The translations under genes were made by a program, and so were the position numbers. Below are positions 1-64,000 of a stretch of 64,000 nucleotides of DNA, piece by piece. Position 1 is the stretch's first letter, and each line of letters starts with the position of its first letter. Origin of the DNA: Streptomyces mobaraensis NBRC 13819 = DSM 40847 (GTDB lineage Bacteria; Actinomycetota; Actinomycetes; Streptomycetales; Streptomycetaceae); the NCBI RefSeq assembly GCF_017916255.1, contig NZ_CP072827.1, positions 6,845,501-6,909,500 on the forward strand. The letters run 5' to 3'. The notes beneath the pieces are model-generated. The model had not been told where the DNA came from and made no database searches. It saw only the letters and a program-made list of their open reading frames with translations.

Positions 1-568
1 TCACCGCCGCGTTCTTCTTCGGGGTCAGGATGTTGTCGGCCACGACCAGCCCGCCCGGCGCCACGGCCGGCCAGCACGCCTCGAAGTCGCGCACGTACAG
101 CTCCTTCCAGTGGTCCAGCAGCACCAGATCGAGCGGTGCGGGCAGGGCGGGGACCAGCTCGGGCGCCTCGCACGCCGTCAGCTCGACGACGTCCTCCAGC
201 CCGGCCGCCCGCAGGTTCGCCCGCTGCTCGGCCCGCTTCCCGTCGACCGGCTCGATGGAGTACACCCGGCCGCCGGTCGCCCGGACCGCCTCGGCCAGCC
301 ACAGCGTCGAGTAGCCCACCGATCCGCCGACCTCCAGCACGGTCCGCGCCCGGGCGGACCGCACCAGGGTGTTCAGGAACAGGCCCGACTCGGGGCCGAC
401 GTCCAGCATGAACTCCGCCGCCCGCCCGCGCAGCGCGCCGACCGCCCGCAGCGCCTCCATCTCCGCCCGCTCCTTGTCCGACCGCTCCTCCAGGGCGCGG
501 AGCACCGAGGCGACGCGCGGGTCGAGGCCGGACGTGACGGCGGCCGTCTCCGCCGGATCGCCGGTCAC
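1..568 (-). CDS. O-methyltransferase, class I SAM-dependent (partial, C-terminus outside window)
   Basis: SAM-dependent O-methyltransferase; about 189 N-terminal residues are visible before the window edge. The SAM-binding motif VLEVGGSVGYSTLWLAEA lies near residues 77-94, an acidic VYSIEP strand follows near 102, then LLDHWK (Asp ~152) and VVADN (~175-179). This is the layout of the metal-dependent caffeoyl-CoA/catechol-type family, in which those Asp/Asn residues bind the metal. The GTG start at 568 overlaps the TGA of the upstream amidohydrolase gene by four bases, which fixes the start and suggests translational coupling. The two enzymes may act on a common small aromatic substrate (inference). 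The acceptor cannot be predicted. Confidence 0.88.
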   Translation of the reverse strand, partial: MTGDPAETAAVTSGLDPRVASVLRALEERSDKERAEMEALRAVGALRGRAAEFMLDVGPESGLFLNTLVRSARARTVLEVGGSVGYSTLWLAEAVRATGGRVYSIEPVDGKRAEQRANLRAAGLEDVVELTACEAPELVPALPAPLDLVLLDHWKELYVRDFEACWPAVAPGGLVVADNILTPKKNAAV

Positions 569-1749
569 GGGACGGCCGGGTCTTCGGCGGCGGCACCGTA
601 GAAGCGGCGGGCGTTCTCGTACAGGATCTTGCGCTTCTGCTCCTCGCCGACGTCCTTGCGGTCCGTCAGCCCGGTGACCGCACCCGGGAACGTGGCGTCG
701 AAGTGCGGGAAGTCGCTGGCGAACAGCAGGTTGTCCTCCAGCCCCTGGTCGATCAGCATCGGCAGCAGCGGGTCCTCCGGCTCGATGCCGAGGTAGCACT
801 GGCGCTTGAAGTACGCGCTCGGCGGCTCCGGCAGCGGCGGCCGGTCCTTGGCGAACTGCAGTACGTGGTCGTCCATCCGGTGCAGCCAGAACGGCGCCCA
901 GCCGGCACCGCTCTCCATGAAGGCGAGCCGCAGCCCCGGGAAGCGCTCCAGCACCCCGCCGGTGATCAGCAGCATCACGGCCGTCATGTGCTCGAAGGTG
1001 TGGCTGACCAGATGGCCTTGCATCGTGTCATGCGTGCGCTCCGTCCCGATCCGCGGGATCTTCGCGACCCCGAACCCCTCGTGGAACGCCACCGCCGTGC
1101 CGTGCCGCTCGCACTCCTCCCACAGCAGGTCGTAGACCTCGTCGTCGACGTTCGTGCCCGCGACCGTGTTGGGGCGCAGGATGACGGCCCGTACGCCCTT
1201 GGCGCGCACCCGCCGCAACTCCTCGACGGCGAGCACCACGTCGTGCTGCGGCAGCACGGCCACCGGGACCAGCCGCTCGGGAGCGGCGGCGCAGTAGGAG
1301 ACCGCGTAGTCGTTGTACGCCGCGGCGAGCGCGGCGGCGAAGGCCGCGCTGCGCAGCGCGGGCAGCAGGCCGAGGACCTTGGACGGGAAGACGAACGCCT
1401 TGTCGATGCCCTCGTGGTCCATCGCGGCGATCCGGTCGCGCGGATCGAGCCCCCCGCGTTTGAGCGCGCTCAGCACCTCCACCACGGCCGGCTCCTCCAG
1501 CGCCCAGCTGCCCGGCGTGTAGGTGGCCCCCTGGGTGGTGCCGAACCAGGCCGCCTGGGTGGGACGGCCGTGGAAGGTGGGCGACGGTGTCTCGATGATC
1601 CGGCCCTCGGCGACGAGCACGTCGTCCTCGTAGCGGGGCATCCACGGCGCGTACTTCTCCGGAAGGCTGTCCCGCCACCAGGCGTCGGAGTCGGGGAGCA
1701 CGATGTGGCAGTCGGCGTCGAGCACAGGATGATCAGGGCGTGCGGTCAT
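565..1749 (-). CDS. amidohydrolase family protein (amidohydrolase_2 type)
   Basis: 394-aa TIM-barrel amidohydrolase of the ACMSD/decarboxylase-like group. The N-terminal metal motif reads LDADCHIVLPD (~10-20). Mid-protein FHEGFG and SHTFEHM segments supply candidate His ligands, ESGAGWAPFWLHRMDDH follows near 275, and the late catalytic-Asp motif LLFASDFPHFD is near 345. Family members hydrolyse amides or decarboxylate aromatic acids, usually with one zinc; the substrate here is unknown. The ATG start has GGAG about 8 nt upstream. The gene is first of a leftward pair with the overlapping O-methyltransferase. A perfect 16-bp palindrome lies about 50 bp upstream and may be its operator. Confidence 0.85.
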   Translation of the reverse strand: MTARPDHPVLDADCHIVLPDSDAWWRDSLPEKYAPWMPRYEDDVLVAEGRIIETPSPTFHGRPTQAAWFGTTQGATYTPGSWALEEPAVVEVLSALKRGGLDPRDRIAAMDHEGIDKAFVFPSKVLGLLPALRSAAFAAALAAAYNDYAVSYCAAAPERLVPVAVLPQHDVVLAVEELRRVRAKGVRAVILRPNTVAGTNVDDEVYDLLWEECERHGTAVAFHEGFGVAKIPRIGTERTHDTMQGHLVSHTFEHMTAVMLLITGGVLERFPGLRLAFMESGAGWAPFWLHRMDDHVLQFAKDRPPLPEPPSAYFKRQCYLGIEPEDPLLPMLIDQGLEDNLLFASDFPHFDATFPGAVTGLTDRKDVGEEQKRKILYENARRFYGAAAEDPAVP

Positions 1750-1797
1750 GGCACCACTCCAGGAGGTCTCTGCGCTGATCCCGGGACTCTCTACCCG

Positions 1798-1813
1798 GTC
1801 TACCCGGGTAGAC
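1798..1813. promoter_or_regulatory. 16-bp perfect palindrome, candidate operator upstream of the amidohydrolase gene
   Basis: GTCTACCCGGGTAGAC is a perfect inverted repeat 49-64 bp upstream of the amidohydrolase ATG, preceded by a further CTACCCGG half-site at 1791. Position and symmetry fit a repressor site such as a TetR or GntR operator, but no regulator gene lies beside it. Confidence 0.45.
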
Positions 1814-1958
1814 CACCCGGAACGCGGGGATCCGTCCGGGGTTCCGCGACGTTGGCGCGAACACGTGGGGCGGCGGCCACCGCCCCTTCTCCAGCGGAGT
1901 CCATCGCCCTACCTTCTCGGTGACACGACTGTGCGAGCCCCCGTCAGGCGGACGCCTC

Positions 1959-2552
1959 ATGACCGTCACCCCGCACGGCAGCAGCCCTTCCCCGTGGTCC
2001 CCCTGGGACGTCGCCGCGGCGCGGACCGTCGTCCTGCCGCCCGGACCGCGTGACCGGCTGGTGGAGCACGCCCGGCGCAAGGTGACCGGACGCCACCTCC
2101 CCGGCGAGCCCCCGCAGCCGAGGGCGTTCGGCCTGCTCGCCGGCGACTGGCCGGAACCCGGCGTCCTCGCCGTGTCCGCCGTCTACCCGCTGACCCACAG
2201 CGTCCGGACCGACCCCGTCTACGCCGACACCGTCGACGAGATCTACCGCGAGCACGCCCGCCCCACCGCGACGCCCCGGGAACAGCGCGGCTGGGTGGCC
2301 CGCCCCGGCGATGTCCTGCGGGCCGAGGAGGACGCCGACGCGCACGGGTGGATCCTCTTCGGCAACTACCACACCCACCGGATCGCCTGGCCCGAGGACC
2401 CCGTACGCGACTCCTGCACCGCCTTCGACACGGCCCTGGCGCGCGGCAGCGGCATGTGGGTCCTCATCGTCTCCATGGTGGACCCGGACGTGCCCCGGAT
2501 CCGCGCGTTCTACGAGGGGGACCCGACGCGGGAAGCCGTCCTCACCTGGTGA
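1959..2552 (+). CDS. conserved hypothetical protein with an HTH metal-like motif
   Basis: I do not recognise this 197-aa soluble protein with confidence. The C-terminal half contains GWILFGNYHTHRIAW, then D-S-C-T-A-F-D and a WVLIVSMVD strand. This resembles a JAB1/MPN (JAMM) core, in which a His-x-His pair and a downstream Asp bind zinc, but the spacing to the Ser/Asp is longer than the JAMM consensus. I chose the ATG at 1959, with a weak GGCGGA upstream, over the GTG at 1920. No signal peptide or membrane segment is seen. It stands alone, transcribed away from the amidohydrolase gene and 118 bp before azlC. Confidence 0.6.
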   Translation: MTVTPHGSSPSPWSPWDVAAARTVVLPPGPRDRLVEHARRKVTGRHLPGEPPQPRAFGLLAGDWPEPGVLAVSAVYPLTHSVRTDPVYADTVDEIYREHARPTATPREQRGWVARPGDVLRAEEDADAHGWILFGNYHTHRIAWPEDPVRDSCTAFDTALARGSGMWVLIVSMVDPDVPRIRAFYEGDPTREAVLTW

Positions 2553-2670
2553 CCCACGGCGCTCCGCCGGGCGTTGGGCCGAACGGGCGGTGTGCCGCGA
2601 ACGCCGCCCGGCGCGTCGCGCGGCCTGCCTAGGGTGGGAGACGGCCGTCCCCTCCCCGCCTGGAGGCCCA

Positions 2671-3417
2671 GTGCCCGTCGAGCGGATCATCCCCCTGCGT
2701 TCGGCCCGCGATACGCGGGTGTCCGGTGGCGGACCGTTTCTCCAGGGCGCGGCGCACGCGCTCGGGGCCGCCGTCGGCTACCTGCCCGTCGCCGCCGCCT
2801 TCGGCGCCATCGCCACCCGCGCGGGCCTGCCGCTCTGGCTGTCGGTCCTGATGTCCGGATGGGTCTACGCGGGCGCGGCGCAGATGGCCGGGCTGCAGGC
2901 GCTGACGTTCGGGCAGCATCCGCTGCTCGTGGCGGCGGGCATGCTCGTCGTCAACCTGCGGCACATCCCGATGAGTCTGGCGGCCGGGCCGCTGCTGCGC
3001 CGGGCGCGGCCGGTGGGCCGGCTGGCGCTGGCGCACACCCTCACCGACGAGTCGTTCGCGCTGGACCTGGGCCGGCCGGACCGGCCCACCGGCTTCCGCT
3101 ACGGCGTCCACGCCGCTTGCTGGACGGCGTGGGTCGGCGGGACGGCGGTCGGGGCGGCGCTGGGCCCGGTCGTGCCCCAGGACGCCACCGCCTTCGCGCT
3201 GCCCGCGCTGTTCGTCGCCCTGGCGGTGGACGCGCTGCGGGGGGTGGACGGGTGGGGGCGGGTGTGGGTGCCGGTCATGGGGATCGCGGTGGTGCTCGGC
3301 TGCCGTCCGGCGGGGGGCTTCGCCGAGCTGGTGGCGATGGTCGTCATGACGGTGCTCTTGGCGGTGGCGGACCGGCTCCGGGTGTCCGTACGGACCGGGG
3401 GCGGTGAGGCGGTGTGA
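2671..3417 (+). CDS. azlC: AzlC family branched-chain amino acid exporter, large subunit
   Basis: 248-aa membrane protein of the AzlC (LIV-E) family, the large subunit of a two-component branched-chain amino acid exporter. It has about seven hydrophobic segments. The characteristic N-terminal region GYLPVAAAFGAIATRAGLP and the conserved AGAAQMAGLQAL and NLRHIPMSL segments are present. GTG 2671 is chosen because GGAGG lies 6 nt upstream, at 2662-2666. It overlaps azlD by four bases (GTGA), so the subunits are co-translated. Confidence 0.9.
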   Translation: MPVERIIPLRSARDTRVSGGGPFLQGAAHALGAAVGYLPVAAAFGAIATRAGLPLWLSVLMSGWVYAGAAQMAGLQALTFGQHPLLVAAGMLVVNLRHIPMSLAAGPLLRRARPVGRLALAHTLTDESFALDLGRPDRPTGFRYGVHAACWTAWVGGTAVGAALGPVVPQDATAFALPALFVALAVDALRGVDGWGRVWVPVMGIAVVLGCRPAGGFAELVAMVVMTVLLAVADRLRVSVRTGGGEAV

Positions 3418-3728
3418 GTTCCGCCGCCGCTCTGCTGGCCTCCGCCGTCGCCGGTGGCGGGACGCTTCTCATGCGGCTCGCGGGTGCGACGCACCTCGGC
3501 CGCCGTTTCGCGGACACCGCGTGGATGCGGCAGGTGCCGTTGGCCGTGCTGTTGGTGCTGGCGGTGTCCGCCGTGGCGGGGGGTGAGGTGGGGGTGCCGT
3601 CGCCCGCCGTTGTCGCGGGTACCGCTGGGGTGGTGGGTGCGGCGGCTTGGCGGGCGCCGTTGTTGGTGAGCGTGGTGGTGGGGTGCGGGGTGTACGCGGG
3701 GGTGGGGGCGTGGTGGACGGGGTGGTGA
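3414..3728 (+). CDS. azlD: AzlD family branched-chain amino acid exporter, small subunit
   Basis: 104-aa protein with three to four hydrophobic segments (PLAVLLVLAVSAVAG, PAVVAGTAGVVGAAAW, LLVSVVVGCGVYAGVG), the usual size and topology of AzlD. It pairs with AzlC to export branched-chain amino acids. Start GTG 3414 overlaps the azlC stop. Two GC-rich hairpins follow immediately and probably end the transcript. Confidence 0.88.
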   Translation: MSSAAALLASAVAGGGTLLMRLAGATHLGRRFADTAWMRQVPLAVLLVLAVSAVAGGEVGVPSPAVVAGTAGVVGAAAWRAPLLVSVVVGCGVYAGVGAWWTGW

Positions 3729-3729
3729 G

Positions 3730-3759
3730 GCGGGGCTTCACCCCGCGGGGGTTCGCCCC
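3730..3759 (+). terminator. tandem GC-rich hairpins after azlD
   Basis: GCGGGG-cttca-CCCCGC is followed by CGGGG-gttcg-CCCCG, starting two bases after the azlD stop. There is no U-tract, but hairpins of this kind are common 3' ends in Streptomyces. Confidence 0.55.
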
Positions 3760-3792
3760 GGACCCTTCCCCGGAGGGGGCACCCCGACTGCG

Positions 3793-3823
3793 AAAAGGCC
3801 CCCGCCTGAGCTTGGCGGGGGCC
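3793..3823 (-). terminator. intrinsic terminator for the leftward small-gene operon
   Basis: A perfect 10-bp stem (3797-3806 with 3814-3823) and a 7-nt loop. On the minus strand it is followed by TTTT, so it ends the leftward transcript of the three small genes between 3893 and 4598. Confidence 0.75.
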
Positions 3824-3892
3824 GGGTGCCGGCCTTGACCGCGGACCGTTCCCACGTGGGTGCGGTCGAGGCCGGGGCTTGCGGGGGCTTGC

Positions 3893-4129
3893 TCACCTCA
3901 CGAGGGTTGCCCTCCAAGAGCGGTGGATGATCTCTCGGTAGCCGATGTGGGAGGGGTTGCGCCCGGCGTGCCGAAAGGCCCAGTCTCGTGTCTTTTCGAA
4001 GTCCTCGCTGGTTCCGGAGAGGTCTCCACAGGTGGTGCATGCCATTTCGTGGAGGAGAGGCGGAGCCTCTGCCGTTGTGTCCGGGGTGATGGCCCAGTCG
4101 GCGTACCGGATCACGGTGTGTGCGCTCAC
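3893..4129 (-). CDS. small zinc-ribbon-like protein (DUF7848-type)
   Basis: 78-aa protein. Its core has CTTC followed by DLSGTSEDFEKTRDWAFRHA and a terminal HIGYREIIHRSWRA segment. I associate this with the small DUF7848-like proteins that accompany XRE/DUF397 loci in Streptomyces; function is unknown. The CxxC pair may belong to a small metal site. GTG 4129 overlaps the upstream stop by four bases (GTGA), so I prefer it to longer starts. It is last of a leftward three-gene operon ending at a terminator. Confidence 0.75.
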   Translation of the reverse strand: MSAHTVIRYADWAITPDTTAEAPPLLHEMACTTCGDLSGTSEDFEKTRDWAFRHAGRNPSHIGYREIIHRSWRATLVR

Positions 4130-4344
4130 TGGCCCCACCTCGGTCGGTTGTTCGCGGCTTTCACCTTGGCGCTCAGGACTTCTTCGAGGGTTGCCGGGCG
4201 CACGGTGTTCGGTTTGGCGTCCCATTCCAATCCGCCGTCGACCGGCCGGAGTTGGAGGAGGTCTCGGTCGTTGGCCATGACTTGGCCGATCTTGTTTCGT
4301 TCGGTGTCGGCGACGTACGAGCCGATCGCGGGGGGTTTGGTCAT
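4126..4344 (-). CDS. small conserved hypothetical protein
   Basis: 72-aa hydrophilic protein beginning MTKPPAIGSYVADTERN. It contains IGQVMANDRDLLQLRPVDGG, a short beta-barrel-like pattern. No domain assigned. Both ends overlap neighbours by four bases (ATGA upstream, GTGA downstream), so the three small genes form one translationally coupled operon divergent from the XRE regulator. Confidence 0.75.
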   Translation of the reverse strand: MTKPPAIGSYVADTERNKIGQVMANDRDLLQLRPVDGGLEWDAKPNTVRPATLEEVLSAKVKAANNRPRWGQ

Positions 4345-4598
4345 CGGTCCGTCTCCCCGGCCTGGGGCTGCCGGACGATGTTGATTCCGTGGACGGAGGG
4401 TACGAGGACGTAACCGTCGCGGGTCGGGGTGGGGACGAGTTGCCCGCAGCCGCAGCGGAGCTGGGGGGTGCGCACGGGGGGCTCTTGGACGGTCGGTGGG
4501 GTCAGTGCGGCCGGGGGGCTAACGGGAACCTCCGGGCCGATGTCGAGGAAGACGGCGTCCCTGAGCCATCGGAGCCCTCGGAAGATAGAGTTGAGCAT
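4341..4598 (-). CDS. small conserved hypothetical protein
   Basis: 85-aa protein, first gene of the leftward three-gene operon. It has an N-terminal amphipathic stretch (MLNSIFRGLRWLRDAVFLDI), a proline-rich linker and a C-terminal LRCGCGQLVPTPTRDGYVLV segment with a CGCG pair. Function unknown. ATG 4598 has AGGAG 9 nt upstream, better than any upstream candidate. The shared divergent region with the XRE gene suggests common control. Confidence 0.72.
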   Translation of the reverse strand: MLNSIFRGLRWLRDAVFLDIGPEVPVSPPAALTPPTVQEPPVRTPQLRCGCGQLVPTPTRDGYVLVPSVHGINIVRQPQAGETDR

Positions 4599-4768
4599 GT
4601 CAGCGCTCCTATCCAGCGTTGGCCACGCCCCCGGACCGGTCGCACGGTCGCGGGGGTCCACTGCGTTCCTGTGTCCTACCGACGGGTGTAGCGGCGGGAG
4701 GAGTCCAGTAACGAGCTGTGGCTGATGCGTAGTTGAACCACAAGCAGCGTGACCTACGTGACAGCTAG

Positions 4769-4805
4769 TTGGCAAGCGAGACGGTGAAACTGGCAATTTT
4801 GCCAA
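4769..4805. promoter_or_regulatory. TTGGCAA-type repeats, candidate XRE operator
   Basis: The divergent region holds TTGGCAA at 4769-4775 and the inverted repeat TGGCAA-tt-TTGCCA at 4791-4804, extended to TTGCCAA at 4805. The block is about 80 bp upstream of the XRE start and 170 bp upstream of the divergent operon. It is a plausible binding site for the adjacent regulator (inference). Confidence 0.5.
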
Positions 4806-4883
4806 CCCAGCGAGTGATCCCTCTGTGCGAGCATGCTCGGGCAGCACGGCCTGAACAGCGGTAGCGACGGGAGGTGGCGCGGG

Positions 4884-5726
4884 ATGGCAGTACCAACCGT
4901 GCGGCGTCGGCGACTTGGCACCGAATTGCGACGCTTGCGTGAAGGGTCCGGCTTGACCCTGGATGAGGTTGAGGCCCGCTCAGGGATCAGCACCTCAAAA
5001 GTGTCCAGGATCGAGAGTGCAACGCGGGGCGCCAAGCCAGGCGACGTGGAGCGGCTCCTTGACGTCTACGGGCTCACCGATGACGGCGCTCGGGATCTAT
5101 TGCTCAAGATGGCGCGGGACGGAGGTCGGCGGGGATGGTGGCAGACGTACGACCTGTCTCCTGCGTACTCAGATCTGATCAGCATGGAGTCGGACGCCTC
5201 ATCGGTGCGCACCTACGAGCCGTTGGTGATTCCTGGCCTCTTTCAAACCTCCGCATATGCACGTGCGGTGATCACCGCACACAGCATGACAGTCTCAGCC
5301 GAAGATGTGGACGCGCTTGTCGAGGTGCGAGTGGCGCGGCAGGCCGTACTGACGAAGCCGGACCCATTGCGGCTTCGAGCGATCATCCACGAGGCGGCAT
5401 TGCTGGCGAGTGTTCCGGGAACGGGAGTCATGCGGGACCAACTCCAGCGCTTGCTGGATGTCGCCGCATACCCGCATGTAACCATCCAGGTTCTCCCCCT
5501 GGATGCGGAGCTACATCCGGGCGGAACCGGCGGGTTCACAGCCCTCGGGTTCAACCAGCCTGGCATGGAGGTGGTCCTGTTGGAGAACCTGGAAAGCAGT
5601 CTCTACGTAGAGGAACCCGCGAACGTGGCACGCTACACGGAAGCGTTCGAGCGGCTTACAGCCGCAGCGCTTCCATTCGAGAGATCACTTTCCCTCATCA
5701 CCCGATTGAAGGAAAAGGAAAAGTGA
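4884..5726 (+). CDS. XRE family helix-turn-helix regulator with DUF5753 domain
   Basis: 280-aa cytoplasmic DNA-binding protein. An N-terminal XRE helix-turn-helix spans about residues 10-65 (LTLDEVEARSGISTSKVSRI). The remainder is the DUF5753 sensor-like domain (YEPLVIPGLFQTSAYARAVI; VLPLDAELHPGGTGGFTALG). Proteins of this architecture pair with DUF397 genes across Streptomyces; some pairs affect morphological development and antibiotic production. ATG 4884 has GGAGGT 8 nt upstream. Its stop overlaps the DUF397 start by four bases (GTGA), so the pair is co-translated. Confidence 0.92.
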   Translation: MAVPTVRRRRLGTELRRLREGSGLTLDEVEARSGISTSKVSRIESATRGAKPGDVERLLDVYGLTDDGARDLLLKMARDGGRRGWWQTYDLSPAYSDLISMESDASSVRTYEPLVIPGLFQTSAYARAVITAHSMTVSAEDVDALVEVRVARQAVLTKPDPLRLRAIIHEAALLASVPGTGVMRDQLQRLLDVAAYPHVTIQVLPLDAELHPGGTGGFTALGFNQPGMEVVLLENLESSLYVEEPANVARYTEAFERLTAAALPFERSLSLITRLKEKEK

Positions 5727-5959
5727 GCAAGCCTATCTATACACCCCCCAATGCGGACGCTGGATGGTTTAAGTCCAGCTATAGCGCAAGCAACAGTAAT
5801 TGCGTCGAAATGAGTATGCTCATGCCGAACATAGACATAGCGATACGTGATAGCAAAGAGCCGCGACGCCCCTTCCTGCGTGTCACGGAGAGGGCATGGA
5901 GTCGGTTCATATCGGAACTAAAGAGGAACCCTTCGCTATCTAGTGCCGTGACTGCATAG
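5723..5959 (+). CDS. DUF397 protein, 3' end altered by IS630 insertion
   Basis: 78-aa small protein of the DUF397 family, usual partner of XRE/DUF5753 regulators. The family pattern is clear: WFKSSYSASNSNCVEM, then IAIRDSKEP and a final AWSRFISEL helix. GTG 5723 overlaps the regulator's stop. The last four codons (AVTA) and the TAG stop lie inside the left terminal inverted repeat of the IS630 element that begins at 5943, so the native C-terminus has been replaced. Joining the sequence after 7075 restores an open frame of 16 further codons ending at 7133. Also, the sequence has somewhat lower GC than its neighbours. Confidence 0.88.
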   Translation: MSKPIYTPPNADAGWFKSSYSASNSNCVEMSMLMPNIDIAIRDSKEPRRPFLRVTERAWSRFISELKRNPSLSSAVTA

Positions 5960-5968
5960 GTTGGCCGG
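5943..5968 (+). repeat. left terminal inverted repeat of the IS630 element
   Basis: Begins GTGCCGTGACTGCAT and ends GGTTGGCCGG. It matches the reverse complement of 7050-7075 with three mismatches. It encodes the last residues and stop codon of the upstream DUF397 gene. Confidence 0.85.
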
Positions 5969-5976
5969 TTTCGTGG

Positions 5977-7004
5977 TCAGGCTTCGGGTCGTAGTGGCCT
6001 GCCACCCCAGCGGATTCCCTTCTCGCTGCGGACGCGTGCGCGTTCGCGTTGTTGGGCGGTCAGGACGTCGGGATGCCGCGCGTTCTGATTGCGCCAGTGG
6101 AGGTAGGCGTGCAGGGCCCGGGTCTGGGCGGTGTGGTTGGGGGTGGTGGGAGTTAGCGAGGGTGAACTGCCGCAAGGGTCCGAAGTGGGCTTCGATGGGG
6201 TTGGCTCAGGACGCGTAGGTCGGGGCGCCGTCCGGGCGGGCCGCGCGGGCCGACCGCTGGGCAGCCCAGGTATGGCCGGTGCCCTTGTGCCGCCGGACCA
6301 CGCCCCAGAGCCGGTCGTCACCGACCGAGTGACAGCCGTGGGAATAGGTGACGCCCTGAGTGCGGCGGTAGATGGCGGGCAGCCGGTCCGGGGGCCGGCC
6401 GGTGCCCAGTACGAGCCGTCGGTCGGGCGGATGCCGAGTGAGCCGAACTCGTCGAAGGCGAACGTGCGGTCCGGGCGTTCGGTGATGGCGTACTCGATCC
6501 GGTCCAGCTTGGCGTCGAAGGATGGTCCGGGGACTCCTCCCAGGTCTTGGTCCGCTGGAAGGAGATCCCGCGGCGGACCGGCAGGCCGCGAAGGGCTTCA
6601 CGGCCGATCCGGACAGGACGGGCGATGTTGCCGTGCAGGTGCTCGACGAGCTTGCGGAGCGACCAGCGCGTGAACGGTTTGTCCAGCGTGGTTGGGCGGG
6701 TGGTGGCCGTCTGGGCGACGAAGTCCTCGTCGTCACGGGTGAGCAGGCGGGGACGGCCTCCTGCCCACCGAGGGTCCAGACAGGCCAGCCCGATCTCGTT
6801 GAACCGGTGGATCACGTCGCGCACGGTGTCCTCGTCCGCCTGGACCAGACGCGCGAAGACGGGGACGGTGTTCTCGCCGGCCGAGGCGAGCAGCATCATC
6901 GCCCGCCGGAACCGCACCGCGCTGGTGGTGCCTCGCCGGACGATCCGCTGGAGCTTCCGGCCTTCCTGCTCGGTCAGCCTGCGGACCCTGACTGGTGGTG
7001 CCAT
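5977..7004 (-). pseudogene. IS630 family transposase, inactivated
   Basis: The N-terminal part (ATG 7004) is intact in one frame: the IS630 helix-turn-helix region with RGTTSAVRFRRAMMLLASAG and LVQADEDTVRDVIHRFNEIG. The frame then changes near 6530, where DRIEYAITERPDRTFAFDEF carries the first catalytic Asp. It changes again near 6410 (YSHGCHSVGDDRLWGV), and once more before the C-terminal NARHPDVLTAQQRERARVRS. At 6206 a TGA replaces the Trp codon before ANPIEAHFGPL. Directly before it the family's usual LDN-containing segment, with the second catalytic Asp, is missing. At least three frameshifts, one nonsense codon and one internal deletion make it non-functional. Confidence 0.85.
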
Positions 7005-7049
7005 CCCCGCCCCTCGTCGGTCGTTGCTTCCGGCCAGTCAACGAGCAAC

Positions 7050-7075
7050 CCGGCCAACCAATGCGGTCACAGCAC
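7050..7075 (-). repeat. right terminal inverted repeat of the IS630 element
   Basis: Read on the minus strand it begins GTGCTGTGACCGCAT and ends GGTTGGCCGG, pairing with 5943-5968. Confidence 0.85.
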
Positions 7076-7163
7076 GAGTTCCGAAAATGAGAGCACCCTC
7101 AGCCGGAATGTCTGGCCGGGGGATGTGCGCTGAAACCCTCAAGGCTATAGCGGGCAGCGGCAG

Positions 7164-7382
7164 TTACGGGGTATTCGCCCGGATCAAGGAGGCTGTTTTT
7201 ACCCCCGATATGAACTCATCCCATGCCTCCGTCTGAATGCGCAAACGGATACCGATCGGCTCTTTACTGTCGCGGACGACAGCAATTTCCCGTGCGTCTG
7301 CGTTCACCTCAACACATTGACCGTTCCCGCTACTGTGAGAACTCTTGCGCCATGTGATCTCGTGGCGATCCGCTTTACTCAC
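7164..7382 (-). CDS. DUF397 protein, orphan copy
   Basis: 72-aa DUF397 protein with the family pattern ITWRKSSHSSGNGQCVEV, IAVVRDSKEP and AWDEFISGVKTA. It faces the other DUF397 gene across the IS630 element. No XRE gene is adjacent on its strand; the upstream gene is the alpha-mannosidase. GTG 7382 is preceded by GAAGAGGT and is my choice; an in-frame GTG at 7403 would add seven residues. Confidence 0.8.
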   Translation of the reverse strand: MSKADRHEITWRKSSHSSGNGQCVEVNADAREIAVVRDSKEPIGIRLRIQTEAWDEFISGVKTASLIRANTP

Positions 7383-7502
7383 CTCTGATACCTCTTCTCT
7401 CACTGCATTCCTTGGGCCAATTCGGAAATCAGGTTCAAATTTCCCTCATTTCTTGCTGGGGCTGCGCGCCCGCACCCCCAGCAGCGGCTTCGGCGCGCGT
7501 CC

Positions 7503-10500
7503 TCAGACGTCGGACGGGCTGTCGCGGCGCGCCCGCAGTGTCACGATCTCGAAGGGCCGGAGTTCCAGGGACACCCCGTGCTCTGTCGACTCCACCTCCC
7601 CCAACGGCCGTTCCAGCAGGTCGCAGCGGTGCACGGTCGTCGTCGGGAAGTCGAACGCGACAGCCGTCCGGGCCCGGCCGCCCAGGGACTCGTACAGGCG
7701 GACCACGACGTCACCGCTCCCGTCGTCCGACAGCTTCACCGCCGACACCACCACCGCCTCGTCGTCCACGCGCACCAGGGACGGCGTCCCGCGGTCGCCC
7801 GGGACGCGGCGTTCCGGGATGCCGACGCGGTGGCCCTCGCACACGGCGTCGTCGATGCGGGCGCCCGGCACCAGGGCGTAGCCGAAGCGGTGCGCGCCCT
7901 GGTCGGTCCGGGGGTCGGGGAAGCGGGGGGCGCGGAGGAGGGAGAGGCGGAGGGTGGTGGTCGCGCCCGGGGCGGACGAGTCCGGGGTGCGGGCCGTGCG
8001 CGTCACGTCGTAGCCGTACGTCGAGTCGTTCACCAGGGCCACGCCCCAGCCGTGCTCCTCCACGTGGACGAAGCGGTGGGCGCACGCCTCGAACTTGGCC
8101 GCCTCCCAGCTCGTGTTGGTGTGCGCGGGCCGGTACAGGTGGCCGAACTGGGTCTCGGCGGCCACCCGGTCGGCGTGCACGTCCAGCGGGAAGGCGGCCT
8201 TGAGGAACTTCTCTGTCTCGTGCCAGTCGACCTCCGTCGTGAAGTCGACCCGCCGCAGTCCGTCGGGCAGCGCGATCCGCTGCTCGGCCCGGGACGCGCC
8301 GAACGCGCGGACCACCCGGACCGCGCCGTCGTCCGTGAGCTCCATCGACTGCACGTCCGTGAGGTCGGTGACGGTGTTGCGGTAGAACCGGTCGACGTCC
8401 CAGGCGTCCCACATGTTCGGGAAGTCCTGGTGCAGTTGGAGGAGGTTGGCCGCCGCGCCCGGGGGGATCGTCTCCCGGCGCGTCTCCTTGTCGATGACGG
8501 AGACGACGAGACCGCGCGCGTCGACCTCCACCCTCAGCAGGCCGTTCTCCAGGACGTACCCGCCGCTCTCGCGGGCCGTGGCCGTCGTCGGCGCCGGGCG
8601 CGGCAGCTCGTCCGCCGGCCGGGCGGACCGGGCCGCGACGCAGGCGCGTCCGTGCGGCGCGGCGTTGAAGACGACCGTGCCGCCGGCCGAGCCGTCCCCG
8701 GCGAGCGCCGCCAGCGCGTCCGCGACCAGCGACTCCAGCTCGGCGGCGACCGCCGCGTAGGTGGCCGCCGCCTCCCGGTGCACCCAGGCGATCGACGTGC
8801 CGGGCAGGATGTCGTGGAACTGGTGCAGAAGCACGGTCTTCCACAGCCGGTCCAGCCGCTCGTACGGGTACGGGAAGCCGGTGCGCACCGCCGCCGTCGC
8901 CGACCACAGCTCCGCCTCGTACAGCAGCCGTTCCGCCCGGCGGTTGCCCTGTTTGGTGCGGGCCTGGCTGGTGAGGGTGGCGCGGTGCAGCTCCAGGTAC
9001 AGCTCGCCGGCCCAGACCGGCGCGTCCGCCGCGTACTCGGCGTGTGCCTTCTCGAAGAACGCCGACGGCCGTTCGAACACCACCCGGGCCGACCCCTCCA
9101 GGTCCGCGAGCCGCCGGGCCCGCGCCAGCATCTCGCGCGTGGTGCCACCACCCCCGTCGCCCCAGCCGGTCGGGGCGAGGGAGCGGGTGGCGCCGCCCTT
9201 CTCCCGGAAGTTGCGCACGGCGTGGGCCAGTTCCTCGCCGGAGAGCTGGGCGTTGTAGGTGTCGATGGGCGGGAAGTGGGTGAAGACGCGGGTGCCGTCC
9301 AGGCCCTCCCACCAGAACGTGTGGTGGGGGAATGTGTTCGTTTTACTCCAGGAGATCTTCTGGGTCAGGAACCACTTCGATCCCGACAGCCGCACGAGTT
9401 GCGGAAGCGCGGCCGAGTAGCCGAACGAGTCCGGCAGCCACACCTCCTCCGTCTCGATCCCGAACTCCTCCAGGAAGAACCGCTTCCCGTGCGTGAACTG
9501 CCGGGCCAGCGCCTCCGACCCGGGCATGTTGGTGTCCGACTCCACCCACATCCCGCCGACCGGCACGAACCGCCCGTCCGCCACCGCCTTCTTCACCCGC
9601 GCCCAGACCTCCGGCCGGTGCTCCTTCACCCACGCGAACTGCTGCGCCTGCGACATCGCGTAGACGAAGTCCGGCTCCTCATCCAGCAGGGCCGTCATGT
9701 TGGACGTGGTCCGGGCCACCTTGCGGACCGTCTCGCGGAGCGGCCACAGCCACGCCGAGTCGATGTGCGCGTGGCCGACGGCGCTGATCCGGTGCGCCGA
9801 CGCCTGCGCCGGGGCCGACAAGGCGTCGGCGAGCAGTTCGCGGGCGCGGGCGGCCGTGCCGCCGACGTCCTGGAGGTCCACGGCGTCCAGCGCCCGTTCC
9901 ACCGCCCGCAGCACCTCCCAGCGGCGCGGCGACTCCTCGGGCAGACCGGTCATCAGCCCGTCCAGCACCTCCAGGTCGTGCACCAGCTCCCACACCACGG
10001 CGTCGAACACGGCCAGGTCCATACGGCCCAGCCGGTAGCGGGGGCGGCGGTCGGCCGTCGCGAGGTCACCCAGCTCGGTCGGGCGGAACGGCTCGTAGTC
10101 GAGGATCACCGGATTGGCGGCGGCCTCGACGTGCAGCCGCACCTCCTCGCCCCCGGCCACCGGGGCGCCGATCCGCACCCACTGGTTGCGCGGGTTGAGG
10201 CCCTTCACGGGCGAGCCGTCCGCCCGGTAGACCAGGCCCTCGCACTGGAATCCGGTCAGGTTGGGGTCGAAGCCGAGGTCCAGCAGGGCCTCGACGGTCC
10301 GCCCCGCCCACGCGGCGGGCACCGTGCCCGTCACCGTGAACCAGCTCGTCCCCCAGGCCGGGCCCCAGGCGTCGCCGGGCCCGATCGGCTCGCGTGGCGC
10401 CGCCAGGCCCTCCGCGACGGGCACGGGTTCGCCCGGGGCGTGCCACACGCCGACGGTCAGCGGCACCGACTCGGGGTACACGGCCGGACGGATGCGCTCG

Positions 10501-10550
10501 TCCAGCACCCGCCGCAGGCGGTCTTCGGTGGTCGTGCGGTCGTTGTGCAT
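7503..10550 (-). CDS. alpha-mannosidase, glycoside hydrolase family 38
   Basis: 1015-aa retaining alpha-mannosidase, with no signal peptide, so cytoplasmic. The zinc motif GHAHIDSAWLWP places His260, His262 and Asp264 as ligands, and WLPDSFGYSAALPQL places the nucleophile at Asp374. The order is GH38 catalytic domain (~250-530), middle helical bundle, then C-terminal beta domains (~650-1015); length is normal for the bacterial family. ATG 10550 has AAGGA 7 nt upstream. It is last in a leftward operon behind GH85, GH5 and sugar-import genes. That context suggests it removes alpha-linked mannose from imported N-glycan fragments (inference). Confidence 0.95.
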   Translation of the reverse strand: MHNDRTTTEDRLRRVLDERIRPAVYPESVPLTVGVWHAPGEPVPVAEGLAAPREPIGPGDAWGPAWGTSWFTVTGTVPAAWAGRTVEALLDLGFDPNLTGFQCEGLVYRADGSPVKGLNPRNQWVRIGAPVAGGEEVRLHVEAAANPVILDYEPFRPTELGDLATADRRPRYRLGRMDLAVFDAVVWELVHDLEVLDGLMTGLPEESPRRWEVLRAVERALDAVDLQDVGGTAARARELLADALSAPAQASAHRISAVGHAHIDSAWLWPLRETVRKVARTTSNMTALLDEEPDFVYAMSQAQQFAWVKEHRPEVWARVKKAVADGRFVPVGGMWVESDTNMPGSEALARQFTHGKRFFLEEFGIETEEVWLPDSFGYSAALPQLVRLSGSKWFLTQKISWSKTNTFPHHTFWWEGLDGTRVFTHFPPIDTYNAQLSGEELAHAVRNFREKGGATRSLAPTGWGDGGGGTTREMLARARRLADLEGSARVVFERPSAFFEKAHAEYAADAPVWAGELYLELHRATLTSQARTKQGNRRAERLLYEAELWSATAAVRTGFPYPYERLDRLWKTVLLHQFHDILPGTSIAWVHREAAATYAAVAAELESLVADALAALAGDGSAGGTVVFNAAPHGRACVAARSARPADELPRPAPTTATARESGGYVLENGLLRVEVDARGLVVSVIDKETRRETIPPGAAANLLQLHQDFPNMWDAWDVDRFYRNTVTDLTDVQSMELTDDGAVRVVRAFGASRAEQRIALPDGLRRVDFTTEVDWHETEKFLKAAFPLDVHADRVAAETQFGHLYRPAHTNTSWEAAKFEACAHRFVHVEEHGWGVALVNDSTYGYDVTRTARTPDSSAPGATTTLRLSLLRAPRFPDPRTDQGAHRFGYALVPGARIDDAVCEGHRVGIPERRVPGDRGTPSLVRVDDEAVVVSAVKLSDDGSGDVVVRLYESLGGRARTAVAFDFPTTTVHRCDLLERPLGEVESTEHGVSLELRPFEIVTLRARRDSPSDV

Positions 10551-10628
10551 CAGGTGTCCTTACCGATCGGGGTCACCGGGAGTTCGTTGCCGGGCGTTCC
10601 TTACGGGGTGTTCCTTACGGGGCCTTCC

Positions 10629-12932
10629 CTACCGGGAGTGCGGGTCCGGCCGGCGGAACCGGACGACGGCGGGGGCCGAGGAGGCGTACAGCTCGTCCAC
10701 CGCGCGCACCTCGACGCGCGTGACCGCGTCGCCGGCCGTACGGCGCAGCTCCGGAACGTAGAAGGCATGCCCACAGGTGCCGCCGAGGAAGCGGACGCCG
10801 CCGTCCGGCAGCCGCTGGTGGAGGAGGTAGTGGCGTACGGCCGAGGGCGACGGGTGCCAGGCCAGGCGGAGGGCGGCGGTGCCGTCGGGGCGGACGTCCG
10901 CCGCCGTGACCGTCGGGCGACCCGGAGGGGCCGGCGGCTTCGTCACGCCGTCCCGGACGGCCAGCCGGCCCAGCCGCCAGCGCACCGGCCCGCCGTCGGG
11001 CGCGCTGAGGCGTACGCCCAGGGTGCGGAGCGTGCCCCGGGCGCGGCCCCGCAGTAGAGCGCCCGCCCGGACGGTCACCGTGCTCCACGCCGGGCCGGCC
11101 CGCCCGGCGGCCAGGACGCCGGTGTGCCCGTCCCCCGCGTCCGCGGTGAACTCCACCCGCACCGGCGCGCTCCCCGCGTCCGTGCGGTACGTCAGCTCGA
11201 CGACCGTGGACGGCGACAGCGGCAGCCGGGCGGCGTACAGCTCCACCGTCGCGGGCTCCGGGAGCGGGCCGGCCACCAGCAGGCTGCCGCCGCCGTGCCA
11301 GGCGTCGGCGAAGTCGTAGCCGACGGACGGGGCCGGGTCCGGGCCGGCGGTCACCCGGCGGCGGCCGGGCAGCAGGTCCTGGAGGCCCAGGTGGTGCCAG
11401 GGGCCGGACGGGACGGGCCGCCCCCGCTCGTACCAGCCGAGCCCGTGGCCGGTGTTGAACACGGTCGCGAAGGGGAGGGCGGTGAGCGTGGAGCGGTCGG
11501 CGACGGACGCGGCGGGGGCGCGCCAGGTGCCTCCCGCGCCGCCCGTGCCGGTCCAGAAGCGGTCGTCGCGGGCGTGGAAGGCGGCGGGGGAGCGGTCGGC
11601 CGCCTGCTTCCAGGTCCACTCCGGGTGGTACAGGCCCAGGGAGGTCACGTGCGGGCGGTCGGCCGGGAGGACGGCGTCCCAGTCGACGGGCGTGTCCCAG
11701 CCGCGCGCCTCCACGTCGACGCCGGCCCACAGCTCGTACCGGTCCCGGCCCATGGCCTCGGCCCGCTCCCCGGACGACCGCAGGCCGCCGCGCGTCCAGC
11801 CGAAGTTGACGAACATCGTGCCGGCCGCGCGGAAGAAGGCGTCATTGTGCTCGTTCAGCTCGTTCTGCCACGCGACGTCCCCGGAGATCGCCAGCGCGTC
11901 GTACCAGGTGACGCGGAGTCCGGTGGCCCTGAGGTGCGCCACGAAGTCGCGCATGTCCGCGCCGAGCCGGGCGTCGCCGCCCTCCGTCTCGGCGTTGAGG
12001 AACCAGCCGTCGAAGCCGTACGCGCGGGCCACCGCGGCCAGCCGGCCGGCCAGCGGGAAGCCGCCGTCCGGCGCCCGGCGCAGCAGGTCCCGCGTCCACT
12101 CCAGCCGGCCGCCGAAGGCCGCCGGGGGCAGGAACACCGTGCCCAGGACGGGGACGCCGTGGCGGTGGGCGGCGTCCACGACGGGCGCGGTGGGCGCGAG
12201 GACCAGGCCCTCGCCCGAGGAGCCGCCCCAGAACACCAGCTCGTCGAGGTGGGACCAGTGGGTGAAGGCGTAGTGGTCGGCGGTCGGGCCGCCCTGGGAG
12301 GGGTGTCCGGAGGTGGGGGCGAAGGAGACCAGGGCGCTGATCCGGGCCTGCCCGGCCCGGGCGCCGCCGCGCGGTGGGGGAGTGAACCGCGGGGCGAGCG
12401 GGACGGACGCGCGGTTGAAGGGGAGATCGGGGTCGTCCTCCGGTCTCCACCGGGCGAGGCTCCGCCAGACGACACCGGGCGGGGGCGTGCCCGGGGGCGG
12501 GGTGTCGGGGAACCAGTAGGCGGCGTACGGCCGGAGGTCCGGGGCCGCGTTCCCCGCGGCGCCGCCCGCCGGGGCGTCCGCCCGACCGGCGGCCCGCGCC
12601 GCCGACGGCCGGGCGAGCGGCGTGGCGAACGCGGTCGCGAAACCGGCGGCGAGGACGGTACGGCGTGCGAGCCCGGCGGCAGGCGCGCGGCGGGTGGTCC
12701 CGGCGGGAACGGACCGGTGGGTGGATCCGGCGGGTACGAGGGTGCGGGCGGGCGTAGGCGGGACGGATCTGTCGGCGGCTCCGGCGGCTCCGGCAGCTCC
12801 GGCGGCTCCGGTAGCTCCGGCAGTCCCGGCGACATCGGTGGCCCCGGCGGCCGCGGCGCGACCAGTGGTATTGGCGCGATCGCCCGGCCGGGCGGATCCG
12901 GCGGTCCCGGATCCGTGGGTGGGTCCGTGCAT
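10629..12932 (-). CDS. endo-beta-N-acetylglucosaminidase, glycoside hydrolase family 85
   Basis: 767-aa GH85 ENGase, which cleaves the GlcNAc-GlcNAc bond of the N-glycan core. The substrate-assisted catalytic pair is seen in GFDGWFLNAETEG, with Asn313 and Glu315. Flanking family segments HWSHLDELVFWGGSSGEG and FVNFGWTRGG are present, and the last ~300 residues form beta domains. A twin-arginine-like signal (RRTVLAAGF, ~90-98) precedes an Ala-rich cleavage region, so export is likely. An odd 85-residue Gly/Ala/Pro-rich stretch precedes the signal. ATG 12932 has GGAGGA 7 nt upstream, so the long form seems to be translated; no equally good internal start was found. Confidence 0.93.
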   Translation of the reverse strand: MHGPTHGSGTAGSARPGDRANTTGRAAAAGATDVAGTAGATGAAGAAGAAGAADRSVPPTPARTLVPAGSTHRSVPAGTTRRAPAAGLARRTVLAAGFATAFATPLARPSAARAAGRADAPAGGAAGNAAPDLRPYAAYWFPDTPPPGTPPPGVVWRSLARWRPEDDPDLPFNRASVPLAPRFTPPPRGGARAGQARISALVSFAPTSGHPSQGGPTADHYAFTHWSHLDELVFWGGSSGEGLVLAPTAPVVDAAHRHGVPVLGTVFLPPAAFGGRLEWTRDLLRRAPDGGFPLAGRLAAVARAYGFDGWFLNAETEGGDARLGADMRDFVAHLRATGLRVTWYDALAISGDVAWQNELNEHNDAFFRAAGTMFVNFGWTRGGLRSSGERAEAMGRDRYELWAGVDVEARGWDTPVDWDAVLPADRPHVTSLGLYHPEWTWKQAADRSPAAFHARDDRFWTGTGGAGGTWRAPAASVADRSTLTALPFATVFNTGHGLGWYERGRPVPSGPWHHLGLQDLLPGRRRVTAGPDPAPSVGYDFADAWHGGGSLLVAGPLPEPATVELYAARLPLSPSTVVELTYRTDAGSAPVRVEFTADAGDGHTGVLAAGRAGPAWSTVTVRAGALLRGRARGTLRTLGVRLSAPDGGPVRWRLGRLAVRDGVTKPPAPPGRPTVTAADVRPDGTAALRLAWHPSPSAVRHYLLHQRLPDGGVRFLGGTCGHAFYVPELRRTAGDAVTRVEVRAVDELYASSAPAVVRFRRPDPHSR
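12774..12830. repeat. 9-bp tandem repeats coding Gly-Ala-Ala in the GH85 leader
   Basis: Repeats of GGCTCCGGC and close variants encode the AGATGAAGAAGAAGAA stretch near residues 39-53 of the GH85 protein, upstream of its signal peptide. Copy number is likely to vary between strains. Confidence 0.7.
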
Positions 12933-13047
12933 GACGCTCCTCCGAGGGGATATGCGGAGGGACAGCCCCGGCCCCGGGGATCGCGCCCTCCTCGTTCGGC
13001 TCCGGGGTCCGCGGGCGGACCGGGCCCGCGGCGGTGTCCGGCGGTGG

Positions 13048-14322
13048 TCAGGGAAGCCGGTCGGCGGCGATCGTCTCCTCGATGCCCCGGGCCGCCAAGT
13101 GGCCCGGTTCGGTGATGCGTTGGGCGAGCACCACGGCCGGACGGACCCCGTCCGCGGCGTTCCGCATCCACGCCTCGAAGAAGGCGCCGCCCGGTGCGCA
13201 CAGCGGTCGCAGCGGCGCGCTCTCCACGTCGCCCGCGTCGAGGATCAGCGCCGTGCGCCGGGGCGCGGGCCCGTCGTACGCGCCCGCCCGGCCCGCCGCG
13301 CTCTCCTCGAACTCCCTGTACTCCCGTACCACCCGGGCCAGCGCCTCGCCCGCCGGTTTGAGCCGGCGGTCGTTGGTGAACAGCCCCAGGTCGTACTCCA
13401 GCGCCGGGAAGTCGGCCAGGGCCCGGTCCACGTCGTGCGAGCACCACCAGGTGACCCCCCACAGCCCGGGGCAGTCCAGTGCGTTGCGGAGGGTCGTGCG
13501 GGTGAACTCGGCCGCCCGCGCGGGCGGTATGTGCGGCGCGGGCGCCCCGACCTCCTGGAGCCACACCGGGCGCGCCGGATCGTCGGCCCACGCCTTGGAC
13601 AGTTCGATCAGGTACGCGGCGTGCAGCCCGGTCGCCGCGCCGTCCGGGCCGTGCCGCTGGGCGGTGCCGTTGAACACCCACGAGTGCACGGCGGTCATGG
13701 CGCCGATCCGGGCCGCGTGCGCGGGTGTGAAGGGGTGCGTGCCGTCGTACCAGGCGGCGTCGTACGCGGCGTGCAGATGCGTCCGGCCGGGCGCGGCCCG
13801 TTCGCACGCCTCCGTCATCCGGCGCAGCCAGCGGCCCGCCTCGGCGGTGGTGACCCGGTCCGGGGCGGGGTGCGGGTCGCCGGCGAACTGGTTGGTCTCG
13901 TTGCCGACGGTCATGCCGAGGAAGTTGGCCCGCCCGGCGAGCGCCCCCGCCAGCGCCGCGAGGTAGCGGGCCTGGGCGTCCACGACGTCCGGGTCGGTGA
14001 ACAGGTTGCGGCGGTGCCAGGTGGTCACCCACGAGGGCAGGAAGTCGAAGCTCGACAGGTGCCCCTGCAGCCCGTCCACGGCGACGTCCAGGCCGCGTTC
14101 GCCTGCCGCGTCCACCAGCCGGACCAGCTGCTCGACGGCGCGCGGCCGGATCAGCGTCCGGTTGGGCTGGAACAGCGGCCAGAGCGGGAAGACCCGGATG
14201 TGGTCCAGGCCGAGGGACGCCACGCCGTCCAGATCGGCGCGGACGTCGTCGAGGTCGAAGTCCAGCCAGTGGTGGAACCAGCCCCGGCTGGGGGTGTAGT
14301 TGACGCCGAAACGCACGCTCAT
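13048..14322 (-). CDS. glycoside hydrolase family 5, probable beta-mannosidase
   Basis: 424-aa cytoplasmic TIM-barrel enzyme beginning MSVRFGVNYTPSRGWFHHWL. The acid/base is Glu142 in GMTVGNETNQF and the nucleophile Glu257 in VWLQEVGAP, as in clan GH-A. I place it in GH5, close to the subfamily (GH5_18) that splits the Man-beta-1,4-GlcNAc core disaccharide; the subfamily is from memory and not tested. ATG 14322 is preceded by GGAGAGGAG. It lies between the permease genes and the GH85 gene in the same leftward operon, which supports a role in finishing N-glycan breakdown. Confidence 0.85.
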   Translation of the reverse strand: MSVRFGVNYTPSRGWFHHWLDFDLDDVRADLDGVASLGLDHIRVFPLWPLFQPNRTLIRPRAVEQLVRLVDAAGERGLDVAVDGLQGHLSSFDFLPSWVTTWHRRNLFTDPDVVDAQARYLAALAGALAGRANFLGMTVGNETNQFAGDPHPAPDRVTTAEAGRWLRRMTEACERAAPGRTHLHAAYDAAWYDGTHPFTPAHAARIGAMTAVHSWVFNGTAQRHGPDGAATGLHAAYLIELSKAWADDPARPVWLQEVGAPAPHIPPARAAEFTRTTLRNALDCPGLWGVTWWCSHDVDRALADFPALEYDLGLFTNDRRLKPAGEALARVVREYREFEESAAGRAGAYDGPAPRRTALILDAGDVESAPLRPLCAPGGAFFEAWMRNAADGVRPAVVLAQRITEPGHLAARGIEETIAADRLP

Positions 14323-14354
14323 GGAGCTCCTCTCCGGAACGGGGTCCAGGACGT

Positions 14355-15185
14355 TCAGCCCTTGACGGCGCCCTCGCCGGCCCCGCGGAAGAAGTACCGC
14401 TGGAGGCAGGCGAACAGCACCACGAGCGGGGCCACCGCGATGACGGTCCCGGCGGCGACGAGCCGCGGGTCCTGCTGGAACGTGCCGTGCAGGAAGTTCA
14501 GGCCGACGGTCAGCGTGTAGCGCTCGGAGTCCGACAGGACGATCAGCGGCCAGAGGAAGTCGTCCCAGGCGCCCATGAACGCGAAGATCGCGACGACGGC
14601 GAGCGTCCCGCGCACCGACGGCAGCGCGATCCGGGTGAACCGCTGCCAGGTGTTCGCGCCGTCGACGACCGCCGCCTCCTCGATCTCGCGCGGGACACCG
14701 GCGAACGCGTTCCGCATGAGCAGCACGTTCAGCGCGCCGACGGCCCCGGGCAGCACCACGGCGGTGAGGGTGTTGTTCAGGTGGAGGTCGCGCATCATGG
14801 TGAACTGCGCGATCACCAGCGACTCCGCGGGCACCAGCAGCGCCGCCACGAAGGCCAGCCCCGCGAGCCCGCGGCCCCGGAAGCGCAGCCGGGCCAGCGC
14901 GTAGCCCGCCGTCGACGCCCCCGCCAGGTTGGTGAGCACGCTCGCCACCGCCACCGTCAGCGAGTTGAGGGCGTAGTCCCAGACCGGGACGATGTCGGCC
15001 ACCTCGGCGTAGTTGTGCGCGGTGGGGTGCGCGGGCAGGAAGCGGGGCGGCGAGGTGTAGACGTCCTCGGTCGTGCTCTTGAACGAGGTGGACAGCTGCC
15101 AGAGGAACGGGCCGACGGTCAGCGCCAGCACCACGAGCAGCAGCACGTAGCGGAACACCTTCTCCGCCCACGACGTCCTGGTCAC
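14355..15185 (-). CDS. ABC sugar transporter permease (MalG/CUT1 type)
   Basis: 276-aa inner-membrane permease with about six transmembrane helices. The EAA loop VPREIEEAAVVDGANTWQRF contacts the ATPase. It is of the CUT1 (carbohydrate uptake) type. GTG 15185 overlaps the stop of the partner permease by four bases. The operon encodes no ATPase; Streptomyces CUT1 systems normally share MsiK, encoded elsewhere. The likely substrate is an N-glycan-derived oligosaccharide, from the neighbouring hydrolases (inference). Confidence 0.92.
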   Translation of the reverse strand: MTRTSWAEKVFRYVLLLVVLALTVGPFLWQLSTSFKSTTEDVYTSPPRFLPAHPTAHNYAEVADIVPVWDYALNSLTVAVASVLTNLAGASTAGYALARLRFRGRGLAGLAFVAALLVPAESLVIAQFTMMRDLHLNNTLTAVVLPGAVGALNVLLMRNAFAGVPREIEEAAVVDGANTWQRFTRIALPSVRGTLAVVAIFAFMGAWDDFLWPLIVLSDSERYTLTVGLNFLHGTFQQDPRLVAAGTVIAVAPLVVLFACLQRYFFRGAGEGAVKG

Positions 15186-16165
15186 CGGTGCCCCTCCCGG
15201 TCCGCCGCGTTCCCGCCCCGGCCGGCGCGCAGCACCAGCAGCATCAGCAGCAGCGCGATCACGAAGACGACGAGGGACAGGGCGGAGGCGTAGCCGACGC
15301 GCCCGTCGAGACCGGTGCCCGTCCGCTGCACCAGCATGACGAGCGTGGTGTCCTCCCCGGCCGGCCCGCCGGTGGGCCCCGCCAGCAGGAACACCTCTGA
15401 GAAGACCTTGCACGCGGAGACCGACGACAGGGCGCCGACCAGCACCATCGTCGAGCGGACGGCCGGCACGGTGACGCTGGCGAAGCGGCGCAGCGGGCCG
15501 GCGCCGTCGACCGCCGCGGCCTCGTGCAGCTCGCGCGGGACGTTGGCCAGCGCGGCCAGGTAGATCACCATGTAGTAGCCGAGGCCCTTCCACACCGTCA
15601 GCGCCATCGCGCTGAACAGGAGCAGCCAGGAGTCGCCGAGGAACGACACCGGCCCGGCGCCCAGCGCCTTGAGGATGCCGTTGACCAGCCCCCGGTCGTC
15701 CAGCATCCAGGACCAGATCAGCGCCACCGCCACCACCGAGGCCACCACCGGGGTGTAGAACGCGGCCCGGAAGAAGCCCATCCCCGGAAGCCTCTTGTGC
15801 ACCAGCAGCGCCAGCAGCAGCGGCAGCAGCACGGTGAACGGGACGACGAGGACGACGTACAGCGCGCTGTTCCGCAGGGCCACCCAGAACTGCTCGTCAC
15901 GCAGCATGTCCCGGAAGTTCCGCAGCCCGACCCAGTGCCCGGGGACGAGCGTCCGGGCGTCGGTGAACGCGTCGCGGACGGTCGTCAGGAACGGGAACAG
16001 GCTGAACGCGGCGAGGACGGCGAGCCCGGGGAGCAGGAGCAGCCAGGGGGTCACGGGGTGGTGGAGGCGGACGCCTCTGCGGGCCAGGTCTCCGCGGGCG
16101 ATGTCTCGGCGGCGGGCGATGTCTCCGCGGGCCACGTCTCTGCGGGCCACGTCTCTGCGGGCCAT
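15182..16165 (-). CDS. ABC sugar transporter permease (MalF/CUT1 type)
   Basis: 327-aa permease with six predicted membrane helices from about residue 38. The EAA loop is VPRELHEAAAVDGAGPLRRF. The first ~32 residues are an unusual Arg/Asp repeat (MARRDVARRDVARGD...) encoded by short tandem DNA repeats. ATG 16165 has GGAAG 10 nt upstream and lies 7 bp after the binding-protein stop. A GTG giving VTPWLLLLPGL would remove the repeat but lacks a ribosome binding site. It forms the heterodimer with the downstream MalG-type permease. Confidence 0.9.
   Translation of the reverse strand: MARRDVARRDVARGDIARRRDIARGDLARRGVRLHHPVTPWLLLLPGLAVLAAFSLFPFLTTVRDAFTDARTLVPGHWVGLRNFRDMLRDEQFWVALRNSALYVVLVVPFTVLLPLLLALLVHKRLPGMGFFRAAFYTPVVASVVAVALIWSWMLDDRGLVNGILKALGAGPVSFLGDSWLLLFSAMALTVWKGLGYYMVIYLAALANVPRELHEAAAVDGAGPLRRFASVTVPAVRSTMVLVGALSSVSACKVFSEVFLLAGPTGGPAGEDTTLVMLVQRTGTGLDGRVGYASALSLVVFVIALLLMLLVLRAGRGGNAADREGHR
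16078..16163. repeat. short tandem repeats at the 5' end of the MalF-type permease gene
   Basis: Units related to GCGGGCCACGTCTCT (plus strand), about 15 bp with variants, are repeated five to six times. They encode the ARRDV/ARGDI pattern before the first membrane helix. They look like replication-slippage expansion. Confidence 0.7.
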
Positions 16166-16172
16166 GGCCGGA

Positions 16173-17483
16173 TCACTTCCGCCGCAGCAGCCGGTCGCTC
16201 TGCTCCACCGCGTCGTCGAGTGCCTCCTTCGGCGACTTCTTTCCCTGGAGGGCCTTGGCGACCTCGTTCCGCAGAATCGTCTTCATCTCGTCGCTCATCA
16301 CCACGGGCGTGTAATTCACGGCGCCTTTCAGCGCTTTCGCCGAGGCGACCCGCACCCGGCCCTCGTCCGTCCCGTCGTCCTTCGTCCAGTACGGGTCGTC
16401 GAGCGAACCCTTCGTGCTCGGGAAGACGGCGACCCGGTGCGCGAACGCCTCCTGGTTCCTCCGGTCGGTCACGAAATGGGCGAAGGCGATGGCCGCGGCC
16501 TTGTGGTTGCTGTTCTTGTTGACCGCGAGGCCCATGACGTACATGTTCGGCTTCCCGGTGTTGTTCGGGGCGTCGGTGATTCCGAGGTTCCGGTACAGAC
16601 TCGGCGCGTTCTTCCGGAAGTTCGCCAGGTCGTTCGCGCCGCCCGGATTCATGGCGACCTTCTGCTCCAGGAATTTCCGGCCCGCCTGTTCCGGAGTGCT
16701 CGTGAGCGCCTGCGGATCCAGGCCGCCGTCGTCGTGCAGCCGCTTGTAGCGGGTCAGTAGCTCGACGCCCTTGGACTCGTTGTAGGTGAACCGGGTGGCG
16801 TCGTCGTTCATCAGCCGGACCCCGTACCGGCCGAAGTCCTCGATCGCCGGGGTGCCCGCCAGAGTGGCCGTCCGGCCGCCCGACCGGCGGGACATCTCCG
16901 CGGCGGCGGTGAACAGCTCGTCGTAGGTCCGCGGCGGCTTCTCCGGATCCAGACCGGACGCGCGGAACAGGGACTTGTTGTAGAACAGCGGGCCCGTGGT
17001 GAGGTACCAGGGGAACGCGTACGCCCCGTCCAGCCCCGGCAGGGTGTTCCCCCGCCACGCCTCCGCCGTGTACTCGTCCCGGAACTTCGCGGCCACCGGC
17101 TCCTTGTCGAGGTTCAGCAGCACGCCCGCCTTGGCCAGCGGATAGGAGAGGTCCGGGGAGACGTTGACGACGTCGGGCAGCGTGCCGGCGGCGGCGTCCG
17201 CCCCGAGTTTGTCCGCGTAGTGCTCGGCGGGCTGGTCCAGCCATTTCACCGTGACATCGGGATGCCGTTTCTCGAATTCCTTCGCCAGCGACTCGAAGTA
17301 GTCCTTGTAACCGGCCCGGAGATTCCAGGTCTGGAACGATATCCGGCCCTCGATCCGCCCGTCCGCCGCCGACCCGCCACCCCCTCCGCCGTCCGAACCG
17401 CAGGCGCTCAGCGCCAGCGCGAGGGCGAGCAGCGGAACGGCCGGCCGGACGGTTCTCCGGACGACTCCACGGGACGGGTGCAT
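16173..17483 (-). CDS. ABC sugar transporter substrate-binding lipoprotein
   Basis: 436-aa family 1 extracellular solute-binding protein. A signal peptide ends in the lipobox LSAC (Cys28), followed by a Gly/Ser linker, so it is a membrane-anchored lipoprotein. Family landmarks include RISFQTWNLRAGYKDYFESL, FPWYLTTGPLFYNKSLF and a C-terminal KSPKEALDDAVEQSDRLL helix. It delivers the sugar to the two adjacent permeases. It is first gene of the leftward operon and faces the LacI regulator; a palindrome lies 85-100 bp upstream of its start. Confidence 0.93.
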   Translation of the reverse strand: MHPSRGVVRRTVRPAVPLLALALALSACGSDGGGGGGSAADGRIEGRISFQTWNLRAGYKDYFESLAKEFEKRHPDVTVKWLDQPAEHYADKLGADAAAGTLPDVVNVSPDLSYPLAKAGVLLNLDKEPVAAKFRDEYTAEAWRGNTLPGLDGAYAFPWYLTTGPLFYNKSLFRASGLDPEKPPRTYDELFTAAAEMSRRSGGRTATLAGTPAIEDFGRYGVRLMNDDATRFTYNESKGVELLTRYKRLHDDGGLDPQALTSTPEQAGRKFLEQKVAMNPGGANDLANFRKNAPSLYRNLGITDAPNNTGKPNMYVMGLAVNKNSNHKAAAIAFAHFVTDRRNQEAFAHRVAVFPSTKGSLDDPYWTKDDGTDEGRVRVASAKALKGAVNYTPVVMSDEMKTILRNEVAKALQGKKSPKEALDDAVEQSDRLLRRK

Positions 17484-17567
17484 GGCCGGGCTCCTTCGGT
17501 CGGGCCGGAAGGTGGCGGTCCAAAAGGTGCACCCGGCAAGGGAGTCACGTCAATACTTCCGTCAACG

Positions 17568-17583
17568 ACTAATGCGCTTTAGT
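17568..17583. promoter_or_regulatory. LacI-type operator candidate
   Basis: ACTAATGCGCTTTAGT is an inverted repeat (ACTAA/TTAGT) around a central GCGC. Even symmetry with a central CG is typical of LacI-family sites. It lies between the divergent lacI-type gene and the sugar-uptake operon. Confidence 0.65.
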
Positions 17584-17636
17584 GTGTTGGGGCCCGGGCC
17601 GGTGCCGGGCCCGCTCCGGACGCCCGAGGAGACCCC

Positions 17637-18689
17637 ATGCGCCGCCTGCCGGCCCGCCGCCCGACCATCCGCGACATCGCCCGCCGCGCCGGGGTGTCGG
17701 AGAGCGCGGTGTCCTTCGCGCTCAACGGCCGCCCGGGCGTCTCGGAGGGCACCCGCGAGCGGGTCCGGCGCGTCGCCGAGCAGTTGGGCTGGCAGCCCAG
17801 CACGGCGGCCCGCGCGCTGTCCGGCGAGGGCTCCGCCACCGTCGGCCTGGTCCTCGCCCGGCCCGCCAGGACCCTCGGCGTCGAGTCGTTCTTCCTCCGG
17901 CTCGTCTCCGGCGTCCAGGAGGCCCTCGCCGCGCGCGGCCTCGGCCTGCTCTTCCAGGTGGTCGAGGACGTGGCCGCCGAGTGCGCCGTGCACCGCCGCT
18001 GGTGGGCCGAGCACCGCGTCGACGGCCTCCTCGTCGTCGACCCGCGCGCCGACGACCCCCGGCCCGCCCTGCTCGCCGGGCTCGGCCTGCCCACCGTGGT
18101 GATCGGCGCGATGGACGACCCCGCCTGGGAACCGGCCCCCGACGGCGCGCTCTCCAACCTCTGGGCCGACGACGCCGAGGCCATGGACTCCGTCGTCGCC
18201 CGGCTCGACGCCCTCGGCCACCGCCGCGTCGCCCACGTCGCGGGCCTCGGGGAACTCGCCCACACCCTGCGCCGCGCCGCCGCCCTGCGCCGGGCCGCCG
18301 AGCGCCACGGCCTGCACGTCACCTCCGTGACCACGGACTACTCCGACGCCCAGGGCGCCGAGGCCACCCACCGGCTGCTCGCCGCCCCCCGGCCGCCCAC
18401 CGCCGTCGTCTACGACAACGACGTGATGGCCGTCGCCGGCCTCGCCGCCGCCGCCCGCCGCGGCCTGGCCGTCCCCGCCGACCTCTCCATCGTCGCCTGG
18501 GACGACTCCGTCCTCTGCCGCAGCACCCACCCACCCCTCACCGCCCTCGCCCGCGACACCGCCGCCTTCGGCCGCCGCGCCGCCGAGGAACTCGTCGCCC
18601 TCCTGGACGGCGCCCCGGCCCGCCGCACCCGCGACGCGACGCCGCTGCTGGTGGAACGGGGGTCGACGGGGCGGGCGGCGGCCACCTGA
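17637..18689 (+). CDS. LacI family transcriptional regulator
   Basis: 350-aa repressor. The N-terminal helix-turn-helix reads TIRDIARRAGVSESAVSFAL (residues ~10-29), followed by a hinge helix with QPSTAARALSG. The periplasmic-binding-protein-like sensor domain runs from about 65, with VVYDNDVMAVAGLAAA and SIVAWDDSVL. It is transcribed divergently from the sugar importer/glycosidase operon with a palindrome between them. It probably represses that operon until an N-glycan-derived sugar is bound (inference). Confidence 0.92.
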   Translation: MRRLPARRPTIRDIARRAGVSESAVSFALNGRPGVSEGTRERVRRVAEQLGWQPSTAARALSGEGSATVGLVLARPARTLGVESFFLRLVSGVQEALAARGLGLLFQVVEDVAAECAVHRRWWAEHRVDGLLVVDPRADDPRPALLAGLGLPTVVIGAMDDPAWEPAPDGALSNLWADDAEAMDSVVARLDALGHRRVAHVAGLGELAHTLRRAAALRRAAERHGLHVTSVTTDYSDAQGAEATHRLLAAPRPPTAVVYDNDVMAVAGLAAAARRGLAVPADLSIVAWDDSVLCRSTHPPLTALARDTAAFGRRAAEELVALLDGAPARRTRDATPLLVERGSTGRAAAT

Positions 18690-18737
18690 CACACAGCTCC
18701 CACCTCGATCATGACCACTCCGCGCCGTGCGATTTAA

Positions 18738-18754
18738 TTGCGAGGTATTCGCAA
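18738..18754 (+). promoter_or_regulatory. Nur-box-like inverted repeat
   Basis: TTGCGA-N5-TCGCAA is a perfect inverted repeat 33 bp upstream of the binding-protein start. It closely resembles the Streptomyces Nur box (tTGCaa-N5-ttGCAA) bound by the nickel-responsive Fur-family repressor. It supports nickel control and nickel as the substrate of the following operon. Confidence 0.7.
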
Positions 18755-18786
18755 CAGCAACCGAGAAGTGAACTGGGGTGGAGGGC

Positions 18787-20391
18787 ATGACGGCCCGGTC
18801 CATACGGGTGACGGCCGCCATGGTCGCGGCGGGCGTGCTGGCCACGGGCGCCGCCGCCTGCGGCAAGCCCGGCGGCGGGAACGGCGGGAACGGTTCCGGC
18901 GGGGTCAGGGACTCGCTCGTCGTCGGCATCGCGAACGAGCCGGAGACCCTCAGCCCCCTGCTCGGCTACGGCAAGGACGGCAACTCCAAGATCTTCGACG
19001 GCCTGCTGCGCCGCGGCGCGGACATGAAGCTCCGCCCCGCCCTCGCCGCGTCCTTCCCGAAGGTCACCGACGACGGCCGCACCTACACCTTCCCGCTCCG
19101 GCACGGGGTGACGTTCAGCGACGGCAAGCCCTTCACCGCCGAGGACGTCGTCTTCACCTACCGGACGATCCTCGACGAGAAGACCAACAACGCCGACAAG
19201 GGCGAGCTCGCCGCCGTCGACAAGGTCACCGCCCGCGGCGACGACACCGTCGTCTTCTCCCTGAAGTACCCCTACGCGCCCTTCGCCGAGCGCACCGTCC
19301 TGCCGATCGTCCCCGAGCACGCCGCCAAGGGACAGGACGTCAACACCGGCCCGTTCAACACCAAGCCCATCGGCACCGGCCCCTACGTCCTCACCGGCTG
19401 GAGCAAGGGCGAGAAGCTGACCTTCAAGGCCAACCCCGACTACTGGGGCGGCGAACCGAAGGTCAAGAAGCTCACTATGGCCATCATCAAGGACGACGAC
19501 GTCCGGGCCACCCGGCTGCGCAGCGGCGACCTCGACGGCGCCATCCTGCCGCCCAACCTCGTCAAGGGCTTCCAGGGCGACGACTCCAAGACGACGATCA
19601 CCGCGAAGACCACCGACTTCCGCGGCGTGACCCTGCCCACCGGCAACAAGGTCACCGGCGACACCGCCGTCCGCCGCGCCCTCGACCTCGCCGTCGACCG
19701 CGACGCCATGGTCAAGAGCCTGCTGGAGGGCGCGGGCCGGGCCGGCTACGGGCCCGTCCCCACCGACAGCGAGTGGTTCGCCAAGGGCACCGAGCGCCCG
19801 CACGACCCCGAGAAGGCGAAGAAGCTGCTGGATGACGCGGGCTGGAAGCCCGGTGCCGACGGCATCCGGGAGAAGGACGGCGAGCGCGCCGAGTTCACCC
19901 TCTGGTTCCCCGCCGGTGACAAGCTCCGCCAGGAGCACGCCCTCGCCTTCGCCTCCGACGCCAAGAAGATCGGCATCCGGGCCAAGGTGCAGAGCGGCAC
20001 CTGGGAGGTCATCGAGCCGCGCCTGAAGGACGACGCGGTCCTCGCCGGCGGCGGCAACCCGGCCGACCCCGACTTCGACCTCTACAACCTGCTGCACTCC
20101 TCCCTCGCCCTCGACGGCTTCAACAACATGGCCGCCTACAAGAACCCCGAGGTCGACAAGGCCCTGGAGGAGGGCCGGCGCAGCGGCGACAAGGCCGTCC
20201 GCAAGGCCGCGTACGACAAGGTCCAGCACGCCCTCGCCGACGACCCCGGCTACGTCTTCCTCACCCACGTCGACCACCTCTACGTGATGAGGGACAACTG
20301 GAAGGACCTCACCACCCAGGTCGAGCCGCACGACCACGGCCTCGGCGCCGGCCCCTGGTGGAACGTCGAGGACTGGCAGCCGAAGCGGTGA
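18787..20391 (+). CDS. nikA: ABC transporter substrate-binding lipoprotein, nickel/peptide family (NikA-like)
   Basis: 534-aa family 5 extracellular solute-binding protein. The signal peptide ends in a lipobox at GAAAC (Cys25), then a Gly/Asn linker. Family motifs include YTFPLRHGVTFSDGKPFTAE, PIGTGPYVL and NPDYWGG. The family binds peptides, opines or nickel chelates. The Nur-like box upstream and the order A-B-C-D-E plus ferredoxin favour nickel. ATG 18787 is just behind GGAGGG; an in-frame GTG at 18778 is the alternative. First gene of a tightly coupled six-gene operon. Confidence 0.85.
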   Translation: MTARSIRVTAAMVAAGVLATGAAACGKPGGGNGGNGSGGVRDSLVVGIANEPETLSPLLGYGKDGNSKIFDGLLRRGADMKLRPALAASFPKVTDDGRTYTFPLRHGVTFSDGKPFTAEDVVFTYRTILDEKTNNADKGELAAVDKVTARGDDTVVFSLKYPYAPFAERTVLPIVPEHAAKGQDVNTGPFNTKPIGTGPYVLTGWSKGEKLTFKANPDYWGGEPKVKKLTMAIIKDDDVRATRLRSGDLDGAILPPNLVKGFQGDDSKTTITAKTTDFRGVTLPTGNKVTGDTAVRRALDLAVDRDAMVKSLLEGAGRAGYGPVPTDSEWFAKGTERPHDPEKAKKLLDDAGWKPGADGIREKDGERAEFTLWFPAGDKLRQEHALAFASDAKKIGIRAKVQSGTWEVIEPRLKDDAVLAGGGNPADPDFDLYNLLHSSLALDGFNNMAAYKNPEVDKALEEGRRSGDKAVRKAAYDKVQHALADDPGYVFLTHVDHLYVMRDNWKDLTTQVEPHDHGLGAGPWWNVEDWQPKR

Positions 20392-21398
20392 GCACCCGCG
20401 GTACCCGCGGGACGGCCCTGCCCTGGGGGCCGATGGCCCGCATGGCGGGACGGCGGCTGCTCGCCGCCGTCCCCGTCCTGCTCGTCGTGACCTTCGCCGT
20501 CTTCGCCGTCGCCGCCGCCTCCCCGTTCGACCCCGCCCGGGTCTACGCGGGCGGCGGCGCGCCCGGCACCGGCCAGGACGTCCTGGACCAGCTCCGGCAC
20601 AACCTCGGCGCCGACCGGCCGTTCGCCGCCCGCTGGTGGGACTGGCTGACCGCCGCCCTCACCGGCGACCTCGGCGTCTCCACCACCCTGCGGCAGCCCG
20701 TCGCCCAGGCCATCGGCGAACGCATCGGCTGGTCCGTGCTGCTCTGCGGCACCGCCTTCGCCGCCGCCGTCCTCGTCGGCACCGCGCTCGGCGTACTCGC
20801 CGCCCGGCGCCGCGGCGGGCTCCTCGACCGGGCCGTCACCTCCCTGGCGTACGTCCTGGAGGCGGCGCCGCCGTTCTGGCTCGGCCTGCTGGCCGTCTGG
20901 TTCTTCGCCCTCAAGACCGGCGCGCTGCCCGCCGGCGGCCTCACCGACACCGGCAGCGACACCGTCACCGCCGGACAGGTCGCCTCCCACCTGGTGCTGC
21001 CCGCGGCCGTGCTCGCCGTCACCCAGCTGCCGTGGTTCGTGCTGTACGTGCGCCAGGGCGTCGGCGACGCGCTCGACGAGGACCCGGTACGCGGCGCCCG
21101 CGCCCGCGGCCTCTCCGAACGCACCGTCCTGCTCGGCCACGCCCTCCGCTCGGGACTGCTGCCGGTCCTCACCCTGATCGGCTCCCGCGTCCCCGAACTG
21201 ATCACCGGAGCCCTGCTCGTGGAGACCGTCTTCAGCTGGCCGGGCATCGCCTCCGCCACCGTCGACGCCGCGACCGGCGTCGACTTCCCGCTGCTCGCCG
21301 CGCTCACCGTGCTGGCCACGGCGGCCGTGCTGGTCGGCAATCTGCTGTCGGACCTGCTGTACGGGCTGGCCGACCCGAGGGTGGGCTTCGATGGCTGA
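20388..21398 (+). CDS. nikB: ABC transporter permease (NikB/DppB-like)
   Basis: 336-aa inner-membrane permease with the DppB/NikB topology: an N-terminal helix (LLAAVPVLLVVTFAVFAVAAA), an extracytoplasmic loop, then five helices. The EAA loop includes DPVRGARARGLSERTVLLGH. GTG 20388 overlaps the nikA stop by four bases. It pairs with NikC to form the channel. Confidence 0.88.
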   Translation: MSTRGTRGTALPWGPMARMAGRRLLAAVPVLLVVTFAVFAVAAASPFDPARVYAGGGAPGTGQDVLDQLRHNLGADRPFAARWWDWLTAALTGDLGVSTTLRQPVAQAIGERIGWSVLLCGTAFAAAVLVGTALGVLAARRRGGLLDRAVTSLAYVLEAAPPFWLGLLAVWFFALKTGALPAGGLTDTGSDTVTAGQVASHLVLPAAVLAVTQLPWFVLYVRQGVGDALDEDPVRGARARGLSERTVLLGHALRSGLLPVLTLIGSRVPELITGALLVETVFSWPGIASATVDAATGVDFPLLAALTVLATAAVLVGNLLSDLLYGLADPRVGFDG

Positions 21399-22236
21399 GC
21401 TCGCGATATCCGCCCGGCGCCTCCCCAAGGGCGCGGTGAGCGCCGCGCTCGTCGCCGTCACCGTGCTGACCGTCGTCCTGGTGCCGCTGTTCGTCCCCCT
21501 GGACGAGCAGGCCGTCGACCTGGCCGCCAAGCTCCAGGCGCCGAGCGCGGCCCACCCCTTCGGCACCGACGAGGTCGGCCGCGACCTGCTGCTGCGCTCC
21601 GTCTACGGGCTGCGGGTCTCGCTGCTCGTCGGCGCGGTCGCCGCCCTCGTCGCCACCGTCGTCGGCACGGCGGTGGGCGCCCTGGCCGGGGCGCTCGGCG
21701 GCTGGGCCGACCGTGTCGTCATGCGCGTCGTCGACCTCTTCTCGTCCGTGCCGCACCTGCTGCTCGGCATCTTCGTGGTGGCGATGTTCCGCCCCGGCGT
21801 CGGCCCGGTCATCGCGTCCATCGCCGTCACCCACTGGCTGTCCACCGCCCGGATCGTCCGCGCCGAGGTGCTGTCGCTGCGCTCCCGCCCGTTTGTCGAC
21901 GCGGCCGTCTCCGGCGGCTCGTCGCGGCTGCGGATCGCCGTACGGCACCTGCTGCCGGGCGTCCTGCCGCAGGCCGGGCTGGCCGCCGTGCTGATGATCC
22001 CGCACGCGATCTGGCACGAGTCGGCCCTGTCGTTCCTGGGCCTGGGCCTGCCCACCCACCAGGCCAGCCTGGGCAACATGGTGCAGGCGGCACGCGGTTC
22101 CCTGCTGGCCGGCGACTGGTGGCCGACCCTGTTCCCCGGCCTGTTCATCATCGTCCCCACCCTGGCCGTCGCGGGTCTGGCGGCCGCGTGGCGCGAACGC
22201 CTCTCGCCTCGGCGGCGATCGGAGCTGACGCTGTGA
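21391..22236 (+). CDS. nikC: ABC transporter permease (NikC/DppC-like)
   Basis: 281-aa permease of the DppC/NikC group, with the typical HPFGTDEVGRDLLLRSVYGL motif after the first helix. The EAA-loop equivalent is FVDAAVSGGSSRLRIAVRHL, followed by SFLGLGLPTHQASLGNM. ATG 21391 lies inside the nikB 3' end (8-bp overlap). Its TGA shares a base with the ATG of the next gene. Confidence 0.88.
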   Translation: MAELAISARRLPKGAVSAALVAVTVLTVVLVPLFVPLDEQAVDLAAKLQAPSAAHPFGTDEVGRDLLLRSVYGLRVSLLVGAVAALVATVVGTAVGALAGALGGWADRVVMRVVDLFSSVPHLLLGIFVVAMFRPGVGPVIASIAVTHWLSTARIVRAEVLSLRSRPFVDAAVSGGSSRLRIAVRHLLPGVLPQAGLAAVLMIPHAIWHESALSFLGLGLPTHQASLGNMVQAARGSLLAGDWWPTLFPGLFIIVPTLAVAGLAAAWRERLSPRRRSELTL

Positions 22237-23654
22237 TGGTCCCCACCCCGCCCCGACCCGATTCTCGCGGGGCGGAGCCCCCGCGCGCCCCCCAGGCGAC
22301 CGGGGGCTCCGCCCCCCGACCCCCGCAACCGCGCTCCGCGCGGACGTCCTCAAACGCCGGACGGGCTGGATCGGCCGAGCGGCGCAGCCGCGACGAAGCG
22401 GGGGCTTGCGGGGGCGCGGCCCTTGCGGAAGACGGGGAGGGGCGGGGCAGGAGCGCGGTTCCGCGGGAGGTCTCCCTCGCGGAGTCGGCCCGGCCGGCGT
22501 TGGAGCCCGAGCGGCGCAGCCGCGACGAGGCGGGGGTGCGTGGGGGCGCATCCCCCGCGAGAAACGGGAAGGGGCGGGTCCGGGGCACAGCTCCGCAGGA
22601 CGCCACCCCCCTCCTGGACGTCCAGAACCTTTCCGTCCGCTTCCGTATGCGCGGCGGCCGCGACATCGCCGCCGTCACCGACGCCACCTTCCGCCTCCAC
22701 CGAGGCGAATGCCTCGCCCTCATCGGCGAGAGCGGCTGCGGAAAGTCCGTCCTCGCCTCAGCCCTCCTCGGCCTCCTGCCGGGCAACGCCCGCACGGAAG
22801 GCCACGCCTGGCTGAGCGGCGACGACGACCGGCTGGACCTCCTGACCGCCGACGAGCGGACGCTCGCCCGCACGGTCAGAGGCCGCCGCATCGGCCTCGT
22901 CCCCCAAAGCCCCGCCGCCCACCTCACCCCCGTCCGCACCGTCCGCTCCCAGCTCCGCGAGACGATCCGCGAGCTGACCGGCCGGCGCGACGGCGAGGAA
23001 GCCGCCGCCGCGCGCGCCGCGTTCCCCGCCGACCACCTCACCCCCGTCCGCACCGTCCGCTCCCAGCTCCGCGAGACGATCCGCGAGCTGACCGGCCGGC
23101 GCGACGGCGAGGAAGCCGCCGCCGCGCGCGCCGCGTTCCCCGCCGACCACCTCGACCGGCACCCGCACCAGCTCTCCGGCGGCCTCGCCCAGCGGGCCGC
23201 CACCGCCCTCGCCCTCGTCGGCGACGCCCCGCTGCTGCTCGCCGACGAGCCGACGACGGGACTGGACCGCGCGCTCGTGGACCGTACGGTCGACGAACTG
23301 CGCGCCCAGGTCGACCGCGGCCACACTCTCCTCGTGATCACGCACGACCTGGCGGCGGCCGAGCGGATCGCCGACCGCGTCGCCGTGATGTACGCCGGCC
23401 GCATCGTCGAACTCGCCGACGCCGAAGCCTTCTTCGGCGCCCCGGGCCCCCGCCACCCCTACGCCCGCGGCCTGCTCGACGCCCTGCCCGAACGCGCCTT
23501 CACCCCCATCCCCGGTATGCCCCCGGAACTCGGCGACCTCCCCGCCGGCTGCGCCTTCGCCCCCCGCTGCCCCCGCGCCGCGGACGCCTGCGCCGCTGTC
23601 CCGCCGCTCACGGACGGCGTCGCCTGCCACCACCCGAGGAGCGCCCGTGCTTGA
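22236..23654 (+). CDS. nikD: ABC transporter ATP-binding protein (NikD/DppD-like), with N-terminal extension and internal duplication
   Basis: 472-aa ATPase. Walker A is LIGESGCGKSVLASALL, the Q-loop is GLVPQSP, the signature HQLSGGLAQRA, Walker B LLLADEPTTGLD and the switch His VITHDLAAA. The C-terminal oligopeptide-transporter extension (GCAFAPRCPRA) is present. Two oddities exist. About 125 N-terminal residues before LLDVQNLSVRF come from GC-rich intergenic-type repeats. A 38-residue segment between Q-loop and signature (HLTPVRTVRSQLRETIREL...) is exactly duplicated. ATG 22236 touches the nikC stop. The duplicated helical-domain segment may impair function. Confidence 0.85.
   Translation: MVPTPPRPDSRGAEPPRAPQATGGSAPRPPQPRSARTSSNAGRAGSAERRSRDEAGACGGAALAEDGEGRGRSAVPREVSLAESARPALEPERRSRDEAGVRGGASPARNGKGRVRGTAPQDATPLLDVQNLSVRFRMRGGRDIAAVTDATFRLHRGECLALIGESGCGKSVLASALLGLLPGNARTEGHAWLSGDDDRLDLLTADERTLARTVRGRRIGLVPQSPAAHLTPVRTVRSQLRETIRELTGRRDGEEAAAARAAFPADHLTPVRTVRSQLRETIRELTGRRDGEEAAAARAAFPADHLDRHPHQLSGGLAQRAATALALVGDAPLLLADEPTTGLDRALVDRTVDELRAQVDRGHTLLVITHDLAAAERIADRVAVMYAGRIVELADAEAFFGAPGPRHPYARGLLDALPERAFTPIPGMPPELGDLPAGCAFAPRCPRAADACAAVPPLTDGVACHHPRSARA
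22376..22536. repeat. dispersed intergenic-type repeat, two copies inside nikD
   Basis: CGAGCGGCGCAGCCGCGACG and its continuation occur at 22376-22404 and 22508-22536. Nearby are the GGGGCTCCGCCCC-like hairpin (22306-22320) and AAACGCCGGACGGGCTGGA (22352-22370). Such elements usually lie between Streptomyces genes. Here they are read through as the N-terminal extension of NikD. Confidence 0.7.
22920..23147 (+). repeat. exact 114-bp tandem duplication inside nikD
   Basis: Units 22920-23033 and 23034-23147 appear identical base for base and each encodes the same 38 residues, keeping the frame. Removing one copy gives the ordinary spacing between Q-loop and signature motif. Confidence 0.95.
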
Positions 23655-24414
23655 GCTGCGCCACGTGACCGCCGGCTACGAACCGCGCCGGCCCGTCGTC
23701 CGCGACGCCTCCCTGACCGTGGCCGCGGGCGAGGCCGTCGGACTGCTCGGCCCCAGCGGCTGCGGCAAGTCCACCCTGGCCCGGGTCGCGGCGCTGCTGC
23801 ACCGCCCCGACGCCGGCACGGTGACCCTGGACGGCGAACCCGCGCGCGGCTGGCGCCACCGCGCCCCCCGCGCGCAACGCACCGCGTTCGGCGTCGTCTT
23901 CCAGCAGCCGCGCATGTCCGCCGACCCCCGGCTGCGGCTCCACGACCTGATCGCCGAACCGCTCCGCGCGACCGGCCGCCGCGCCGAGGCCGCCGACCGT
24001 GTCCGCGAACTCGCCGCCGCCACCGGCCTCACCCCCGACCTGCTCACCCGCCGCCCGCACGAGGTCAGCGACGGCCAGCTGCAGCGCGCCTGCCTGGCCC
24101 GCGCCCTGGCCCTCCGGCCGCGCTGGCTGGTCTGCGACGAGATGACGGCCATGCTCGACGCCTCGACGACGGCCGCCCTGGTCGCCGTCGTCGAGGACTA
24201 CCGCCGGGAGACCGGCGCCGGCCTGCTGGCGGTGGGCCACGACCCCGCCCTCCTGAACCGCTGGTGCGACCGGACGGTCCACTGGGAGGCCGTGGCGGCC
24301 GCCCCGGCCGACACGGCCCCGGCCGACACGGCCCCGGCCGACACGGCCCCGGCCGACACGGCCCCGGCCGACGGCCGCCCCTGCCCACCTCCCGACCACC
24401 GAGGACACCGATGA
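23647..24414 (+). CDS. nikE: ABC transporter ATP-binding protein (NikE/DppF-like)
   Basis: 255-aa ATPase. Walker A is LLGPSGCGKSTLARV (~33-47), the Q-loop VVFQQPRMSADPRL, signature EVSDGQLQRACLARAL (a VSDGQ variant of LSGGQ), Walker B WLVCDEMTAMLD and switch His VGHDPALL. The C-terminus carries four APADT repeats from a 15-bp tandem repeat. GTG 23647 overlaps the nikD stop by 8 bp. Partner of NikD in energising nickel/peptide import. Confidence 0.88.
   Translation: MLELRHVTAGYEPRRPVVRDASLTVAAGEAVGLLGPSGCGKSTLARVAALLHRPDAGTVTLDGEPARGWRHRAPRAQRTAFGVVFQQPRMSADPRLRLHDLIAEPLRATGRRAEAADRVRELAAATGLTPDLLTRRPHEVSDGQLQRACLARALALRPRWLVCDEMTAMLDASTTAALVAVVEDYRRETGAGLLAVGHDPALLNRWCDRTVHWEAVAAAPADTAPADTAPADTAPADTAPADGRPCPPPDHRGHR
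24301..24372 (+). repeat. 15-bp tandem repeat at the 3' end of nikE
   Basis: Four full copies of GCCCCGGCCGACACG and a partial fifth encode APADT repeats in the ATPase C-terminus, beyond its conserved domain. Confidence 0.9.
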
Positions 24415-24830
24415 GCGCCCCCGCCAGGAAACGCACCCGCCGCGCCGACGCCGCCGCGCCCGCGGCGGACCGCTGCACGGTCACCGTCTGCCGCGGCTGC
24501 TGCTGCGGTACGCCCAAAGTCCCCGGCGTCGACCACGCGGCCCAACTGCGCGCGCTGCGCCAGGCCCTGGACGGTACGGCCGCCGTGCGCGTCACCGACT
24601 GCCTGGACGCCTGCGAGCAGGCGAACGTCATCGTCGTGCAGCCGTCCCGGGCCGGCCGGGAGGCCGGTGGACGGCCCGTCTGGCTGGGGTTGTGCAACGA
24701 CCCCGACGTCCCGGCCGACGTCGCCGCCTGGACGGAGGCGGGCGGTCCGGGGCTCGCCGACCCGCCGGGCGTCCTCGACCTCTACGTCTTCACGCCCTCC
24801 CGGCGCGTGCGCGAGAACGTCAAGGACTGA
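24411..24830 (+). CDS. (2Fe-2S) ferredoxin-domain protein, thioredoxin-like
   Basis: 139-aa small cytoplasmic protein of the thioredoxin-like ferredoxin family. Candidate cluster ligands are in CTVTVCRGCCCGTPK (~22-36) and TDCLDACEQANVIVV (~62-76). ATG 24411 overlaps the nikE stop (ATGA), so it is last gene of the transporter operon. Its position with a Nur-box-controlled importer suggests a role in metal handling or delivery, which is inference. Confidence 0.82.
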   Translation: MSAPARKRTRRADAAAPAADRCTVTVCRGCCCGTPKVPGVDHAAQLRALRQALDGTAAVRVTDCLDACEQANVIVVQPSRAGREAGGRPVWLGLCNDPDVPADVAAWTEAGGPGLADPPGVLDLYVFTPSRRVRENVKD

Positions 24831-24831
24831 C

Positions 24832-25055
24832 AGTGAGGATGTGACGTGGCTTCTCCGACGGGTCTGACTCACGGACTGACCGACGTCTCGACTGTCTTGT
24901 TTGGGATTTGTCGATCCGCTCGGAGGAGCCGCCTCGCACGCGACCGGACGGGCGACCGTGACCTTATAGGAGCTTGGTCAAGAAGCCCCGCCACTGTCTT
25001 GTCCGCCCGCCCGGCCGGCGCGTGCCGCCCTACCGGGATCAGCGAGAGGACGGCA
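24832..25055 (+). ncRNA. non-coding left end of IS110 element, candidate bridge (seek) RNA
   Basis: About 224 bp with no plausible gene between the ferredoxin stop and the transposase start. In IS110-group elements this segment encodes the bridge RNA that pairs with donor and target DNA. It contains ATAGGAGC (24966-24973), also found at the element's right edge, and a direct repeat ACTGTCTTGT at 24891 and 24993. RNA boundaries and folding are not determined. Confidence 0.45.
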
Positions 25056-26156
25056 GTGACCAGCATGACGGACCAGGCCCTGGAAGTCACAGGCGGCATC
25101 GACACCCACGGCGAGACCCACCACGCCGCCGTGGTCGACCGCCTCGGCCGCCACCTGGCCGACCAGGAGTTCGAGGCCACCGGCCCCGGATATCGCAAGC
25201 TCCTGGCCTGGCTGCTCGCCCAGGGCACCGTGACGGCCGTCGGCGTGGAAGGCACCGGCGCCTACGGCGCCGAACTCGCCCGCGTTCTGCGCGAAGCGGG
25301 ACTGAAGGTCGTCGAGGTCGACCGGCCGGACCGCAAAACCCGCAGGCTGAAGGGCAAGTCCGACCCGATCGACGCCTACGCCGCCGCCGTGGCGGTGGCC
25401 TCCGGCAGGGCGAGCGGGACCCCCAAGACCCGCACCGGTGTCGTGGAAGCCGTGCGGGCTCTGCGGGTGCCGCGCCGTTCGGCGGTCAAGTCCCGTACCC
25501 AGGCAGTCAACCAGGCACGGCAACTGCTGGTCACCGCGCCCGAGAGCCTGCGCGCCCCGCTGCGCGGGCTGACCGCCGCCCGGCTGGCGAAGGCGTGCGC
25601 GCGGCTGCGGCCGGGTGACGATCTCGCCGACCCGCTGCACGCGGCCAAGGCGGCCCTGCGCCGGCTGGGCCGGCGGATCCTGGCCCTGACCGAGGAGATC
25701 GACGAGCTGGAGGCGGAGCTGAAGACGCTCACCGCCCAGGCCGCCCCCGAGCTCCTGGCCCTGCAAGGAGTCGGCGCGGACGTGGCCGGGCAGCTGCTGG
25801 CCACCGCCGGTGACAACCCCGACCGGCTGCACTCCGAAGCAGCCTTCGCCCACCTGTGCGGCGTCGCTCCCATACCGGCCTCCTCGGGCCGCCGGGACCG
25901 CCACCGGCTCAACCGCGGCGGAGACCGGGCCGCCAACCACGCCCTGCACACCATCGTGCTCTGCCGCCTGCGCTGGGACGAACGCACCCGCATCTACATG
26001 GAACGGCGCACCCAGCAGGGCCTGTCGAAGAAGGACATCATGCGCTGCCTCAAACGCCACGTCGCACGCGAGGTCTACCGCGTCCTCATGCGATCCCTCG
26101 ACCACCGATCCACCAGCCGACAAACGACTCAAGGCGACCTCACTGAAGCCGCTTGA
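25056..26156 (+). CDS. IS110 family transposase
   Basis: 366-aa IS110 transposase. The N-terminal RuvC-like DEDD domain is shown by VTGGIDTHGETHHAAVVD, AVGVEGTGAYG, VVEVDRPDRK and KSDPIDAYAAA, giving the Asp-Glu-Asp-Asp set. The C-terminal Transposase_20 domain has LLALQGVGADVAGQLL and the Ser-containing GVAPIPASSGRRDRHRLNRG. The reading frame is intact. GTG 25056 has AGAGGA about 8 nt upstream; ATG 25065 is the alternative. It acts on the host element with a bridge RNA. Confidence 0.93.
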   Translation: MTSMTDQALEVTGGIDTHGETHHAAVVDRLGRHLADQEFEATGPGYRKLLAWLLAQGTVTAVGVEGTGAYGAELARVLREAGLKVVEVDRPDRKTRRLKGKSDPIDAYAAAVAVASGRASGTPKTRTGVVEAVRALRVPRRSAVKSRTQAVNQARQLLVTAPESLRAPLRGLTAARLAKACARLRPGDDLADPLHAAKAALRRLGRRILALTEEIDELEAELKTLTAQAAPELLALQGVGADVAGQLLATAGDNPDRLHSEAAFAHLCGVAPIPASSGRRDRHRLNRGGDRAANHALHTIVLCRLRWDERTRIYMERRTQQGLSKKDIMRCLKRHVAREVYRVLMRSLDHRSTSRQTTQGDLTEAA

Positions 26157-26192
26157 CATCCATAGGAGCATCCCGCCGGCGGGCGGGCGCCC

Positions 26193-29100
26193 TCACCGGT
26201 GCCGCACCAGCGGGAACGGCAGCGTCTCCCGGATCGACAGGCCCGTCAGGAACATCACCAGCCGGTCCACCCCGATCCCCAGCCCGCCCGTCGGCGGCAT
26301 CGCGTACTCCAGGGCGCGCAGGAAGTCCTCGTCGAGCTCCATCGCCTCCGGGTCGCCGCCCGCCGCCAGCAGCGACTGCGCGGTCAGCCGGTTGCGCTGC
26401 TCGACCGGGTCCGTCAACTCCGAGTATGCGGTGCCGAGTTCGGTGCCGAACGCGACCAGGTCCCAGCGCTCGGCGAGCCGCGGGTCCGCGCGGTGCGGGC
26501 GGGTGAGGGGCGAGACGTCGGTGGGGAAGTCCTTGTAGAACACCGGCAGCGTCGTCCGCTCCTCGACCAGCCGCTCGTACATCTCCAGGACGACGTCCCC
26601 GCGCCCCTGTTCCGGCCGGACCGGCACCCTCGCCGCCGCGCAGTGCCGCCGCAGCTCCGCCTCCGGGGTGTCCGCCGACACCTCCTCGCCGAGCGCCTCC
26701 GAGAGCGCGCCGTACACCGTCCGCACCGGCCACACCCCGGAGATGTCGTGCTCGACGGTCTTCCCGGACGCCTCCGTGCGCACGGCCACCGCCGCGCCGT
26801 GCGCCGCGACCGCCGCACCCTGGATCAGCTCCCGCGTCAGGTCGAGCATCACGTCGTAGTCGGCGAACGCCTGGTACGCCTCCAGCATGGTGAACTCGGG
26901 GTTGTGCTTGTAGGAGACGCCTTCGTTGCGGAAGATGCGGCCCAGCTCGAAGACCTTCTCCAGGCCGCCCACGCACAGCCGCTTCAGGTACAGCTCGGGG
27001 GCGATGCGCAGGTACATATCGAGGTCGTAGGCGTTGATGTGGGTGGTGAACGGGCGGGCGTTCGCGCCGCCGTGCACCTGCTGGAGCACGGGCGTCTCCA
27101 CCTCCAGGTAGCCCCGCTCCAGCAGCCCCGCGCGCAGCGCCTGCACGGCCGCGCTCCGCGCCCGTACCGTCCGCCGGGCGTCCGGCGAGACGGCGAGGTC
27201 CACGTAGCGCATCCGCACCCGGGCCTCGGGGTCGCTGAGGCCGCGCCGCTTGTCCGGCAGGGGGCGCAGGCACTTGGCGATCAGCCGGGCCCGGGTGACG
27301 AAGAGGGTGAGCTCGCCGCGGTCGGTGGTGCCGATCTCGCCCTCCGCCTCGATGTGGTCGCCGAGGTCGAGCCGGGCGAAGCGGCGCAGCAGCTCGGGAC
27401 CCGAGCCGTCCCGGGTGATGGTGAGCTGGAGGTCGCCGGACCAGTCGCGCAGCACGGCGAAGGCGATCCCGCCGTGGTGGCGCAGCAGCAGCACCCGGCC
27501 CGCCACGGCCGCCCGCTCCCCGGTGCGCGCCCCGGGCGCGAGCCCCGCGTGCGCCGCGCGGACGGCGCCGGCCGTGTGCGTCCGGTGGGCGTCCGGCGGG
27601 TACGGGTCGATGCCCTCCCTGCGGAGCCGCTCCAGCTTGCGGCGGCGCACCCGCACCTGCTCGGGCAGCCGCTCCAGCTCGTCCCTGACCAGGTCGCCGC
27701 CGGCCTCCGGGCCGAGGCCCAGTTCGGACAGCGGCGGCAGACCGGCCGTCGACGCCGGGCGGGCGATGCCCCGCGCCCGCCCCCGGCCCCACAGCTTGCC
27801 CAGGCTGGGCACGGAGACGAAGCCCTCGGCGATGCCCGAGGCCAGCCCGATCCGGGCGAGGGCGCCGGCGTCCGCGTAGCAGAGGAAGCGCGGGTGCCAC
27901 TCGGGGTTGTACTTCACGTTCGACCGGTAGAGCGCTTCGAGCTGCCACCACTTGGAGAAGAACAGCAGCAGCTTGCGCCACAGCCGCAGCACCGGGCCCG
28001 CGCCGATCCGGGCGCCCTCCTCGAACGCCGAGCGGAACACGGCGAAGTTGAGGGAGATCCGCTTGATCCCGAACCGGCCGGCCTGCGCGCACAGCCGCGC
28101 CACCATGAACTCCATGACGCCGTTGGGCGCCGCCCGGTCGCGCCGCATCACGTCGAGGGAGACCCCGTCCCGCCCCCAGGGCACGAAGGACAGCAGGGCG
28201 ATCATCCGTCCCTCGCTGTCGAACGCCTCGACCAGCAGGCAGTCCCCGTCGGCCGGGTCGCCCAGCCGCCCCAGGGCCATCGAGAAGCCGCGCTCGGTCT
28301 CGGTGTCCCGCCAGGCGTCGGCGCGCCGGATGACCTCGCGCATCTCCTCGTCGGAGAGTTCGGCGTGCCGCCGGATCCGGACGGACGCGCCGGTGCGCTC
28401 CACCCGGTTGACGGCCTGCCGGGTCACCCGCATCTCGCGGCCCTCCAGGTCGAACGAGGCCACCTGGAGGATCGCCTCGTCGCCGAGCTGGAGCGCGCCC
28501 AGGCCCGAGCGGGCGTACGCGCGGGCGCCCTCCTCCCCGGCGCCCATCACCGCCGGCTGCCACCCGTACCGCCCGGCCAGCTCCAGCCAGGCGTCGATGG
28601 CCGGGGTCCACGCCTCCGGGTCGCCCAGCGGGTCGCCGGAGGCCAGGCAGACGCCCGCCTCCACCCGGTAGGTGACGGCGGCCTTGCCGCTGGGGGAGAA
28701 GACGACGGCCTTGTCCCGGCGCGTCGCGAAGTAGCCGAGTGAGTCCCGGCCGCCGTACCGGGCGAGCAGGGCGCGGATGCGCGGCTCCTCGTCGCCGTGC
28801 AGCGCGGCCTCCAGCCGCTGCGAACGGAACAGCGTCATCGTCGCGTTGAGCAGCGCCAGCGCGCCGAACAGGCCGAGCAGGAAGTACACCGGGTGCGGCG
28901 GGTGCCCGGTGAAGTGCCGGCCGCTGACCAGCCCGCCGCACACCTTGTTGGCCACGAACAGCAGCCGGTTCCCGCCGCCGCGCTCCAGCGTGCCGGGGAA
29001 CAGCTCCACCAGCCCCCAGCCCACCAGCGTGCCCGCCGCGAGACCGGCCACCAGCACCAGCAGCGCCCGGGCGAACGCGCCCCGGCGCACCTGCGCGTAG

Positions 29101-29558
29101 AACTCGCGGCGCGCCAGGACCAGCAGGACCATCGCGGCCAGGGACAGGACCAGCGACGGGATCGTGTCCCAGTAGCCGACGGCGAGCAGCAGCGCGTCCG
29201 CCAGCACCAGCAGCGTCAGGTAGGCGAGGACGAACCAGAGCGCCGGCCGTTTGCGGGCGGCCGTCGCGGTGGCGAGCAGCAGCAGGAAGACCGCGTACGC
29301 CAGGTTGGGCGCCGTGGGCACGGTGAGCGTGTCCAGGGCGTTCGTCAGCGGGTGCGCCGCGCGCCGCAGCGGGGGGATCAGCGAGGTGAGCGCGCAGAAC
29401 ACGCCGAGCAGGCCGAAGAAGAGGGCGAAGCCGCCCGGCACCCGGCGCAGCGGGCGGCCGGGGGCCGGTCCGGCCTCCTCGGTGCCCCGGCCGCCGGTGT
29501 CGTGCGTGGTCCCCTGCTCCACCGCGGTGCGCCCGCGCTCCCGGCCTGTGCGGCTCAT
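26193..29558 (-). CDS. lysX: bifunctional lysylphosphatidylglycerol synthetase / lysine-tRNA ligase LysX
   Basis: 1121-aa actinobacterial fusion. The first ~240 residues hold about seven membrane helices; residues ~245-560 are the DUF2156/MprF-type lysyltransferase domain ([36 protein letters not shown]). The C-terminal half is a class II lysyl-tRNA synthetase with an OB-fold, motif 2 [20 protein letters not shown] (~870) and motif 3 [13 protein letters not shown] (~1090). It makes Lys-tRNA and transfers lysine to phosphatidylglycerol, reducing envelope charge and raising resistance to cationic peptides. Start ATG 29558. Divergent from a small membrane-protein gene. Confidence 0.95.
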
Positions 29559-29768
29559 TCCGTCAGCCTAGGCAGGCCCGGAGCCGCACGCCCGTCGAAC
29601 ACCCCTGGAACGTAGACACGGGACGTCACCCGTCCCGTGGCGTGGCTCGGCCCGCCCACTGACCCGATCGGTAGTTTGTCACCCGAAGGGAGGACATGTG
29701 CCATGCCGGGGCACTTGGCGCGATACGCGAGACTTGCGAACGACCGAAGCTCCGCCGAGGAGGCAACC

Positions 29769-29963
29769 ATGGCCGTTTCCATCTCCGTGATCCTGCTTCT
29801 CGTGATTCTGGCCGTGGTGTTCCTGCGCAACGGGGGCCTGCGGGCCTCCCACGCGCTGGTCTGCGTCCTGCTGGGGTTCATGCTGGCGAGCACCAGCATC
29901 GCCCCGACGATCTCGCACGGCATCACGGCGACCGCCGATCTGGTCGCCAGCGTGCGGCCCTGA
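29769..29963 (+). CDS. small conserved membrane protein
   Basis: 64-aa protein with an N-terminal membrane helix (ISVILLLVILAVVFLRNGG) and a second hydrophobic stretch (ALVCVLLGFMLASTSIA), ending in TATADLVASVRP. It resembles small two-helix proteins common in Streptomyces, function unknown. ATG 29769 has GGAGG 6 nt upstream. It stands alone between lysX (divergent) and a convergent glycosidase gene. Confidence 0.8.
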   Translation: MAVSISVILLLVILAVVFLRNGGLRASHALVCVLLGFMLASTSIAPTISHGITATADLVASVRP

Positions 29964-30049
29964 CCCGGGGCGGGACAGCGTCGCATCGACGCGGCACCGC
30001 GGTACCGAGGCGCCGTCCGCTCCGGACGGCGCCTCGCCGCTGCCCGGGT

Positions 30050-31300
30050 CTACTTGACGAAGACCCCGATCCCGTTGGGCACCGCCCGCTCCGCGCCGCC
30101 CGACGGGTGGTTGCGCACCGCCGCGCGCCCCCCGGAGCCCCGGGTGACCAGCGTGCTCGACCCGCCGCCGTCCAGGTTGAACGCGTCGACCGCGCCCAGC
30201 TTCCGCATGGCCGCCGCCAGCTCGGCCAGGGTCAGCCCGGCGCGGTACTCGGCCCGGCCGTCCAGCGCCAGCAGGTAGAGGCGCCGGCCGTGGTCGGCCA
30301 CCCCCGCCGCGGTGCGCACCGCGGCCGTCGCGGCGTCCAGCCCGCCGAGCGCGCGGCCGTCCCGCAGGATCGGGAAGCCGCCCAGCGCGAAGCTCACCGC
30401 CCCCTCCCGCGAGCGCAGCCGCTTCGACACCTCCACCCGGTCGCCGACCTCCAGCCGGCTCAGGTCCCGGGCCCCGCCGTCCCGGCCCAGCAGCACCACG
30501 GAACCCCGGGGGATCGCCCCCTTGCCGGGCCGGCGCGACACCGCCGCCACCCGGCCGTCGCGGACCGTGACCTCCAGCGTCGTCCGGCTGCACGGCGCGC
30601 CGCGGTCGGTGTCTGTACCGCAGGTGGCACGCAGCCGGGACGCCGCACCCCAGTCCGGGGTGTACGCCCCGACACCGCCGACCGGCAGCGCGTACTGGTT
30701 GAAGCCGCTCAGCTCCAGCTCGTCGTCCCCGGACCGGACCACCCCCTCGAACCGCAGCCGGTCCAGGCGCGCCACCCGGTCGGTGCCCACCGCGAGGACG
30801 TCCTCGGTGGTGACGCCGCGCGGCATCGCCGGGCCGAAGCGCTGGCCGTCCGGGACCGCGGACTTCAGCGCCCGGCCGCCGGCGACGGCGGGACCCACCG
30901 GGGCGCCGGTCGCCTCGACCCCCGGATGCTGCTCCTCCGCGATGTTGAAGAAGTCCCCGTTCACCCCGCCGACCGCGCCCCGCCGGTCCGCCAGCCGGGA
31001 GACGCTCTCCCGCGCCCCGACCACGCCCGGGTACAGCAGGTCCACGGAGACCCGCTTCTCCCGCAGATCCACGGTCAGCAGATGCCCGTGCGCGGGCCCG
31101 TGACCGCCCTTCAGCGAGAACTCCCGGTAGCCCACCCCGGGCGCCACCGCCGCCGGAGCGCCCAGCGACAGGGCGTCCGGCGCACCGCTCCCGGCGTCCG
31201 GCCCGGCCCACGCGGTGGCCCCGCAGGACCCCGCGACCAGGGACGCCCACGCCACCAGTCCCGTCAGCACCGCGCGCACGCGGTATCCGCGTCTACTCAC
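30050..31300 (-). CDS. phosphodiester glycosidase family protein (NAGPA domain), secreted
   Basis: 416-aa exported protein. The signal peptide (VRAVLTGLVAWASLVAGSCG..AWA) is followed by a domain with GAVGGVNGDFFNIAEEQHPG and the C-terminal AFNLDGGGSSTLV. These are hallmarks of the NAGPA/DUF2233 family related to the human GlcNAc-1-phosphodiester uncovering enzyme, which hydrolyses GlcNAc from a phosphodiester. Bacterial substrates may be wall polymers (inference). GTG 31300 is preceded by AGGGG; GTG 31306 is also possible. Divergent from a PI-PLC-like gene. Confidence 0.88.
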   Translation of the reverse strand: MSRRGYRVRAVLTGLVAWASLVAGSCGATAWAGPDAGSGAPDALSLGAPAAVAPGVGYREFSLKGGHGPAHGHLLTVDLREKRVSVDLLYPGVVGARESVSRLADRRGAVGGVNGDFFNIAEEQHPGVEATGAPVGPAVAGGRALKSAVPDGQRFGPAMPRGVTTEDVLAVGTDRVARLDRLRFEGVVRSGDDELELSGFNQYALPVGGVGAYTPDWGAASRLRATCGTDTDRGAPCSRTTLEVTVRDGRVAAVSRRPGKGAIPRGSVVLLGRDGGARDLSRLEVGDRVEVSKRLRSREGAVSFALGGFPILRDGRALGGLDAATAAVRTAAGVADHGRRLYLLALDGRAEYRAGLTLAELAAAMRKLGAVDAFNLDGGGSSTLVTRGSGGRAAVRNHPSGGAERAVPNGIGVFVK

Positions 31301-31529
31301 CGTCACCCCTGAAGACCCGTCGACTGCACCACACCACAAGGGGCCCTATCCCTGCCCCGGAAGAACGGCGGCGAAAGCACCGGCGTCGAACCCGGCAACT
31401 CTCGGCACGTCCCTGCCGAACAGCCCTTCGGGCACCGATACTTCACTGACAGCAACACGCGCAGCACAGGCGTATCGCGCACGCGAAGAGCGTGCGCGTC
31501 CCCCGAACACCCGCTCCCCTGGAGGGACC

Positions 31530-32414
31530 GTGACCCCGTCCGTCTCCGACCGCCCCGGGCCGTCGCGCCACACCCGCCGCGCCGTCGTCGTCACCCTGGG
31601 CGCCGCCCTGGCGGGCACCGTCGCCCCGCCCGCCCTCGCCGGCACCGCGCGCGGCCGGCACACCCCGCCGCCCCTGCGCCGCGCGCACGCCCACAACGAC
31701 TACGAGCACCCGCACCCGCTCACCGACGCCCTCTCCCACGGCTTCGGCAGCGTCGAGGCCGACATCTGGCTCGTCGGCGACCAGCTCCTCGTCGCCCACG
31801 ACCCCGCCGGTCTCGACCCGCGGCGCACCCTCGCCGCGCTCTACCTCGACCCGCTGCTGCGCCGCGTCCGCGCCAACGGCGGGCATGTGTACCGGGGTTA
31901 CGGCAGCTCGCTGCAACTGCTGATCGACATCAAGTCCGCGGGCGACGCCACGTACCGCGTCCTGTCGCGGGAACTGCGCCGCTACCGGGAGATCCTCACC
32001 GGCTGCGCGGACGGCCGGGTCAGACCGGGCGCGGTGACGGCCGTGGTCTCCGGCGACCGCGCGGCCCGCGGGCCGATGGAGGCGGAACGGGTGCGGTTCG
32101 CCTTCTACGACGGGCGGTTGACGGACCTCGGTACCGCGGCACCCGCCTCGTTCCTCCCGCTCGTCAGCGACAACTGGGGGCAGAACTTCCGCTGGCAGGG
32201 CGTGGGGCCGATGCCCGCCGGGGAACGCGCGGCGCTGCGGCGGATCGTCCGGCGGGCGCACGCCGAGCACCGGCGGGTGCGGTTCTGGGCGACGCCCGAC
32301 CTGCCCGGTCCGGCGCGGGAAGCGGTGTGGCGGGAGCTGCTGGCGGCCGGTGTCGACCACCTCAACACGGACGATCTGGCAGGTCTGGAGGCGTTCCTCC
32401 GCGCAGCTCGCTGA
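31530..32414 (+). CDS. PI-PLC / glycerophosphodiester phosphodiesterase-like secreted protein
   Basis: 294-aa exported protein with a Tat-like signal (HTRRAVVVTLGAALAGTVAP). The mature part begins RRAHAHNDYEHPHPLTDAL, continues SVEADIWLVGDQLLVAHDP, and has LQLLIDIKSAGD and a final DHLNTDDLAGLEAFL. This is the TIM-barrel pattern of GDPD/PI-PLC-like phosphodiesterases, with the HxND and E-x-D metal/catalytic residues visible. It would cleave a phosphodiester head group outside the cell. GTG 31530 has GGAGG four bases upstream. Its 3' end overlaps the next, opposite gene by 53 bp. Confidence 0.8.
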   Translation: MTPSVSDRPGPSRHTRRAVVVTLGAALAGTVAPPALAGTARGRHTPPPLRRAHAHNDYEHPHPLTDALSHGFGSVEADIWLVGDQLLVAHDPAGLDPRRTLAALYLDPLLRRVRANGGHVYRGYGSSLQLLIDIKSAGDATYRVLSRELRRYREILTGCADGRVRPGAVTAVVSGDRAARGPMEAERVRFAFYDGRLTDLGTAAPASFLPLVSDNWGQNFRWQGVGPMPAGERAALRRIVRRAHAEHRRVRFWATPDLPGPAREAVWRELLAAGVDHLNTDDLAGLEAFLRAAR

Positions 32415-32856
32415 GCACCCGGCGGAACGCGTCCTCCGGCACCCGGGGCAGCAGCAGGGACACGGCGTGGAGGAGCTTGCCGAGCAGGAAGGTGGTGTCG
32501 GGCGTGGACCGGACCAGTTCCCGGACCGCGTCCGGGTCCTCCCGCCACACCGATTCCAGCAGCAACGCGACATCGGGAGCCGCCTCCTCGTCCGTCCGGA
32601 CCCAGCCGGGCTCGTCCGGCGACCGGCCGGCGAGGTGCCGCAGCACCCGGTCGGCGACGCCGGGCCGGTACACCTTGCGGACCGCCTCGTTGGCGATCCA
32701 GACGAGGGCCGCGACGAGGTACCGGGCCTCGTCCGCCGCCATGTCGCCGGGCAGGCCGTCGTCGAAGGCGCGCTGGTTGCCGTGCCGGAAGGCCAGCAGG
32801 AGGCAGGCGGCCCGCGCCTTCGCCGCGGTGACATTCTGGTGCATATCGACCGTCAT
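32362..32856 (-). CDS. conserved hypothetical protein
   Basis: 164-aa soluble, mostly helical protein; unrecognised. Visible features are ARAACLLLAFRHGNQRAFDD, ARYLVAALVWIANEAVRKVY and a C-terminal TTFLLGKLLHAVSLLLPRVP. No signal peptide. ATG 32856 or 32844 could be the start; neither has a strong ribosome binding site. It is convergent with, and overlaps by 53 bp, the PI-PLC-like gene. Codon bias matches a real gene across the non-overlapping part. Confidence 0.6.
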   Translation of the reverse strand: MTVDMHQNVTAAKARAACLLLAFRHGNQRAFDDGLPGDMAADEARYLVAALVWIANEAVRKVYRPGVADRVLRHLAGRSPDEPGWVRTDEEAAPDVALLLESVWREDPDAVRELVRSTPDTTFLLGKLLHAVSLLLPRVPEDAFRRVLSELRGGTPPDLPDRPC

Positions 32857-33010
32857 CCGGAAAATCGTACGGTCGCATCGTCGGTACGCCGGGCTCCGCC
32901 ACGCGGGCCCGCGGCGCCGCGGCTGACGGAATGTCATGCTCCCGCGCGGACCGTGTGACGGTCCTGTCGGCCCCGGGTGGCGGTGGCGCCTGGGGGAGGA
33001 CGCTGGACGC

Positions 33011-33442
33011 ATGGCCACCCCGCCCCAGCCACCCCGCGACCGCCCGCCTCCCGGTGCGTTCGGCCCCGCGCCCCCGGGCTGGCCGCCACCGCCGTCCGGG
33101 GATGGTGAAGGCGGCGGCGGCCGACGCCGACGGTGGCTCGTCGGCGGGGTGCTCGTCGGGCTGCTGGTGGGCGGCGTCGGCCTCGCGGTCGCGCTGGTCT
33201 CGAAGGACGACCGCGACCGCCCCGCACCGGACGCCACCCGGACGGCCCGCGCGACTCCCTCCCCGCCCGGCGGCCTGCCGACCGCCCTCCCCAGCGGGCT
33301 CCCCACGTCCCTCCCGTCCCACCTGCTGCCGTCGGGCTTTCCCACGGAACTGCCGACCCGGCTCCCACGGTTCCCGACCGCGCTTCCGACGGCCCTGCCG
33401 ACCGGGCTGCCCGGCGGGGTGTCGGCGGTGGGGACGCGCTGA
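33011..33442 (+). CDS. proline-rich single-pass membrane protein
   Basis: 143-aa protein, unrecognised. It has a Pro-rich cytoplasmic N-terminus (GAFGPAPPGWPPPPSG), a Gly/Arg turn, one membrane helix (WLVGGVLVGLLVGGVGLAVALV) and an extracellular tail. The tail is built of LPTALPSGLPT-like repeats at three- to five-residue spacing. ATG 33011 has GGGGAGGA about 10 nt upstream. The repeats suggest a flexible wall-spanning tail; no catalytic motif is seen. Confidence 0.65.
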   Translation: MATPPQPPRDRPPPGAFGPAPPGWPPPPSGDGEGGGGRRRRWLVGGVLVGLLVGGVGLAVALVSKDDRDRPAPDATRTARATPSPPGGLPTALPSGLPTSLPSHLLPSGFPTELPTRLPRFPTALPTALPTGLPGGVSAVGTR

Positions 33443-33565
33443 GCGGGTGGAACGGGAGGGCACGGCCCGGGGGTGACGTGCCGGGATGGGTGGGCAGGCT
33501 CGCCGACCGGTCACCTGCGGGGCGGAGGCGTCAGAGGAGGGAGCGTCAAGGAGCCTCAGGGGCCG

Positions 33566-36376
33566 TCAGGGGCATGGCGACCGGAGGGTCACCAGCTCGG
33601 CCAGTTCGGCGTCGGTCAGTTCCGTCAGCGGGGTCGCCGCGTCGTCCCCGGCCGTCAGCACCGCGTCGGCCAGCGCCTGTTTGCGGCGCAGCAGTTCCGC
33701 GATCCGGTCCTCGACGGTGCCCTCGGTGACCAGCCGGTGCACGCGTACGGGCCGGGTCTGCCCGATGCGGTGGGCGCGGTCGGTGGCCTGGGCCTCGACG
33801 GCGGGGTTCCACCAGCGGTCGAAGTGCACGACGTGCTCGGCGCGGGTGAGGTTCAGGCCCGTGCCGGCGGCTCGCAACGACAGCAGGAGGACCGGCAGTT
33901 CACCGCCCTGGAAGCGCCGGACCAGCTCCTCCCGGCCGGCCACGGGAGTGCCGCCGTGCAGGAGGCGCGCGGGCACGCCGCGGTCGGCGAGATGCCGTTC
34001 GAGGAGCCGGGCCATCCGTACGTACTGGGTGAAGACGAGCACGCTCGCGTCCTCGGCGAGGGCGGTGTCGAGCAGCCCGTCCAGCAGCTCCAGCTTGCCC
34101 GAGCGGCCCGCGAGGCGCGGCGCTGCGTCCGCTGCGTCCTCCTTGAGGTACTGGGCCGGGTGGTTGCAGATCTGCTTCAGGCTCGTCAGGAGTCCGACGA
34201 CCAGCCCGCGCCGCCGGGGCCCGTCGGCCTCCGTGATCTCGGCGAGCCGTTCGCGCACCACCGCCTCGTAGAGTCCGGCCTGTTCGGCCGTGAGCGCGGC
34301 GACGCGGTCGGTCTCCGCCTTGGGCGGGAGCTCGGGCGCGATGCCCGGGTCGGACTTACGGCGGCGCAGCAGGAACGGGCGGACGAGCGCGGCGAGGCGG
34401 CGGGCCGCGTCCGGGTCGGTGCCGGACTCGACGGCCCGGGCGTGGCGGCGGCGGAACGCGTCCAGCGGGCCGAGGAGGCCGGGCGTCGTCCAGTCGAGGA
34501 TGGCCCAGAGCTCGGTGAGGTCGTTCTCCACGGGGGTGCCGGTGAGCGCGACACGGGCCCGCCCGGGGATCGCGCGCAGCCGACGGGCGGTGGCGGAGTG
34601 CGGATTCTTGACATGCTGGGCCTCGTCGGCGACCACCAGGCCCCACTCGGTGTCCTTGAGGTCGTCGGCGGCGCGCCGCATCGTGCCATAGGTCGTGAGG
34701 ACGAACTCGTCGGCCGACAGACCGGTCAGGGAGCGGGACGTGCCGTGGAAGCGGCGGACGGGAACGCCGGGGGCGAAGCGCTCGATCTCCCGCTGCCAGG
34801 TGCCCAGGACGGAGGCGGGGCAGACGACGAGCGCCGGGCCCGCCGCGTCCGGCCGGGTGCGGCGGCGCAGGTGCAGGGCGATGAGGGTGACGGTCTTGCC
34901 GAGCCCCATGTCGTCGGCCAGGCAGCAGCCGAGCCCGAGCGAGGTCATGCGGTCCAGCCAGGCGAGGCCGTGGAGCTGGTGGTCGCGCAGGGTGGCGGCG
35001 AGGCCGGCGGGGTGGGGCACCGGCTCCCGGGCGGCACCGGGGTCGGCGATCAGGTCCCGGAGGCCGGCCAGCCGGCCGGTCGGGCGGGCCGCCACCGTCT
35101 CGTCGCGGCCCGTTCCGGTGGCGGCCCGGCCGGTGAGGGCGATGCCCAGGGCCTCGACCGGGGCGACCGGGCGGGGGCGCCGCTCCCGGGCGCGGCGGAC
35201 GGCGGCCGGGTCGACCAGCACCCACCTGTCCCGCAGCCGTACCACCGGGCGGCGCGCCTCGGCGAGCCGGTCGAGGTCGGCGCGGCTCAGCTCCGTCCCG
35301 CCGAGGGCGTGCCCCCAGCGGAACTCCATCAGCGAGGCGGCGGAGAAGGCGGGCGGCCCGGACGGGCGGCGGTCCGGGCGCGCCGGCCCGTCGTCGCCCT
35401 CCGGCGGACCGACGACGGCGTGCGCCGTGAGGGTACGGGCCAACTCGCGCGGCCAGTGCACCTCGACGCCGGTCGCGTCCAGGGCCGTGGCGGCGGGGCC
35501 GAGCAGCTCGACGGTCTCCGCGTCGGTCAGCTCGAGCGCGTCCGGGGCGGCTGCCGGCAACAGCCGCTCCAGGACGGGCCAGGCGCGGGCGGCGCGGCGC
35601 AGGGCGAGCCGGACGCCGGCCCGGACGCCCGGGCCGTGGAGGGACGCGGCCGGAGAGGTGCCTGACCACACCTCTGCGGCGTCGGCGACCAGCGCCGGGT
35701 CGGCGAGGTCGTGCACCTGGACGACGGCCCGGAGACGGGGTCCGGTGTCGTGGTCGCCGGTCGCCGTCAGGCCGTGGGCCTCGACGCGGAGGGAGAGCCG
35801 GACGGCCGTGGGGGCGGTCTGCGGCGGGGGTTCCGGGGCCGCGGGGCCGGGGGCCGGCCGGTGCCGTGGTGCGGGTACGGCGGCGGGGGAGCGGGGGAGG
35901 CCGTCGGCTACGGCGTCGAGGAAGGCGAGGACCAGCCGCTCCGGAGCGGGTGAGGGGTGCGGGCCCGCCGCGGGCGGCATGGTGGCGGCCAGTTCGCCGA
36001 CGCGTCGGAGGTCCTCGGGGGCGAGGGGCGCGGCGTCGCCCGCCCCCGGGAACAGCCTTCCGCGCGCGGCCAGTTGCAGGGCCAGAACGGCGGCGGTTCC
36101 CCAGAAGGCGGCGGTCTCGCCGGCGCCCGACGCGCGGGCGCGGGTGAGGGCGGGCAGGGCGGCGCGTACGGGCAGGACCAGGGCGCTCACCTCCGTCGGG
36201 GCCGCGCCGGAACCGACCGTCACCTCCTCCACGGGGCCGCGCGCGTCGGGAGCCGTACCGTCCGGTCGCCAGAAGGCCACGCGGCCCGCGCCGGGCGGCT
36301 CGGCCGGCAGGAAGGCGGCGGAGCAGCGGGCGAGCAGGGCGGCCTCGACGGCGGTCGGGGTGGGGGGAAAGGTCAC
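33566..36376 (-). CDS. SNF2-family DEAD/DEAH-box helicase
   Basis: 936-aa ATP-dependent DNA translocase of the Rad54/HepA-like bacterial SNF2 group. The N-terminal ~450 residues are a poorly conserved accessory region. The helicase core has Walker A LADDMGLGKTVTLIALHL (~490), the DEAQ box VVADEAQHVKN (~582), SALTGTP-like motif III (RVALTGTPVENDLTELWAIL) and a C-terminal lobe ending DRAHRIGQTRPVRVHRLVTE. Likely role: remodelling protein-DNA complexes or repair. The SWIM zinc-finger gene often found beside this type is absent here. Start ATG 36376. Confidence 0.93.
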   Translation of the reverse strand: MTFPPTPTAVEAALLARCSAAFLPAEPPGAGRVAFWRPDGTAPDARGPVEEVTVGSGAAPTEVSALVLPVRAALPALTRARASGAGETAAFWGTAAVLALQLAARGRLFPGAGDAAPLAPEDLRRVGELAATMPPAAGPHPSPAPERLVLAFLDAVADGLPRSPAAVPAPRHRPAPGPAAPEPPPQTAPTAVRLSLRVEAHGLTATGDHDTGPRLRAVVQVHDLADPALVADAAEVWSGTSPAASLHGPGVRAGVRLALRRAARAWPVLERLLPAAAPDALELTDAETVELLGPAATALDATGVEVHWPRELARTLTAHAVVGPPEGDDGPARPDRRPSGPPAFSAASLMEFRWGHALGGTELSRADLDRLAEARRPVVRLRDRWVLVDPAAVRRARERRPRPVAPVEALGIALTGRAATGTGRDETVAARPTGRLAGLRDLIADPGAAREPVPHPAGLAATLRDHQLHGLAWLDRMTSLGLGCCLADDMGLGKTVTLIALHLRRRTRPDAAGPALVVCPASVLGTWQREIERFAPGVPVRRFHGTSRSLTGLSADEFVLTTYGTMRRAADDLKDTEWGLVVADEAQHVKNPHSATARRLRAIPGRARVALTGTPVENDLTELWAILDWTTPGLLGPLDAFRRRHARAVESGTDPDAARRLAALVRPFLLRRRKSDPGIAPELPPKAETDRVAALTAEQAGLYEAVVRERLAEITEADGPRRRGLVVGLLTSLKQICNHPAQYLKEDAADAAPRLAGRSGKLELLDGLLDTALAEDASVLVFTQYVRMARLLERHLADRGVPARLLHGGTPVAGREELVRRFQGGELPVLLLSLRAAGTGLNLTRAEHVVHFDRWWNPAVEAQATDRAHRIGQTRPVRVHRLVTEGTVEDRIAELLRRKQALADAVLTAGDDAATPLTELTDAELAELVTLRSPCP

Positions 36377-36654
36377 GGGGCGGTGCGTTCCTCGGGGCGG
36401 TGTGGTGCGGGGCGGGCGGCGGTGGTGCGGCCGGGGGCCGCCGAGGGTACAGGGCGGGCGGCCGGGACGGTCGGCGAGGGCGCCCGATCACCGCCGCGGG
36501 GGCACACTGGAGGCGGGAACCGGGTGCGGACGCCGGGCGTTGTCCGGGCGTGGGGCCCGGTCGGAGCGCGACGCGAGCCGAGCACGGGTCGAGCGCCCGT
36601 CGAGCAGGCGTCGGGCACGCGTGGAGCCCGAGTCGAGCGCGAGGAGGCACGGAG

Positions 36655-36837
36655 ATGAGCCGCAGGGCGAAGGTCGCCGCCGGTGGTGTGGCGGTGGGAG
36701 CGCTCCTCCTGCTGGTGCTGCCCTTCTGGTTGGCGGTGCTGGTGATGGTGGGCGTGCCCGTCGGCGCGTACCTCCTGCTCGACCCCGCGCAGCGCAGGCG
36801 GCTGCGCCGGGTGTCGCGGAAGGAACTGGGGCGTTAG
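36655..36837 (+). CDS. small membrane protein
   Basis: 60-aa protein with one long hydrophobic hairpin (GGVAVGALLLLVLPFWLAVL and MVGVPVGAYLLL) and a strongly basic C-terminus (RRRLRRVSRKELGR). Function unknown. ATG 36655 follows GAGGAGG by 8 nt. It is divergent from the SNF2 gene and followed by a repeat-rich stretch without genes. Confidence 0.65.
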   Translation: MSRRAKVAAGGVAVGALLLLVLPFWLAVLVMVGVPVGAYLLLDPAQRRRLRRVSRKELGR

Positions 36838-37177
36838 ATCCCGGCCGGGTCGCCGGGTCGCCGGGTCGCCGGGTCGCCGGGTCGCCGGGTTGCCGGGTTG
36901 CCGGGCTGCTCGTTCGCGGGTTGCCGGTCCGTCGGCCTGCGGGGTCCGTTGGTGTGCCGGTCCGAGGGCCTGCCGGTCCGCAGGTCCGTCGGATGCTCCC
37001 CGGTTCGCCGGCTGTCCGGTCTGCTTCGCCGGCTGTCCGGTCTGCCGAGTCTCCCGGGTGCCGGGTGGTGGCGCGCGTGCTGCCCTGCGGGCGCCGGCCG
37101 TCGTCGGTGCGCTCCCAGCCCGTTTCAGTGGTCGCGTTCAGCGGTCCCGTTCGGCGGCGGCCCTGCCCAGTGGTCCG
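36838..37177. repeat. non-coding stretch with 8-bp tandem repeats
   Basis: From 36844 the octamer CCGGGTCG is repeated about six times and then decays to CCGGGTTG. Looser CCGGTCCG/TCGGCCTG variants follow, and a 21-bp unit containing TTCGCCGGCTGTCCGGTCTG occurs twice near 37004-37043. No supportable gene. It lies between the small membrane protein and the 3' end of rheA. Confidence 0.75.
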
Positions 37178-37870
37178 TCAGCCCGCCTGCTGCCGGCGCA
37201 CGTCGCTGTCCTGACGCAGCCGGTCCGTGTGCCGGGTGACCTCGTCCACGCGCGCGGCGAGCTCCGGGTGGTCCGCGCGCAGATGCGGACGGGTGTCGGC
37301 CAGAGGGCCGACGAGGTGGGCCGCGTCGTCCTGGGCCAGGGCACGGGACAGATGGCCGATAGGGGCCGCCGCCTCGGCGGGAAGGCCGGGCAGGGACGTG
37401 ATCTGACCCGCGAGCCGCCGCAGGTCGGCCGCGTTGTCGCGGGCCCAGGCGATGACGCTGCGCTCGGCCGCGCGGCGGTCGCGGGTGGCCTTCACCCGCT
37501 CCTCGCCGGTGGCGCCCGTGACGTCGGGGCGGAGCCGCAGGTAACGGCGCTCGGCCGCCTGGCGGCTGGTCACGCCCAGCGGGCGGGCGAGTTCGGCCCA
37601 GCTGGCGCCCGCCTCCCGGGCCGCCTCGATGAGGCCGGGTTCCCACTCGGCGAGCTGGTGGCGTACCTCGCGCAGCAGCAGAAGTGTGGCCAGGGCCTGT
37701 TCGACACGGGTCGCCCCGGCGCTCGGATCGTCCGCGCCCCCGTCCTCCCGCGCCGCCGTACCGGCGCCGCGCACGGCCCGGTCGATGGTGCTGAGGGCCG
37801 CGGCGGCGGCCAGGAGTGAGGCCGGCCCGGGGGCCGGGGACGCTTCGGGGCGGTCGGCTGGTTCGGACAC
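37178..37870 (-). CDS. rheA: RheA-type repressor of hsp18
   Basis: 230-aa protein, the size of RheA from Streptomyces albus. That autoregulated, temperature-sensing repressor blocks hsp18. The central LIEAAREAGASWAELARPLGVTSRQ... region is a likely helix-turn-helix (SWAELARPLGVTSRQAAERR). It is divergent from hsp18. The intergenic region contains exactly the inverted repeat reported for RheA (TGTCATC-N5-GATGACA). I chose GTG 37870, with GAGGGAG 5 nt upstream, over GTG 37903, which has no usable ribosome binding site. Confidence 0.88.
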   Translation of the reverse strand: MSEPADRPEASPAPGPASLLAAAAALSTIDRAVRGAGTAAREDGGADDPSAGATRVEQALATLLLLREVRHQLAEWEPGLIEAAREAGASWAELARPLGVTSRQAAERRYLRLRPDVTGATGEERVKATRDRRAAERSVIAWARDNAADLRRLAGQITSLPGLPAEAAAPIGHLSRALAQDDAAHLVGPLADTRPHLRADHPELAARVDEVTRHTDRLRQDSDVRRQQAG

Positions 37871-37922
37871 TGGGTCTCCCTCGGTCTCCCTCTCGGATGT
37901 CACCCTTTCGACGACATCTGGG

Positions 37923-37951
37923 TTGTCATCGTTCCGATGACATGCTACAAC
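37923..37951 (+). promoter_or_regulatory. hsp18 promoter with RheA operator
   Basis: The -35 hexamer TTGTCA (37923-37928) and -10 TACAAC (37946-37951) are 17 bp apart. The operator TGTCATC-gttcc-GATGACA (37924-37942) covers the -35 box and spacer. The repeat matches the RheA site described in S. albus, so heat-released repression is expected. It also lies 54 bp upstream of the divergent rheA start, which fits autoregulation. Confidence 0.88.
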
Positions 37952-38004
37952 AGGAACAGGTGAAGCGCATTGGCAAGTGCCCGAACCAGTGGAGGTGTTT
38001 CCCG

Positions 38005-38439
38005 ATGTTGATGCGCACCGACCCGTTCCGCGAGCTCGACCGGCTCACCCAGCAGCTCCTGGGGACGACCGGTACGTGGTCGAGGCCGTCCCCGATGCCG
38101 ATGGACGCCTACCGCGAGGGCGACGAGTACGTCATCGCGCTGGACCTCCCGGGTGTCTCCACGGACGCCATCGACATCGACGTCGAGCGGAACATGCTGA
38201 CCGTCAAGGCCGAGCGGCGGCCCGCCGTGAAGGCGGACTCCGTGCAGATGGAGCTCTCCGAGCGGCCGCTGGGCGTCTTCTCCCGCCAGGTGATGCTCGC
38301 CGACACCCTCGACACCGAGCACATCAAGGCCGACTACGAGGCGGGGGTGCTGACCCTGCGCATCCCGATCGCCGAGCGCGCCAAGCCCCGCAAGATCACC
38401 ATCTCCGGCGGGGAGCAGCCCAAGCAGATCAGCGGCTGA
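38005..38439 (+). CDS. hsp18: small heat shock protein Hsp18 (Hsp20/alpha-crystallin)
   Basis: 144-aa small heat shock protein. The alpha-crystallin domain spans about residues 32-132: MDAYREGDEYVIALDLPGVS at its start and the closing ADYEAGVLTLRIPIAE with the typical G-x-L motif, then AKPRKITI. It is an ATP-independent holdase that forms oligomers on heat stress. ATG 38005 has GGAGGT 8 nt upstream. It is repressed by the divergent RheA through the operator overlapping its promoter. A long hairpin follows. Confidence 0.95.
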   Translation: MLMRTDPFRELDRLTQQLLGTTGTWSRPSPMPMDAYREGDEYVIALDLPGVSTDAIDIDVERNMLTVKAERRPAVKADSVQMELSERPLGVFSRQVMLADTLDTEHIKADYEAGVLTLRIPIAERAKPRKITISGGEQPKQISG

Positions 38440-38464
38440 ACCGGAAGCACCGCGTACAGCGCGC

Positions 38465-38490
38465 GGCGGGCGGGGCCCGACCCGCCCGCC
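38465..38490 (+). terminator. GC hairpin after hsp18
   Basis: GGCGGGCGGG (38465-38474), a 6-nt loop and CCCGCCCGCC (38481-38490) form a perfect 10-bp stem 25 bp after the stop. There is no U-tract. It may attenuate rather than end transcription into the DUF2267 genes. Confidence 0.55.
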
Positions 38491-38520
38491 CGCCGGGCGC
38501 GCGCACCCGAGGAGGCGGCG

Positions 38521-38919
38521 GTGACGCACATGAGGAACGACGCGTTCCTGGAGGCGGTCCGGGAACGGGGCGCGTACGCGTCGCGGCAGGAGGCGGACCG
38601 GGCGGCCCGGGTCGTCCTCGCGCTGCTCGGCGCGCACCTCGTGGGGGAGGAACGGAACAGGCTGGCCGCGCGGCTGCCCGAGACCTACGCCCTGATCCTC
38701 CTCAATCCACTGCCGGCCGCCGAGCCGCTGAGCGCGGAACGGTTCGTCCGCGCGGCGGCGGCCTGGATCGAGGGGGCGACCGAGGAGACGGCCCTGTGGG
38801 ACACGGGCGCCGTGCTCAGCGTGGTGGCCGAGGCCGTCGACGCCGACCTGATGCGGCGGATCCTGCTACAGCTCCCGCCGGGCTACGACCTCCTCTTCGG
38901 CCGCCCCGGGGAGGCGTGA
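38521..38919 (+). CDS. DUF2267 domain protein
   Basis: 132-aa DUF2267 protein, a small all-helical fold of unknown function. Recognised by the YASRQEADRAARVVLALLGA, EERNRLAARLPETYA and final LPPGYDLLFGRP pattern. GTG 38521 has GAGGAGG 5 nt upstream; ATG 38530 is possible. It follows hsp18 and precedes a paralogue about 35% similar by eye. DUF2267 genes often sit near stress genes, and this location fits heat-shock co-expression (inference). Confidence 0.82.
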   Translation: MTHMRNDAFLEAVRERGAYASRQEADRAARVVLALLGAHLVGEERNRLAARLPETYALILLNPLPAAEPLSAERFVRAAAAWIEGATEETALWDTGAVLSVVAEAVDADLMRRILLQLPPGYDLLFGRPGEA

Positions 38920-39013
38920 CCACCCGGCCGCCCCGCCCGGCGCCGCCCCCGCCCGAGCCCCGACCCCGAACAGGACCGTGAACAGGACCGTGAACTGGAA
39001 GGAATCGGAACGC

Positions 39014-39409
39014 ATGACCTGGCACGACCTCGTGCGGCGGATACGCGCCGCGGGCCGGTACACCACCGACGGGGAGGCGGAGGACGTCCTGCGGGCCGTC
39101 CTGGCCGTCCTGGGTGGACACGTCACCGGTGAGGAACGCTGTGAACTGACGGCGCTCCTGCCCCCCGAGGCCGGTGCGGTCCTGGCGGGCAGCATCCCGC
39201 TCACCCAGCCGCTGACCGCCCCCCAGTTCGTCGAGGCCGTCGCCACCGCCCTGGACACCGCCCCGCCGTCCGCCCGGTGGGCCACCGGCACCGTCCTCAC
39301 CGAACTCGCCCAGACGGCCGGGGAGGAGCTCACGGGCCGGATCCTCGCCCAGCTGCCCCGGGGCTACGCCCTCCTTTTCGGCCGCGTCGAACTGGCGCCC
39401 GCGGCTTGA
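39014..39409 (+). CDS. DUF2267 domain protein, second copy
   Basis: 131-aa paralogue of the preceding gene with the same layout: YTTDGEAEDVLRAVLAVLGG, VTGEERCELTALLPPEAGAV and LPRGYALLFGRVEL. ATG 39014 is preceded by AAGGAA. The 94-bp gap and shared strand suggest the hsp18-DUF2267-DUF2267 genes form one transcription unit. Function unknown. Confidence 0.82.
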   Translation: MTWHDLVRRIRAAGRYTTDGEAEDVLRAVLAVLGGHVTGEERCELTALLPPEAGAVLAGSIPLTQPLTAPQFVEAVATALDTAPPSARWATGTVLTELAQTAGEELTGRILAQLPRGYALLFGRVELAPAA

Positions 39410-39553
39410 GCGTTGCCGTCCGGGCGCTGCCGCCTGAGGGCCGCGGCTTGGAGCGCTGCCGCCTGAGCGCTGCGGCCTGGGCGTCGCCGCCCGAGCCCTA
39501 CCGCCCGGGCGTCGCCGCCTCGGAGCCGCCGGACCGGCGCGCCCTCGTCGGCG

Positions 39554-40582
39554 TCACCCCCGCCGCACCGGCGTGAACGCCGGAGCCAGGGCCGCCTCCA
39601 TCAGCGTCCGCGGCCGTCCCGACCCGTCGGCCGGCACCGTCCACAGGTCGGAGCCGTAGTCGCCCGGCAGGGAGTACACGAGGGTGTGCCCGTCCCGCCA
39701 GACGGCCTGATCGTCGATGTTCCGCCGCTCCGCCGTCGCGGTCTCCCGCAGGGTGCGCAGATCGAGTACGTACAGCCGCCAGGGTGCGTCCGACGACGCA
39801 CCCGCGACACGCTTCTTGTAGGCGACGCGGGTGCCGTCGGGGGAGAGCGACGGGCACTCCACGTTGGTGTGCAGCGCGCGCAGGGTGCCGGCGGCGCGGT
39901 CGCCCCGGACGAGGTGGGTCCGGCCGCCGGTGGCGACCGTGGCGTAGAAGTGGTCGTCGTCGGCGAAGGTGACGCCCCAGACGTTGAGGTCGGCCGCCCG
40001 GTGCTCCTTGCCGTCCAGGAAGAAGCGGTACGTCTCCAGACTGCGGTCCAGCCTTCCCGACCGGAGGTCCAGGATCGACGTGCGGGTGGAGAAGGAGCCG
40101 CCGGCGTACGAGTCGCCGCTGACGAAGACCGTCCACGCCACGACCCGCCCGCCGGGCGCCACCCGGGCCCGGCTCGGGATGCCCGCCAGCGCGTACCGCC
40201 GGAGCTCCCGCAGGTGCGCGTCCAGGACGACGGCGCGGTAGCCGTCCCGGAGAGCTCCGTGCACCGCCTGGAGGCAGACGCCGGTGCCCGCGTCGGAGTG
40301 GAACCGCAGGCACCGCACGCCCGAGGCGGTGCGCGGACCGGACGGGTCCGCCTCCGGCACGGAGGTGAGTTCGTCCCGGTGCGGCCCCCAGGCCATGTTG
40401 CGGAAGACCGCGCGGCCCGGTGTCCCGAGCACCACGTCGCCGGAGCGCACCTCCGGGCCGCCGGCCTGGACGCGGTCCTTCTCCGCCGCGCGGTCCGCCG
40501 CGTGCAGGGTCGCGCCGAGGGCCACACCGCCCAGGACGAGGACCGCGACGAGCAGTACGACGATCCGGTGCGCGCGCCTCAC
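39554..40582 (-). CDS. membrane-anchored PD40/TolB-like beta-propeller protein
   Basis: 342-aa protein with an N-terminal membrane anchor (IVVLLVAVLVLGGVALGATL) and an extracellular beta-propeller. Repeats typical of WD40-like PD40 units include VECPSLSPDGTRVAYKKR and DDQAVWRDGHTLVYSLPGD followed by SDLWTVPADGSGRP. Such propellers bind proteins or ligands; the partner is unknown. GTG 40582 overlaps the MFS stop by four bases. Third gene of the leftward phosphoesterase-MFS-propeller operon. Confidence 0.78.
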   Translation of the reverse strand: MRRAHRIVVLLVAVLVLGGVALGATLHAADRAAEKDRVQAGGPEVRSGDVVLGTPGRAVFRNMAWGPHRDELTSVPEADPSGPRTASGVRCLRFHSDAGTGVCLQAVHGALRDGYRAVVLDAHLRELRRYALAGIPSRARVAPGGRVVAWTVFVSGDSYAGGSFSTRTSILDLRSGRLDRSLETYRFFLDGKEHRAADLNVWGVTFADDDHFYATVATGGRTHLVRGDRAAGTLRALHTNVECPSLSPDGTRVAYKKRVAGASSDAPWRLYVLDLRTLRETATAERRNIDDQAVWRDGHTLVYSLPGDYGSDLWTVPADGSGRPRTLMEAALAPAFTPVRRG

Positions 40583-41889
40583 CGGACCGTCCCCCTCGCC
40601 CCGTCGGCGTCGCCCGGCGCGCCGGGCCGCAGCAGGCCCGCGCTCGCCAGCGCCGACACGGCCAGCCCGACGGCCGCCAGGCCCAGCGCCGTACGGTCGC
40701 CCCAGGCGGTCCAGGCCGCGCCGAACGCGATCGAGCAGACGAACCGGGCCCCCGCCTGGCCGGTCTGCACCACGGCCAGGCCGCTGCCGCGCACCGCCTC
40801 GGGCACGGCGTCGGCCGTCGCCGCGGCGAGGACGCCGTCCGTGGCCGCGTAGAAGGAGCCGTGCAGCAGGAGCACCACTCCGGCGAGCGCGGAGGAGTCC
40901 CCGAGCGGCGTGACCAGCAGCACGTACGCCCCCAGCAGTGCCAGATGACCGCACAGGAAGCACAGCCGGCGGCCGAACCGGTCGGCCAGGATGCCGACCG
41001 GCACCGCCAGCAGCAGGAAGGACGCCGCCGTGCCCAGCGGCAGCAGCGGGAACCAGGACTCCGACAGGTCCAGTCGGCGTTGCAGCGTCAGATAGAGGAA
41101 CGAGTCGCTGACCGTTGTCAGCCCCAACAGCGCCGCGCACAGGGCAAGTCGGCGGACCGCGGACCGTTGCAGCAGCGCGCGCACCGGCGCGCGTGGCGCC
41201 CTCCGCGCCGCATGGTCGGACGCCCGCTCCGGCGTACCGGAGCGTCCGGGGACGAACAGGAGCAGGACGAGTACCCCGAGCGCCGCCACGCACCCGCTCA
41301 CGGTGAACACCGCGTCGTAACCACCGGCCGCGACCCGGAGGATGAGGAACGCCGCCACCGGGCCGAGCAGCGCGCCGGCCGTGTCCATCGCCCGGTGCGC
41401 CCCGAACGCCCGCCCCCGCTCGGCCGGTTGGCAGGCCAGCGAGATCATGGCGTCGCGCGGCGCCGTGCGCAGCCCCTTGCCCGTGCGGTCGGCGGCCAGG
41501 ACCGCGCCGATCAGCGGCACGGTGTGGACCGCGAGCAGCAGGGGCTTGCAGAGCGCCGACAGGCCGTAGCCGGCGGCGGCCACGGCCTTGGGCCCCGCGC
41601 CGCGGTCGGCGAGCCCGCCGCCGAGGAGCCGGACGAGGGCGCTGACCCCGTTGTAGACGCCGTCCAGGAGACCGAAGCCGAGCGGGGAGAGCCCAAGACC
41701 GGCCACGAGGTAGAGCGGCAGGACGGCGGTGACCATCTCCGAGGAGACGTCGGTGATCAGGCTGACGGTCCCCAGGACGAGCACCGTGCCGGGAACGGCC
41801 GCGTACCGCCGCCCCGGCCGGCCGGGGCGGTCGGCCGGGACGGCGGACGCGGGGCTCGCCGGGGACGTACGGCTGTCCGCGAGGTACAC
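40579..41889 (-). CDS. MFS transporter
   Basis: 436-aa major facilitator with about twelve membrane helices. Family features include the cytoplasmic loop LLGGGLADRGAGPKAVAAAG, DRTGKGLRTAPRDAMISLAC (resembling a group of putative multidrug or sugar MFS proteins) and LADRFGRRLCFLCGHLALLG. Substrate unknown. GTG 41889 starts two bases after the phosphoesterase stop, and the gene overlaps the propeller gene, so the three are co-transcribed. Confidence 0.88.
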   Translation of the reverse strand: MYLADSRTSPASPASAVPADRPGRPGRRYAAVPGTVLVLGTVSLITDVSSEMVTAVLPLYLVAGLGLSPLGFGLLDGVYNGVSALVRLLGGGLADRGAGPKAVAAAGYGLSALCKPLLLAVHTVPLIGAVLAADRTGKGLRTAPRDAMISLACQPAERGRAFGAHRAMDTAGALLGPVAAFLILRVAAGGYDAVFTVSGCVAALGVLVLLLFVPGRSGTPERASDHAARRAPRAPVRALLQRSAVRRLALCAALLGLTTVSDSFLYLTLQRRLDLSESWFPLLPLGTAASFLLLAVPVGILADRFGRRLCFLCGHLALLGAYVLLVTPLGDSSALAGVVLLLHGSFYAATDGVLAAATADAVPEAVRGSGLAVVQTGQAGARFVCSIAFGAAWTAWGDRTALGLAAVGLAVSALASAGLLRPGAPGDADGARGTVR

Positions 41890-41891
41890 GG

Positions 41892-42773
41892 TCAGCTGTT
41901 CCAGACGCCGGTGATGTCCTGGCCGCTCGCCGCGTTCCCGGCGTGCGCGGTTCCGTACATGTCCTCGATCGTGCGCAGCACGTCGTAGTGGTTGTACGTG
42001 GTCGCGGACGTGGAACCGGCCTTGACCGGCTGGCCGTAGAGGACGGTCGGGATCCGGTTGCCGCTCAGCCGGTTGTCCTCGTCGAAGGTGACCAGCAGCA
42101 GGCTGTTGTGGGTCTTCGCCCAGTCCGCGTAGCCCTTGAGGTTCTTCTTCAGCCAGGTGTCACCGGTGGACACCGAGCAGTCGTGCATGTCGCTGCACAT
42201 GTTCGGGACCACGAAGGACACCGTCGGCAGCTTGGTGTAGTCCGTCGGGAAGGCGTCGAAGGTGTGCGCCGTGCTGGTGGGCACGTTGCCGAAGCCGAAC
42301 CACGGGTTGTGCTTCTGCCGGTACCGGCCGCTCGAACAGGTGGTGGAGCCCTCGGCGGGCAGGGACTCGTTGTAGCTGGCCCAGGTCCTGCCCTTGTCGG
42401 CCAGTTCGGTGGCCAGGTTGGGCGCGTCGCTGAAGCCGATGTCCACGCAGCTGTCGTCGGTGACGCCCTGGGTGTCCCCGGAGAAGAGGGCGTAGTAGTT
42501 GGGCTGGCTGGGGTGGGTCTCGGCGTAGGACGCGGTGAGACTGGCGCCGCCCGTGGCCAGGGAGTTGAGGTAGGGGGCGGAGGAGGAGCCGATGACCTGG
42601 TCGTACGCGTGGTTCTCGAACACCACGACCACGACGTGGTCCGGCGTCGGGACCGCCGCCGCGGTGGACGCGGAGGAGTTGGCCGACCAGAGGCCGAGGG
42701 ACCCGGCGGCCAGCCCGAGGGCGGCGGCGAGGGCACCGAGGTGACGTCTGCGGGGGAGCGCGGCGAGGGGCAC
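41892..42773 (-). CDS. secreted phosphoesterase (acid phosphatase / phospholipase C-like, PF04185 type)
   Basis: 293-aa exported enzyme. The signal peptide (ALPRRRHLGALAAALGLAAG) may be Tat-type. The mature protein has PDHVVVVVFENHAYDQVIGS, with the metal-binding Glu-Asn, then SYAETHPSQPNYYALFSGD, and LLVTFDEDN near 220. This is the alkaline-phosphatase-like fold of the AcpA/phosphoesterase family. GTG 42773 follows GGAGG with 5-nt spacing, and I prefer it to upstream ATGs. A possible PHO box lies about 110-130 bp upstream, suggesting phosphate control. First gene of a leftward three-gene operon. Confidence 0.87.
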   Translation of the reverse strand: MPLAALPRRRHLGALAAALGLAAGSLGLWSANSSASTAAAVPTPDHVVVVVFENHAYDQVIGSSSAPYLNSLATGGASLTASYAETHPSQPNYYALFSGDTQGVTDDSCVDIGFSDAPNLATELADKGRTWASYNESLPAEGSTTCSSGRYRQKHNPWFGFGNVPTSTAHTFDAFPTDYTKLPTVSFVVPNMCSDMHDCSVSTGDTWLKKNLKGYADWAKTHNSLLLVTFDEDNRLSGNRIPTVLYGQPVKAGSTSATTYNHYDVLRTIEDMYGTAHAGNAASGQDITGVWNS

Positions 42774-43081
42774 GGGAGCCTCCGGTGTGGGGGTGTGGGG
42801 CGCTGCGGTGACGTGGTGCGGTGGTACGGAAGCGGGGTGCGTCGGCAGCGTAGAGCCGCGCCGTGGCATGAACACGACTTCGCGGTGACGCTCCGGGGAA
42901 CGGTCGCCGGGGTGGGGGTGGACCGGGTGGGGGTGGACGACGTGCGGGCCGCGCGGTGGCACGGTCCGGCGGGGCTCCGGCGGGGCTGCCGGGCCGAGGC
43001 CCGCCTTCGGCTGTCAGGCGCTGTCCGGGCCGACGGGGCGGGTCGCCGATGGATCGCCGGTGGGCCGCCGGGTACCGGGGA
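42774..43081. other. non-coding region upstream of the phosphoesterase gene
   Basis: 308 bp without a supportable gene. It holds the promoter region of the leftward operon, a possible PHO box (42881-42901) and two tandem units of GGGTGGGGGTGGAC-type sequence near 42910-42940. Nothing else was recognised. Confidence 0.6.
42870..42901 (-). promoter_or_regulatory. possible PHO box
   Basis: On the minus strand GTTCCCCGGAG-CGTCACCGCGA-AGTCGTGTTCA reads as three 11-nt units. They loosely resemble the Streptomyces PhoP direct repeat (GTTCACC-type). Its place upstream of a phosphatase gene fits, but the match is imperfect. Confidence 0.35.
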
Positions 43082-43435
43082 TCAGGCGGCCGGGAGGCCG
43101 AGCAGGCTCCGCGCGACATGCTGCGGCGACGTGCCGCGCTCCCGCGCGAGCGCGACGAGGGCGCGGCAGGCGAGCTCGTTCACCCCGAAGCTGAGCGCCT
43201 CCGGGGAGACCCAGCGCGCGGCCTCGGCGCTCCGGTCGGGATCGTTCTCGGCGCAGGCCGCTACGTAGACGGCCGCGGCCTCGAACAGGTTGTGCTGCCG
43301 GTCCGGTGGGCGCCGCGCGGGCGCGTTCCCGTCCCGTCCTGCCGGCCGTATGTGCCTGCGAAACCTTTCGAGCACGCGGATCACCTGCCCCCATGAGCGG
43401 CTCTTCCTGCGGTTGTGCAAGTGTGCCCGGTTCAC
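43082..43435 (-). CDS. hypothetical protein
   Basis: 117-aa basic protein, unrecognised. The N-terminus is Arg/His-rich, followed by a helical segment (NLFEAAAVYVAACAENDPDR, then WVSPEALSFGVNELACRALV) and a final GTSPQHVARSLLGLPAA. No signal or membrane segment. The true start is uncertain: GTG 43435 gives the length stated, and an internal GTG (VIRVLERF) would drop about 17 residues. It sits alone, back-to-back with the alpha/beta hydrolase gene. Confidence 0.55.
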   Translation of the reverse strand: MNRAHLHNRRKSRSWGQVIRVLERFRRHIRPAGRDGNAPARRPPDRQHNLFEAAAVYVAACAENDPDRSAEAARWVSPEALSFGVNELACRALVALARERGTSPQHVARSLLGLPAA

Positions 43436-43542
43436 GGGGTGTTGAACCCGTGGGCAGGGGAGGAGGGTCCGTCGCGGCGGCGCGCACGCGCGGGCCGGCC
43501 GTCGTCCTTCCGTCTCGCTCGCAGGGAATAAGGCGGATGCGA

Positions 43543-43563
43543 GATATGTCGAATCGATCTATC
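43543..43563. promoter_or_regulatory. 21-bp inverted repeat upstream of the alpha/beta hydrolase gene
   Basis: GATATGTCGA-a-TCGATCTATC is an inverted repeat matching at 8 of 10 paired positions, 58-78 bp upstream of the hydrolase start. Its AT-rich arms and TCGA core resemble PadR- or TetR-type operators. No regulator gene is adjacent. Confidence 0.5.
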
Positions 43564-43620
43564 CTCTCGGTCGTCGCCACCGAACGGTGGCCTCGGGCGA
43601 CCCAGGGGAAGGGGACAGTG

Positions 43621-44439
43621 ATGGCGATGCGGGAGACGGAGTTCACCGCCGGCGGGGCGCGGATCCGGTGGACGGAGGCGCGGGGCGAGGGTGCGCCGGT
43701 GGTCTACGTCCACGGGCTCGGCGCCGCCTCCGCCGTGTACCACGCCCACATCGCCGCGCACCCGGCCCTCGGCGGCCGGCGCTCCCTCTTCGTCGACCTG
43801 CCCGGCCACGGGACGAGCGACCGGCCCGCCGACTTCGGCTACACCCTGGAGGAGCACGCCGACGCGCTCGGGGCCGTCCTCGACGCGGCGGGGGCCGGCG
43901 GTGCCGAACTCGTCGCGCACAGCATGGGCGGAGCGGTCGCCGTCGTCCTCGCGCACCGCCGGCCCGGCCTCGTCTCCCGACTCGTCCTCGCCGAGGCCAA
44001 CCTCGACCCGGACCCGCCCGTGACCGCGGGGAGCAGTGGCATAGCGCGCTACACCGAGGAAACGTTTGTGCGGGGCGGCGGTTTCGAGGAGACGCTGGAC
44101 CGGGTCGGGGGCGCGTGGGCGGCGACGATGCGTCTGGCCGACCCGACGGCGCTGCACCGCAGCGCCACCTGGCTGGTGCGCGGCACACGGCCGACGATGC
44201 GGAGGATGCTGATGGGTCTGCGGATCCCACGGACATATCTGCAGGGGGAGTTGAGTGGTGAACTCGCGGGGCGGGAGGGGCTGGAGGCGGCCGGTGTGGT
44301 GGTCCGGACCGTTCCGGGGGCCGGTCACGTGATGATGTTCGACAATCCGGACGCCTTCGCGGCGGCGGTCGCCGGGGCTCCGGAGGATGGAGGCGAGGAG
44401 GGCGTCCGGATTGCCGATGGCGCCCGCGCGGGCCGCTGA
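43621..44439 (+). CDS. alpha/beta hydrolase
   Basis: 272-aa cytoplasmic alpha/beta-hydrolase. The oxyanion region is VVYVHGLGAAS, the nucleophile elbow VAHSMGGAVAV (Ser101), with an Asp candidate in EANLDPDPP and the catalytic His in GAGHVMMFDNPDAF. Length fits the esterase/lipase/haloperoxidase group; substrate unknown. ATG 43621 (or the adjacent in-frame GTG 43618) follows GGGGAAGGGG. A candidate operator lies upstream. Confidence 0.88.
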   Translation: MAMRETEFTAGGARIRWTEARGEGAPVVYVHGLGAASAVYHAHIAAHPALGGRRSLFVDLPGHGTSDRPADFGYTLEEHADALGAVLDAAGAGGAELVAHSMGGAVAVVLAHRRPGLVSRLVLAEANLDPDPPVTAGSSGIARYTEETFVRGGGFEETLDRVGGAWAATMRLADPTALHRSATWLVRGTRPTMRRMLMGLRIPRTYLQGELSGELAGREGLEAAGVVVRTVPGAGHVMMFDNPDAFAAAVAGAPEDGGEEGVRIADGARAGR

Positions 44440-44569
44440 CCGCCGCTCCGGCCGCGCGGACGCGGCCTCCGGTCGCCAGGGTCCGCCCGGGATCGCGTGC
44501 TTGCCGACCGTCGACGGGTGAGCGAGGCTTGCACGACACTGCCGGGGAAGGCGGAGCGGGAGGCGGCGC

Positions 44570-45031
44570 ATGGGGCTCGGCAAGGGGTTCGAAGCGATAC
44601 TCGACGACCTGACGCGGCGGACCGAGGGCATACGGCATGCCCTGGTGCTGTCCAACGACGGCCTGGTGACGGGCGCCAGCGAAGGGCTGACCAGGGAGGA
44701 CGCCGAGCATCTGGCCGCCGTCGCCTCGGGGTTGCACAGCCTGGCCCAGGGCACCGGCCGGCAGTTCCGGGCGGGCCGGGTGCGGCAGACCATGATCGAG
44801 TTCGATGGCGGCGTCCTCTTCGTGACGGCCGCCGGGGACGAGAACTGCCTGTGTGTGCTGGGCAGTGCGGCGGCGGACGTCGGGGACATCGCCTACGAGA
44901 TGACCGTGCTGGCCGAACGGGTGGCGGCGCGGGCCGCGGAGCCGGGTGTGACATCCGAGGGGCCGGGTTCGCAGCACGGTCCGGGCGACCCGTGGCAGGA
45001 CCCGGGGGAGCGCTGCGACCGGCCAGGGTGA
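44570..45031 (+). CDS. roadblock/LC7 domain protein
   Basis: 153-aa protein with a roadblock/LC7 domain over residues ~8-115 (ALVLSNDGLVTGASEGLTRE, AAVASGLHSLAQGTGRQF, YEMTVLAERVAAR). A disordered Gly/Pro tail follows. In Streptomyces this family normally belongs to conservon (cvn) operons with a histidine-kinase-like protein, a DUF742 protein and a small GTPase. None of those is here, so this is an isolated copy. ATG 44570 has GGGAGG 6 nt upstream. Confidence 0.88.
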   Translation: MGLGKGFEAILDDLTRRTEGIRHALVLSNDGLVTGASEGLTREDAEHLAAVASGLHSLAQGTGRQFRAGRVRQTMIEFDGGVLFVTAAGDENCLCVLGSAAADVGDIAYEMTVLAERVAARAAEPGVTSEGPGSQHGPGDPWQDPGERCDRPG

Positions 45032-45175
45032 CGGGGGTGCGGGCCGGGTGGTACGGCCGGTGTGCCGACCTGGCGTGAGAGCGCGATGCCGTGACGGGAG
45101 CGACGCCTGAGGCGTTGTCCGACCCCTCCTCTACAGTTGTCACTGAGAGTAGTCGACGAGTGGCGGGAGAGTGTC

Positions 45176-46486
45176 ATGGCGGATCGGTACGGGGCCGGAA
45201 GCGCGACGGAGAGCGGCGTCCCCTTCGGGCGCGCGGCGCGGGAACTGGGCTTGAAGATCGGCGAGTTGGATCTTGCCGTGCAGATGGGCCAGGTGCGGAC
45301 GGTCACGTCCGGGCCGGAGCGTACGGCGGGGTCGACGGGGCCGATGGGGCTGATGGGGCCGCGGCGGATCCGTGGGGAGGACATCGAGCGGCACCGGTCG
45401 GCCGAAGGGTTTCCCGACACCCTGCGGGCGCGGCTGCGGACGGTCGGCATGAAGGAGGGCGCCGAGCTGGCGGGCGTCGCGCCGGCCCGCTTCGTCCGGC
45501 TGGCCCGGGGCGGCCTCCTCGTCCCGGTGCGGTTCTGGATCAACCGCTATGGGGCGGTCGTCTGGCAGTACCTCGCGTCGGACGTCGTCGAGTTCGCCGA
45601 ACGCAGGCCGGACCTGCTGACGGGCAGACTCCCGGCCGACCTCCGCGCGGCATCGGACGACGGCACGGACCGGCGGGGCACGCGCTGGCGCGCTCTGCGC
45701 GTGGAACAGCTGGAGACCCAGGCCGGGGACCCCTGGCAGCGGGCGGCGGCCGCCGCGGCCGTCCTCGCTCCGGCCCAACTGGTCCCCGCCGTCCCCGACC
45801 CGGCCGAACGCGCCTGGATCGGCGCCCTCCGCCCGGCGCTGACCTCCGCACGACCGTCGGCCCCCGCCGGACGCGCGGCGGTGGAGGGGCTGGTGTTCGC
45901 CGACGGGTCCGACGAGGTCGCGCACTACCAGGCGCGCGTGGCGGCGTTGACCGCCGTGGCCCGGGGAAGCGGGACGCCGCCCGGGCCGGAGGGTGCCGGG
46001 GCGGGAGGCGCCGAAGGCGGGGTGGTGACGGCAGTAGGTGGCGGGGCCCGTCCGCCGGTGCCGTCATCGGGCCTGCCCCTGAGCACGGAGGAGGCGGACA
46101 GGGACACCATCGGTGCCGCTGCGGGAGATCGGCCGCCGACGGCGGGCGAGCCGGGCGCGGTCGCAGGGCAACGGGCGACCGTGTCCTCGGCGGCCGGCGG
46201 CGCGGCCTCGGATCCACCCCCGCCCCCGAGCGATCCAGGTGACCTGTCGGCGGAACGCGACGCGCTGGGCGTCGGCGCCCCCGCTCAACCGCCCGCTCCC
46301 GGTGGCCTGCGCGCTGTACGGCGGGCTCTCGACCGGCTCCTCGCACGAGGCGGACGGCCGGGCGCGGTGGGCCGCCGGGAGCGTTCCGCCGGGTGGCCGC
46401 GCACCGTGCCGGGGCGCCGACGGCACCCCGTGGACGCGGGCACGTGGAGGAAGCTTCCGTCCGACCGGATCAGCGGACGACCTTGA
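45176..46486 (+). CDS. DUF6397 family protein
   Basis: 436-aa protein. The first ~230 residues are conserved-looking: ESGVPFGRAARELGLKIGEL and ARFVRLARGGLLVPVRFWIN, resembling tandem winged-helix or MerR-like segments, then VVWQYLASDVVEFAERRPDL. The C-terminal ~170 residues are Gly/Pro/Ala-rich and probably disordered. I associate it with DUF6397, seen in Streptomyces; function unknown, DNA binding possible. ATG 45176 has GGGAGAG upstream. Its 3' end overlaps the convergent gene by 17 bp. Confidence 0.75.
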   Translation: MADRYGAGSATESGVPFGRAARELGLKIGELDLAVQMGQVRTVTSGPERTAGSTGPMGLMGPRRIRGEDIERHRSAEGFPDTLRARLRTVGMKEGAELAGVAPARFVRLARGGLLVPVRFWINRYGAVVWQYLASDVVEFAERRPDLLTGRLPADLRAASDDGTDRRGTRWRALRVEQLETQAGDPWQRAAAAAAVLAPAQLVPAVPDPAERAWIGALRPALTSARPSAPAGRAAVEGLVFADGSDEVAHYQARVAALTAVARGSGTPPGPEGAGAGGAEGGVVTAVGGGARPPVPSSGLPLSTEEADRDTIGAAAGDRPPTAGEPGAVAGQRATVSSAAGGAASDPPPPPSDPGDLSAERDALGVGAPAQPPAPGGLRAVRRALDRLLARGGRPGAVGRRERSAGWPRTVPGRRRHPVDAGTWRKLPSDRISGRP

Positions 46487-47183
46487 TGCCGAAGGGGGCG
46501 CCGAAGCCGAGGGCGAAGCCGATGGCGGAATGCATATGGGCGTACATCTCCATGCCGCGGGCGGAGACCAGCGGGCCCAGGTCGAGGATGTCGGTCCAGC
46601 CATAGGCCCGCAGCAGGTCGATGACGGCCGCCTTCGCGTCGGCGTGGTCCCCCGCGACGAACATGGTGTGGTCACCCCCGTTGACGGCCCGCGGGTCGAC
46701 GACGGTGTCCTGCTCCTGCGTGACGAACGCCTTGACGACCTTCGTCCGCGGCAGGGCGCGCTGGATCCGCTCGGCGAGGCTGTCGGTGTCGCACGGGTCG
46801 AGTCTCGGCATCGTGCCCCAAGGCGTGGGCCATGGGTGTTCGACGTCGGGGTTGTAGAGGTACGGGACGGCGTAGTCGGCGAGCGTCTTCCCCGCCAGTT
46901 GCTTCTCGGCGGCGGACAGGGCGGCGACCGCGTTGCGGCCGTCGATGCCGTTGACGACCAGATCGGGTGCCCGCGCGGCGGCCTCCGCGAAGGTGTGCAG
47001 CTCGACGCCCGGGTGGACGGCGAGCCAGGTGCCGAACGGCGGGTTGCCCATCATGTCGGGCTCCGTGCGGGCGAGCGTGGCCTCCGGGTCGCGCGTGCCG
47101 ACGTGCACGTCGTGCCCGAGCCCGGCGAGCCGGGCGATATGGGCCCGGGCACCGCCACCGGTACCCAGAACAGCGATCTCCAC
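46470..47183 (-). CDS. NAD(P)-binding protein, F420-dependent NADP reductase-like
   Basis: 237-aa Rossmann-fold protein starting VEIAVLGTGGGARAHIARLA, the GxGxxx dinucleotide motif, then HVGTRDPEATLAR. It resembles the NADP oxidoreductase/coenzyme F420-dependent family (ProC-like N-domain). Members move hydride between F420 and NADP or act as imine/ketol reductases; the substrate is unknown. The motif is GTGGGA rather than the usual GTGxxG/A with a following small residue, but folding should hold. GTG 47183 has GGGAGGA 8 nt upstream. Confidence 0.82.
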   Translation of the reverse strand: MEIAVLGTGGGARAHIARLAGLGHDVHVGTRDPEATLARTEPDMMGNPPFGTWLAVHPGVELHTFAEAAARAPDLVVNGIDGRNAVAALSAAEKQLAGKTLADYAVPYLYNPDVEHPWPTPWGTMPRLDPCDTDSLAERIQRALPRTKVVKAFVTQEQDTVVDPRAVNGGDHTMFVAGDHADAKAAVIDLLRAYGWTDILDLGPLVSARGMEMYAHMHSAIGFALGFGAPFGIKVVR

Positions 47184-47378
47184 TGGGGAATCCTCCCGTT
47201 TTGTTCCTTTGGGTGATTCCCACGGTAGGAAGGAAGTAGGACAGTGGATGTCCTTCGCGGCAAGCGGAGTAAAGATCATCGCGAGCGGCGCGATCGCCCG
47301 CCCCCTGCCCGGGCGCGCCACCGACGCCCGGATCCGGCCCCTCTCAGGCCGGCATCCGGGCAGCGGGGGCGGCGGGTG

Positions 47379-49892
47379 TCAGAGCTGGCCCACGTCCATG
47401 ACGCGGATCACCGCGCGGCCCTCCTCGTCCGACGCCGCCAGGTCCACCTCGGCCGAGATGCCCCAGTCGTGGTCGCCGTTCGGATCGGCGAAGGTCTGGC
47501 GGACGCGCCAGAGGCCGTCCTCCGGCTTCTCCTCGATACGCAGCAGCTTGGGGCCGCGCGCGTCGGGGCCGGTGCCCAGTTCGTCGTACTCGTCCCAGTA
47601 GGCGTCCATCGCGGCGCCCCAGCGCTCCTCGTCCCAGCCGGACTCGGCGTCCATCTCGCCGAGTTCGCCGACCCGGTCGAGCGCGGCCAGCTCGACGCGG
47701 CGGAACAGGGCGTTGCGGACCAGCACCCGGAAGGCGCGGGCGTTGGCCGTGACCGGCTTGACCTGGTCGGCGCGGTCCTGGGCCTCCTCGGCCGTCTCCT
47801 CCTCCGGGTTGGCGAGCTGCTCCCACTCGTCCAGCAGGCTGGAGTCGACCTGCCGCACCATCTCGCCCAGCCAGGCGATCAGGTCCTCGAAGTCGTCCGA
47901 CTTCAGGTCGTCCGGCACGGTGTGGTCCAGCGCCTTGTACGCGCTCGCCAGGTAGCGCAGCACGATGCCCTCGGTGCGGGCCAGGTCGTAGTAGGAGGTG
48001 AACTCCGTGAAGGTCATGGCCCGCTCGTACATGTCGCGGATGACCGACTTGGGCGACAGCGGGTGGTCGCCCACCCACGGGTGGCTCTTGCGGTAGACGT
48101 CGTAGGCGTGCGTCAGCAGCTCTTCGAGCGGCTTGGGGTAGCTGACGTCCATCAGCCGCTCCATGCGCTCCTCGTACTCGACGCCCTCGGCCTTCATCTC
48201 GGCGACCGCCTCGCCGCGCGCCTTGTTCTGCTGCGCGGCGAGGATCTGCCGCGGGTCGTCCAGCGTCGACTCCACGACCGAGACCATGTCCAGCGCGTAG
48301 GACGGCGACTCCGGGTCCAGCAGCTCGAACGAGGCGAGGGCGAAGGTGGACAGCGGCTGGTTGAGGGCGAAGTCCGACTGGAGGTCCACCGTCAGCCGGA
48401 CGATGCGGCCCTCGGCGTCGGGCTCGTCGAGCCGCTCCACCACACCGCCGTCCAGCAGCGAGCGGTAGATGGCGATGGCCCGGCGGATGTGCCGGAGCTG
48501 GTTCTTCCGCGGCTCGTGGTTGTCCTCCAGGAGCCGACGCATCGCCTCGAAGGCGTTGCCCGGCCGGGCGATGACCGCCAGCAGCATCGCGTGCGTGACC
48601 CGGAACCGGGAGGTGAGCTGCTCGGGCTCGGAGGCGATCAGCTTCTCGAAGGTGTTCTCGGTCCAGCCGACGAAGCCCTCCGGGGCCTTCTTGCGGACCA
48701 CCTTGCGGCGCTTCTTCGGGTCGTCACCCGCCTTGGCCAGTGCCTTCTCGTTCTCGATCACATGGTCCGGGGCCTGGGCCACGACGAAGCCCGCCGTGTC
48801 GAAGCCGGCCCGCCCGGCGCGGCCCGCGATCTGGTGGAACTCGCGCGCCCGCAGCGTGCGCACCCGCTGTCCGTCGTACTTGGTGAGCGCGGTGAACAGC
48901 ACCGTGCGGATGGGCACGTTGACGCCCACGCCCAGGGTGTCCGTACCGCAGATCACCTTCAGCAGCCCGGCCTGCGCCAGCCGCTCCACCAGCCGCCGGT
49001 ACTTCGGCAGCATGCCCGCGTGGTGCACGCCGATGCCGTGCTTGACGAACCGGGACAGGTTCCGGCCGAACTTGGTCGTGAACCGGAAATTGCCGATCAG
49101 CTTGGCGATCTCGTCCTTCTCCTCGCGCGAGCACATGTTGATGCTCATCAGCGCCTGCGCCCGTTCGACGGCCGCCGCCTGCGTGAAGTGGACGATGTAG
49201 ACCGGTGCCTGCCGGGTCTGGAGGAGTTCGGTCAGCGTCTCCGTCAGCGGCGTCGTGCGGTACTCGTACGACAGGGGGACGGGCCGGGTCGCCGAGCGCA
49301 CCACCGCGGTGGGCCGGCCGGTGCGCCGGGTCAGGTCCTCCTCGAACCGGGAGACGTCACCCAGCGTCGCCGACATCAGGACGAACTGGGCCTGGGGGAG
49401 CTCCAGCAGCGGGATCTGCCACGCCCAGCCGCGGTCCGGCTCCGCGTAGAAGTGGAACTCGTCCATCACGACCTGGCCGATGTCGGCGTCCTTGCCGTCC
49501 CGCAGGGCGATGGAGGCCAGCACCTCGGCCGTGCAGCAGATCACCGGGGCGTCGGCGTTCACCGAGGCGTCGCCGGTGAGCATGCCGACGTTCTCGGTAC
49601 CGAAGATCTTGCACAGGTCGAAGAACTTCTCCGACACCAGCGCCTTGATCGGCGCGGTGTAGAAGGTCACCTGGTCGTTGGCGAGCGCCGTGAAGTGCGC
49701 TCCGGCCGCCACCAGGCTCTTCCCCGAGCCGGTCGGTGTGGAAAGGATCACGTTCGCCCCGGAGACCACCTCGATCAGCGCCTCTTCCTGGGCGGGGTAC
49801 AGCGTGATGCCCCGCTCCTCGGCCCAGGTCGAGAAGGCCTCGAAGAGGGCATCGGGGTCGGCATGGCTCGGCATCTGATCGATAAGGGTCAC
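47379..49892 (-). CDS. DEAD/DEAH-box RNA helicase, Ski2/Mtr4-like with DUF3516
   Basis: 837-aa superfamily 2 helicase. Walker A is STPTGSGKSLVAAGAH (residues 51-66), the Walker B box VVMDEFHFYAEPD is a DEFH variant (144-147), motif III FVLMSATLGDV and motif VI HQIAGRAGRAGFD. The C-terminal ~350 residues form the actinobacterial DUF3516 region. Likely role: RNA unwinding in turnover or processing. GTG 49892 (VTLIDQMPSHADPD) gives the family length; ATG starts further upstream lack support. It is divergent from the YdjM-type gene. Confidence 0.92.
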   Translation of the reverse strand: MTLIDQMPSHADPDALFEAFSTWAEERGITLYPAQEEALIEVVSGANVILSTPTGSGKSLVAAGAHFTALANDQVTFYTAPIKALVSEKFFDLCKIFGTENVGMLTGDASVNADAPVICCTAEVLASIALRDGKDADIGQVVMDEFHFYAEPDRGWAWQIPLLELPQAQFVLMSATLGDVSRFEEDLTRRTGRPTAVVRSATRPVPLSYEYRTTPLTETLTELLQTRQAPVYIVHFTQAAAVERAQALMSINMCSREEKDEIAKLIGNFRFTTKFGRNLSRFVKHGIGVHHAGMLPKYRRLVERLAQAGLLKVICGTDTLGVGVNVPIRTVLFTALTKYDGQRVRTLRAREFHQIAGRAGRAGFDTAGFVVAQAPDHVIENEKALAKAGDDPKKRRKVVRKKAPEGFVGWTENTFEKLIASEPEQLTSRFRVTHAMLLAVIARPGNAFEAMRRLLEDNHEPRKNQLRHIRRAIAIYRSLLDGGVVERLDEPDAEGRIVRLTVDLQSDFALNQPLSTFALASFELLDPESPSYALDMVSVVESTLDDPRQILAAQQNKARGEAVAEMKAEGVEYEERMERLMDVSYPKPLEELLTHAYDVYRKSHPWVGDHPLSPKSVIRDMYERAMTFTEFTSYYDLARTEGIVLRYLASAYKALDHTVPDDLKSDDFEDLIAWLGEMVRQVDSSLLDEWEQLANPEEETAEEAQDRADQVKPVTANARAFRVLVRNALFRRVELAALDRVGELGEMDAESGWDEERWGAAMDAYWDEYDELGTGPDARGPKLLRIEEKPEDGLWRVRQTFADPNGDHDWGISAEVDLAASDEEGRAVIRVMDVGQL

Positions 49893-50025
49893 ACCCCCAT
49901 ACTGCCTGGCCCCCGCCCGGATCAGGGAACCGGCCGGTCGAACGATGATCATCCGGGCATTACGCTGAGTCGCCGACACGGCGTCAGGAAGGGAAAGGCG
50001 CCGGCGGTGAAGGGGCGGAACGACC

Positions 50026-50811
50026 ATGATGGGACCGGCGCACTCGCTCTCCGGGGCCGCGGCCTGGCTGGGGGTGGGAGCCGCCGCCGCGGGCGCCGGG
50101 CACCCGATGCCCTGGCCGGTGCTCGCCGTCGGCGCCCTGATCTGTGCCGGAGCCGCCCTCGCCCCGGACCTCGATCACAAGTCGGCCACGATATCCCGTT
50201 CCTTCGGCCCGATATCGCGCGCCCTCTGCGGGGTCATCGACGCCCTCTCCCACAGCGTCTACAAAGCCACCCGCGGCAAGGGCGACCCCCGACGCAACGG
50301 AGGTCACCGCACCCTCACCCATACCGCGGTCTGGGCGGTGCTCATCGGTGTCGGCACCTCTCTGCTGGCCGTGGAGGGCGGTCGCTGGGCCGTGCTCGGC
50401 ATCCTCTTCGTCCACCTGGTGCTGGCCGTCGAGGGGCTGCTCTGGCGGATGGCCCGGACCTCCAGCGACGTCCTGGTCTGGCTGCTCGGGGCCACCAGCG
50501 CCTGGATCCTCGCCGGAGTGCTCGACCGGCCCGGCAACGGATCCCATTGGCTCTTCACCGACCACCCCTACCTCTGGCTGGGCCTGCCCATCGTGCTGGG
50601 CGCCCTCGTGCACGACATCGGGGACGCCCTGACCGTCTCCGGCTGCCCGATCCTCTGGCCGCTGCCCATCGCCCGCAAGCGCTGGTACCCGGTCGGACCG
50701 CCGAAGTCGATGCGGTTCCGGGCCGGCAGCCGGGTGGAGGTCAAGGTGCTGATGCCGCTCTTCATGGTGCTCGGCGGAATAGGCGGAGTCAGCGCGCTGA
50801 ACCTCTTCTGA
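50026..50811 (+). CDS. metal-dependent hydrolase, YdjM-type membrane protein
   Basis: 261-aa inner-membrane protein of the YdjM/LexA-regulated metal-dependent hydrolase family. The N-terminal HSLSGAAAWLGVGAAAAGAG and LAPDLDHKSATISRSFG carry the His and Asp-x-Asp-His residues. HRTLTHTAVWAVLIG and ALVHDIGDALTVSGCPI complete the metal set. About five to six membrane helices. Substrate unknown; members are linked to lipid or damage responses. ATG 50026/50029 follows GGGGCGGAACG. Divergent from the RNA helicase gene. Confidence 0.85.
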   Translation: MMGPAHSLSGAAAWLGVGAAAAGAGHPMPWPVLAVGALICAGAALAPDLDHKSATISRSFGPISRALCGVIDALSHSVYKATRGKGDPRRNGGHRTLTHTAVWAVLIGVGTSLLAVEGGRWAVLGILFVHLVLAVEGLLWRMARTSSDVLVWLLGATSAWILAGVLDRPGNGSHWLFTDHPYLWLGLPIVLGALVHDIGDALTVSGCPILWPLPIARKRWYPVGPPKSMRFRAGSRVEVKVLMPLFMVLGGIGGVSALNLF

Positions 50812-50812
50812 G

Positions 50813-50855
50813 GCCCCGGTGGAAGAGGCCCCGGTGGAAGAGGCCCCGGCGGAAC
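50813..50855. repeat. 15-bp direct repeats after the YdjM-type gene
   Basis: GGCCCCGGTGGAAGA occurs twice and a third, slightly changed copy (GGCCCCGGCGGAAC) follows, directly after the stop codon. Probably slippage-generated spacer. Confidence 0.7.
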
Positions 50856-50928
50856 GGCCGCCGGGCCGTCGCCCGGCACCGCGCACGGAACTTGACGCCC
50901 TGTCGGACGGTCCCCCTACGGTGGCCGC

Positions 50929-52236
50929 ATGCCTGCCGCCGCACCGATCCCCTCCCTGCTGTACTACGCGGACTCCTACGACCTGGTGAAGGAAGTCGCC
51001 ACCCGGCTGCGCCTGATCACCGGCCCCCGCGACCCGCTCCCCAAGGGGTTGTGGGAGAAGAGCCGCGCGATACGCCGGCACGCCCGGGAGGCGGCCGAGG
51101 AGGAGAAGCGGACCGAGCGGCACCGCGCGTCGTTCGAGGGGCTGATGCACGACCCCGCCCAGGAGTGGGCGCGCGCGTCGACGAGCTTCCGCCCCGGTTC
51201 CCTCGCGGGGTTCTTCGCCGGGGCCGGAGCCGATCTTCCGCCGTTCCTGGCCGCCTGGCGCGACGGCGAGGCCGCCTGGCCCTTCGCCGGCGCCCCCTTC
51301 CCCCGCGACTTCCTCCACTCCACCCACCCGCTGCTGCGGCTGCGCGCCCTCCTGCCCGACTGGCCCGAGCCGGGCTACGGACGCGACCGCGTCCACCTGG
51401 ACGCCGAGGAACAGGCGGCGGCCGGGCTGCTGCTGGCCCGCGCCGACCGGTACGACCTGCTGGAGCAGGCCGTGGCAGCGGGCGGCCGGGCGCTCCTCGC
51501 CCCGGTCCGCCCGGCCTTCGAGGCATCCCTGCGCGAGCGGAGCGTACGGGCGCTGCGCACGGCCCTGGCCGCCGAGCGCCGCCGCGACCGCCTCTTCCGC
51601 CGTTTCGCCGCGGAGGACGACCCGGAGCCCGACGAGCGGTGGATCGCGATCGACTGGGACGCCGTCCGGCGGGCGGCGGACGCCGAGGGCCCGCTCCTGC
51701 GCGAGCAGGCCCCCGAGATCGCGGCCCACCCCGCCTGCCCGATGGATCTCCGCGTCCTGGTGGCCACGCGAGGAGCGGACCAGTTCGTGTGGTCCCGGCT
51801 GCTGTCCGACCGCCCCACGGGCCTGCACCTGCTGCGCACCCTGCCGATGCGGCCGGACCGTTCCCTGGCGGTGCCCTTGTCGTACGCGGGCGAGACCGGC
51901 GTCGGCGTCGGCGACCTCCTCGACCTCGCGCACCCCGCCGACCTCCTGCTGCGGGACGCGGCGGGGCTGCCCGGGATCGTACGGTGGCACCCGATGAAGT
52001 GCGTGATCACGGAGGACGACGAGCGGGGGCCGCGGCGCCTGGCCCGGGGCATCACGGAGGCGGCCGACCGCCGGCTCGGCGACGATCCCGGCGCCTGGAC
52101 CATCGGCTGCCGCCTCGTGGCGGGCAGCCGCTTCACCGGCTCCGTGAACGACCTGTTCGCGAGGGCGACCGCGTACCGGCCCCGCCCGAGGACCGGCCGC
52201 GACGACGACCGCGTACCGATGACGGGAGGCGCCTGA
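50929..52236 (+). CDS. conserved hypothetical protein
   Basis: 435-aa soluble protein I cannot assign. It is rich in Arg and Leu and mostly helical, with a long charged helix near residues 45-70 (REAAEEEKRTERHRASFEGL). Recognisable stretches include FRPGSLAGFFAGAGADLPPF, SAMPMDLRV-like HPACPMDLRVLVATRGADQF and GVGVGDLLDLAHPADLLLRD. No signal peptide, membrane helix or known motif. ATG 50929 has no strong ribosome binding site. Codon usage and length support a real gene. Confidence 0.65.
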   Translation: MPAAAPIPSLLYYADSYDLVKEVATRLRLITGPRDPLPKGLWEKSRAIRRHAREAAEEEKRTERHRASFEGLMHDPAQEWARASTSFRPGSLAGFFAGAGADLPPFLAAWRDGEAAWPFAGAPFPRDFLHSTHPLLRLRALLPDWPEPGYGRDRVHLDAEEQAAAGLLLARADRYDLLEQAVAAGGRALLAPVRPAFEASLRERSVRALRTALAAERRRDRLFRRFAAEDDPEPDERWIAIDWDAVRRAADAEGPLLREQAPEIAAHPACPMDLRVLVATRGADQFVWSRLLSDRPTGLHLLRTLPMRPDRSLAVPLSYAGETGVGVGDLLDLAHPADLLLRDAAGLPGIVRWHPMKCVITEDDERGPRRLARGITEAADRRLGDDPGAWTIGCRLVAGSRFTGSVNDLFARATAYRPRPRTGRDDDRVPMTGGA

Positions 52237-52398
52237 CCCCGGGCGGAGCCCGGCACCGCGAGAGAGCCGGGCACCGGACGGCGCACCGCCGCCGCGCGGA
52301 CCTTGCGACCGGCCACCAAGGGCGGATCATGGACCTCATGGCGGGTGCGGGCCACGGCCGGCGCCCCGCCGGCCCTACCCGAGCGGAAGGACCGCGGC

Positions 52399-53981
52399 AT
52401 GCCCGTACCGGACGACGCCGGGACCGAGACGGACGTGCTGATCGTCGGGGCCGGACCGGTCGGGCTCACCGCCCGCGCCCTCCTGGAACGCTGGGGCGTA
52501 CGGACGCTGCTCGTCGAGAGGCACCGCGCGCTGTCGCCCTTCCCGCGCTCCCGGCTGGTCAACGTGCGTTCGATAGAGATCTTCCGCGGGCTCGGGACGG
52601 CCGCCGGGATCACCGACGTCGCGTTCCCGCCGGAGTACGGCCGGATCCGCTTCCGCGACACCCTGGACGGCCCGGATTTCGCGTCCGCGGCGATGGCCGG
52701 GATCGACGCGCGGGTTCCGGAGAGCCCCGTACGAGGGGTGGTCAGCTCGCAGGACCGCCTGGAGCCCCTCCTGCTCGGCGCGGCCGGCTCCCCCGTCCGG
52801 TTCGGGACGGAGCTGACCGCCCTGACCGAGGACGACGAGGGCGTCGAGGCGCTCCTCGCCGACCGCGGCGGCGGTGCCGGGACGCGCGTCCGTGCCCGTC
52901 ACGTCCTCGCCGCCGACGGCGCGCACTCCACCGTCCGGCGCCTGCTGGGCATCGGCACCACGGGCCCGGGAGCCCTGGGGGACATCACCACCGTCGTCTT
53001 CGACGCCGACCTCGGCCGCTGGTGCGCCGACCGGCCCGCCGGGGTCTACTTCACCGCGCACGGCTCCTTCCTCCCGCTCTACCCGGAAGGCGGCTGGTCG
53101 TGGTTCGCCCCCACCCCCGACGACCCCGAGCACGCCGACTGGGCCGCGATCGTCGCCCGTGCCCTCGGCCCCGGCGTCCAAGCGGGGGTCGAGGTGCTGC
53201 GGGTGCAGCAGTGGGTGATGCGGGCGTTCGTCGCCGAGGAGTTCCGGCACGGCCGCGTCCTACTGGCCGGCGACGCCGCGCACGCGATGCCCATCATCGG
53301 CGGCCTGGGCATGAACACCGGCGTGGCCGACGCGCACAACCTGTGTTGGAAGCTCGCCGGGGTCATCCAAGGATGGGCCTGCCCCTCCCTGTTGGACACC
53401 TACGCGGCCGAACGCCGGCCCGTCGCCCAGCGGACCCTCCGCCAGACGGTCGCCAACACGCGGCTCCTCCAACAGGTGCAGCAGCACCGCCGAGAGCGGA
53501 TCACAAGCGGCGAAACGACCCCGAAAGAGGCCGAAGTGCCCTGGTCGGAGCAGTACTTCGCACAGCTCGGCCTCGTCCTCGGCGCCGCCTACCGCTCCGC
53601 CGCCGTCCTCACCGGCCACGCCACCCATCCGAACCGCCCGATAGCGGCACGGATTACGTTCCCACGGCGGAGCCGGGCCACCGCCTGCCGCACCGCCGGC
53701 TCGCCCCCGGACGCTCCACCCTCGACACGCTCGGCGAGTGGTTCACCGTCCTCACCCCGGACCCCGCCCGCTGGGCGCCGCGGACCGCGGCCGCCGCGCC
53801 CTGGCCGCTGCGTGTCGAGCCCCTTCCGCACGAGCACCTCGGGCCGTACGGCCTCGGCCCGCACGGCGCCCTGCTCGTCCGGCCCGACGGCCACATCGGC
53901 GCCCGATGGAACGACGCGCCGCCCGACGGCGACACCCTCCGCCGCGCCCTCGCCGCGATCACCGGCATGGCACCCGGCTGA
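52399..53981 (+). pseudogene. FAD-dependent aromatic monooxygenase, frameshifted
   Basis: A PheA/TfdB/MhpA-type flavoprotein monooxygenase split by a -1 shift. The first 414 codons hold the FAD motif VLIVGAGPVGLTARALLERW and RVLLAGDAAHAMPIIGGLGM-type GD box (VLLAGDAAHAMPIIGGLGMN), and GVADAHNLCWKLAG. Near 53640 the frame is lost. The C-terminal thioredoxin-like domain (DYVPTAEPGHRLPH, then STLDTLGEWFTVL and LLVRPDGHIGARW) continues in the next frame to 53981. Restoring one base, probably in the CGCCCG run, rejoins them. ATG 52399 follows GGAAGG. A real mutation or a sequencing error cannot be told apart here. Confidence 0.85.
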
Positions 53982-54002
53982 CGGGCCCGGCACGGGCCGC
54001 GC

Positions 54003-55781
54003 CTACCGCTGCCAGGACCGCCACAGCCGCGCGTACGTCCCGTCCGCCGCCACCAGCTCGTCGTGGCTGCCCAGTTCGCTGATCCGCCCGTCCTCCGCGA
54101 CCGCGATCACATCGGCGTCGTGGGCCGTGTGCAGCCGGTGGGCGATGGCCACGACCGTCCGGCCGTCCAGCACCCTGGCCAGGGAACTCTCCAGGCGCCG
54201 CGCCGCCCGCGGGTCCAGCAGGGACGTCGCCTCGTCCAGCACCAGGGTGTGCGGGTCGGCCAGGACCAGCCGCGCCAGCGCGATCTGCTGGGCCTGGGCC
54301 GGGGTGAGGGCGAGGCCGCCGGAGCCCACCTCGGTGTCCAGCCCGTTCTCCAGCGCCCGCGCCCACTCCTCGGCGTCCACCACCTTCAGCGCCGCCCACA
54401 GCTCCTCGTCGCCGGCGCCGGACCGGGCCAGCAGCAGGTTGTCGCGCAGCGAGCCGACGAAGACGTGGTGCTCCTGGTTGACCAGCGCCACATGCCGCCG
54501 CACCCGCTCCGTCGGCATCCGGGACAGCTCGGCGCCGCCCAGGGTCACGGTGCCGGAGCCGGGCGCGTAGATCCCCGCCAGCAGCCGGCCCAGCGTCGAC
54601 TTGCCCGCGCCGGACGGGCCGACCAGCGCCACCCGCGTACCGGGCGGCACGTCCAGGGACACGCCGTGCAGCACGTCGTCGCCGGGGGCGTAGCCGAAGC
54701 GGACGGCGTCCGCCCGCACGGCCCGGCCCTCGGGCCGGACCGCCTCGTCGCCCTCGGCGGGCTCGATCTCGCGGACGCCCACCAGACGGGCCAGTGACAC
54801 CTGGGCGGACTGGAGCTCGTCGTACCAGCGCAGCACGATGCCGACCGGCTCGGTCAGCATCTGGGCGAACAGCGCGCCGGTCGTCAACTGCCCGACCGAG
54901 ATCCACCCTTGGAGGACGAAGACCCCGCCCAGGAGCAGCACCGAGCCGATCACCAGCGTGTGCGTCATGTTGACCACGGGATAGAACACCGTGCGCAGCC
55001 AGAGCGTGTAGCGCTCCCAGCGCGTCCACTCCAGGATCCGCCGGTCCGACAGCGCCACCCGGCGCTCGCCCAGCCGGTGCGCCTCGATCGTGCGCCCGGC
55101 GTCCACCGTCTCGGCCAGGGACGCGGAGACCGCGGCGTATCCCGCCGCCTCCGAGCGGTAGGCGCGCGGGGCGCGCGGGAAGTACCAGCGGCAGCCGACG
55201 ATCAGCAGCGGCAGCGCCACCAGTACGGCCAGGGCCAGCGGCGGCGCCGTCACCGTCAGCGCGCCCAGCAGCAGCGCGCCCCACACGACGCCGATGGCCA
55301 GCTCGGGGACCGCCTCGCGCATGGCTTCCGCCAGCCGGTCGACGTCGGTGGTGATCCGGGACAGCAGGTCGCCGGTGCCCGCGCGTTCCAGGACGCCCGG
55401 CGGCAGCCGTACCGCGCGGACGAGGAAGTCCTCGCGCAGGTCGGCGAGCATCTCCTCGCCGAGCATCGCGCCGCGCACCCGCGTCATGCGGGTGAACAGC
55501 GTCTGCACGGCCAGGGCCACCGCGAACAGGGAGATCACCGGTCCCAGATGGACGGCCGCGCCCTCCGAGAGGTCCTCGACCAGGTCGCCGAGCAGGTACG
55601 GGCCCACCATCGAGGCCGTCACCGCGACGGCGTTGACCGCCACCAGCAGGACGAGCGCCGACCGGTGCCGCCGCGCCAGCTCCCGTACGCAGCGGCGGAC
55701 GGTCGCCGGGCCGCCGACCGGCAGGGTGGTGACCGACTCCGGCGCCGCCGGGTCGTAGGAGGGTGGTGCCACACCGATCAT
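54003..55781 (-). CDS. ABC exporter half-transporter, canonical Walker A but degenerate signature
   Basis: 592-aa membrane-ATPase fusion: six membrane helices over ~40-320, then the nucleotide-binding domain. Walker A VALVGPSGAGKSTLGRLLAG, Walker B TLVLDEATSLLD and the switch IAHRLHTAHDAD are normal. The signature, usually LSGGQ, is LTPAQ in GLALTPAQAQQIALARLVL. Its partner, encoded upstream with a 4-bp ATGA overlap, has the complementary defects, so the two form a heterodimer with one consensus and one degenerate ATP site. Substrate unknown. Confidence 0.9.
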   Translation of the reverse strand: MIGVAPPSYDPAAPESVTTLPVGGPATVRRCVRELARRHRSALVLLVAVNAVAVTASMVGPYLLGDLVEDLSEGAAVHLGPVISLFAVALAVQTLFTRMTRVRGAMLGEEMLADLREDFLVRAVRLPPGVLERAGTGDLLSRITTDVDRLAEAMREAVPELAIGVVWGALLLGALTVTAPPLALAVLVALPLLIVGCRWYFPRAPRAYRSEAAGYAAVSASLAETVDAGRTIEAHRLGERRVALSDRRILEWTRWERYTLWLRTVFYPVVNMTHTLVIGSVLLLGGVFVLQGWISVGQLTTGALFAQMLTEPVGIVLRWYDELQSAQVSLARLVGVREIEPAEGDEAVRPEGRAVRADAVRFGYAPGDDVLHGVSLDVPPGTRVALVGPSGAGKSTLGRLLAGIYAPGSGTVTLGGAELSRMPTERVRRHVALVNQEHHVFVGSLRDNLLLARSGAGDEELWAALKVVDAEEWARALENGLDTEVGSGGLALTPAQAQQIALARLVLADPHTLVLDEATSLLDPRAARRLESSLARVLDGRTVVAIAHRLHTAHDADVIAVAEDGRISELGSHDELVAADGTYARLWRSWQR

Positions 55782-57613
55782 GCCGAGTCCTCGATCCGTC
55801 CGTTCGCCGAAGCGCTTTCCGCGCGACGCCGCCCCGCCTCGGTGAGCACCGGGTCCGGGGCGCCGGCCCCTTCATCCGCGGCGCGGGTGACCGTGGCCCG
55901 GTAAGCCCGGTCGGTGCGCAGGAGTTCGTCGTGCCGTCCCACGGCCACCACCTGTCCGTCCCGCACCATCACCACGCGGTCCGCACGGTCGAGCAGCAGC
56001 GGACTGGTGGTGAACACCACCGTCGTGCGCCCCTCGCGCAGGGCGCGCACGCCCTCGCCGACCCGGGCCTCGGTGTGCGCGTCCACGGCAGACGTCGGCT
56101 CGTCCAGCACCAGCACCTCCGGGTCCGCGAGCAGCGACCGGGCGAGCGCCAGCCGCTGCCGCTGGCCGCCCGACAACGACCGGCCGCGCTCGGTGATGTA
56201 GCCGGCCATGGCGCCGGCCGATCGGTCGGCTGACGAGCGCTCCAAGGAGTCGAGGACGTCGCCGCAGCACGCCGCCGCCAGCGCGGCCTCCGGTGACACC
56301 CGCCCCGACGACGGCACGTCCAGCAGCTCCGCCAGGGTGCCGGAGAGCAGTACCGGGTCCTTGTCCTGCACCAGGACCGCCTCCCGGGCGGCGGCCTGCG
56401 GCACCTCGTCCAGCGCCACCCCGCCGAGCAGCACCGACGGCGTCCCCGCCGCGGCCTCCGGCGCGTGGCCGCCGAGCCGGTCGGCGAGCAGACCGGCGGC
56501 GTCCGGATCCCCGCACACCACCGCCGTCAACTCCCCGGCCCGGGCCCGCAGTCCCGTCACCGGGTCGCGCAGGTCACCGACGGGCACGCGCCCGGCGCCC
56601 GCGCCGGCCGGTTCCACCGTGCGCCGCAGCGCCAACAGCCGGGCCGCCCGATCGGCCGACGGCCGCGAGAACGAGTAGGCCATGGCCGCCTCCTCGAACT
56701 GCCGCAGCGGGAAGAGGAGGAACGTGACCACCCCGTAGACGGTCACCAACTCGCCGACGCCGACCTGTCCGTCGCGTACCAGCCCCACCCCGATCCACAC
56801 CACCGCGATCATCAGCAGCCCCGGCAGCAACACCTGTGCCGCCGCGATCAGTGCCCACATCCGCGCGCTGCGCACGGCGGCCCCCCGCACCCCCTGCGAC
56901 GCCCGGCGGTACCGGGCGAGGAACAGCTCCTCGCCACCGATGCCGCGCAGCACCCGCAGCCCCGCCACGGTGTCCGACGCCAGCTCCGCGGCGTGGCCCG
57001 CCAACTCCCGCTGCTCGTCCGCGCGACGCGTCGCCGGCGGCAGCAACGGCAGGACGGCCAGCACCAGCAGGGGCACTCCGACCGCCACCACCGTGCCGAG
57101 GACCGGCTGGTAGAACACCAGGCTCGCGCAGACGGCGAGCGTGGTGACCGCCGCGGAGAGGAACCGCGACTGGGTCTCCACGAACCAGCCGATGTGCTCC
57201 ACGTCCGCCGTCGAGACCGTGACGATCTCCCCGGCGGCGACCCGCCGCGTCAGGGCGGAGCCCAACTCCGCCGCCTTCCGGGCCAGCAACTGCTGCAGCC
57301 GGGCGGCGGAGGTGATCCAGTTGGCGACGGACACCCGGTGGAGCATCGTGTCGCCGAGCGCCGTGAGCCCGCCCAGCAGCAGCATCAGGCCGCCCGCCAG
57401 CGCCAGCCGGGACCCCGACCGGTCGACCACGGCCTGCACCGCCATGCCCAGCGGCAAGGGGAACAGCGCCACGGCGGCCATGTGCAGCACCCCCCACCCC
57501 AGGGCCGCCGACTGCCCGCCCAACTGGCGGCGGCTCAGCCACAGCAGCAGGCGGGGGCCGGACCGGGTGTCCGGCACACCGGGGTCGGCATAGGGGAGAT
57601 CGCGAATACGCAT
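55778..57613 (-). CDS. ABC exporter half-transporter, degenerate Walker A and switch
   Basis: 611-aa half-transporter with six membrane helices (~35-320). In its ATPase domain the P-loop is replaced by VVCGDPDAAGLLADRLGG, lacking the Gly-Lys-Ser/Thr, and the switch His region reads VFTTSPLLLDRADR without His. The signature TERGRSLSGGQRQRLALARS and Walker B VLVLDEPTSAVD are canonical. It must therefore work with the next gene's product as an asymmetric heterodimer. Start ATG 57613. Divergent from the PNGase A-like gene. Confidence 0.9.
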   Translation of the reverse strand: MRIRDLPYADPGVPDTRSGPRLLLWLSRRQLGGQSAALGWGVLHMAAVALFPLPLGMAVQAVVDRSGSRLALAGGLMLLLGGLTALGDTMLHRVSVANWITSAARLQQLLARKAAELGSALTRRVAAGEIVTVSTADVEHIGWFVETQSRFLSAAVTTLAVCASLVFYQPVLGTVVAVGVPLLVLAVLPLLPPATRRADEQRELAGHAAELASDTVAGLRVLRGIGGEELFLARYRRASQGVRGAAVRSARMWALIAAAQVLLPGLLMIAVVWIGVGLVRDGQVGVGELVTVYGVVTFLLFPLRQFEEAAMAYSFSRPSADRAARLLALRRTVEPAGAGAGRVPVGDLRDPVTGLRARAGELTAVVCGDPDAAGLLADRLGGHAPEAAAGTPSVLLGGVALDEVPQAAAREAVLVQDKDPVLLSGTLAELLDVPSSGRVSPEAALAAACCGDVLDSLERSSADRSAGAMAGYITERGRSLSGGQRQRLALARSLLADPEVLVLDEPTSAVDAHTEARVGEGVRALREGRTTVVFTTSPLLLDRADRVVMVRDGQVVAVGRHDELLRTDRAYRATVTRAADEGAGAPDPVLTEAGRRRAESASANGRIEDSA

Positions 57614-57784
57614 GACGTCCCAAGGGCGCGAAGGGGGAGGGGAGAAGGGGATCCGGAACAGCGTCGCCTTCCCGGCGCGCCGAGTTCAACCGATTTTCCG
57701 GCGCCCCGGCCTCGCCACACCACGCGAGCATCAGGCCAAAGCCCTACTGGTGCGCCGTGCGACGACGCGCTTCACTCCTGCCGC

Positions 57785-59410
57785 ATGAGACAACTGTTGC
57801 GCGCACTGTGCGCCGGGGCCGCCGCCCTGGCGTTGGGCGCCGGCCCCGCCCTGGCCGCGGGTTCGCCGGAACCGCCCGCCGAGTTCGGCACCGACTGGCA
57901 CGACCCGGTCACCGCCGCGCCCCCGGTGTCCGTACCGGACACCACCTCCTGCACCGTCACCCTCGCGGACACCGAATTCCGCGATTACACGCCCTACAAG
58001 AGCACCTATACGCCCCCCAAGGGCTGCGGAACCCGCTGGAACAAGGTCGTCCTGCGCCTCGACGGCTCCGTCGCCGGACGCCAGTACGACCGCCTCGGCT
58101 ATCTGCGCGTCGGCGGCGTCGAGGTGCTGCGCACCTCCACCCCCGAGCCGTCCCCGGACGGCATAGCGTGGAAGGTCGAGAAGGACGTCACGCGGTACGC
58201 CGCCACCCTCCGCTCCCCGCAGCCCGTCGAGATGCTGATCGGCAACCTGGTCAACGAGACGTACACCGGCGTCATCAAGGTCAAGGCGACGCTGACCTTC
58301 TACACCGCCGAGGGCCGGGCGCGCCCGGCCGCCGTCCCCGACCGGGTGCTGACGCTGGACGGCGCCCACGAGGCGGGCACGGCGTACGAGGGCACGGTGA
58401 TCACGCCCCGCAACAGCGAACGGATCGTCGCCGAGGTCTACGCGACCGGATCCGGCGGCGGCTGCGAGGAGTTCTGGTACCTCACGGTGCCGGACGCGGC
58501 GCCCTATTCCTGCAAGGCCGCCGACGGCCCGTACCGCGAGGTCCGGGTGGCCGTCGACGGCAGGCTCGCGGGGATCGCCGCACCTCACCCGACCATCTGG
58601 ACCGGCGGCTGGTCCAACCCCTTCCTCTGGTACGTGATCCCGGCCCCGCGCGCCTTCGACGTGCGCCCGCTGGAGTACGACCTCACCCCGTTCGCCGGAC
58701 TGCTGAACGACGGCCGGCCGCACCGGATCACCGTCTCCGTCGCCGGAGTCCCCGCCGGGCAGAGCGGCTGGAGTACCCCCACCAACATCCTCGTCTGGCA
58801 GGACGCCAAGGCGTCCCGCGTCACCGGCGCGCTCACCGGGCACACCGAGAGCACGCCGGAGAACTCCACGGCGTACACGCCCGGCGCGACCCACCGGTTC
58901 ACCGCGGAGGGCGGCCACTCCCTGACCGTCTCCGGATACCTCGACACCTCGCACGGCAGGGTGGCGACCACCGTGCGCCGCACGGTCGCCGCCTCCTCCG
59001 CGCACCACTGGACCGGGGGCGAGGCGACGGACGGGCTGCGCGCCCGGTGGACCGACGACGAGACGGTCACCGTGCGCGGCCGCGGCCCCGCCACGACCAC
59101 CCGCACCCAGCGCGCGTACACCCTGGACGGCGAGATCACCGGAGCCACCGGACCGCGCCTGCGGACGGTGCTGACGACGGGCGACCGCGCGGAGAGCGTC
59201 ACCCTGCGCGGCGGGGTACGCACCGGCTGGTCGCGGCTGGACGACACGTACACCGGCGACGCCGCGTACAACCAGAACGTGCCGCGCGACCAGCGGCACG
59301 CCACCGGCGTCTCGCGCGAGCGCTACCGCCTGACCGGGCCCGGCCTCTGCCACGACCGGACGATCGCCACCGCCCAGGGCACGCTCACGGAGGACCGGAA
59401 CCGCTGCTGA
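57785..59410 (+). CDS. secreted peptide-N-glycosidase (PNGase A family) homologue
   Basis: 541-aa secreted protein with a signal peptide (MRQLLRALCAGAAALALGAG..ALA). The PNGase A (PF12222) pattern is strong: AGRQYDRLGYLRVGGVEVLR, TSTPEP, WKVEKDVTRYAATL, LIGNLVNETYTGVIKVKATL and FDVRPLEYDLTPFAGLLNDG. This family releases whole N-glycans by hydrolysing the GlcNAc-Asn bond, including core alpha-1,3-fucosylated forms that resist PNGase F. Length is typical. The start has no clear ribosome binding site. It is alone on its strand between an ABC exporter and marR. Confidence 0.87.
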   Translation: MRQLLRALCAGAAALALGAGPALAAGSPEPPAEFGTDWHDPVTAAPPVSVPDTTSCTVTLADTEFRDYTPYKSTYTPPKGCGTRWNKVVLRLDGSVAGRQYDRLGYLRVGGVEVLRTSTPEPSPDGIAWKVEKDVTRYAATLRSPQPVEMLIGNLVNETYTGVIKVKATLTFYTAEGRARPAAVPDRVLTLDGAHEAGTAYEGTVITPRNSERIVAEVYATGSGGGCEEFWYLTVPDAAPYSCKAADGPYREVRVAVDGRLAGIAAPHPTIWTGGWSNPFLWYVIPAPRAFDVRPLEYDLTPFAGLLNDGRPHRITVSVAGVPAGQSGWSTPTNILVWQDAKASRVTGALTGHTESTPENSTAYTPGATHRFTAEGGHSLTVSGYLDTSHGRVATTVRRTVAASSAHHWTGGEATDGLRARWTDDETVTVRGRGPATTTRTQRAYTLDGEITGATGPRLRTVLTTGDRAESVTLRGGVRTGWSRLDDTYTGDAAYNQNVPRDQRHATGVSRERYRLTGPGLCHDRTIATAQGTLTEDRNRC

Positions 59411-59423
59411 ACGCGGGCCGGCA

Positions 59424-59867
59424 CTACGGGTGACGGGGGAGCTGCCCCCGCATGAGCTCGCCCAGCAGGCCGCCGAGCAGATCGCGCTGCTCGGCGGTCA
59501 GCGGGGAGAGGATCTCCTCCACCGCCGCGCGCCGCGCCTCGCGCATCGCGCGCAGCGTCTCCCGGCCCTGCTCGGTGAGCTCGATCCTTATCACCCTGCG
59601 GTTGGACGGGTCGGGGACGCGGCGCACCGCGCCGTTCGCCTCCAGGGCGTCGACGAGGGTGGTGACCGCCCGGGGCACCACCTCCAGCCGCTCGGCCAGG
59701 TCGGCCATGCGCGGCGGCTCCTCGCAGTGCGCGACGGACCGCAGCAGACGGGACTGGGCGGGCGTGATGCCGACCGGGTCCAGATAGCGCTTCTGGGCGC
59801 GGTTGAGCCTTCGGGTCAGCCGCAGGAGCTGCTCGGCGAGCTGTCCGGACGTGTCGGGGACGGTCAT
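59424..59867 (-). CDS. MarR family transcriptional regulator
   Basis: 147-aa MarR regulator with a winged helix-turn-helix over ~30-100: ITPAQSRLLRSVAHCEEPPR, MADLAERLEVVPRAVTTLVD and the wing VRRVPDPSNRRVIRIELTEQ. Divergent from an ABC exporter gene with inverted repeats in the 126-bp intergenic region. It probably represses the exporter and itself, as MarR proteins do for drug efflux (inference). Confidence 0.92.
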   Translation of the reverse strand: MTVPDTSGQLAEQLLRLTRRLNRAQKRYLDPVGITPAQSRLLRSVAHCEEPPRMADLAERLEVVPRAVTTLVDALEANGAVRRVPDPSNRRVIRIELTEQGRETLRAMREARRAAVEEILSPLTAEQRDLLGGLLGELMRGQLPRHP

Positions 59868-59898
59868 CGGGCCACATTATCAAGAGCAAGTGCATTGT

Positions 59899-59925
59899 GA
59901 GCATAGGTAACAGTGAGCTATGCTC
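59899..59925. promoter_or_regulatory. inverted repeat between marR and the ABC exporter
   Basis: GAGCATAG-N11-CTATGCTC is a perfect 8-bp inverted repeat. A further GAGCA half-site is at 59884. It lies between the divergent starts and is the likely MarR site. Confidence 0.6.
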
Positions 59926-59993
59926 TCTTCGAGGGTGGGCGACCGCCCTCGCGGGACCGCCCTCACCGGATCGCCATGCGTCGAAGGAGCCCT

Positions 59994-61799
59994 TTGCGTC
60001 CCCACGAACCCGAATGGACCCCACCACCCCCCGACCCCGAACGCCCCGCCCAAGTCCGGCGCATCCTGCGCCTGTTCCGCCCCTACCGCGGCCGCCTCGT
60101 CTTCGTGGGGCTGCTCGTCGCCGCGTCCTCCCTGGTCACCGTGGCCTCGCCCTTCCTGCTGCGGGAGATCCTGGACGTCGCCATCCCGCGGGGCCGCACC
60201 GGACTGCTCACCCTGCTCGCCCTCGGCATGATCGCCGCCGCGGTCGTCACCAGCGTCTTCGGCGTGCTCCAGACCCTGGTCTCCACCACGGTGGGCCAAC
60301 GGGTCATGCACGACCTGCGGACGGCCGTCTACGCCCGGCTGCAGAGCATGCCCCTCGCCTTCTTCACCCGGACCCGCACCGGAGAGGTGCAGTCCCGGAT
60401 CGCCAACGACATCGGCGGCATGCAGGCCACGGTGACCTCCACCGCCACCTCACTGGTCTCCAACCTCACCAGCGTGGTCGCCTCGGTCGCCGCCATGCTG
60501 GCCCTCGACTGGCGGCTGACCGTCGTCTCGCTGCTCCTGCTGCCCGTGTTCGTCTGGATCAGCCACCGCGTCGGCCGGGAGCGCAAGAGGGTCACCTCGC
60601 AGCGGCAGAAGCAGATGGCCGCCATGGCCGCCATGGTCACCGAGTCGCTCTCCGTCAGCGGCATCCTCCTGGGCCGGACCATGGGCCGGGCCGACTCGCT
60701 CACCGCCGCCTTCTCCAAGGAGTCCGAGCGACTGGTCGACCTGGAGGTCAAGGCCAACATGGCCGGCCGCTGGCGGATGTCCACCATCGGCATCGTCATG
60801 GCCGCCATGCCCGCACTCCTCTACTGGGCGGCCGGCATATCCCTGGAAACCGGCGGCCCCGCCCTGTCGATCGGCACGCTCGTCGCCTTCGTCTCCCTCC
60901 AGCAGGGCCTGCTGCGCCCGACCGTCTCCCTGCTGTCCACGGGCGTCCAGGTGCAGACCTCGCTCGCCCTCTTCCAGCGCATCTTCGAGTACCTCGACCT
61001 CCCGGTGGAGATCACCGAACCCGAGCACCCGGTACGCCTGGAGAAGATCCGCGGAGAGGTCCGCTTCGAGGACGTCGGCTTCTCCTACGACGGGCCGGAC
61101 GCCGCGCGCTCCACCCTCACCGGCATCGACCTCGTCGTCCCCGCGGGCGGCAGCCTGGCCGTCGTCGGTCCGACCGGCTCCGGCAAGAGCACCCTCGGCC
61201 ATCTGGTGCCCCGGCTCTACGACGTCACCGGCGGCCGGGTGCTCATCGACGGGGTGGACGTCCGCGACCTCGACTTCGACACCCTCAGCCGCGCGGTGGG
61301 CATCGTCTCCCAGGAGACGTACCTGTTCCACGCCTCCGTCGCCGACAACCTGCGCTTCGCCAAACCGGACGCCGACGACGACGAGATCCGCGCCGCCGCC
61401 GAGGCCGCCCAGATCCACGACCACATCGCCTCCCTGCCCGACGGCTACGACACCCTCGTCGGCGAACGCGGACACCGCTTCTCCGGCGGCGAGCAACAGC
61501 GGCTGGCCATCGCCCGCACCATCCTGCGCGACCCTCCCGTCCTCATCCTGGACGAGGCCACGTCCGCCCTGGACACCCGCACCGAACAGGCCGTGCAGAA
61601 GGCCATCGACGCGCTGTCCGAAGGCCGTACCACCATCACCATCGCGCACCGCCTGTCCACCGTCCGCGACGCGGACCAGATCGTGGTCCTCGACGGCGGA
61701 CGCATAGCCGAGCGGGGGACGCACCGCCAACTCCTCGCCGCCGACGGCCGGTACGCGGCGCTGATCCGCGGCGACGCCCGGCTCGCGGTGCCGGTCTGA
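59994..61799 (+). CDS. ABC transporter, exporter-type membrane-ATPase fusion
   Basis: 601-aa half-transporter, probably a homodimer. Six membrane helices (~25-300) precede a complete ATPase: Walker A VVGPTGSGKSTLGHLVPRLY, signature HRFSGGEQQRLAIARTIL (FSGGE variant), Walker B VLILDEATSALD and switch TIAHRLSTVRDADQ. Likely drug or lipid efflux. I choose TTG 59994 because GAAGGAG sits 5 nt upstream; the ATG at 59976 lacks a ribosome binding site. Divergent from marR. Confidence 0.9.
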   Translation: MRPHEPEWTPPPPDPERPAQVRRILRLFRPYRGRLVFVGLLVAASSLVTVASPFLLREILDVAIPRGRTGLLTLLALGMIAAAVVTSVFGVLQTLVSTTVGQRVMHDLRTAVYARLQSMPLAFFTRTRTGEVQSRIANDIGGMQATVTSTATSLVSNLTSVVASVAAMLALDWRLTVVSLLLLPVFVWISHRVGRERKRVTSQRQKQMAAMAAMVTESLSVSGILLGRTMGRADSLTAAFSKESERLVDLEVKANMAGRWRMSTIGIVMAAMPALLYWAAGISLETGGPALSIGTLVAFVSLQQGLLRPTVSLLSTGVQVQTSLALFQRIFEYLDLPVEITEPEHPVRLEKIRGEVRFEDVGFSYDGPDAARSTLTGIDLVVPAGGSLAVVGPTGSGKSTLGHLVPRLYDVTGGRVLIDGVDVRDLDFDTLSRAVGIVSQETYLFHASVADNLRFAKPDADDDEIRAAAEAAQIHDHIASLPDGYDTLVGERGHRFSGGEQQRLAIARTILRDPPVLILDEATSALDTRTEQAVQKAIDALSEGRTTITIAHRLSTVRDADQIVVLDGGRIAERGTHRQLLAADGRYAALIRGDARLAVPV

Positions 61800-61827
61800 G
61801 CGGACCGGGCCGAACGGCCGCAGACGC

Positions 61828-61856
61828 CGAACGGCCGCGGGCCGCGAGGCCGTTCG
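61828..61856. terminator. hairpin between convergent genes
   Basis: CGAACGGCC (61828-61836), an 11-nt loop and GGCCGTTCG (61848-61856) form a perfect 9-bp stem between the convergent ABC and SGNH hydrolase genes. It could serve both strands; no U-tract. Confidence 0.55.
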
Positions 61857-61902
61857 ACAGGCCCCGCCCGCCGAGGCGGTCCCGAGGACGGCCCCGCCGC
61901 CG

Positions 61903-63114
61903 TCAGAGCGCGGCCAGGTCCACCGCCTCCGCCATCACCCGGTACCCCGCGTCGCCCGGGTGCTTGCGGTCGCCCGAGTCATAGGCGGGTGACAGGACTT
62001 CGGGGTCCTCGGCCGAGGCCAGGACGGCATCGAAGTCCGCCACAGCGTCGAACTCGCCCGAGCCGCGCATCCACTCGTTGACCGCCAACCGCTTCGCCTC
62101 CGCCCGGGGCGTGTGGTACTCGGAGCCCTTGAAGGGAAGGATGGTCCCACCGATCACTTTCAGGCCGCGCTCGCGAGCCCGTCGGATCAGCTCCCGGTAC
62201 CCGGCGATCAGTTCCTCGGCCGACACCTCGACCGACGGCTTGTACATCGGCAGATCGACCTCGCTGAAACCGATGTCGTTGAGACCGACGTGCACGATCA
62301 CCGCGCGGACCCCCGGCTTGTCGAGCACGTCCCGCTCCAGCCGCGCGGAAGGCCGCTCGCCGAACCACGGGGAGTCGTGGAGCAGCAGATTGCCGCCGAT
62401 CCCCGCGTTGAGGACGGCCCACGACCGGCCCGCCGCCGCCAGCCGCTCGGCGAGGGCGTCCGGGTAGCGCCCGTTCGCCCCCACGGACGACCCGAAGCCG
62501 TCCGTGATCGAGTCGCCCAGGGCCACGACCGCCCCCTCCGCGGCGCCCTCCCCGGACAGCTCGACGTCGGACAGCAGGTACCAGGAGTGCGTGACCTCGT
62601 CGAAGTCCGCACCGGAAGCGTCCTCCGTCCGGTTGCCCGCAGCGCGGTAGCTGTCGGCCCACGCCTGCGAGTGGAAGGTCACGGGACCCGTCGGACCGTC
62701 GAAGTACAGCGTCAGGGCCAGGGAGTCGAACACCGCCACCCGCAGCTCCACGGGATCGCTCACCACCTCGCCGCCCGCCGGTATCCGCACCGACGGCGCG
62801 CCGCCGAAGGTGAGCGCCCGCCGCGACTCCGGCCGGACCGCGGCCCCGCCCGCGCTCAGAGCCAGGGCGGCGCCGTCGACGGTCAGTGGCCCGGTGCCGT
62901 AGCGGTGGGACAGCCGGATCCGGACCGACGTACCACCGCCCGTCACCCGGACGACCTGGCGCACGGACTGCCGGGTGAACCCCGACTCGGACCAGTTCTC
63001 CCCGAAGCCGGCGCTCGGCCGCTGCACCGCGGCCGACCACCCGGCAGCCCACGCCGTCCGCGTCTCCCCGCCGGCGGAAGCCGTTCCCGTGTGCTCCGCT
63101 TCCCGAACCGTCAT
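61903..63114 (-). CDS. SGNH/GDSL hydrolase
   Basis: 403-aa esterase with an N-terminal ~180-residue beta-rich domain and a C-terminal SGNH fold. Block I is VVALGDSITDGFGS (Ser202), block II NAGIGGNLLL, block III VHVGLNDIGF, block V SGDRKHPGDAGYRVM (Asp382, His385). No signal peptide is evident. Proteins of this layout deacylate carbohydrates or lipids; the substrate is unknown. Start ATG 63114. It lies 114 bp downstream of lutC on the same strand. Confidence 0.9.
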   Translation of the reverse strand: MTVREAEHTGTASAGGETRTAWAAGWSAAVQRPSAGFGENWSESGFTRQSVRQVVRVTGGGTSVRIRLSHRYGTGPLTVDGAALALSAGGAAVRPESRRALTFGGAPSVRIPAGGEVVSDPVELRVAVFDSLALTLYFDGPTGPVTFHSQAWADSYRAAGNRTEDASGADFDEVTHSWYLLSDVELSGEGAAEGAVVALGDSITDGFGSSVGANGRYPDALAERLAAAGRSWAVLNAGIGGNLLLHDSPWFGERPSARLERDVLDKPGVRAVIVHVGLNDIGFSEVDLPMYKPSVEVSAEELIAGYRELIRRARERGLKVIGGTILPFKGSEYHTPRAEAKRLAVNEWMRGSGEFDAVADFDAVLASAEDPEVLSPAYDSGDRKHPGDAGYRVMAEAVDLAAL

Positions 63115-63228
63115 GGCCTTGCTCCTCGTTCGCGTGATCTCCGCTGACGAGGAAGAGCCTGCCGGTCCGGCGGCGGGCCACCCAGACCCCGCCGCTTCGT
63201 ACGCGGGCCGTGCGTACCACCGCCAGGG

Positions 63229-63915
63229 TCACCCTCGCGGCGGCTCCCCGGGAATACCGTGGTCCCCTGCGACCAGCACGACGTCCAGCACGCGCGGCCC
63301 GTGGACGCCCTCCACCCGGTCCAGCTCGATGTCGCTCGTCGCCGACGGGCCCGAGATCCACGTCAACGGCCGTACCGGGTCGAGACGTTCGAGGGCCTGC
63401 GGGACGGAGTCCACGAGCTGGTCCGCCGTCCGCACCACGCACACGTGGTGGTCGGGGACCAGCGTGACGCGCCGCCGCCCCTGCCCTGGGCCCCCGTCGA
63501 GAACGACCGTCCCGGTCTCCGCGATCGCCAGCGCGCACCCCGTGACCACGCTGTCCACGGCGTCCAGCGCACGGACCGTCAGCTCGGGGGAGTCGACGAC
63601 CACCTCCACGTCCGCCCCGGCCAGCCAGTCCTCCGGCAGCCCGGCGGGAACGACCACCCGACGGGCGCCCCGGCGGGCCAGCACCTCCCGGAGCAGGGCC
63701 GGCAGCCCGTCCGCGCCGGTGCGGTGCACCGTGGCGCGGTAGTCGGTCAGATGCGCGGCCAGCAGCGCCGCCGCCTCGGCGGGCGTCCGTCGCCCGTGGA
63801 CGCGCAGGTAGTCGCGGGGGACGGGGTGGTCACGCGGCCGCTCGTACGCCGGGACGTCGGCGAGGGCGCGCCGTACGCGCCCGAGGATCCGCGCCCGGCT
63901 CGCGTCGCCGTTCAT
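63229..63915 (-). CDS. lutC: lactate utilisation protein C (LUD domain)
   Basis: 228-aa LutC/YkgG protein with the LUD domain. Family features are VVPAGLPEDWLAG, TGCALAIAETGTVVLDGGPG and LVPDHHVCVVRTADQLVDSV, then LTWISGPSATSDIELDRVEG. With LutA and LutB it oxidises L-lactate to pyruvate. ATG 63915 has GGAGG upstream and overlaps the lutB stop by four bases (ATGA). Confidence 0.93.
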   Translation of the reverse strand: MNGDASRARILGRVRRALADVPAYERPRDHPVPRDYLRVHGRRTPAEAAALLAAHLTDYRATVHRTGADGLPALLREVLARRGARRVVVPAGLPEDWLAGADVEVVVDSPELTVRALDAVDSVVTGCALAIAETGTVVLDGGPGQGRRRVTLVPDHHVCVVRTADQLVDSVPQALERLDPVRPLTWISGPSATSDIELDRVEGVHGPRVLDVVLVAGDHGIPGEPPRG

Positions 63916-64000
63916 CGGCCGCCTCCGTTCGGGGACTCCTGTGCTCGCGTCCGCGCCCACCAGTCGCGGAACGACTCCTCGGGAATCTCGGGCAGGTCCC
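63912..64000 (-). CDS. lutB: lactate utilisation protein B, C-terminal end only
   Basis: Only the last ~28 codons are in the window (FRDWWARTRAQESPNGGGR and stop). The FRDWW pattern and the overlap with lutC identify it as LutB, the iron-sulfur subunit of the lactate oxidation complex. The rest lies beyond 64000. Confidence 0.8.
   Translation of the reverse strand, partial: DLPEIPEESFRDWWARTRAQESPNGGGR

Follow-up and report, generated by a model that had tools for sequence, protein, structure and literature searches.

We predict, with a probability of about 0.85, that six adjacent genes of Streptomyces mobaraensis form an operon for the utilisation of N-glycans, covering their release, import and digestion, and controlled by a LacI-family regulator encoded divergently from them. 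The genes lie in a window of 64,000 nucleotides (the whole stretch of DNA that was analysed), where the operon spans positions 7503-17483 of the minus strand. The layout of the original prediction, six leftward genes and a divergent LacI gene, holds for all seven genes, with refined coordinates:

17637-18689, plus strand: LacI-family regulator with LacI and Peripla_BP_3 domains (Pfam), divergent from the operon
17568-17583, no strand assigned: candidate LacI operator, the palindrome ACTAATGCGCTTTAGT, from a pattern match and conservation in relatives
16173-17483, minus strand: sugar-binding lipoprotein, a CUT1-type SBP (SBP_bac_1, 148 bits; lipobox Cys28)
15182-16165, minus strand: ABC permease, CUT1-type (BPD_transp_1)
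14355-15185, minus strand: ABC permease, CUT1-type (BPD_transp_1), with a GTG start and a 4-base overlap
13048-14322, minus strand: GH5_18, predicted Man-beta-1,4-GlcNAc beta-mannosidase (ATG start, 424 aa; Glu142, Glu257; 672 bits to 7lr7)
10629-12932, minus strand: GH85 endo-beta-N-acetylglucosaminidase (ENGase) with a twin-arginine signal (767 aa; Asn313/Glu315; Glyco_hydro_85 and GH85_C domains)
7503-10550, minus strand: GH38 alpha-mannosidase, no signal (1015 aa; Asp374; four GH38-type domains)

From the lipoprotein gene to the GH38 gene the successive intergenic distances are 7, -4, 32, 115 and 78 bases, and the divergent spacer between the LacI and lipoprotein genes is 153 bases long. 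A scan of positions 7300-18800 yielded no sigma-70-type promoter, with 0.2 expected. Eighty relative loci were collected, and after setting aside 11 with insufficient flank we obtained 69 testable named loci, which, being relatives, are non-independent samples; the order SBP, permease, permease, GH5, GH38 was kept in 60 of these 69, so the locus is more than a chance assembly, and a divergent LacI gene stood alongside in 59 of the 60 (59/69 testable). The GH85 gene is situated between the GH5 and GH38 genes in 37 order-conserved loci, on the opposite strand in 8 and elsewhere in 1, and it is missing from 14, in 11 of which our searches found no ENGase. Among 101 genomes of the genus, GH5_18 was present in 56 and GH85 in 45, and 44 of the 45 GH85 genomes also carried GH5_18 (Fisher p 2.7e-16). 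The ENGase, importer, alpha-mannosidase and GH5_18 enzyme are thus found together and conserved, as we would expect of an N-glycan utilisation locus.

The GH5 protein was the acknowledged weak point of the original prediction, which pointed to GH5 enzymes that split Man-beta-1,4-GlcNAc. It has no Pfam or NCBIfam match, and comparison with solved structures gave nine top chains at 672 to 360 bits, the next one scoring 77 bits. The best of them is 7lr7, ScGH5_18 (672 bits), presumably from Streptomyces cattleya, whereas the closest GH5 outside GH5_18 reaches 77. The nine chains are GH5_18, BlMan5B or CaMan5_18 entries and one named merely 'Glycosyl hydrolase' (9y4v). Both the acid/base and the nucleophile glutamate are found in the alignment: Glu142 aligns with Glu in 7lr7 and Ala in 7lr8, and Glu257, within LQEVGAP, is common to all five aligned chains. 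Judged by bit scores rather than by a tree, the protein is a member of GH5_18, the Man-beta-1,4-GlcNAc mannosidase subfamily, in line with the function proposed earlier. For one member, CaMan5_18, the hydrolysis of Man-GlcNAc has been demonstrated (PMC6160142).

The GH85 protein has Pfam support of 267 bits and scores 374 bits to 2vtf and 209 bits to Endo D; we take 2vtf to be Endo-A, which acts on high-mannose glycans. Asn313 and Glu315 occupy the positions originally given for them, as does Asp374 of the GH38 protein. Asn313 aligns with Asn of 2vtf, while opposite Glu315 2vtf carries Gln, presumably an engineered change. A twin-arginine signal (RRTVLAAG at residue 90), with RR motifs also seen by eye in the N-termini of orthologues, leads us to predict that the enzyme is exported. 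The GH38 protein is supported by 319 bits in Pfam, with N, middle and C GH38 domains, and by 861 bits to 7ufs, with which it shares the motif WLPDSFGY containing Asp374. Inspection by eye revealed no signal-like N-terminus in the GH5 and GH38 proteins. The GH38 gene of the operon is the only one in the whole genome, where no GH125 was found and two exported-looking GH92 enzymes are encoded elsewhere.

No ATPase gene is present in the operon, hence a shared MsiK had been expected, and the genome does contain one stand-alone UgpC/MsiK-like ATPase gene, the single UgpC-type gene above the cut-off. None of the seven neighbouring ORFs tested encodes importer parts. An SBP, two permeases, no local ATPase and a stand-alone MalK-type ATPase in the genome make up the arrangement of a CUT1 importer with a shared ATPase, and this ATPase could power the importer. 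The ligand is not readable in this way: solved relatives of the SBP (top score 105 bits) bind diverse sugars.

The analysis directly shows the gene content, the homologies, the alignment of the catalytic residues and the conservation of gene order and operator; from these we infer the substrate, the direction of flow, repression, the inducer and the use of the stand-alone ATPase. The exported GH85 would cleave high-mannose (or trimmed) N-glycans within their chitobiose core, so that a single GlcNAc stays on the protein; Man(n)GlcNAc would be imported via the lipoprotein and two permeases, driven by the shared MsiK-like ATPase; cytosolic GH38 would remove alpha-mannose to yield Man-beta-1,4-GlcNAc, and GH5_18 would split the latter into mannose and GlcNAc. 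LacI would act on one palindrome between its own gene and the lipoprotein gene, and be released by a sugar of the pathway. The original prediction spoke of a complete pathway of release, import and trimming. Gene content, GH5_18, the signals and the ATPase favour the pathway; it may be less than complete, as one GH38 may not handle every alpha-linkage, no GH125 was found and two GH92 genes lie elsewhere.

The operator motif was chosen by eye in the window and then tested. With as many as 2 mismatches allowed it matches the window only here (0 expected), and with 1 mismatch allowed in the 14-base core it is the single site in the whole genome; the reversed control pattern also has one match in this genome at up to 1 mismatch. 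The operator was found in 62 of 73 LacI-side gaps of relatives; 8 of the 11 gaps lacking it belong to the locus type in which LacI lies farther away. Its density was 93 matches per 52,680 gap bases vs 3 per 1,437,990 bases elsewhere, and each of 30 shuffled palindromes matched at most one locus. Exact matches across the 101 genomes were present in 40 genomes (49 sites), vs 12 genomes (14 sites) for the reversed control. In two genomes with split genes (G039 and G053), this site also stands ahead of an SBP-permease-permease-GH38 operon at a remote position, and the GH5 and GH85 genes, located apart from it, have an operator site of their own. As there are also five exact-core sites in GH5-negative genomes, the core is not exclusive to the N-glycan LacI. 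Read from the letters, without a family search, three of these sites (L141-L143) adjoin a different LacI-type gene, one (L144) is near neighbours resembling those of L142 and L143, and one (L145) has no recognisable gene beside it.

The same pathway could have a narrower substrate, alpha-mannose being trimmed extracellularly first, with the two GH92 enzymes as candidates for this step, so that GH85 would work on Man3-5 cores like Endo D and the importer would take only small Man3-5GlcNAc. We consider this rather unlikely, although both GH92 proteins look exported and S. pneumoniae operates in this manner (PMC5215778). With 1 mismatch allowed in the 14-base core, the single operator site of the genome is at the operon, and none was found near the GH92 genes. 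Moreover, the GH85 protein is closer to 2vtf, the presumed Endo-A, than to Endo D.

It is improbable that the operon mainly serves growth on a different beta-mannoside or an alpha-mannan, plant or fungal, with N-glycans as a side substrate. The GH38 and GH5 families do include enzymes acting on other mannosides, and the SBP ligand is not readable from its sequence; at the same time, characterised GH85 members have N-glycans as their sole substrates to date (PMC10154615), nearly all GH85 genomes carry GH5_18, and the GH5 protein is remote from mannanases (672 vs 77 bits). Still less probable is that the enzymes target a polysaccharide of the bacterium itself or one used in development, not food: in Actinoplanes, sporangia are opened by two GH5 enzymes clustering with GH5_18 beta-mannosidases (PMC12691653), whereas here the GH5 and GH38 proteins are signal-less and linked with importer and LacI genes.

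GH5_18 loci from actinobacteria of gut and soil are the subject of Higgins et al. 2021 (ACS Chem Biol 16:701, PMID 33764747), which reportedly places GH5_18 in utilisation loci of Gram-positive bacteria together with a shared importer and N-glycan genes; ScGH5_18 is said to be among the enzymes studied. This kind of locus, with GH5_18, GH38 and importer genes, is already in print; what may be new are the DNA switch and the exchange of the first enzyme between relatives. In N-glycan locus 1 of Cutibacterium acnes, GH38 adjoins GH5_18, an enzyme demonstrated to cut Man-GlcNAc, and genes for a sugar ABC transporter and a regulator are present as well, but this host-associated locus contains GH20 plus an Endo T-like GH18 instead of GH85 (PMC6160142). 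Bifidobacterium longum likewise combines release by GH18 or GH85 without prior trimming, import and intracellular GH38, but with three GH38 and a GH125 (PMC10154615), compared with one GH38 and no GH125 in S. mobaraensis. We counted this difference against the operon reading, as well as the 14 of 60 order-conserved loci without GH85. Streptococcus pneumoniae has a GH85, EndoD, and an importer, NgtS-P1-P2, without its own ATPase, for which the shared MsmK was suggested; there, however, Endo D acts only once alpha-1,2 linkages have been trimmed, and the gene for it is apart from the importer (PMC5215778), while in S. mobaraensis both are in a single LacI-linked operon.

Tentatively, and at a little under even odds, we propose that in Streptomyces and Kitasatospora N-glycan catabolism constitutes a small dedicated LacI regulon with a stable core (GH38, GH5_18, importer, LacI) and an exchangeable deglycosylating module (GH85, Endo T-like or Endo H-like GH18). 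The module would sit within the locus or next to it, or be recruited from afar through acquisition of the same operator. Of the order-conserved loci that lack GH85, three have a GH18 of the Endo T-like or Endo H-like type within or adjacent to them. In two GH85-less genomes (G092, G080) the operator directly precedes a distant Endo T-like gene, in a fully symmetric form resembling the sites of the other LacI-type regulator, so that either LacI may govern these genes. Endo T-like GH18 occurs in 5 of 101 genomes, 3/12 GH5-positive/GH85-negative vs 1/44 GH5-positive/GH85-positive (p 0.028), counts suggestive of a stand-in for GH85. For either GH18 type the figures are 5/12 vs 7/44 (p 0.11). Given such small counts, and the similar sites of a second LacI-type regulator, ENGase exchange among relatives is suggestive and unproven. 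Endo H-like GH18, present in 13 of 101 genomes, was also considered as a regular substitute, which its numbers do not support (3/12 GH5-positive/GH85-negative vs 10/89 others, p 0.18).

The operon supports the view that a pathway dedicated to glycoprotein sugars, presumably from fungi, plants or animals, is maintained by free-living streptomycetes as well as by gut bacteria. ENGases serve glycoprotein analysis and remodelling, and the conserved operator provides a handle on regulation and a route to more of them; if the regulon proposal is true, it would allow for finding unknown N-glycan enzymes from sequence alone.

One flank protein from each of nine GH85-less loci (L060, L065, L073, L081, L093, L095, L100, L103, L106) was tested, and no ENGase was among them; they belong to alpha-amylase, LuxR-type, peptide SBP, helicase, esterase, aldo-keto reductase, BNR-repeat, exporter and molybdopterin-oxidoreductase families. 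The flank protein tested from a GH85-bearing locus (L070) is a ROK kinase.

The genome consists of one 7.57 Mb contig, in which the window spans positions 6845501-6909500. The locus occupies part of the window and comprises seven genes and one predicted operator:

7503-10550, minus strand, GH38 alpha-mannosidase
10629-12932, minus strand, GH85 ENGase (endo-beta-N-acetylglucosaminidase)
13048-14322, minus strand, GH5 protein
14355-15185, minus strand, permease 2
15182-16165, minus strand, permease 1
16173-17483, minus strand, sugar-binding lipoprotein (SBP)
17568-17583, predicted LacI operator ACTAATGCGCTTTAGT in the SBP-LacI gap
17637-18689, plus strand, LacI regulator, divergent from the other six genes

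As the gaps between the minus-strand genes are only -4 to 115 bases, the sequence suggests that these six genes form a single transcript.

The operator motif was picked by eye and then tested on relatives of the same locus. In the window, ACTAATGCGCTTTAGT is the sole match at no more than two mismatches (100 shuffles gave 0), and at the same threshold the corresponding gap contains the operator in 62 of 73 named loci. At least two copies are present in 31 loci, and the spacing is 23-24 bases in 23 of 31 pairs of neighbouring operators. We observed 93 matches in 52,680 gap bases vs 3 in 1,437,990 other bases, and 30 shuffled palindromes matched at most one locus. In its own genome, at no more than one mismatch, the operator has one site, and the reversed operator pattern, used as a control, likewise has one match. 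Over 101 genus genomes the exact 14-base core occurs 49 times, in 40 genomes (the reversed control 14 times, in 12), and 34 of its sites (32 genomes) are within 8 kb of GH5. An exact-core site, at any distance, is present in 35 of 56 genomes with GH5 vs 5 of 45 without it (p = 1.4e-7; the relatives are not independent).

The named loci are the best 80 of 585 relatives of the GH5 protein, a set that may lack the closest neighbours of the window's own record; they come mostly from Streptomyces and some from Kitasatospora, the nearest being S. huiliensis (91%). GH5_18 is found in 56 and GH85 in 45 of the 101 genus genomes; GH5_18 is present in 44 of the 45 GH85 genomes (p = 2.7e-16, uncorrected for shared ancestry, the relatives not being independent), and in the 45th (G030) GH85 is just an 89-position piece. 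Among the 69 of the best 80 loci whose flanks reach 6.5 kb and 8 kb, the order SBP-permease-permease-GH5-GH38 is retained in 60, with a divergent LacI gene in 59 (all except L055). Five of the remaining nine (L070, L071, L090, L113, L116) have a reduced form with a ROK kinase, LacI, GH5 and GH85; the importer and GH38 were not found in their examined flanking DNA.

The position of the ENGase gene varies. Of the 60 order-conserved loci, 37 have GH85 in the GH5-GH38 interval, eight carry it on the opposite strand (seven of these beyond LacI), one has it elsewhere and 14 lack it. In two of these 14, both from Kitasatospora (L080, L111), the opposite-strand slot is occupied by an Endo T-like GH18, and a third (S. 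tateyamensis, L068) has an Endo H-like gene (378 bits) after GH38; in the other 11, GH85 and both GH18 queries and the GH18 motif revealed no ENGase in the flanking DNA examined. A second, giant GH38, possibly an extracellular alpha-mannosidase, is found in or beside nine of the 80 loci (L076, L077, L080, L098, L101, L107, L111, L114, L117), in some between LacI and SBP. It has 1405-1522 aa where measured; the family was verified on three loci, all with an NPCBM_assoc-like region. A ROK kinase is present in 12 of the 80 loci (family verified on two). These variants fit a mannose-GlcNAc diet.

All 15 exact-core sites outside 8 kb of GH5 were inspected. Five are in loci that assembly or rearrangement has split: one between SBP and LacI (G028); one with SBP on one side and a giant GH38 preceding LacI on the other (G008); two ahead of SBP-permease-permease (G048); and one with LacI and GH38 on its two sides, a permease fragment also being present (G045). 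The G045 locus (L134, L135) looks rearranged, GH5 with permease and GH38 fragments being apart from LacI-GH38, with an operator at each. In G039 (two sites) and G053 (one), the operator precedes a remote SBP-permease-permease-GH38 operon (the GH38 match in G053 is in two pieces), GH5 and GH85 being located elsewhere in a reduced-type locus with its own operator. In G092 and G080, which have GH5 and lack GH85, an exact site lies approximately 43 bases before a GH18 match. The two GH18 proteins are 83% identical, and the G092 one is 53% identical to the Endo T-like proteins of the Kitasatospora loci. ENGase activity of the G092 protein is likely, not certain, because it is related to both a putative class III chitinase (2y8v, 290 bits) and the ENGase Endo T (4ac1, 274 bits).

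The last five of these sites are in GH5-negative genomes. As read from the letters, in L141-L143 a different LacI-type regulator, with near-identical palindromes at its own start, stands beside FAD-dependent-looking and hydantoinase-like genes; L144 has neighbours resembling those of L142 and L143, and L145 has none that was recognised. The same kind of operator may therefore serve two LacI systems. We consider that Streptomyces and Kitasatospora may possess a small LacI regulon with a stable core and an exchangeable ENGase (GH85, Endo T-like or Endo H-like GH18), with a probability of about 0.45, and not higher since a second LacI-type regulator with similar sites is possible in G092 and G080.

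The GH5 protein has no family match in Pfam or NCBIfam, and solved structures decide its predicted assignment to GH5_18, by score and not by tree: ScGH5_18 (7lr7) matches residues 2-419 with 672 bits, followed by 9y4v, BlGH5_18, BlMan5B and 6gvb (CaMan5_18) at 456 to 360 bits, the next-ranking structure being an endo-beta-mannanase (77 bits). Glu142 and Glu257 align to the catalytic pair. GH85 matches 2vtf, which we take to be Endo-A (374 bits), spr0440 (212) and Endo D (209); its Asn313 aligns with 2vtf, and Glu315 faces a Gln, presumably an engineered mutation. Its N-terminus carries a twin-arginine motif (RRTVLAAG, residue 90), also found in orthologues, preceded by approximately 90 low-complexity residues (Ala/Gly/Thr/Pro; window 12666-12932); the only start codon within the first 120 codons follows GGAGGAG. 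In the S. huiliensis GH85 (L040) a comparable but distinct stretch precedes the signal, and several other orthologues start near the signal. GH38 matches 7ufs (861 bits) and three more chains (836, 832, 763), all presumably from B. longum. By eye, GH5 and GH38 have no signal-like N-terminal stretch. The genome has no second GH38, a search of it for GH125 found none, and two GH92 with signal-like starts are situated elsewhere.

The best solved relative of the SBP is 6wpm (105 bits), and its relatives are diverse sugar binders; hence, the ligand is not readable from sequence. The operon contains no ATPase gene. The genome gives 130 ATPase matches, and a single one scores above the UgpC cut-off (466 bits); no importer parts were found among seven of its neighbouring ORFs (from 22 of at least 150 aa in the surrounding 11 kb), which matched SpoU, MMPL, M24 peptidase or no family. 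According to two reports, Streptomyces sugar importers rely on MsiK (PMC4890002, PMC6167110).

The locus type is already known. N-glycan and high-mannose pathways of this type are described for Cutibacterium acnes (PMC6160142) and Bifidobacterium longum (PMC10154615), respectively, and a further precedent is Higgins et al. 2021, whose title names gut- and soil-dwelling actinobacteria. A search that fell short of most subscription journals yielded no publication recognised as reporting the LacI operator or ENGase exchange in such loci, and thus the regulatory and evolutionary addition to a type already in print is modest.

Directly behind LacI (window 18778-24830) is a separate system, a peptide/nickel-type ABC operon (SBP_bac_5, permeases, ATPase), and the related locus L081 is likewise trailed by a similar SBP_bac_5 gene. 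Just left of GH38 (window 4001-8000) the G+C content is 0.656 vs 0.72-0.77 around, and much of 5700-7500 has no long coding ORF. A 1121-aa protein (window 26193-29558), which we take to be LysX-like, combines a lysyl-tRNA synthetase, a transmembrane region and a phosphatidylglycerol lysyltransferase domain.
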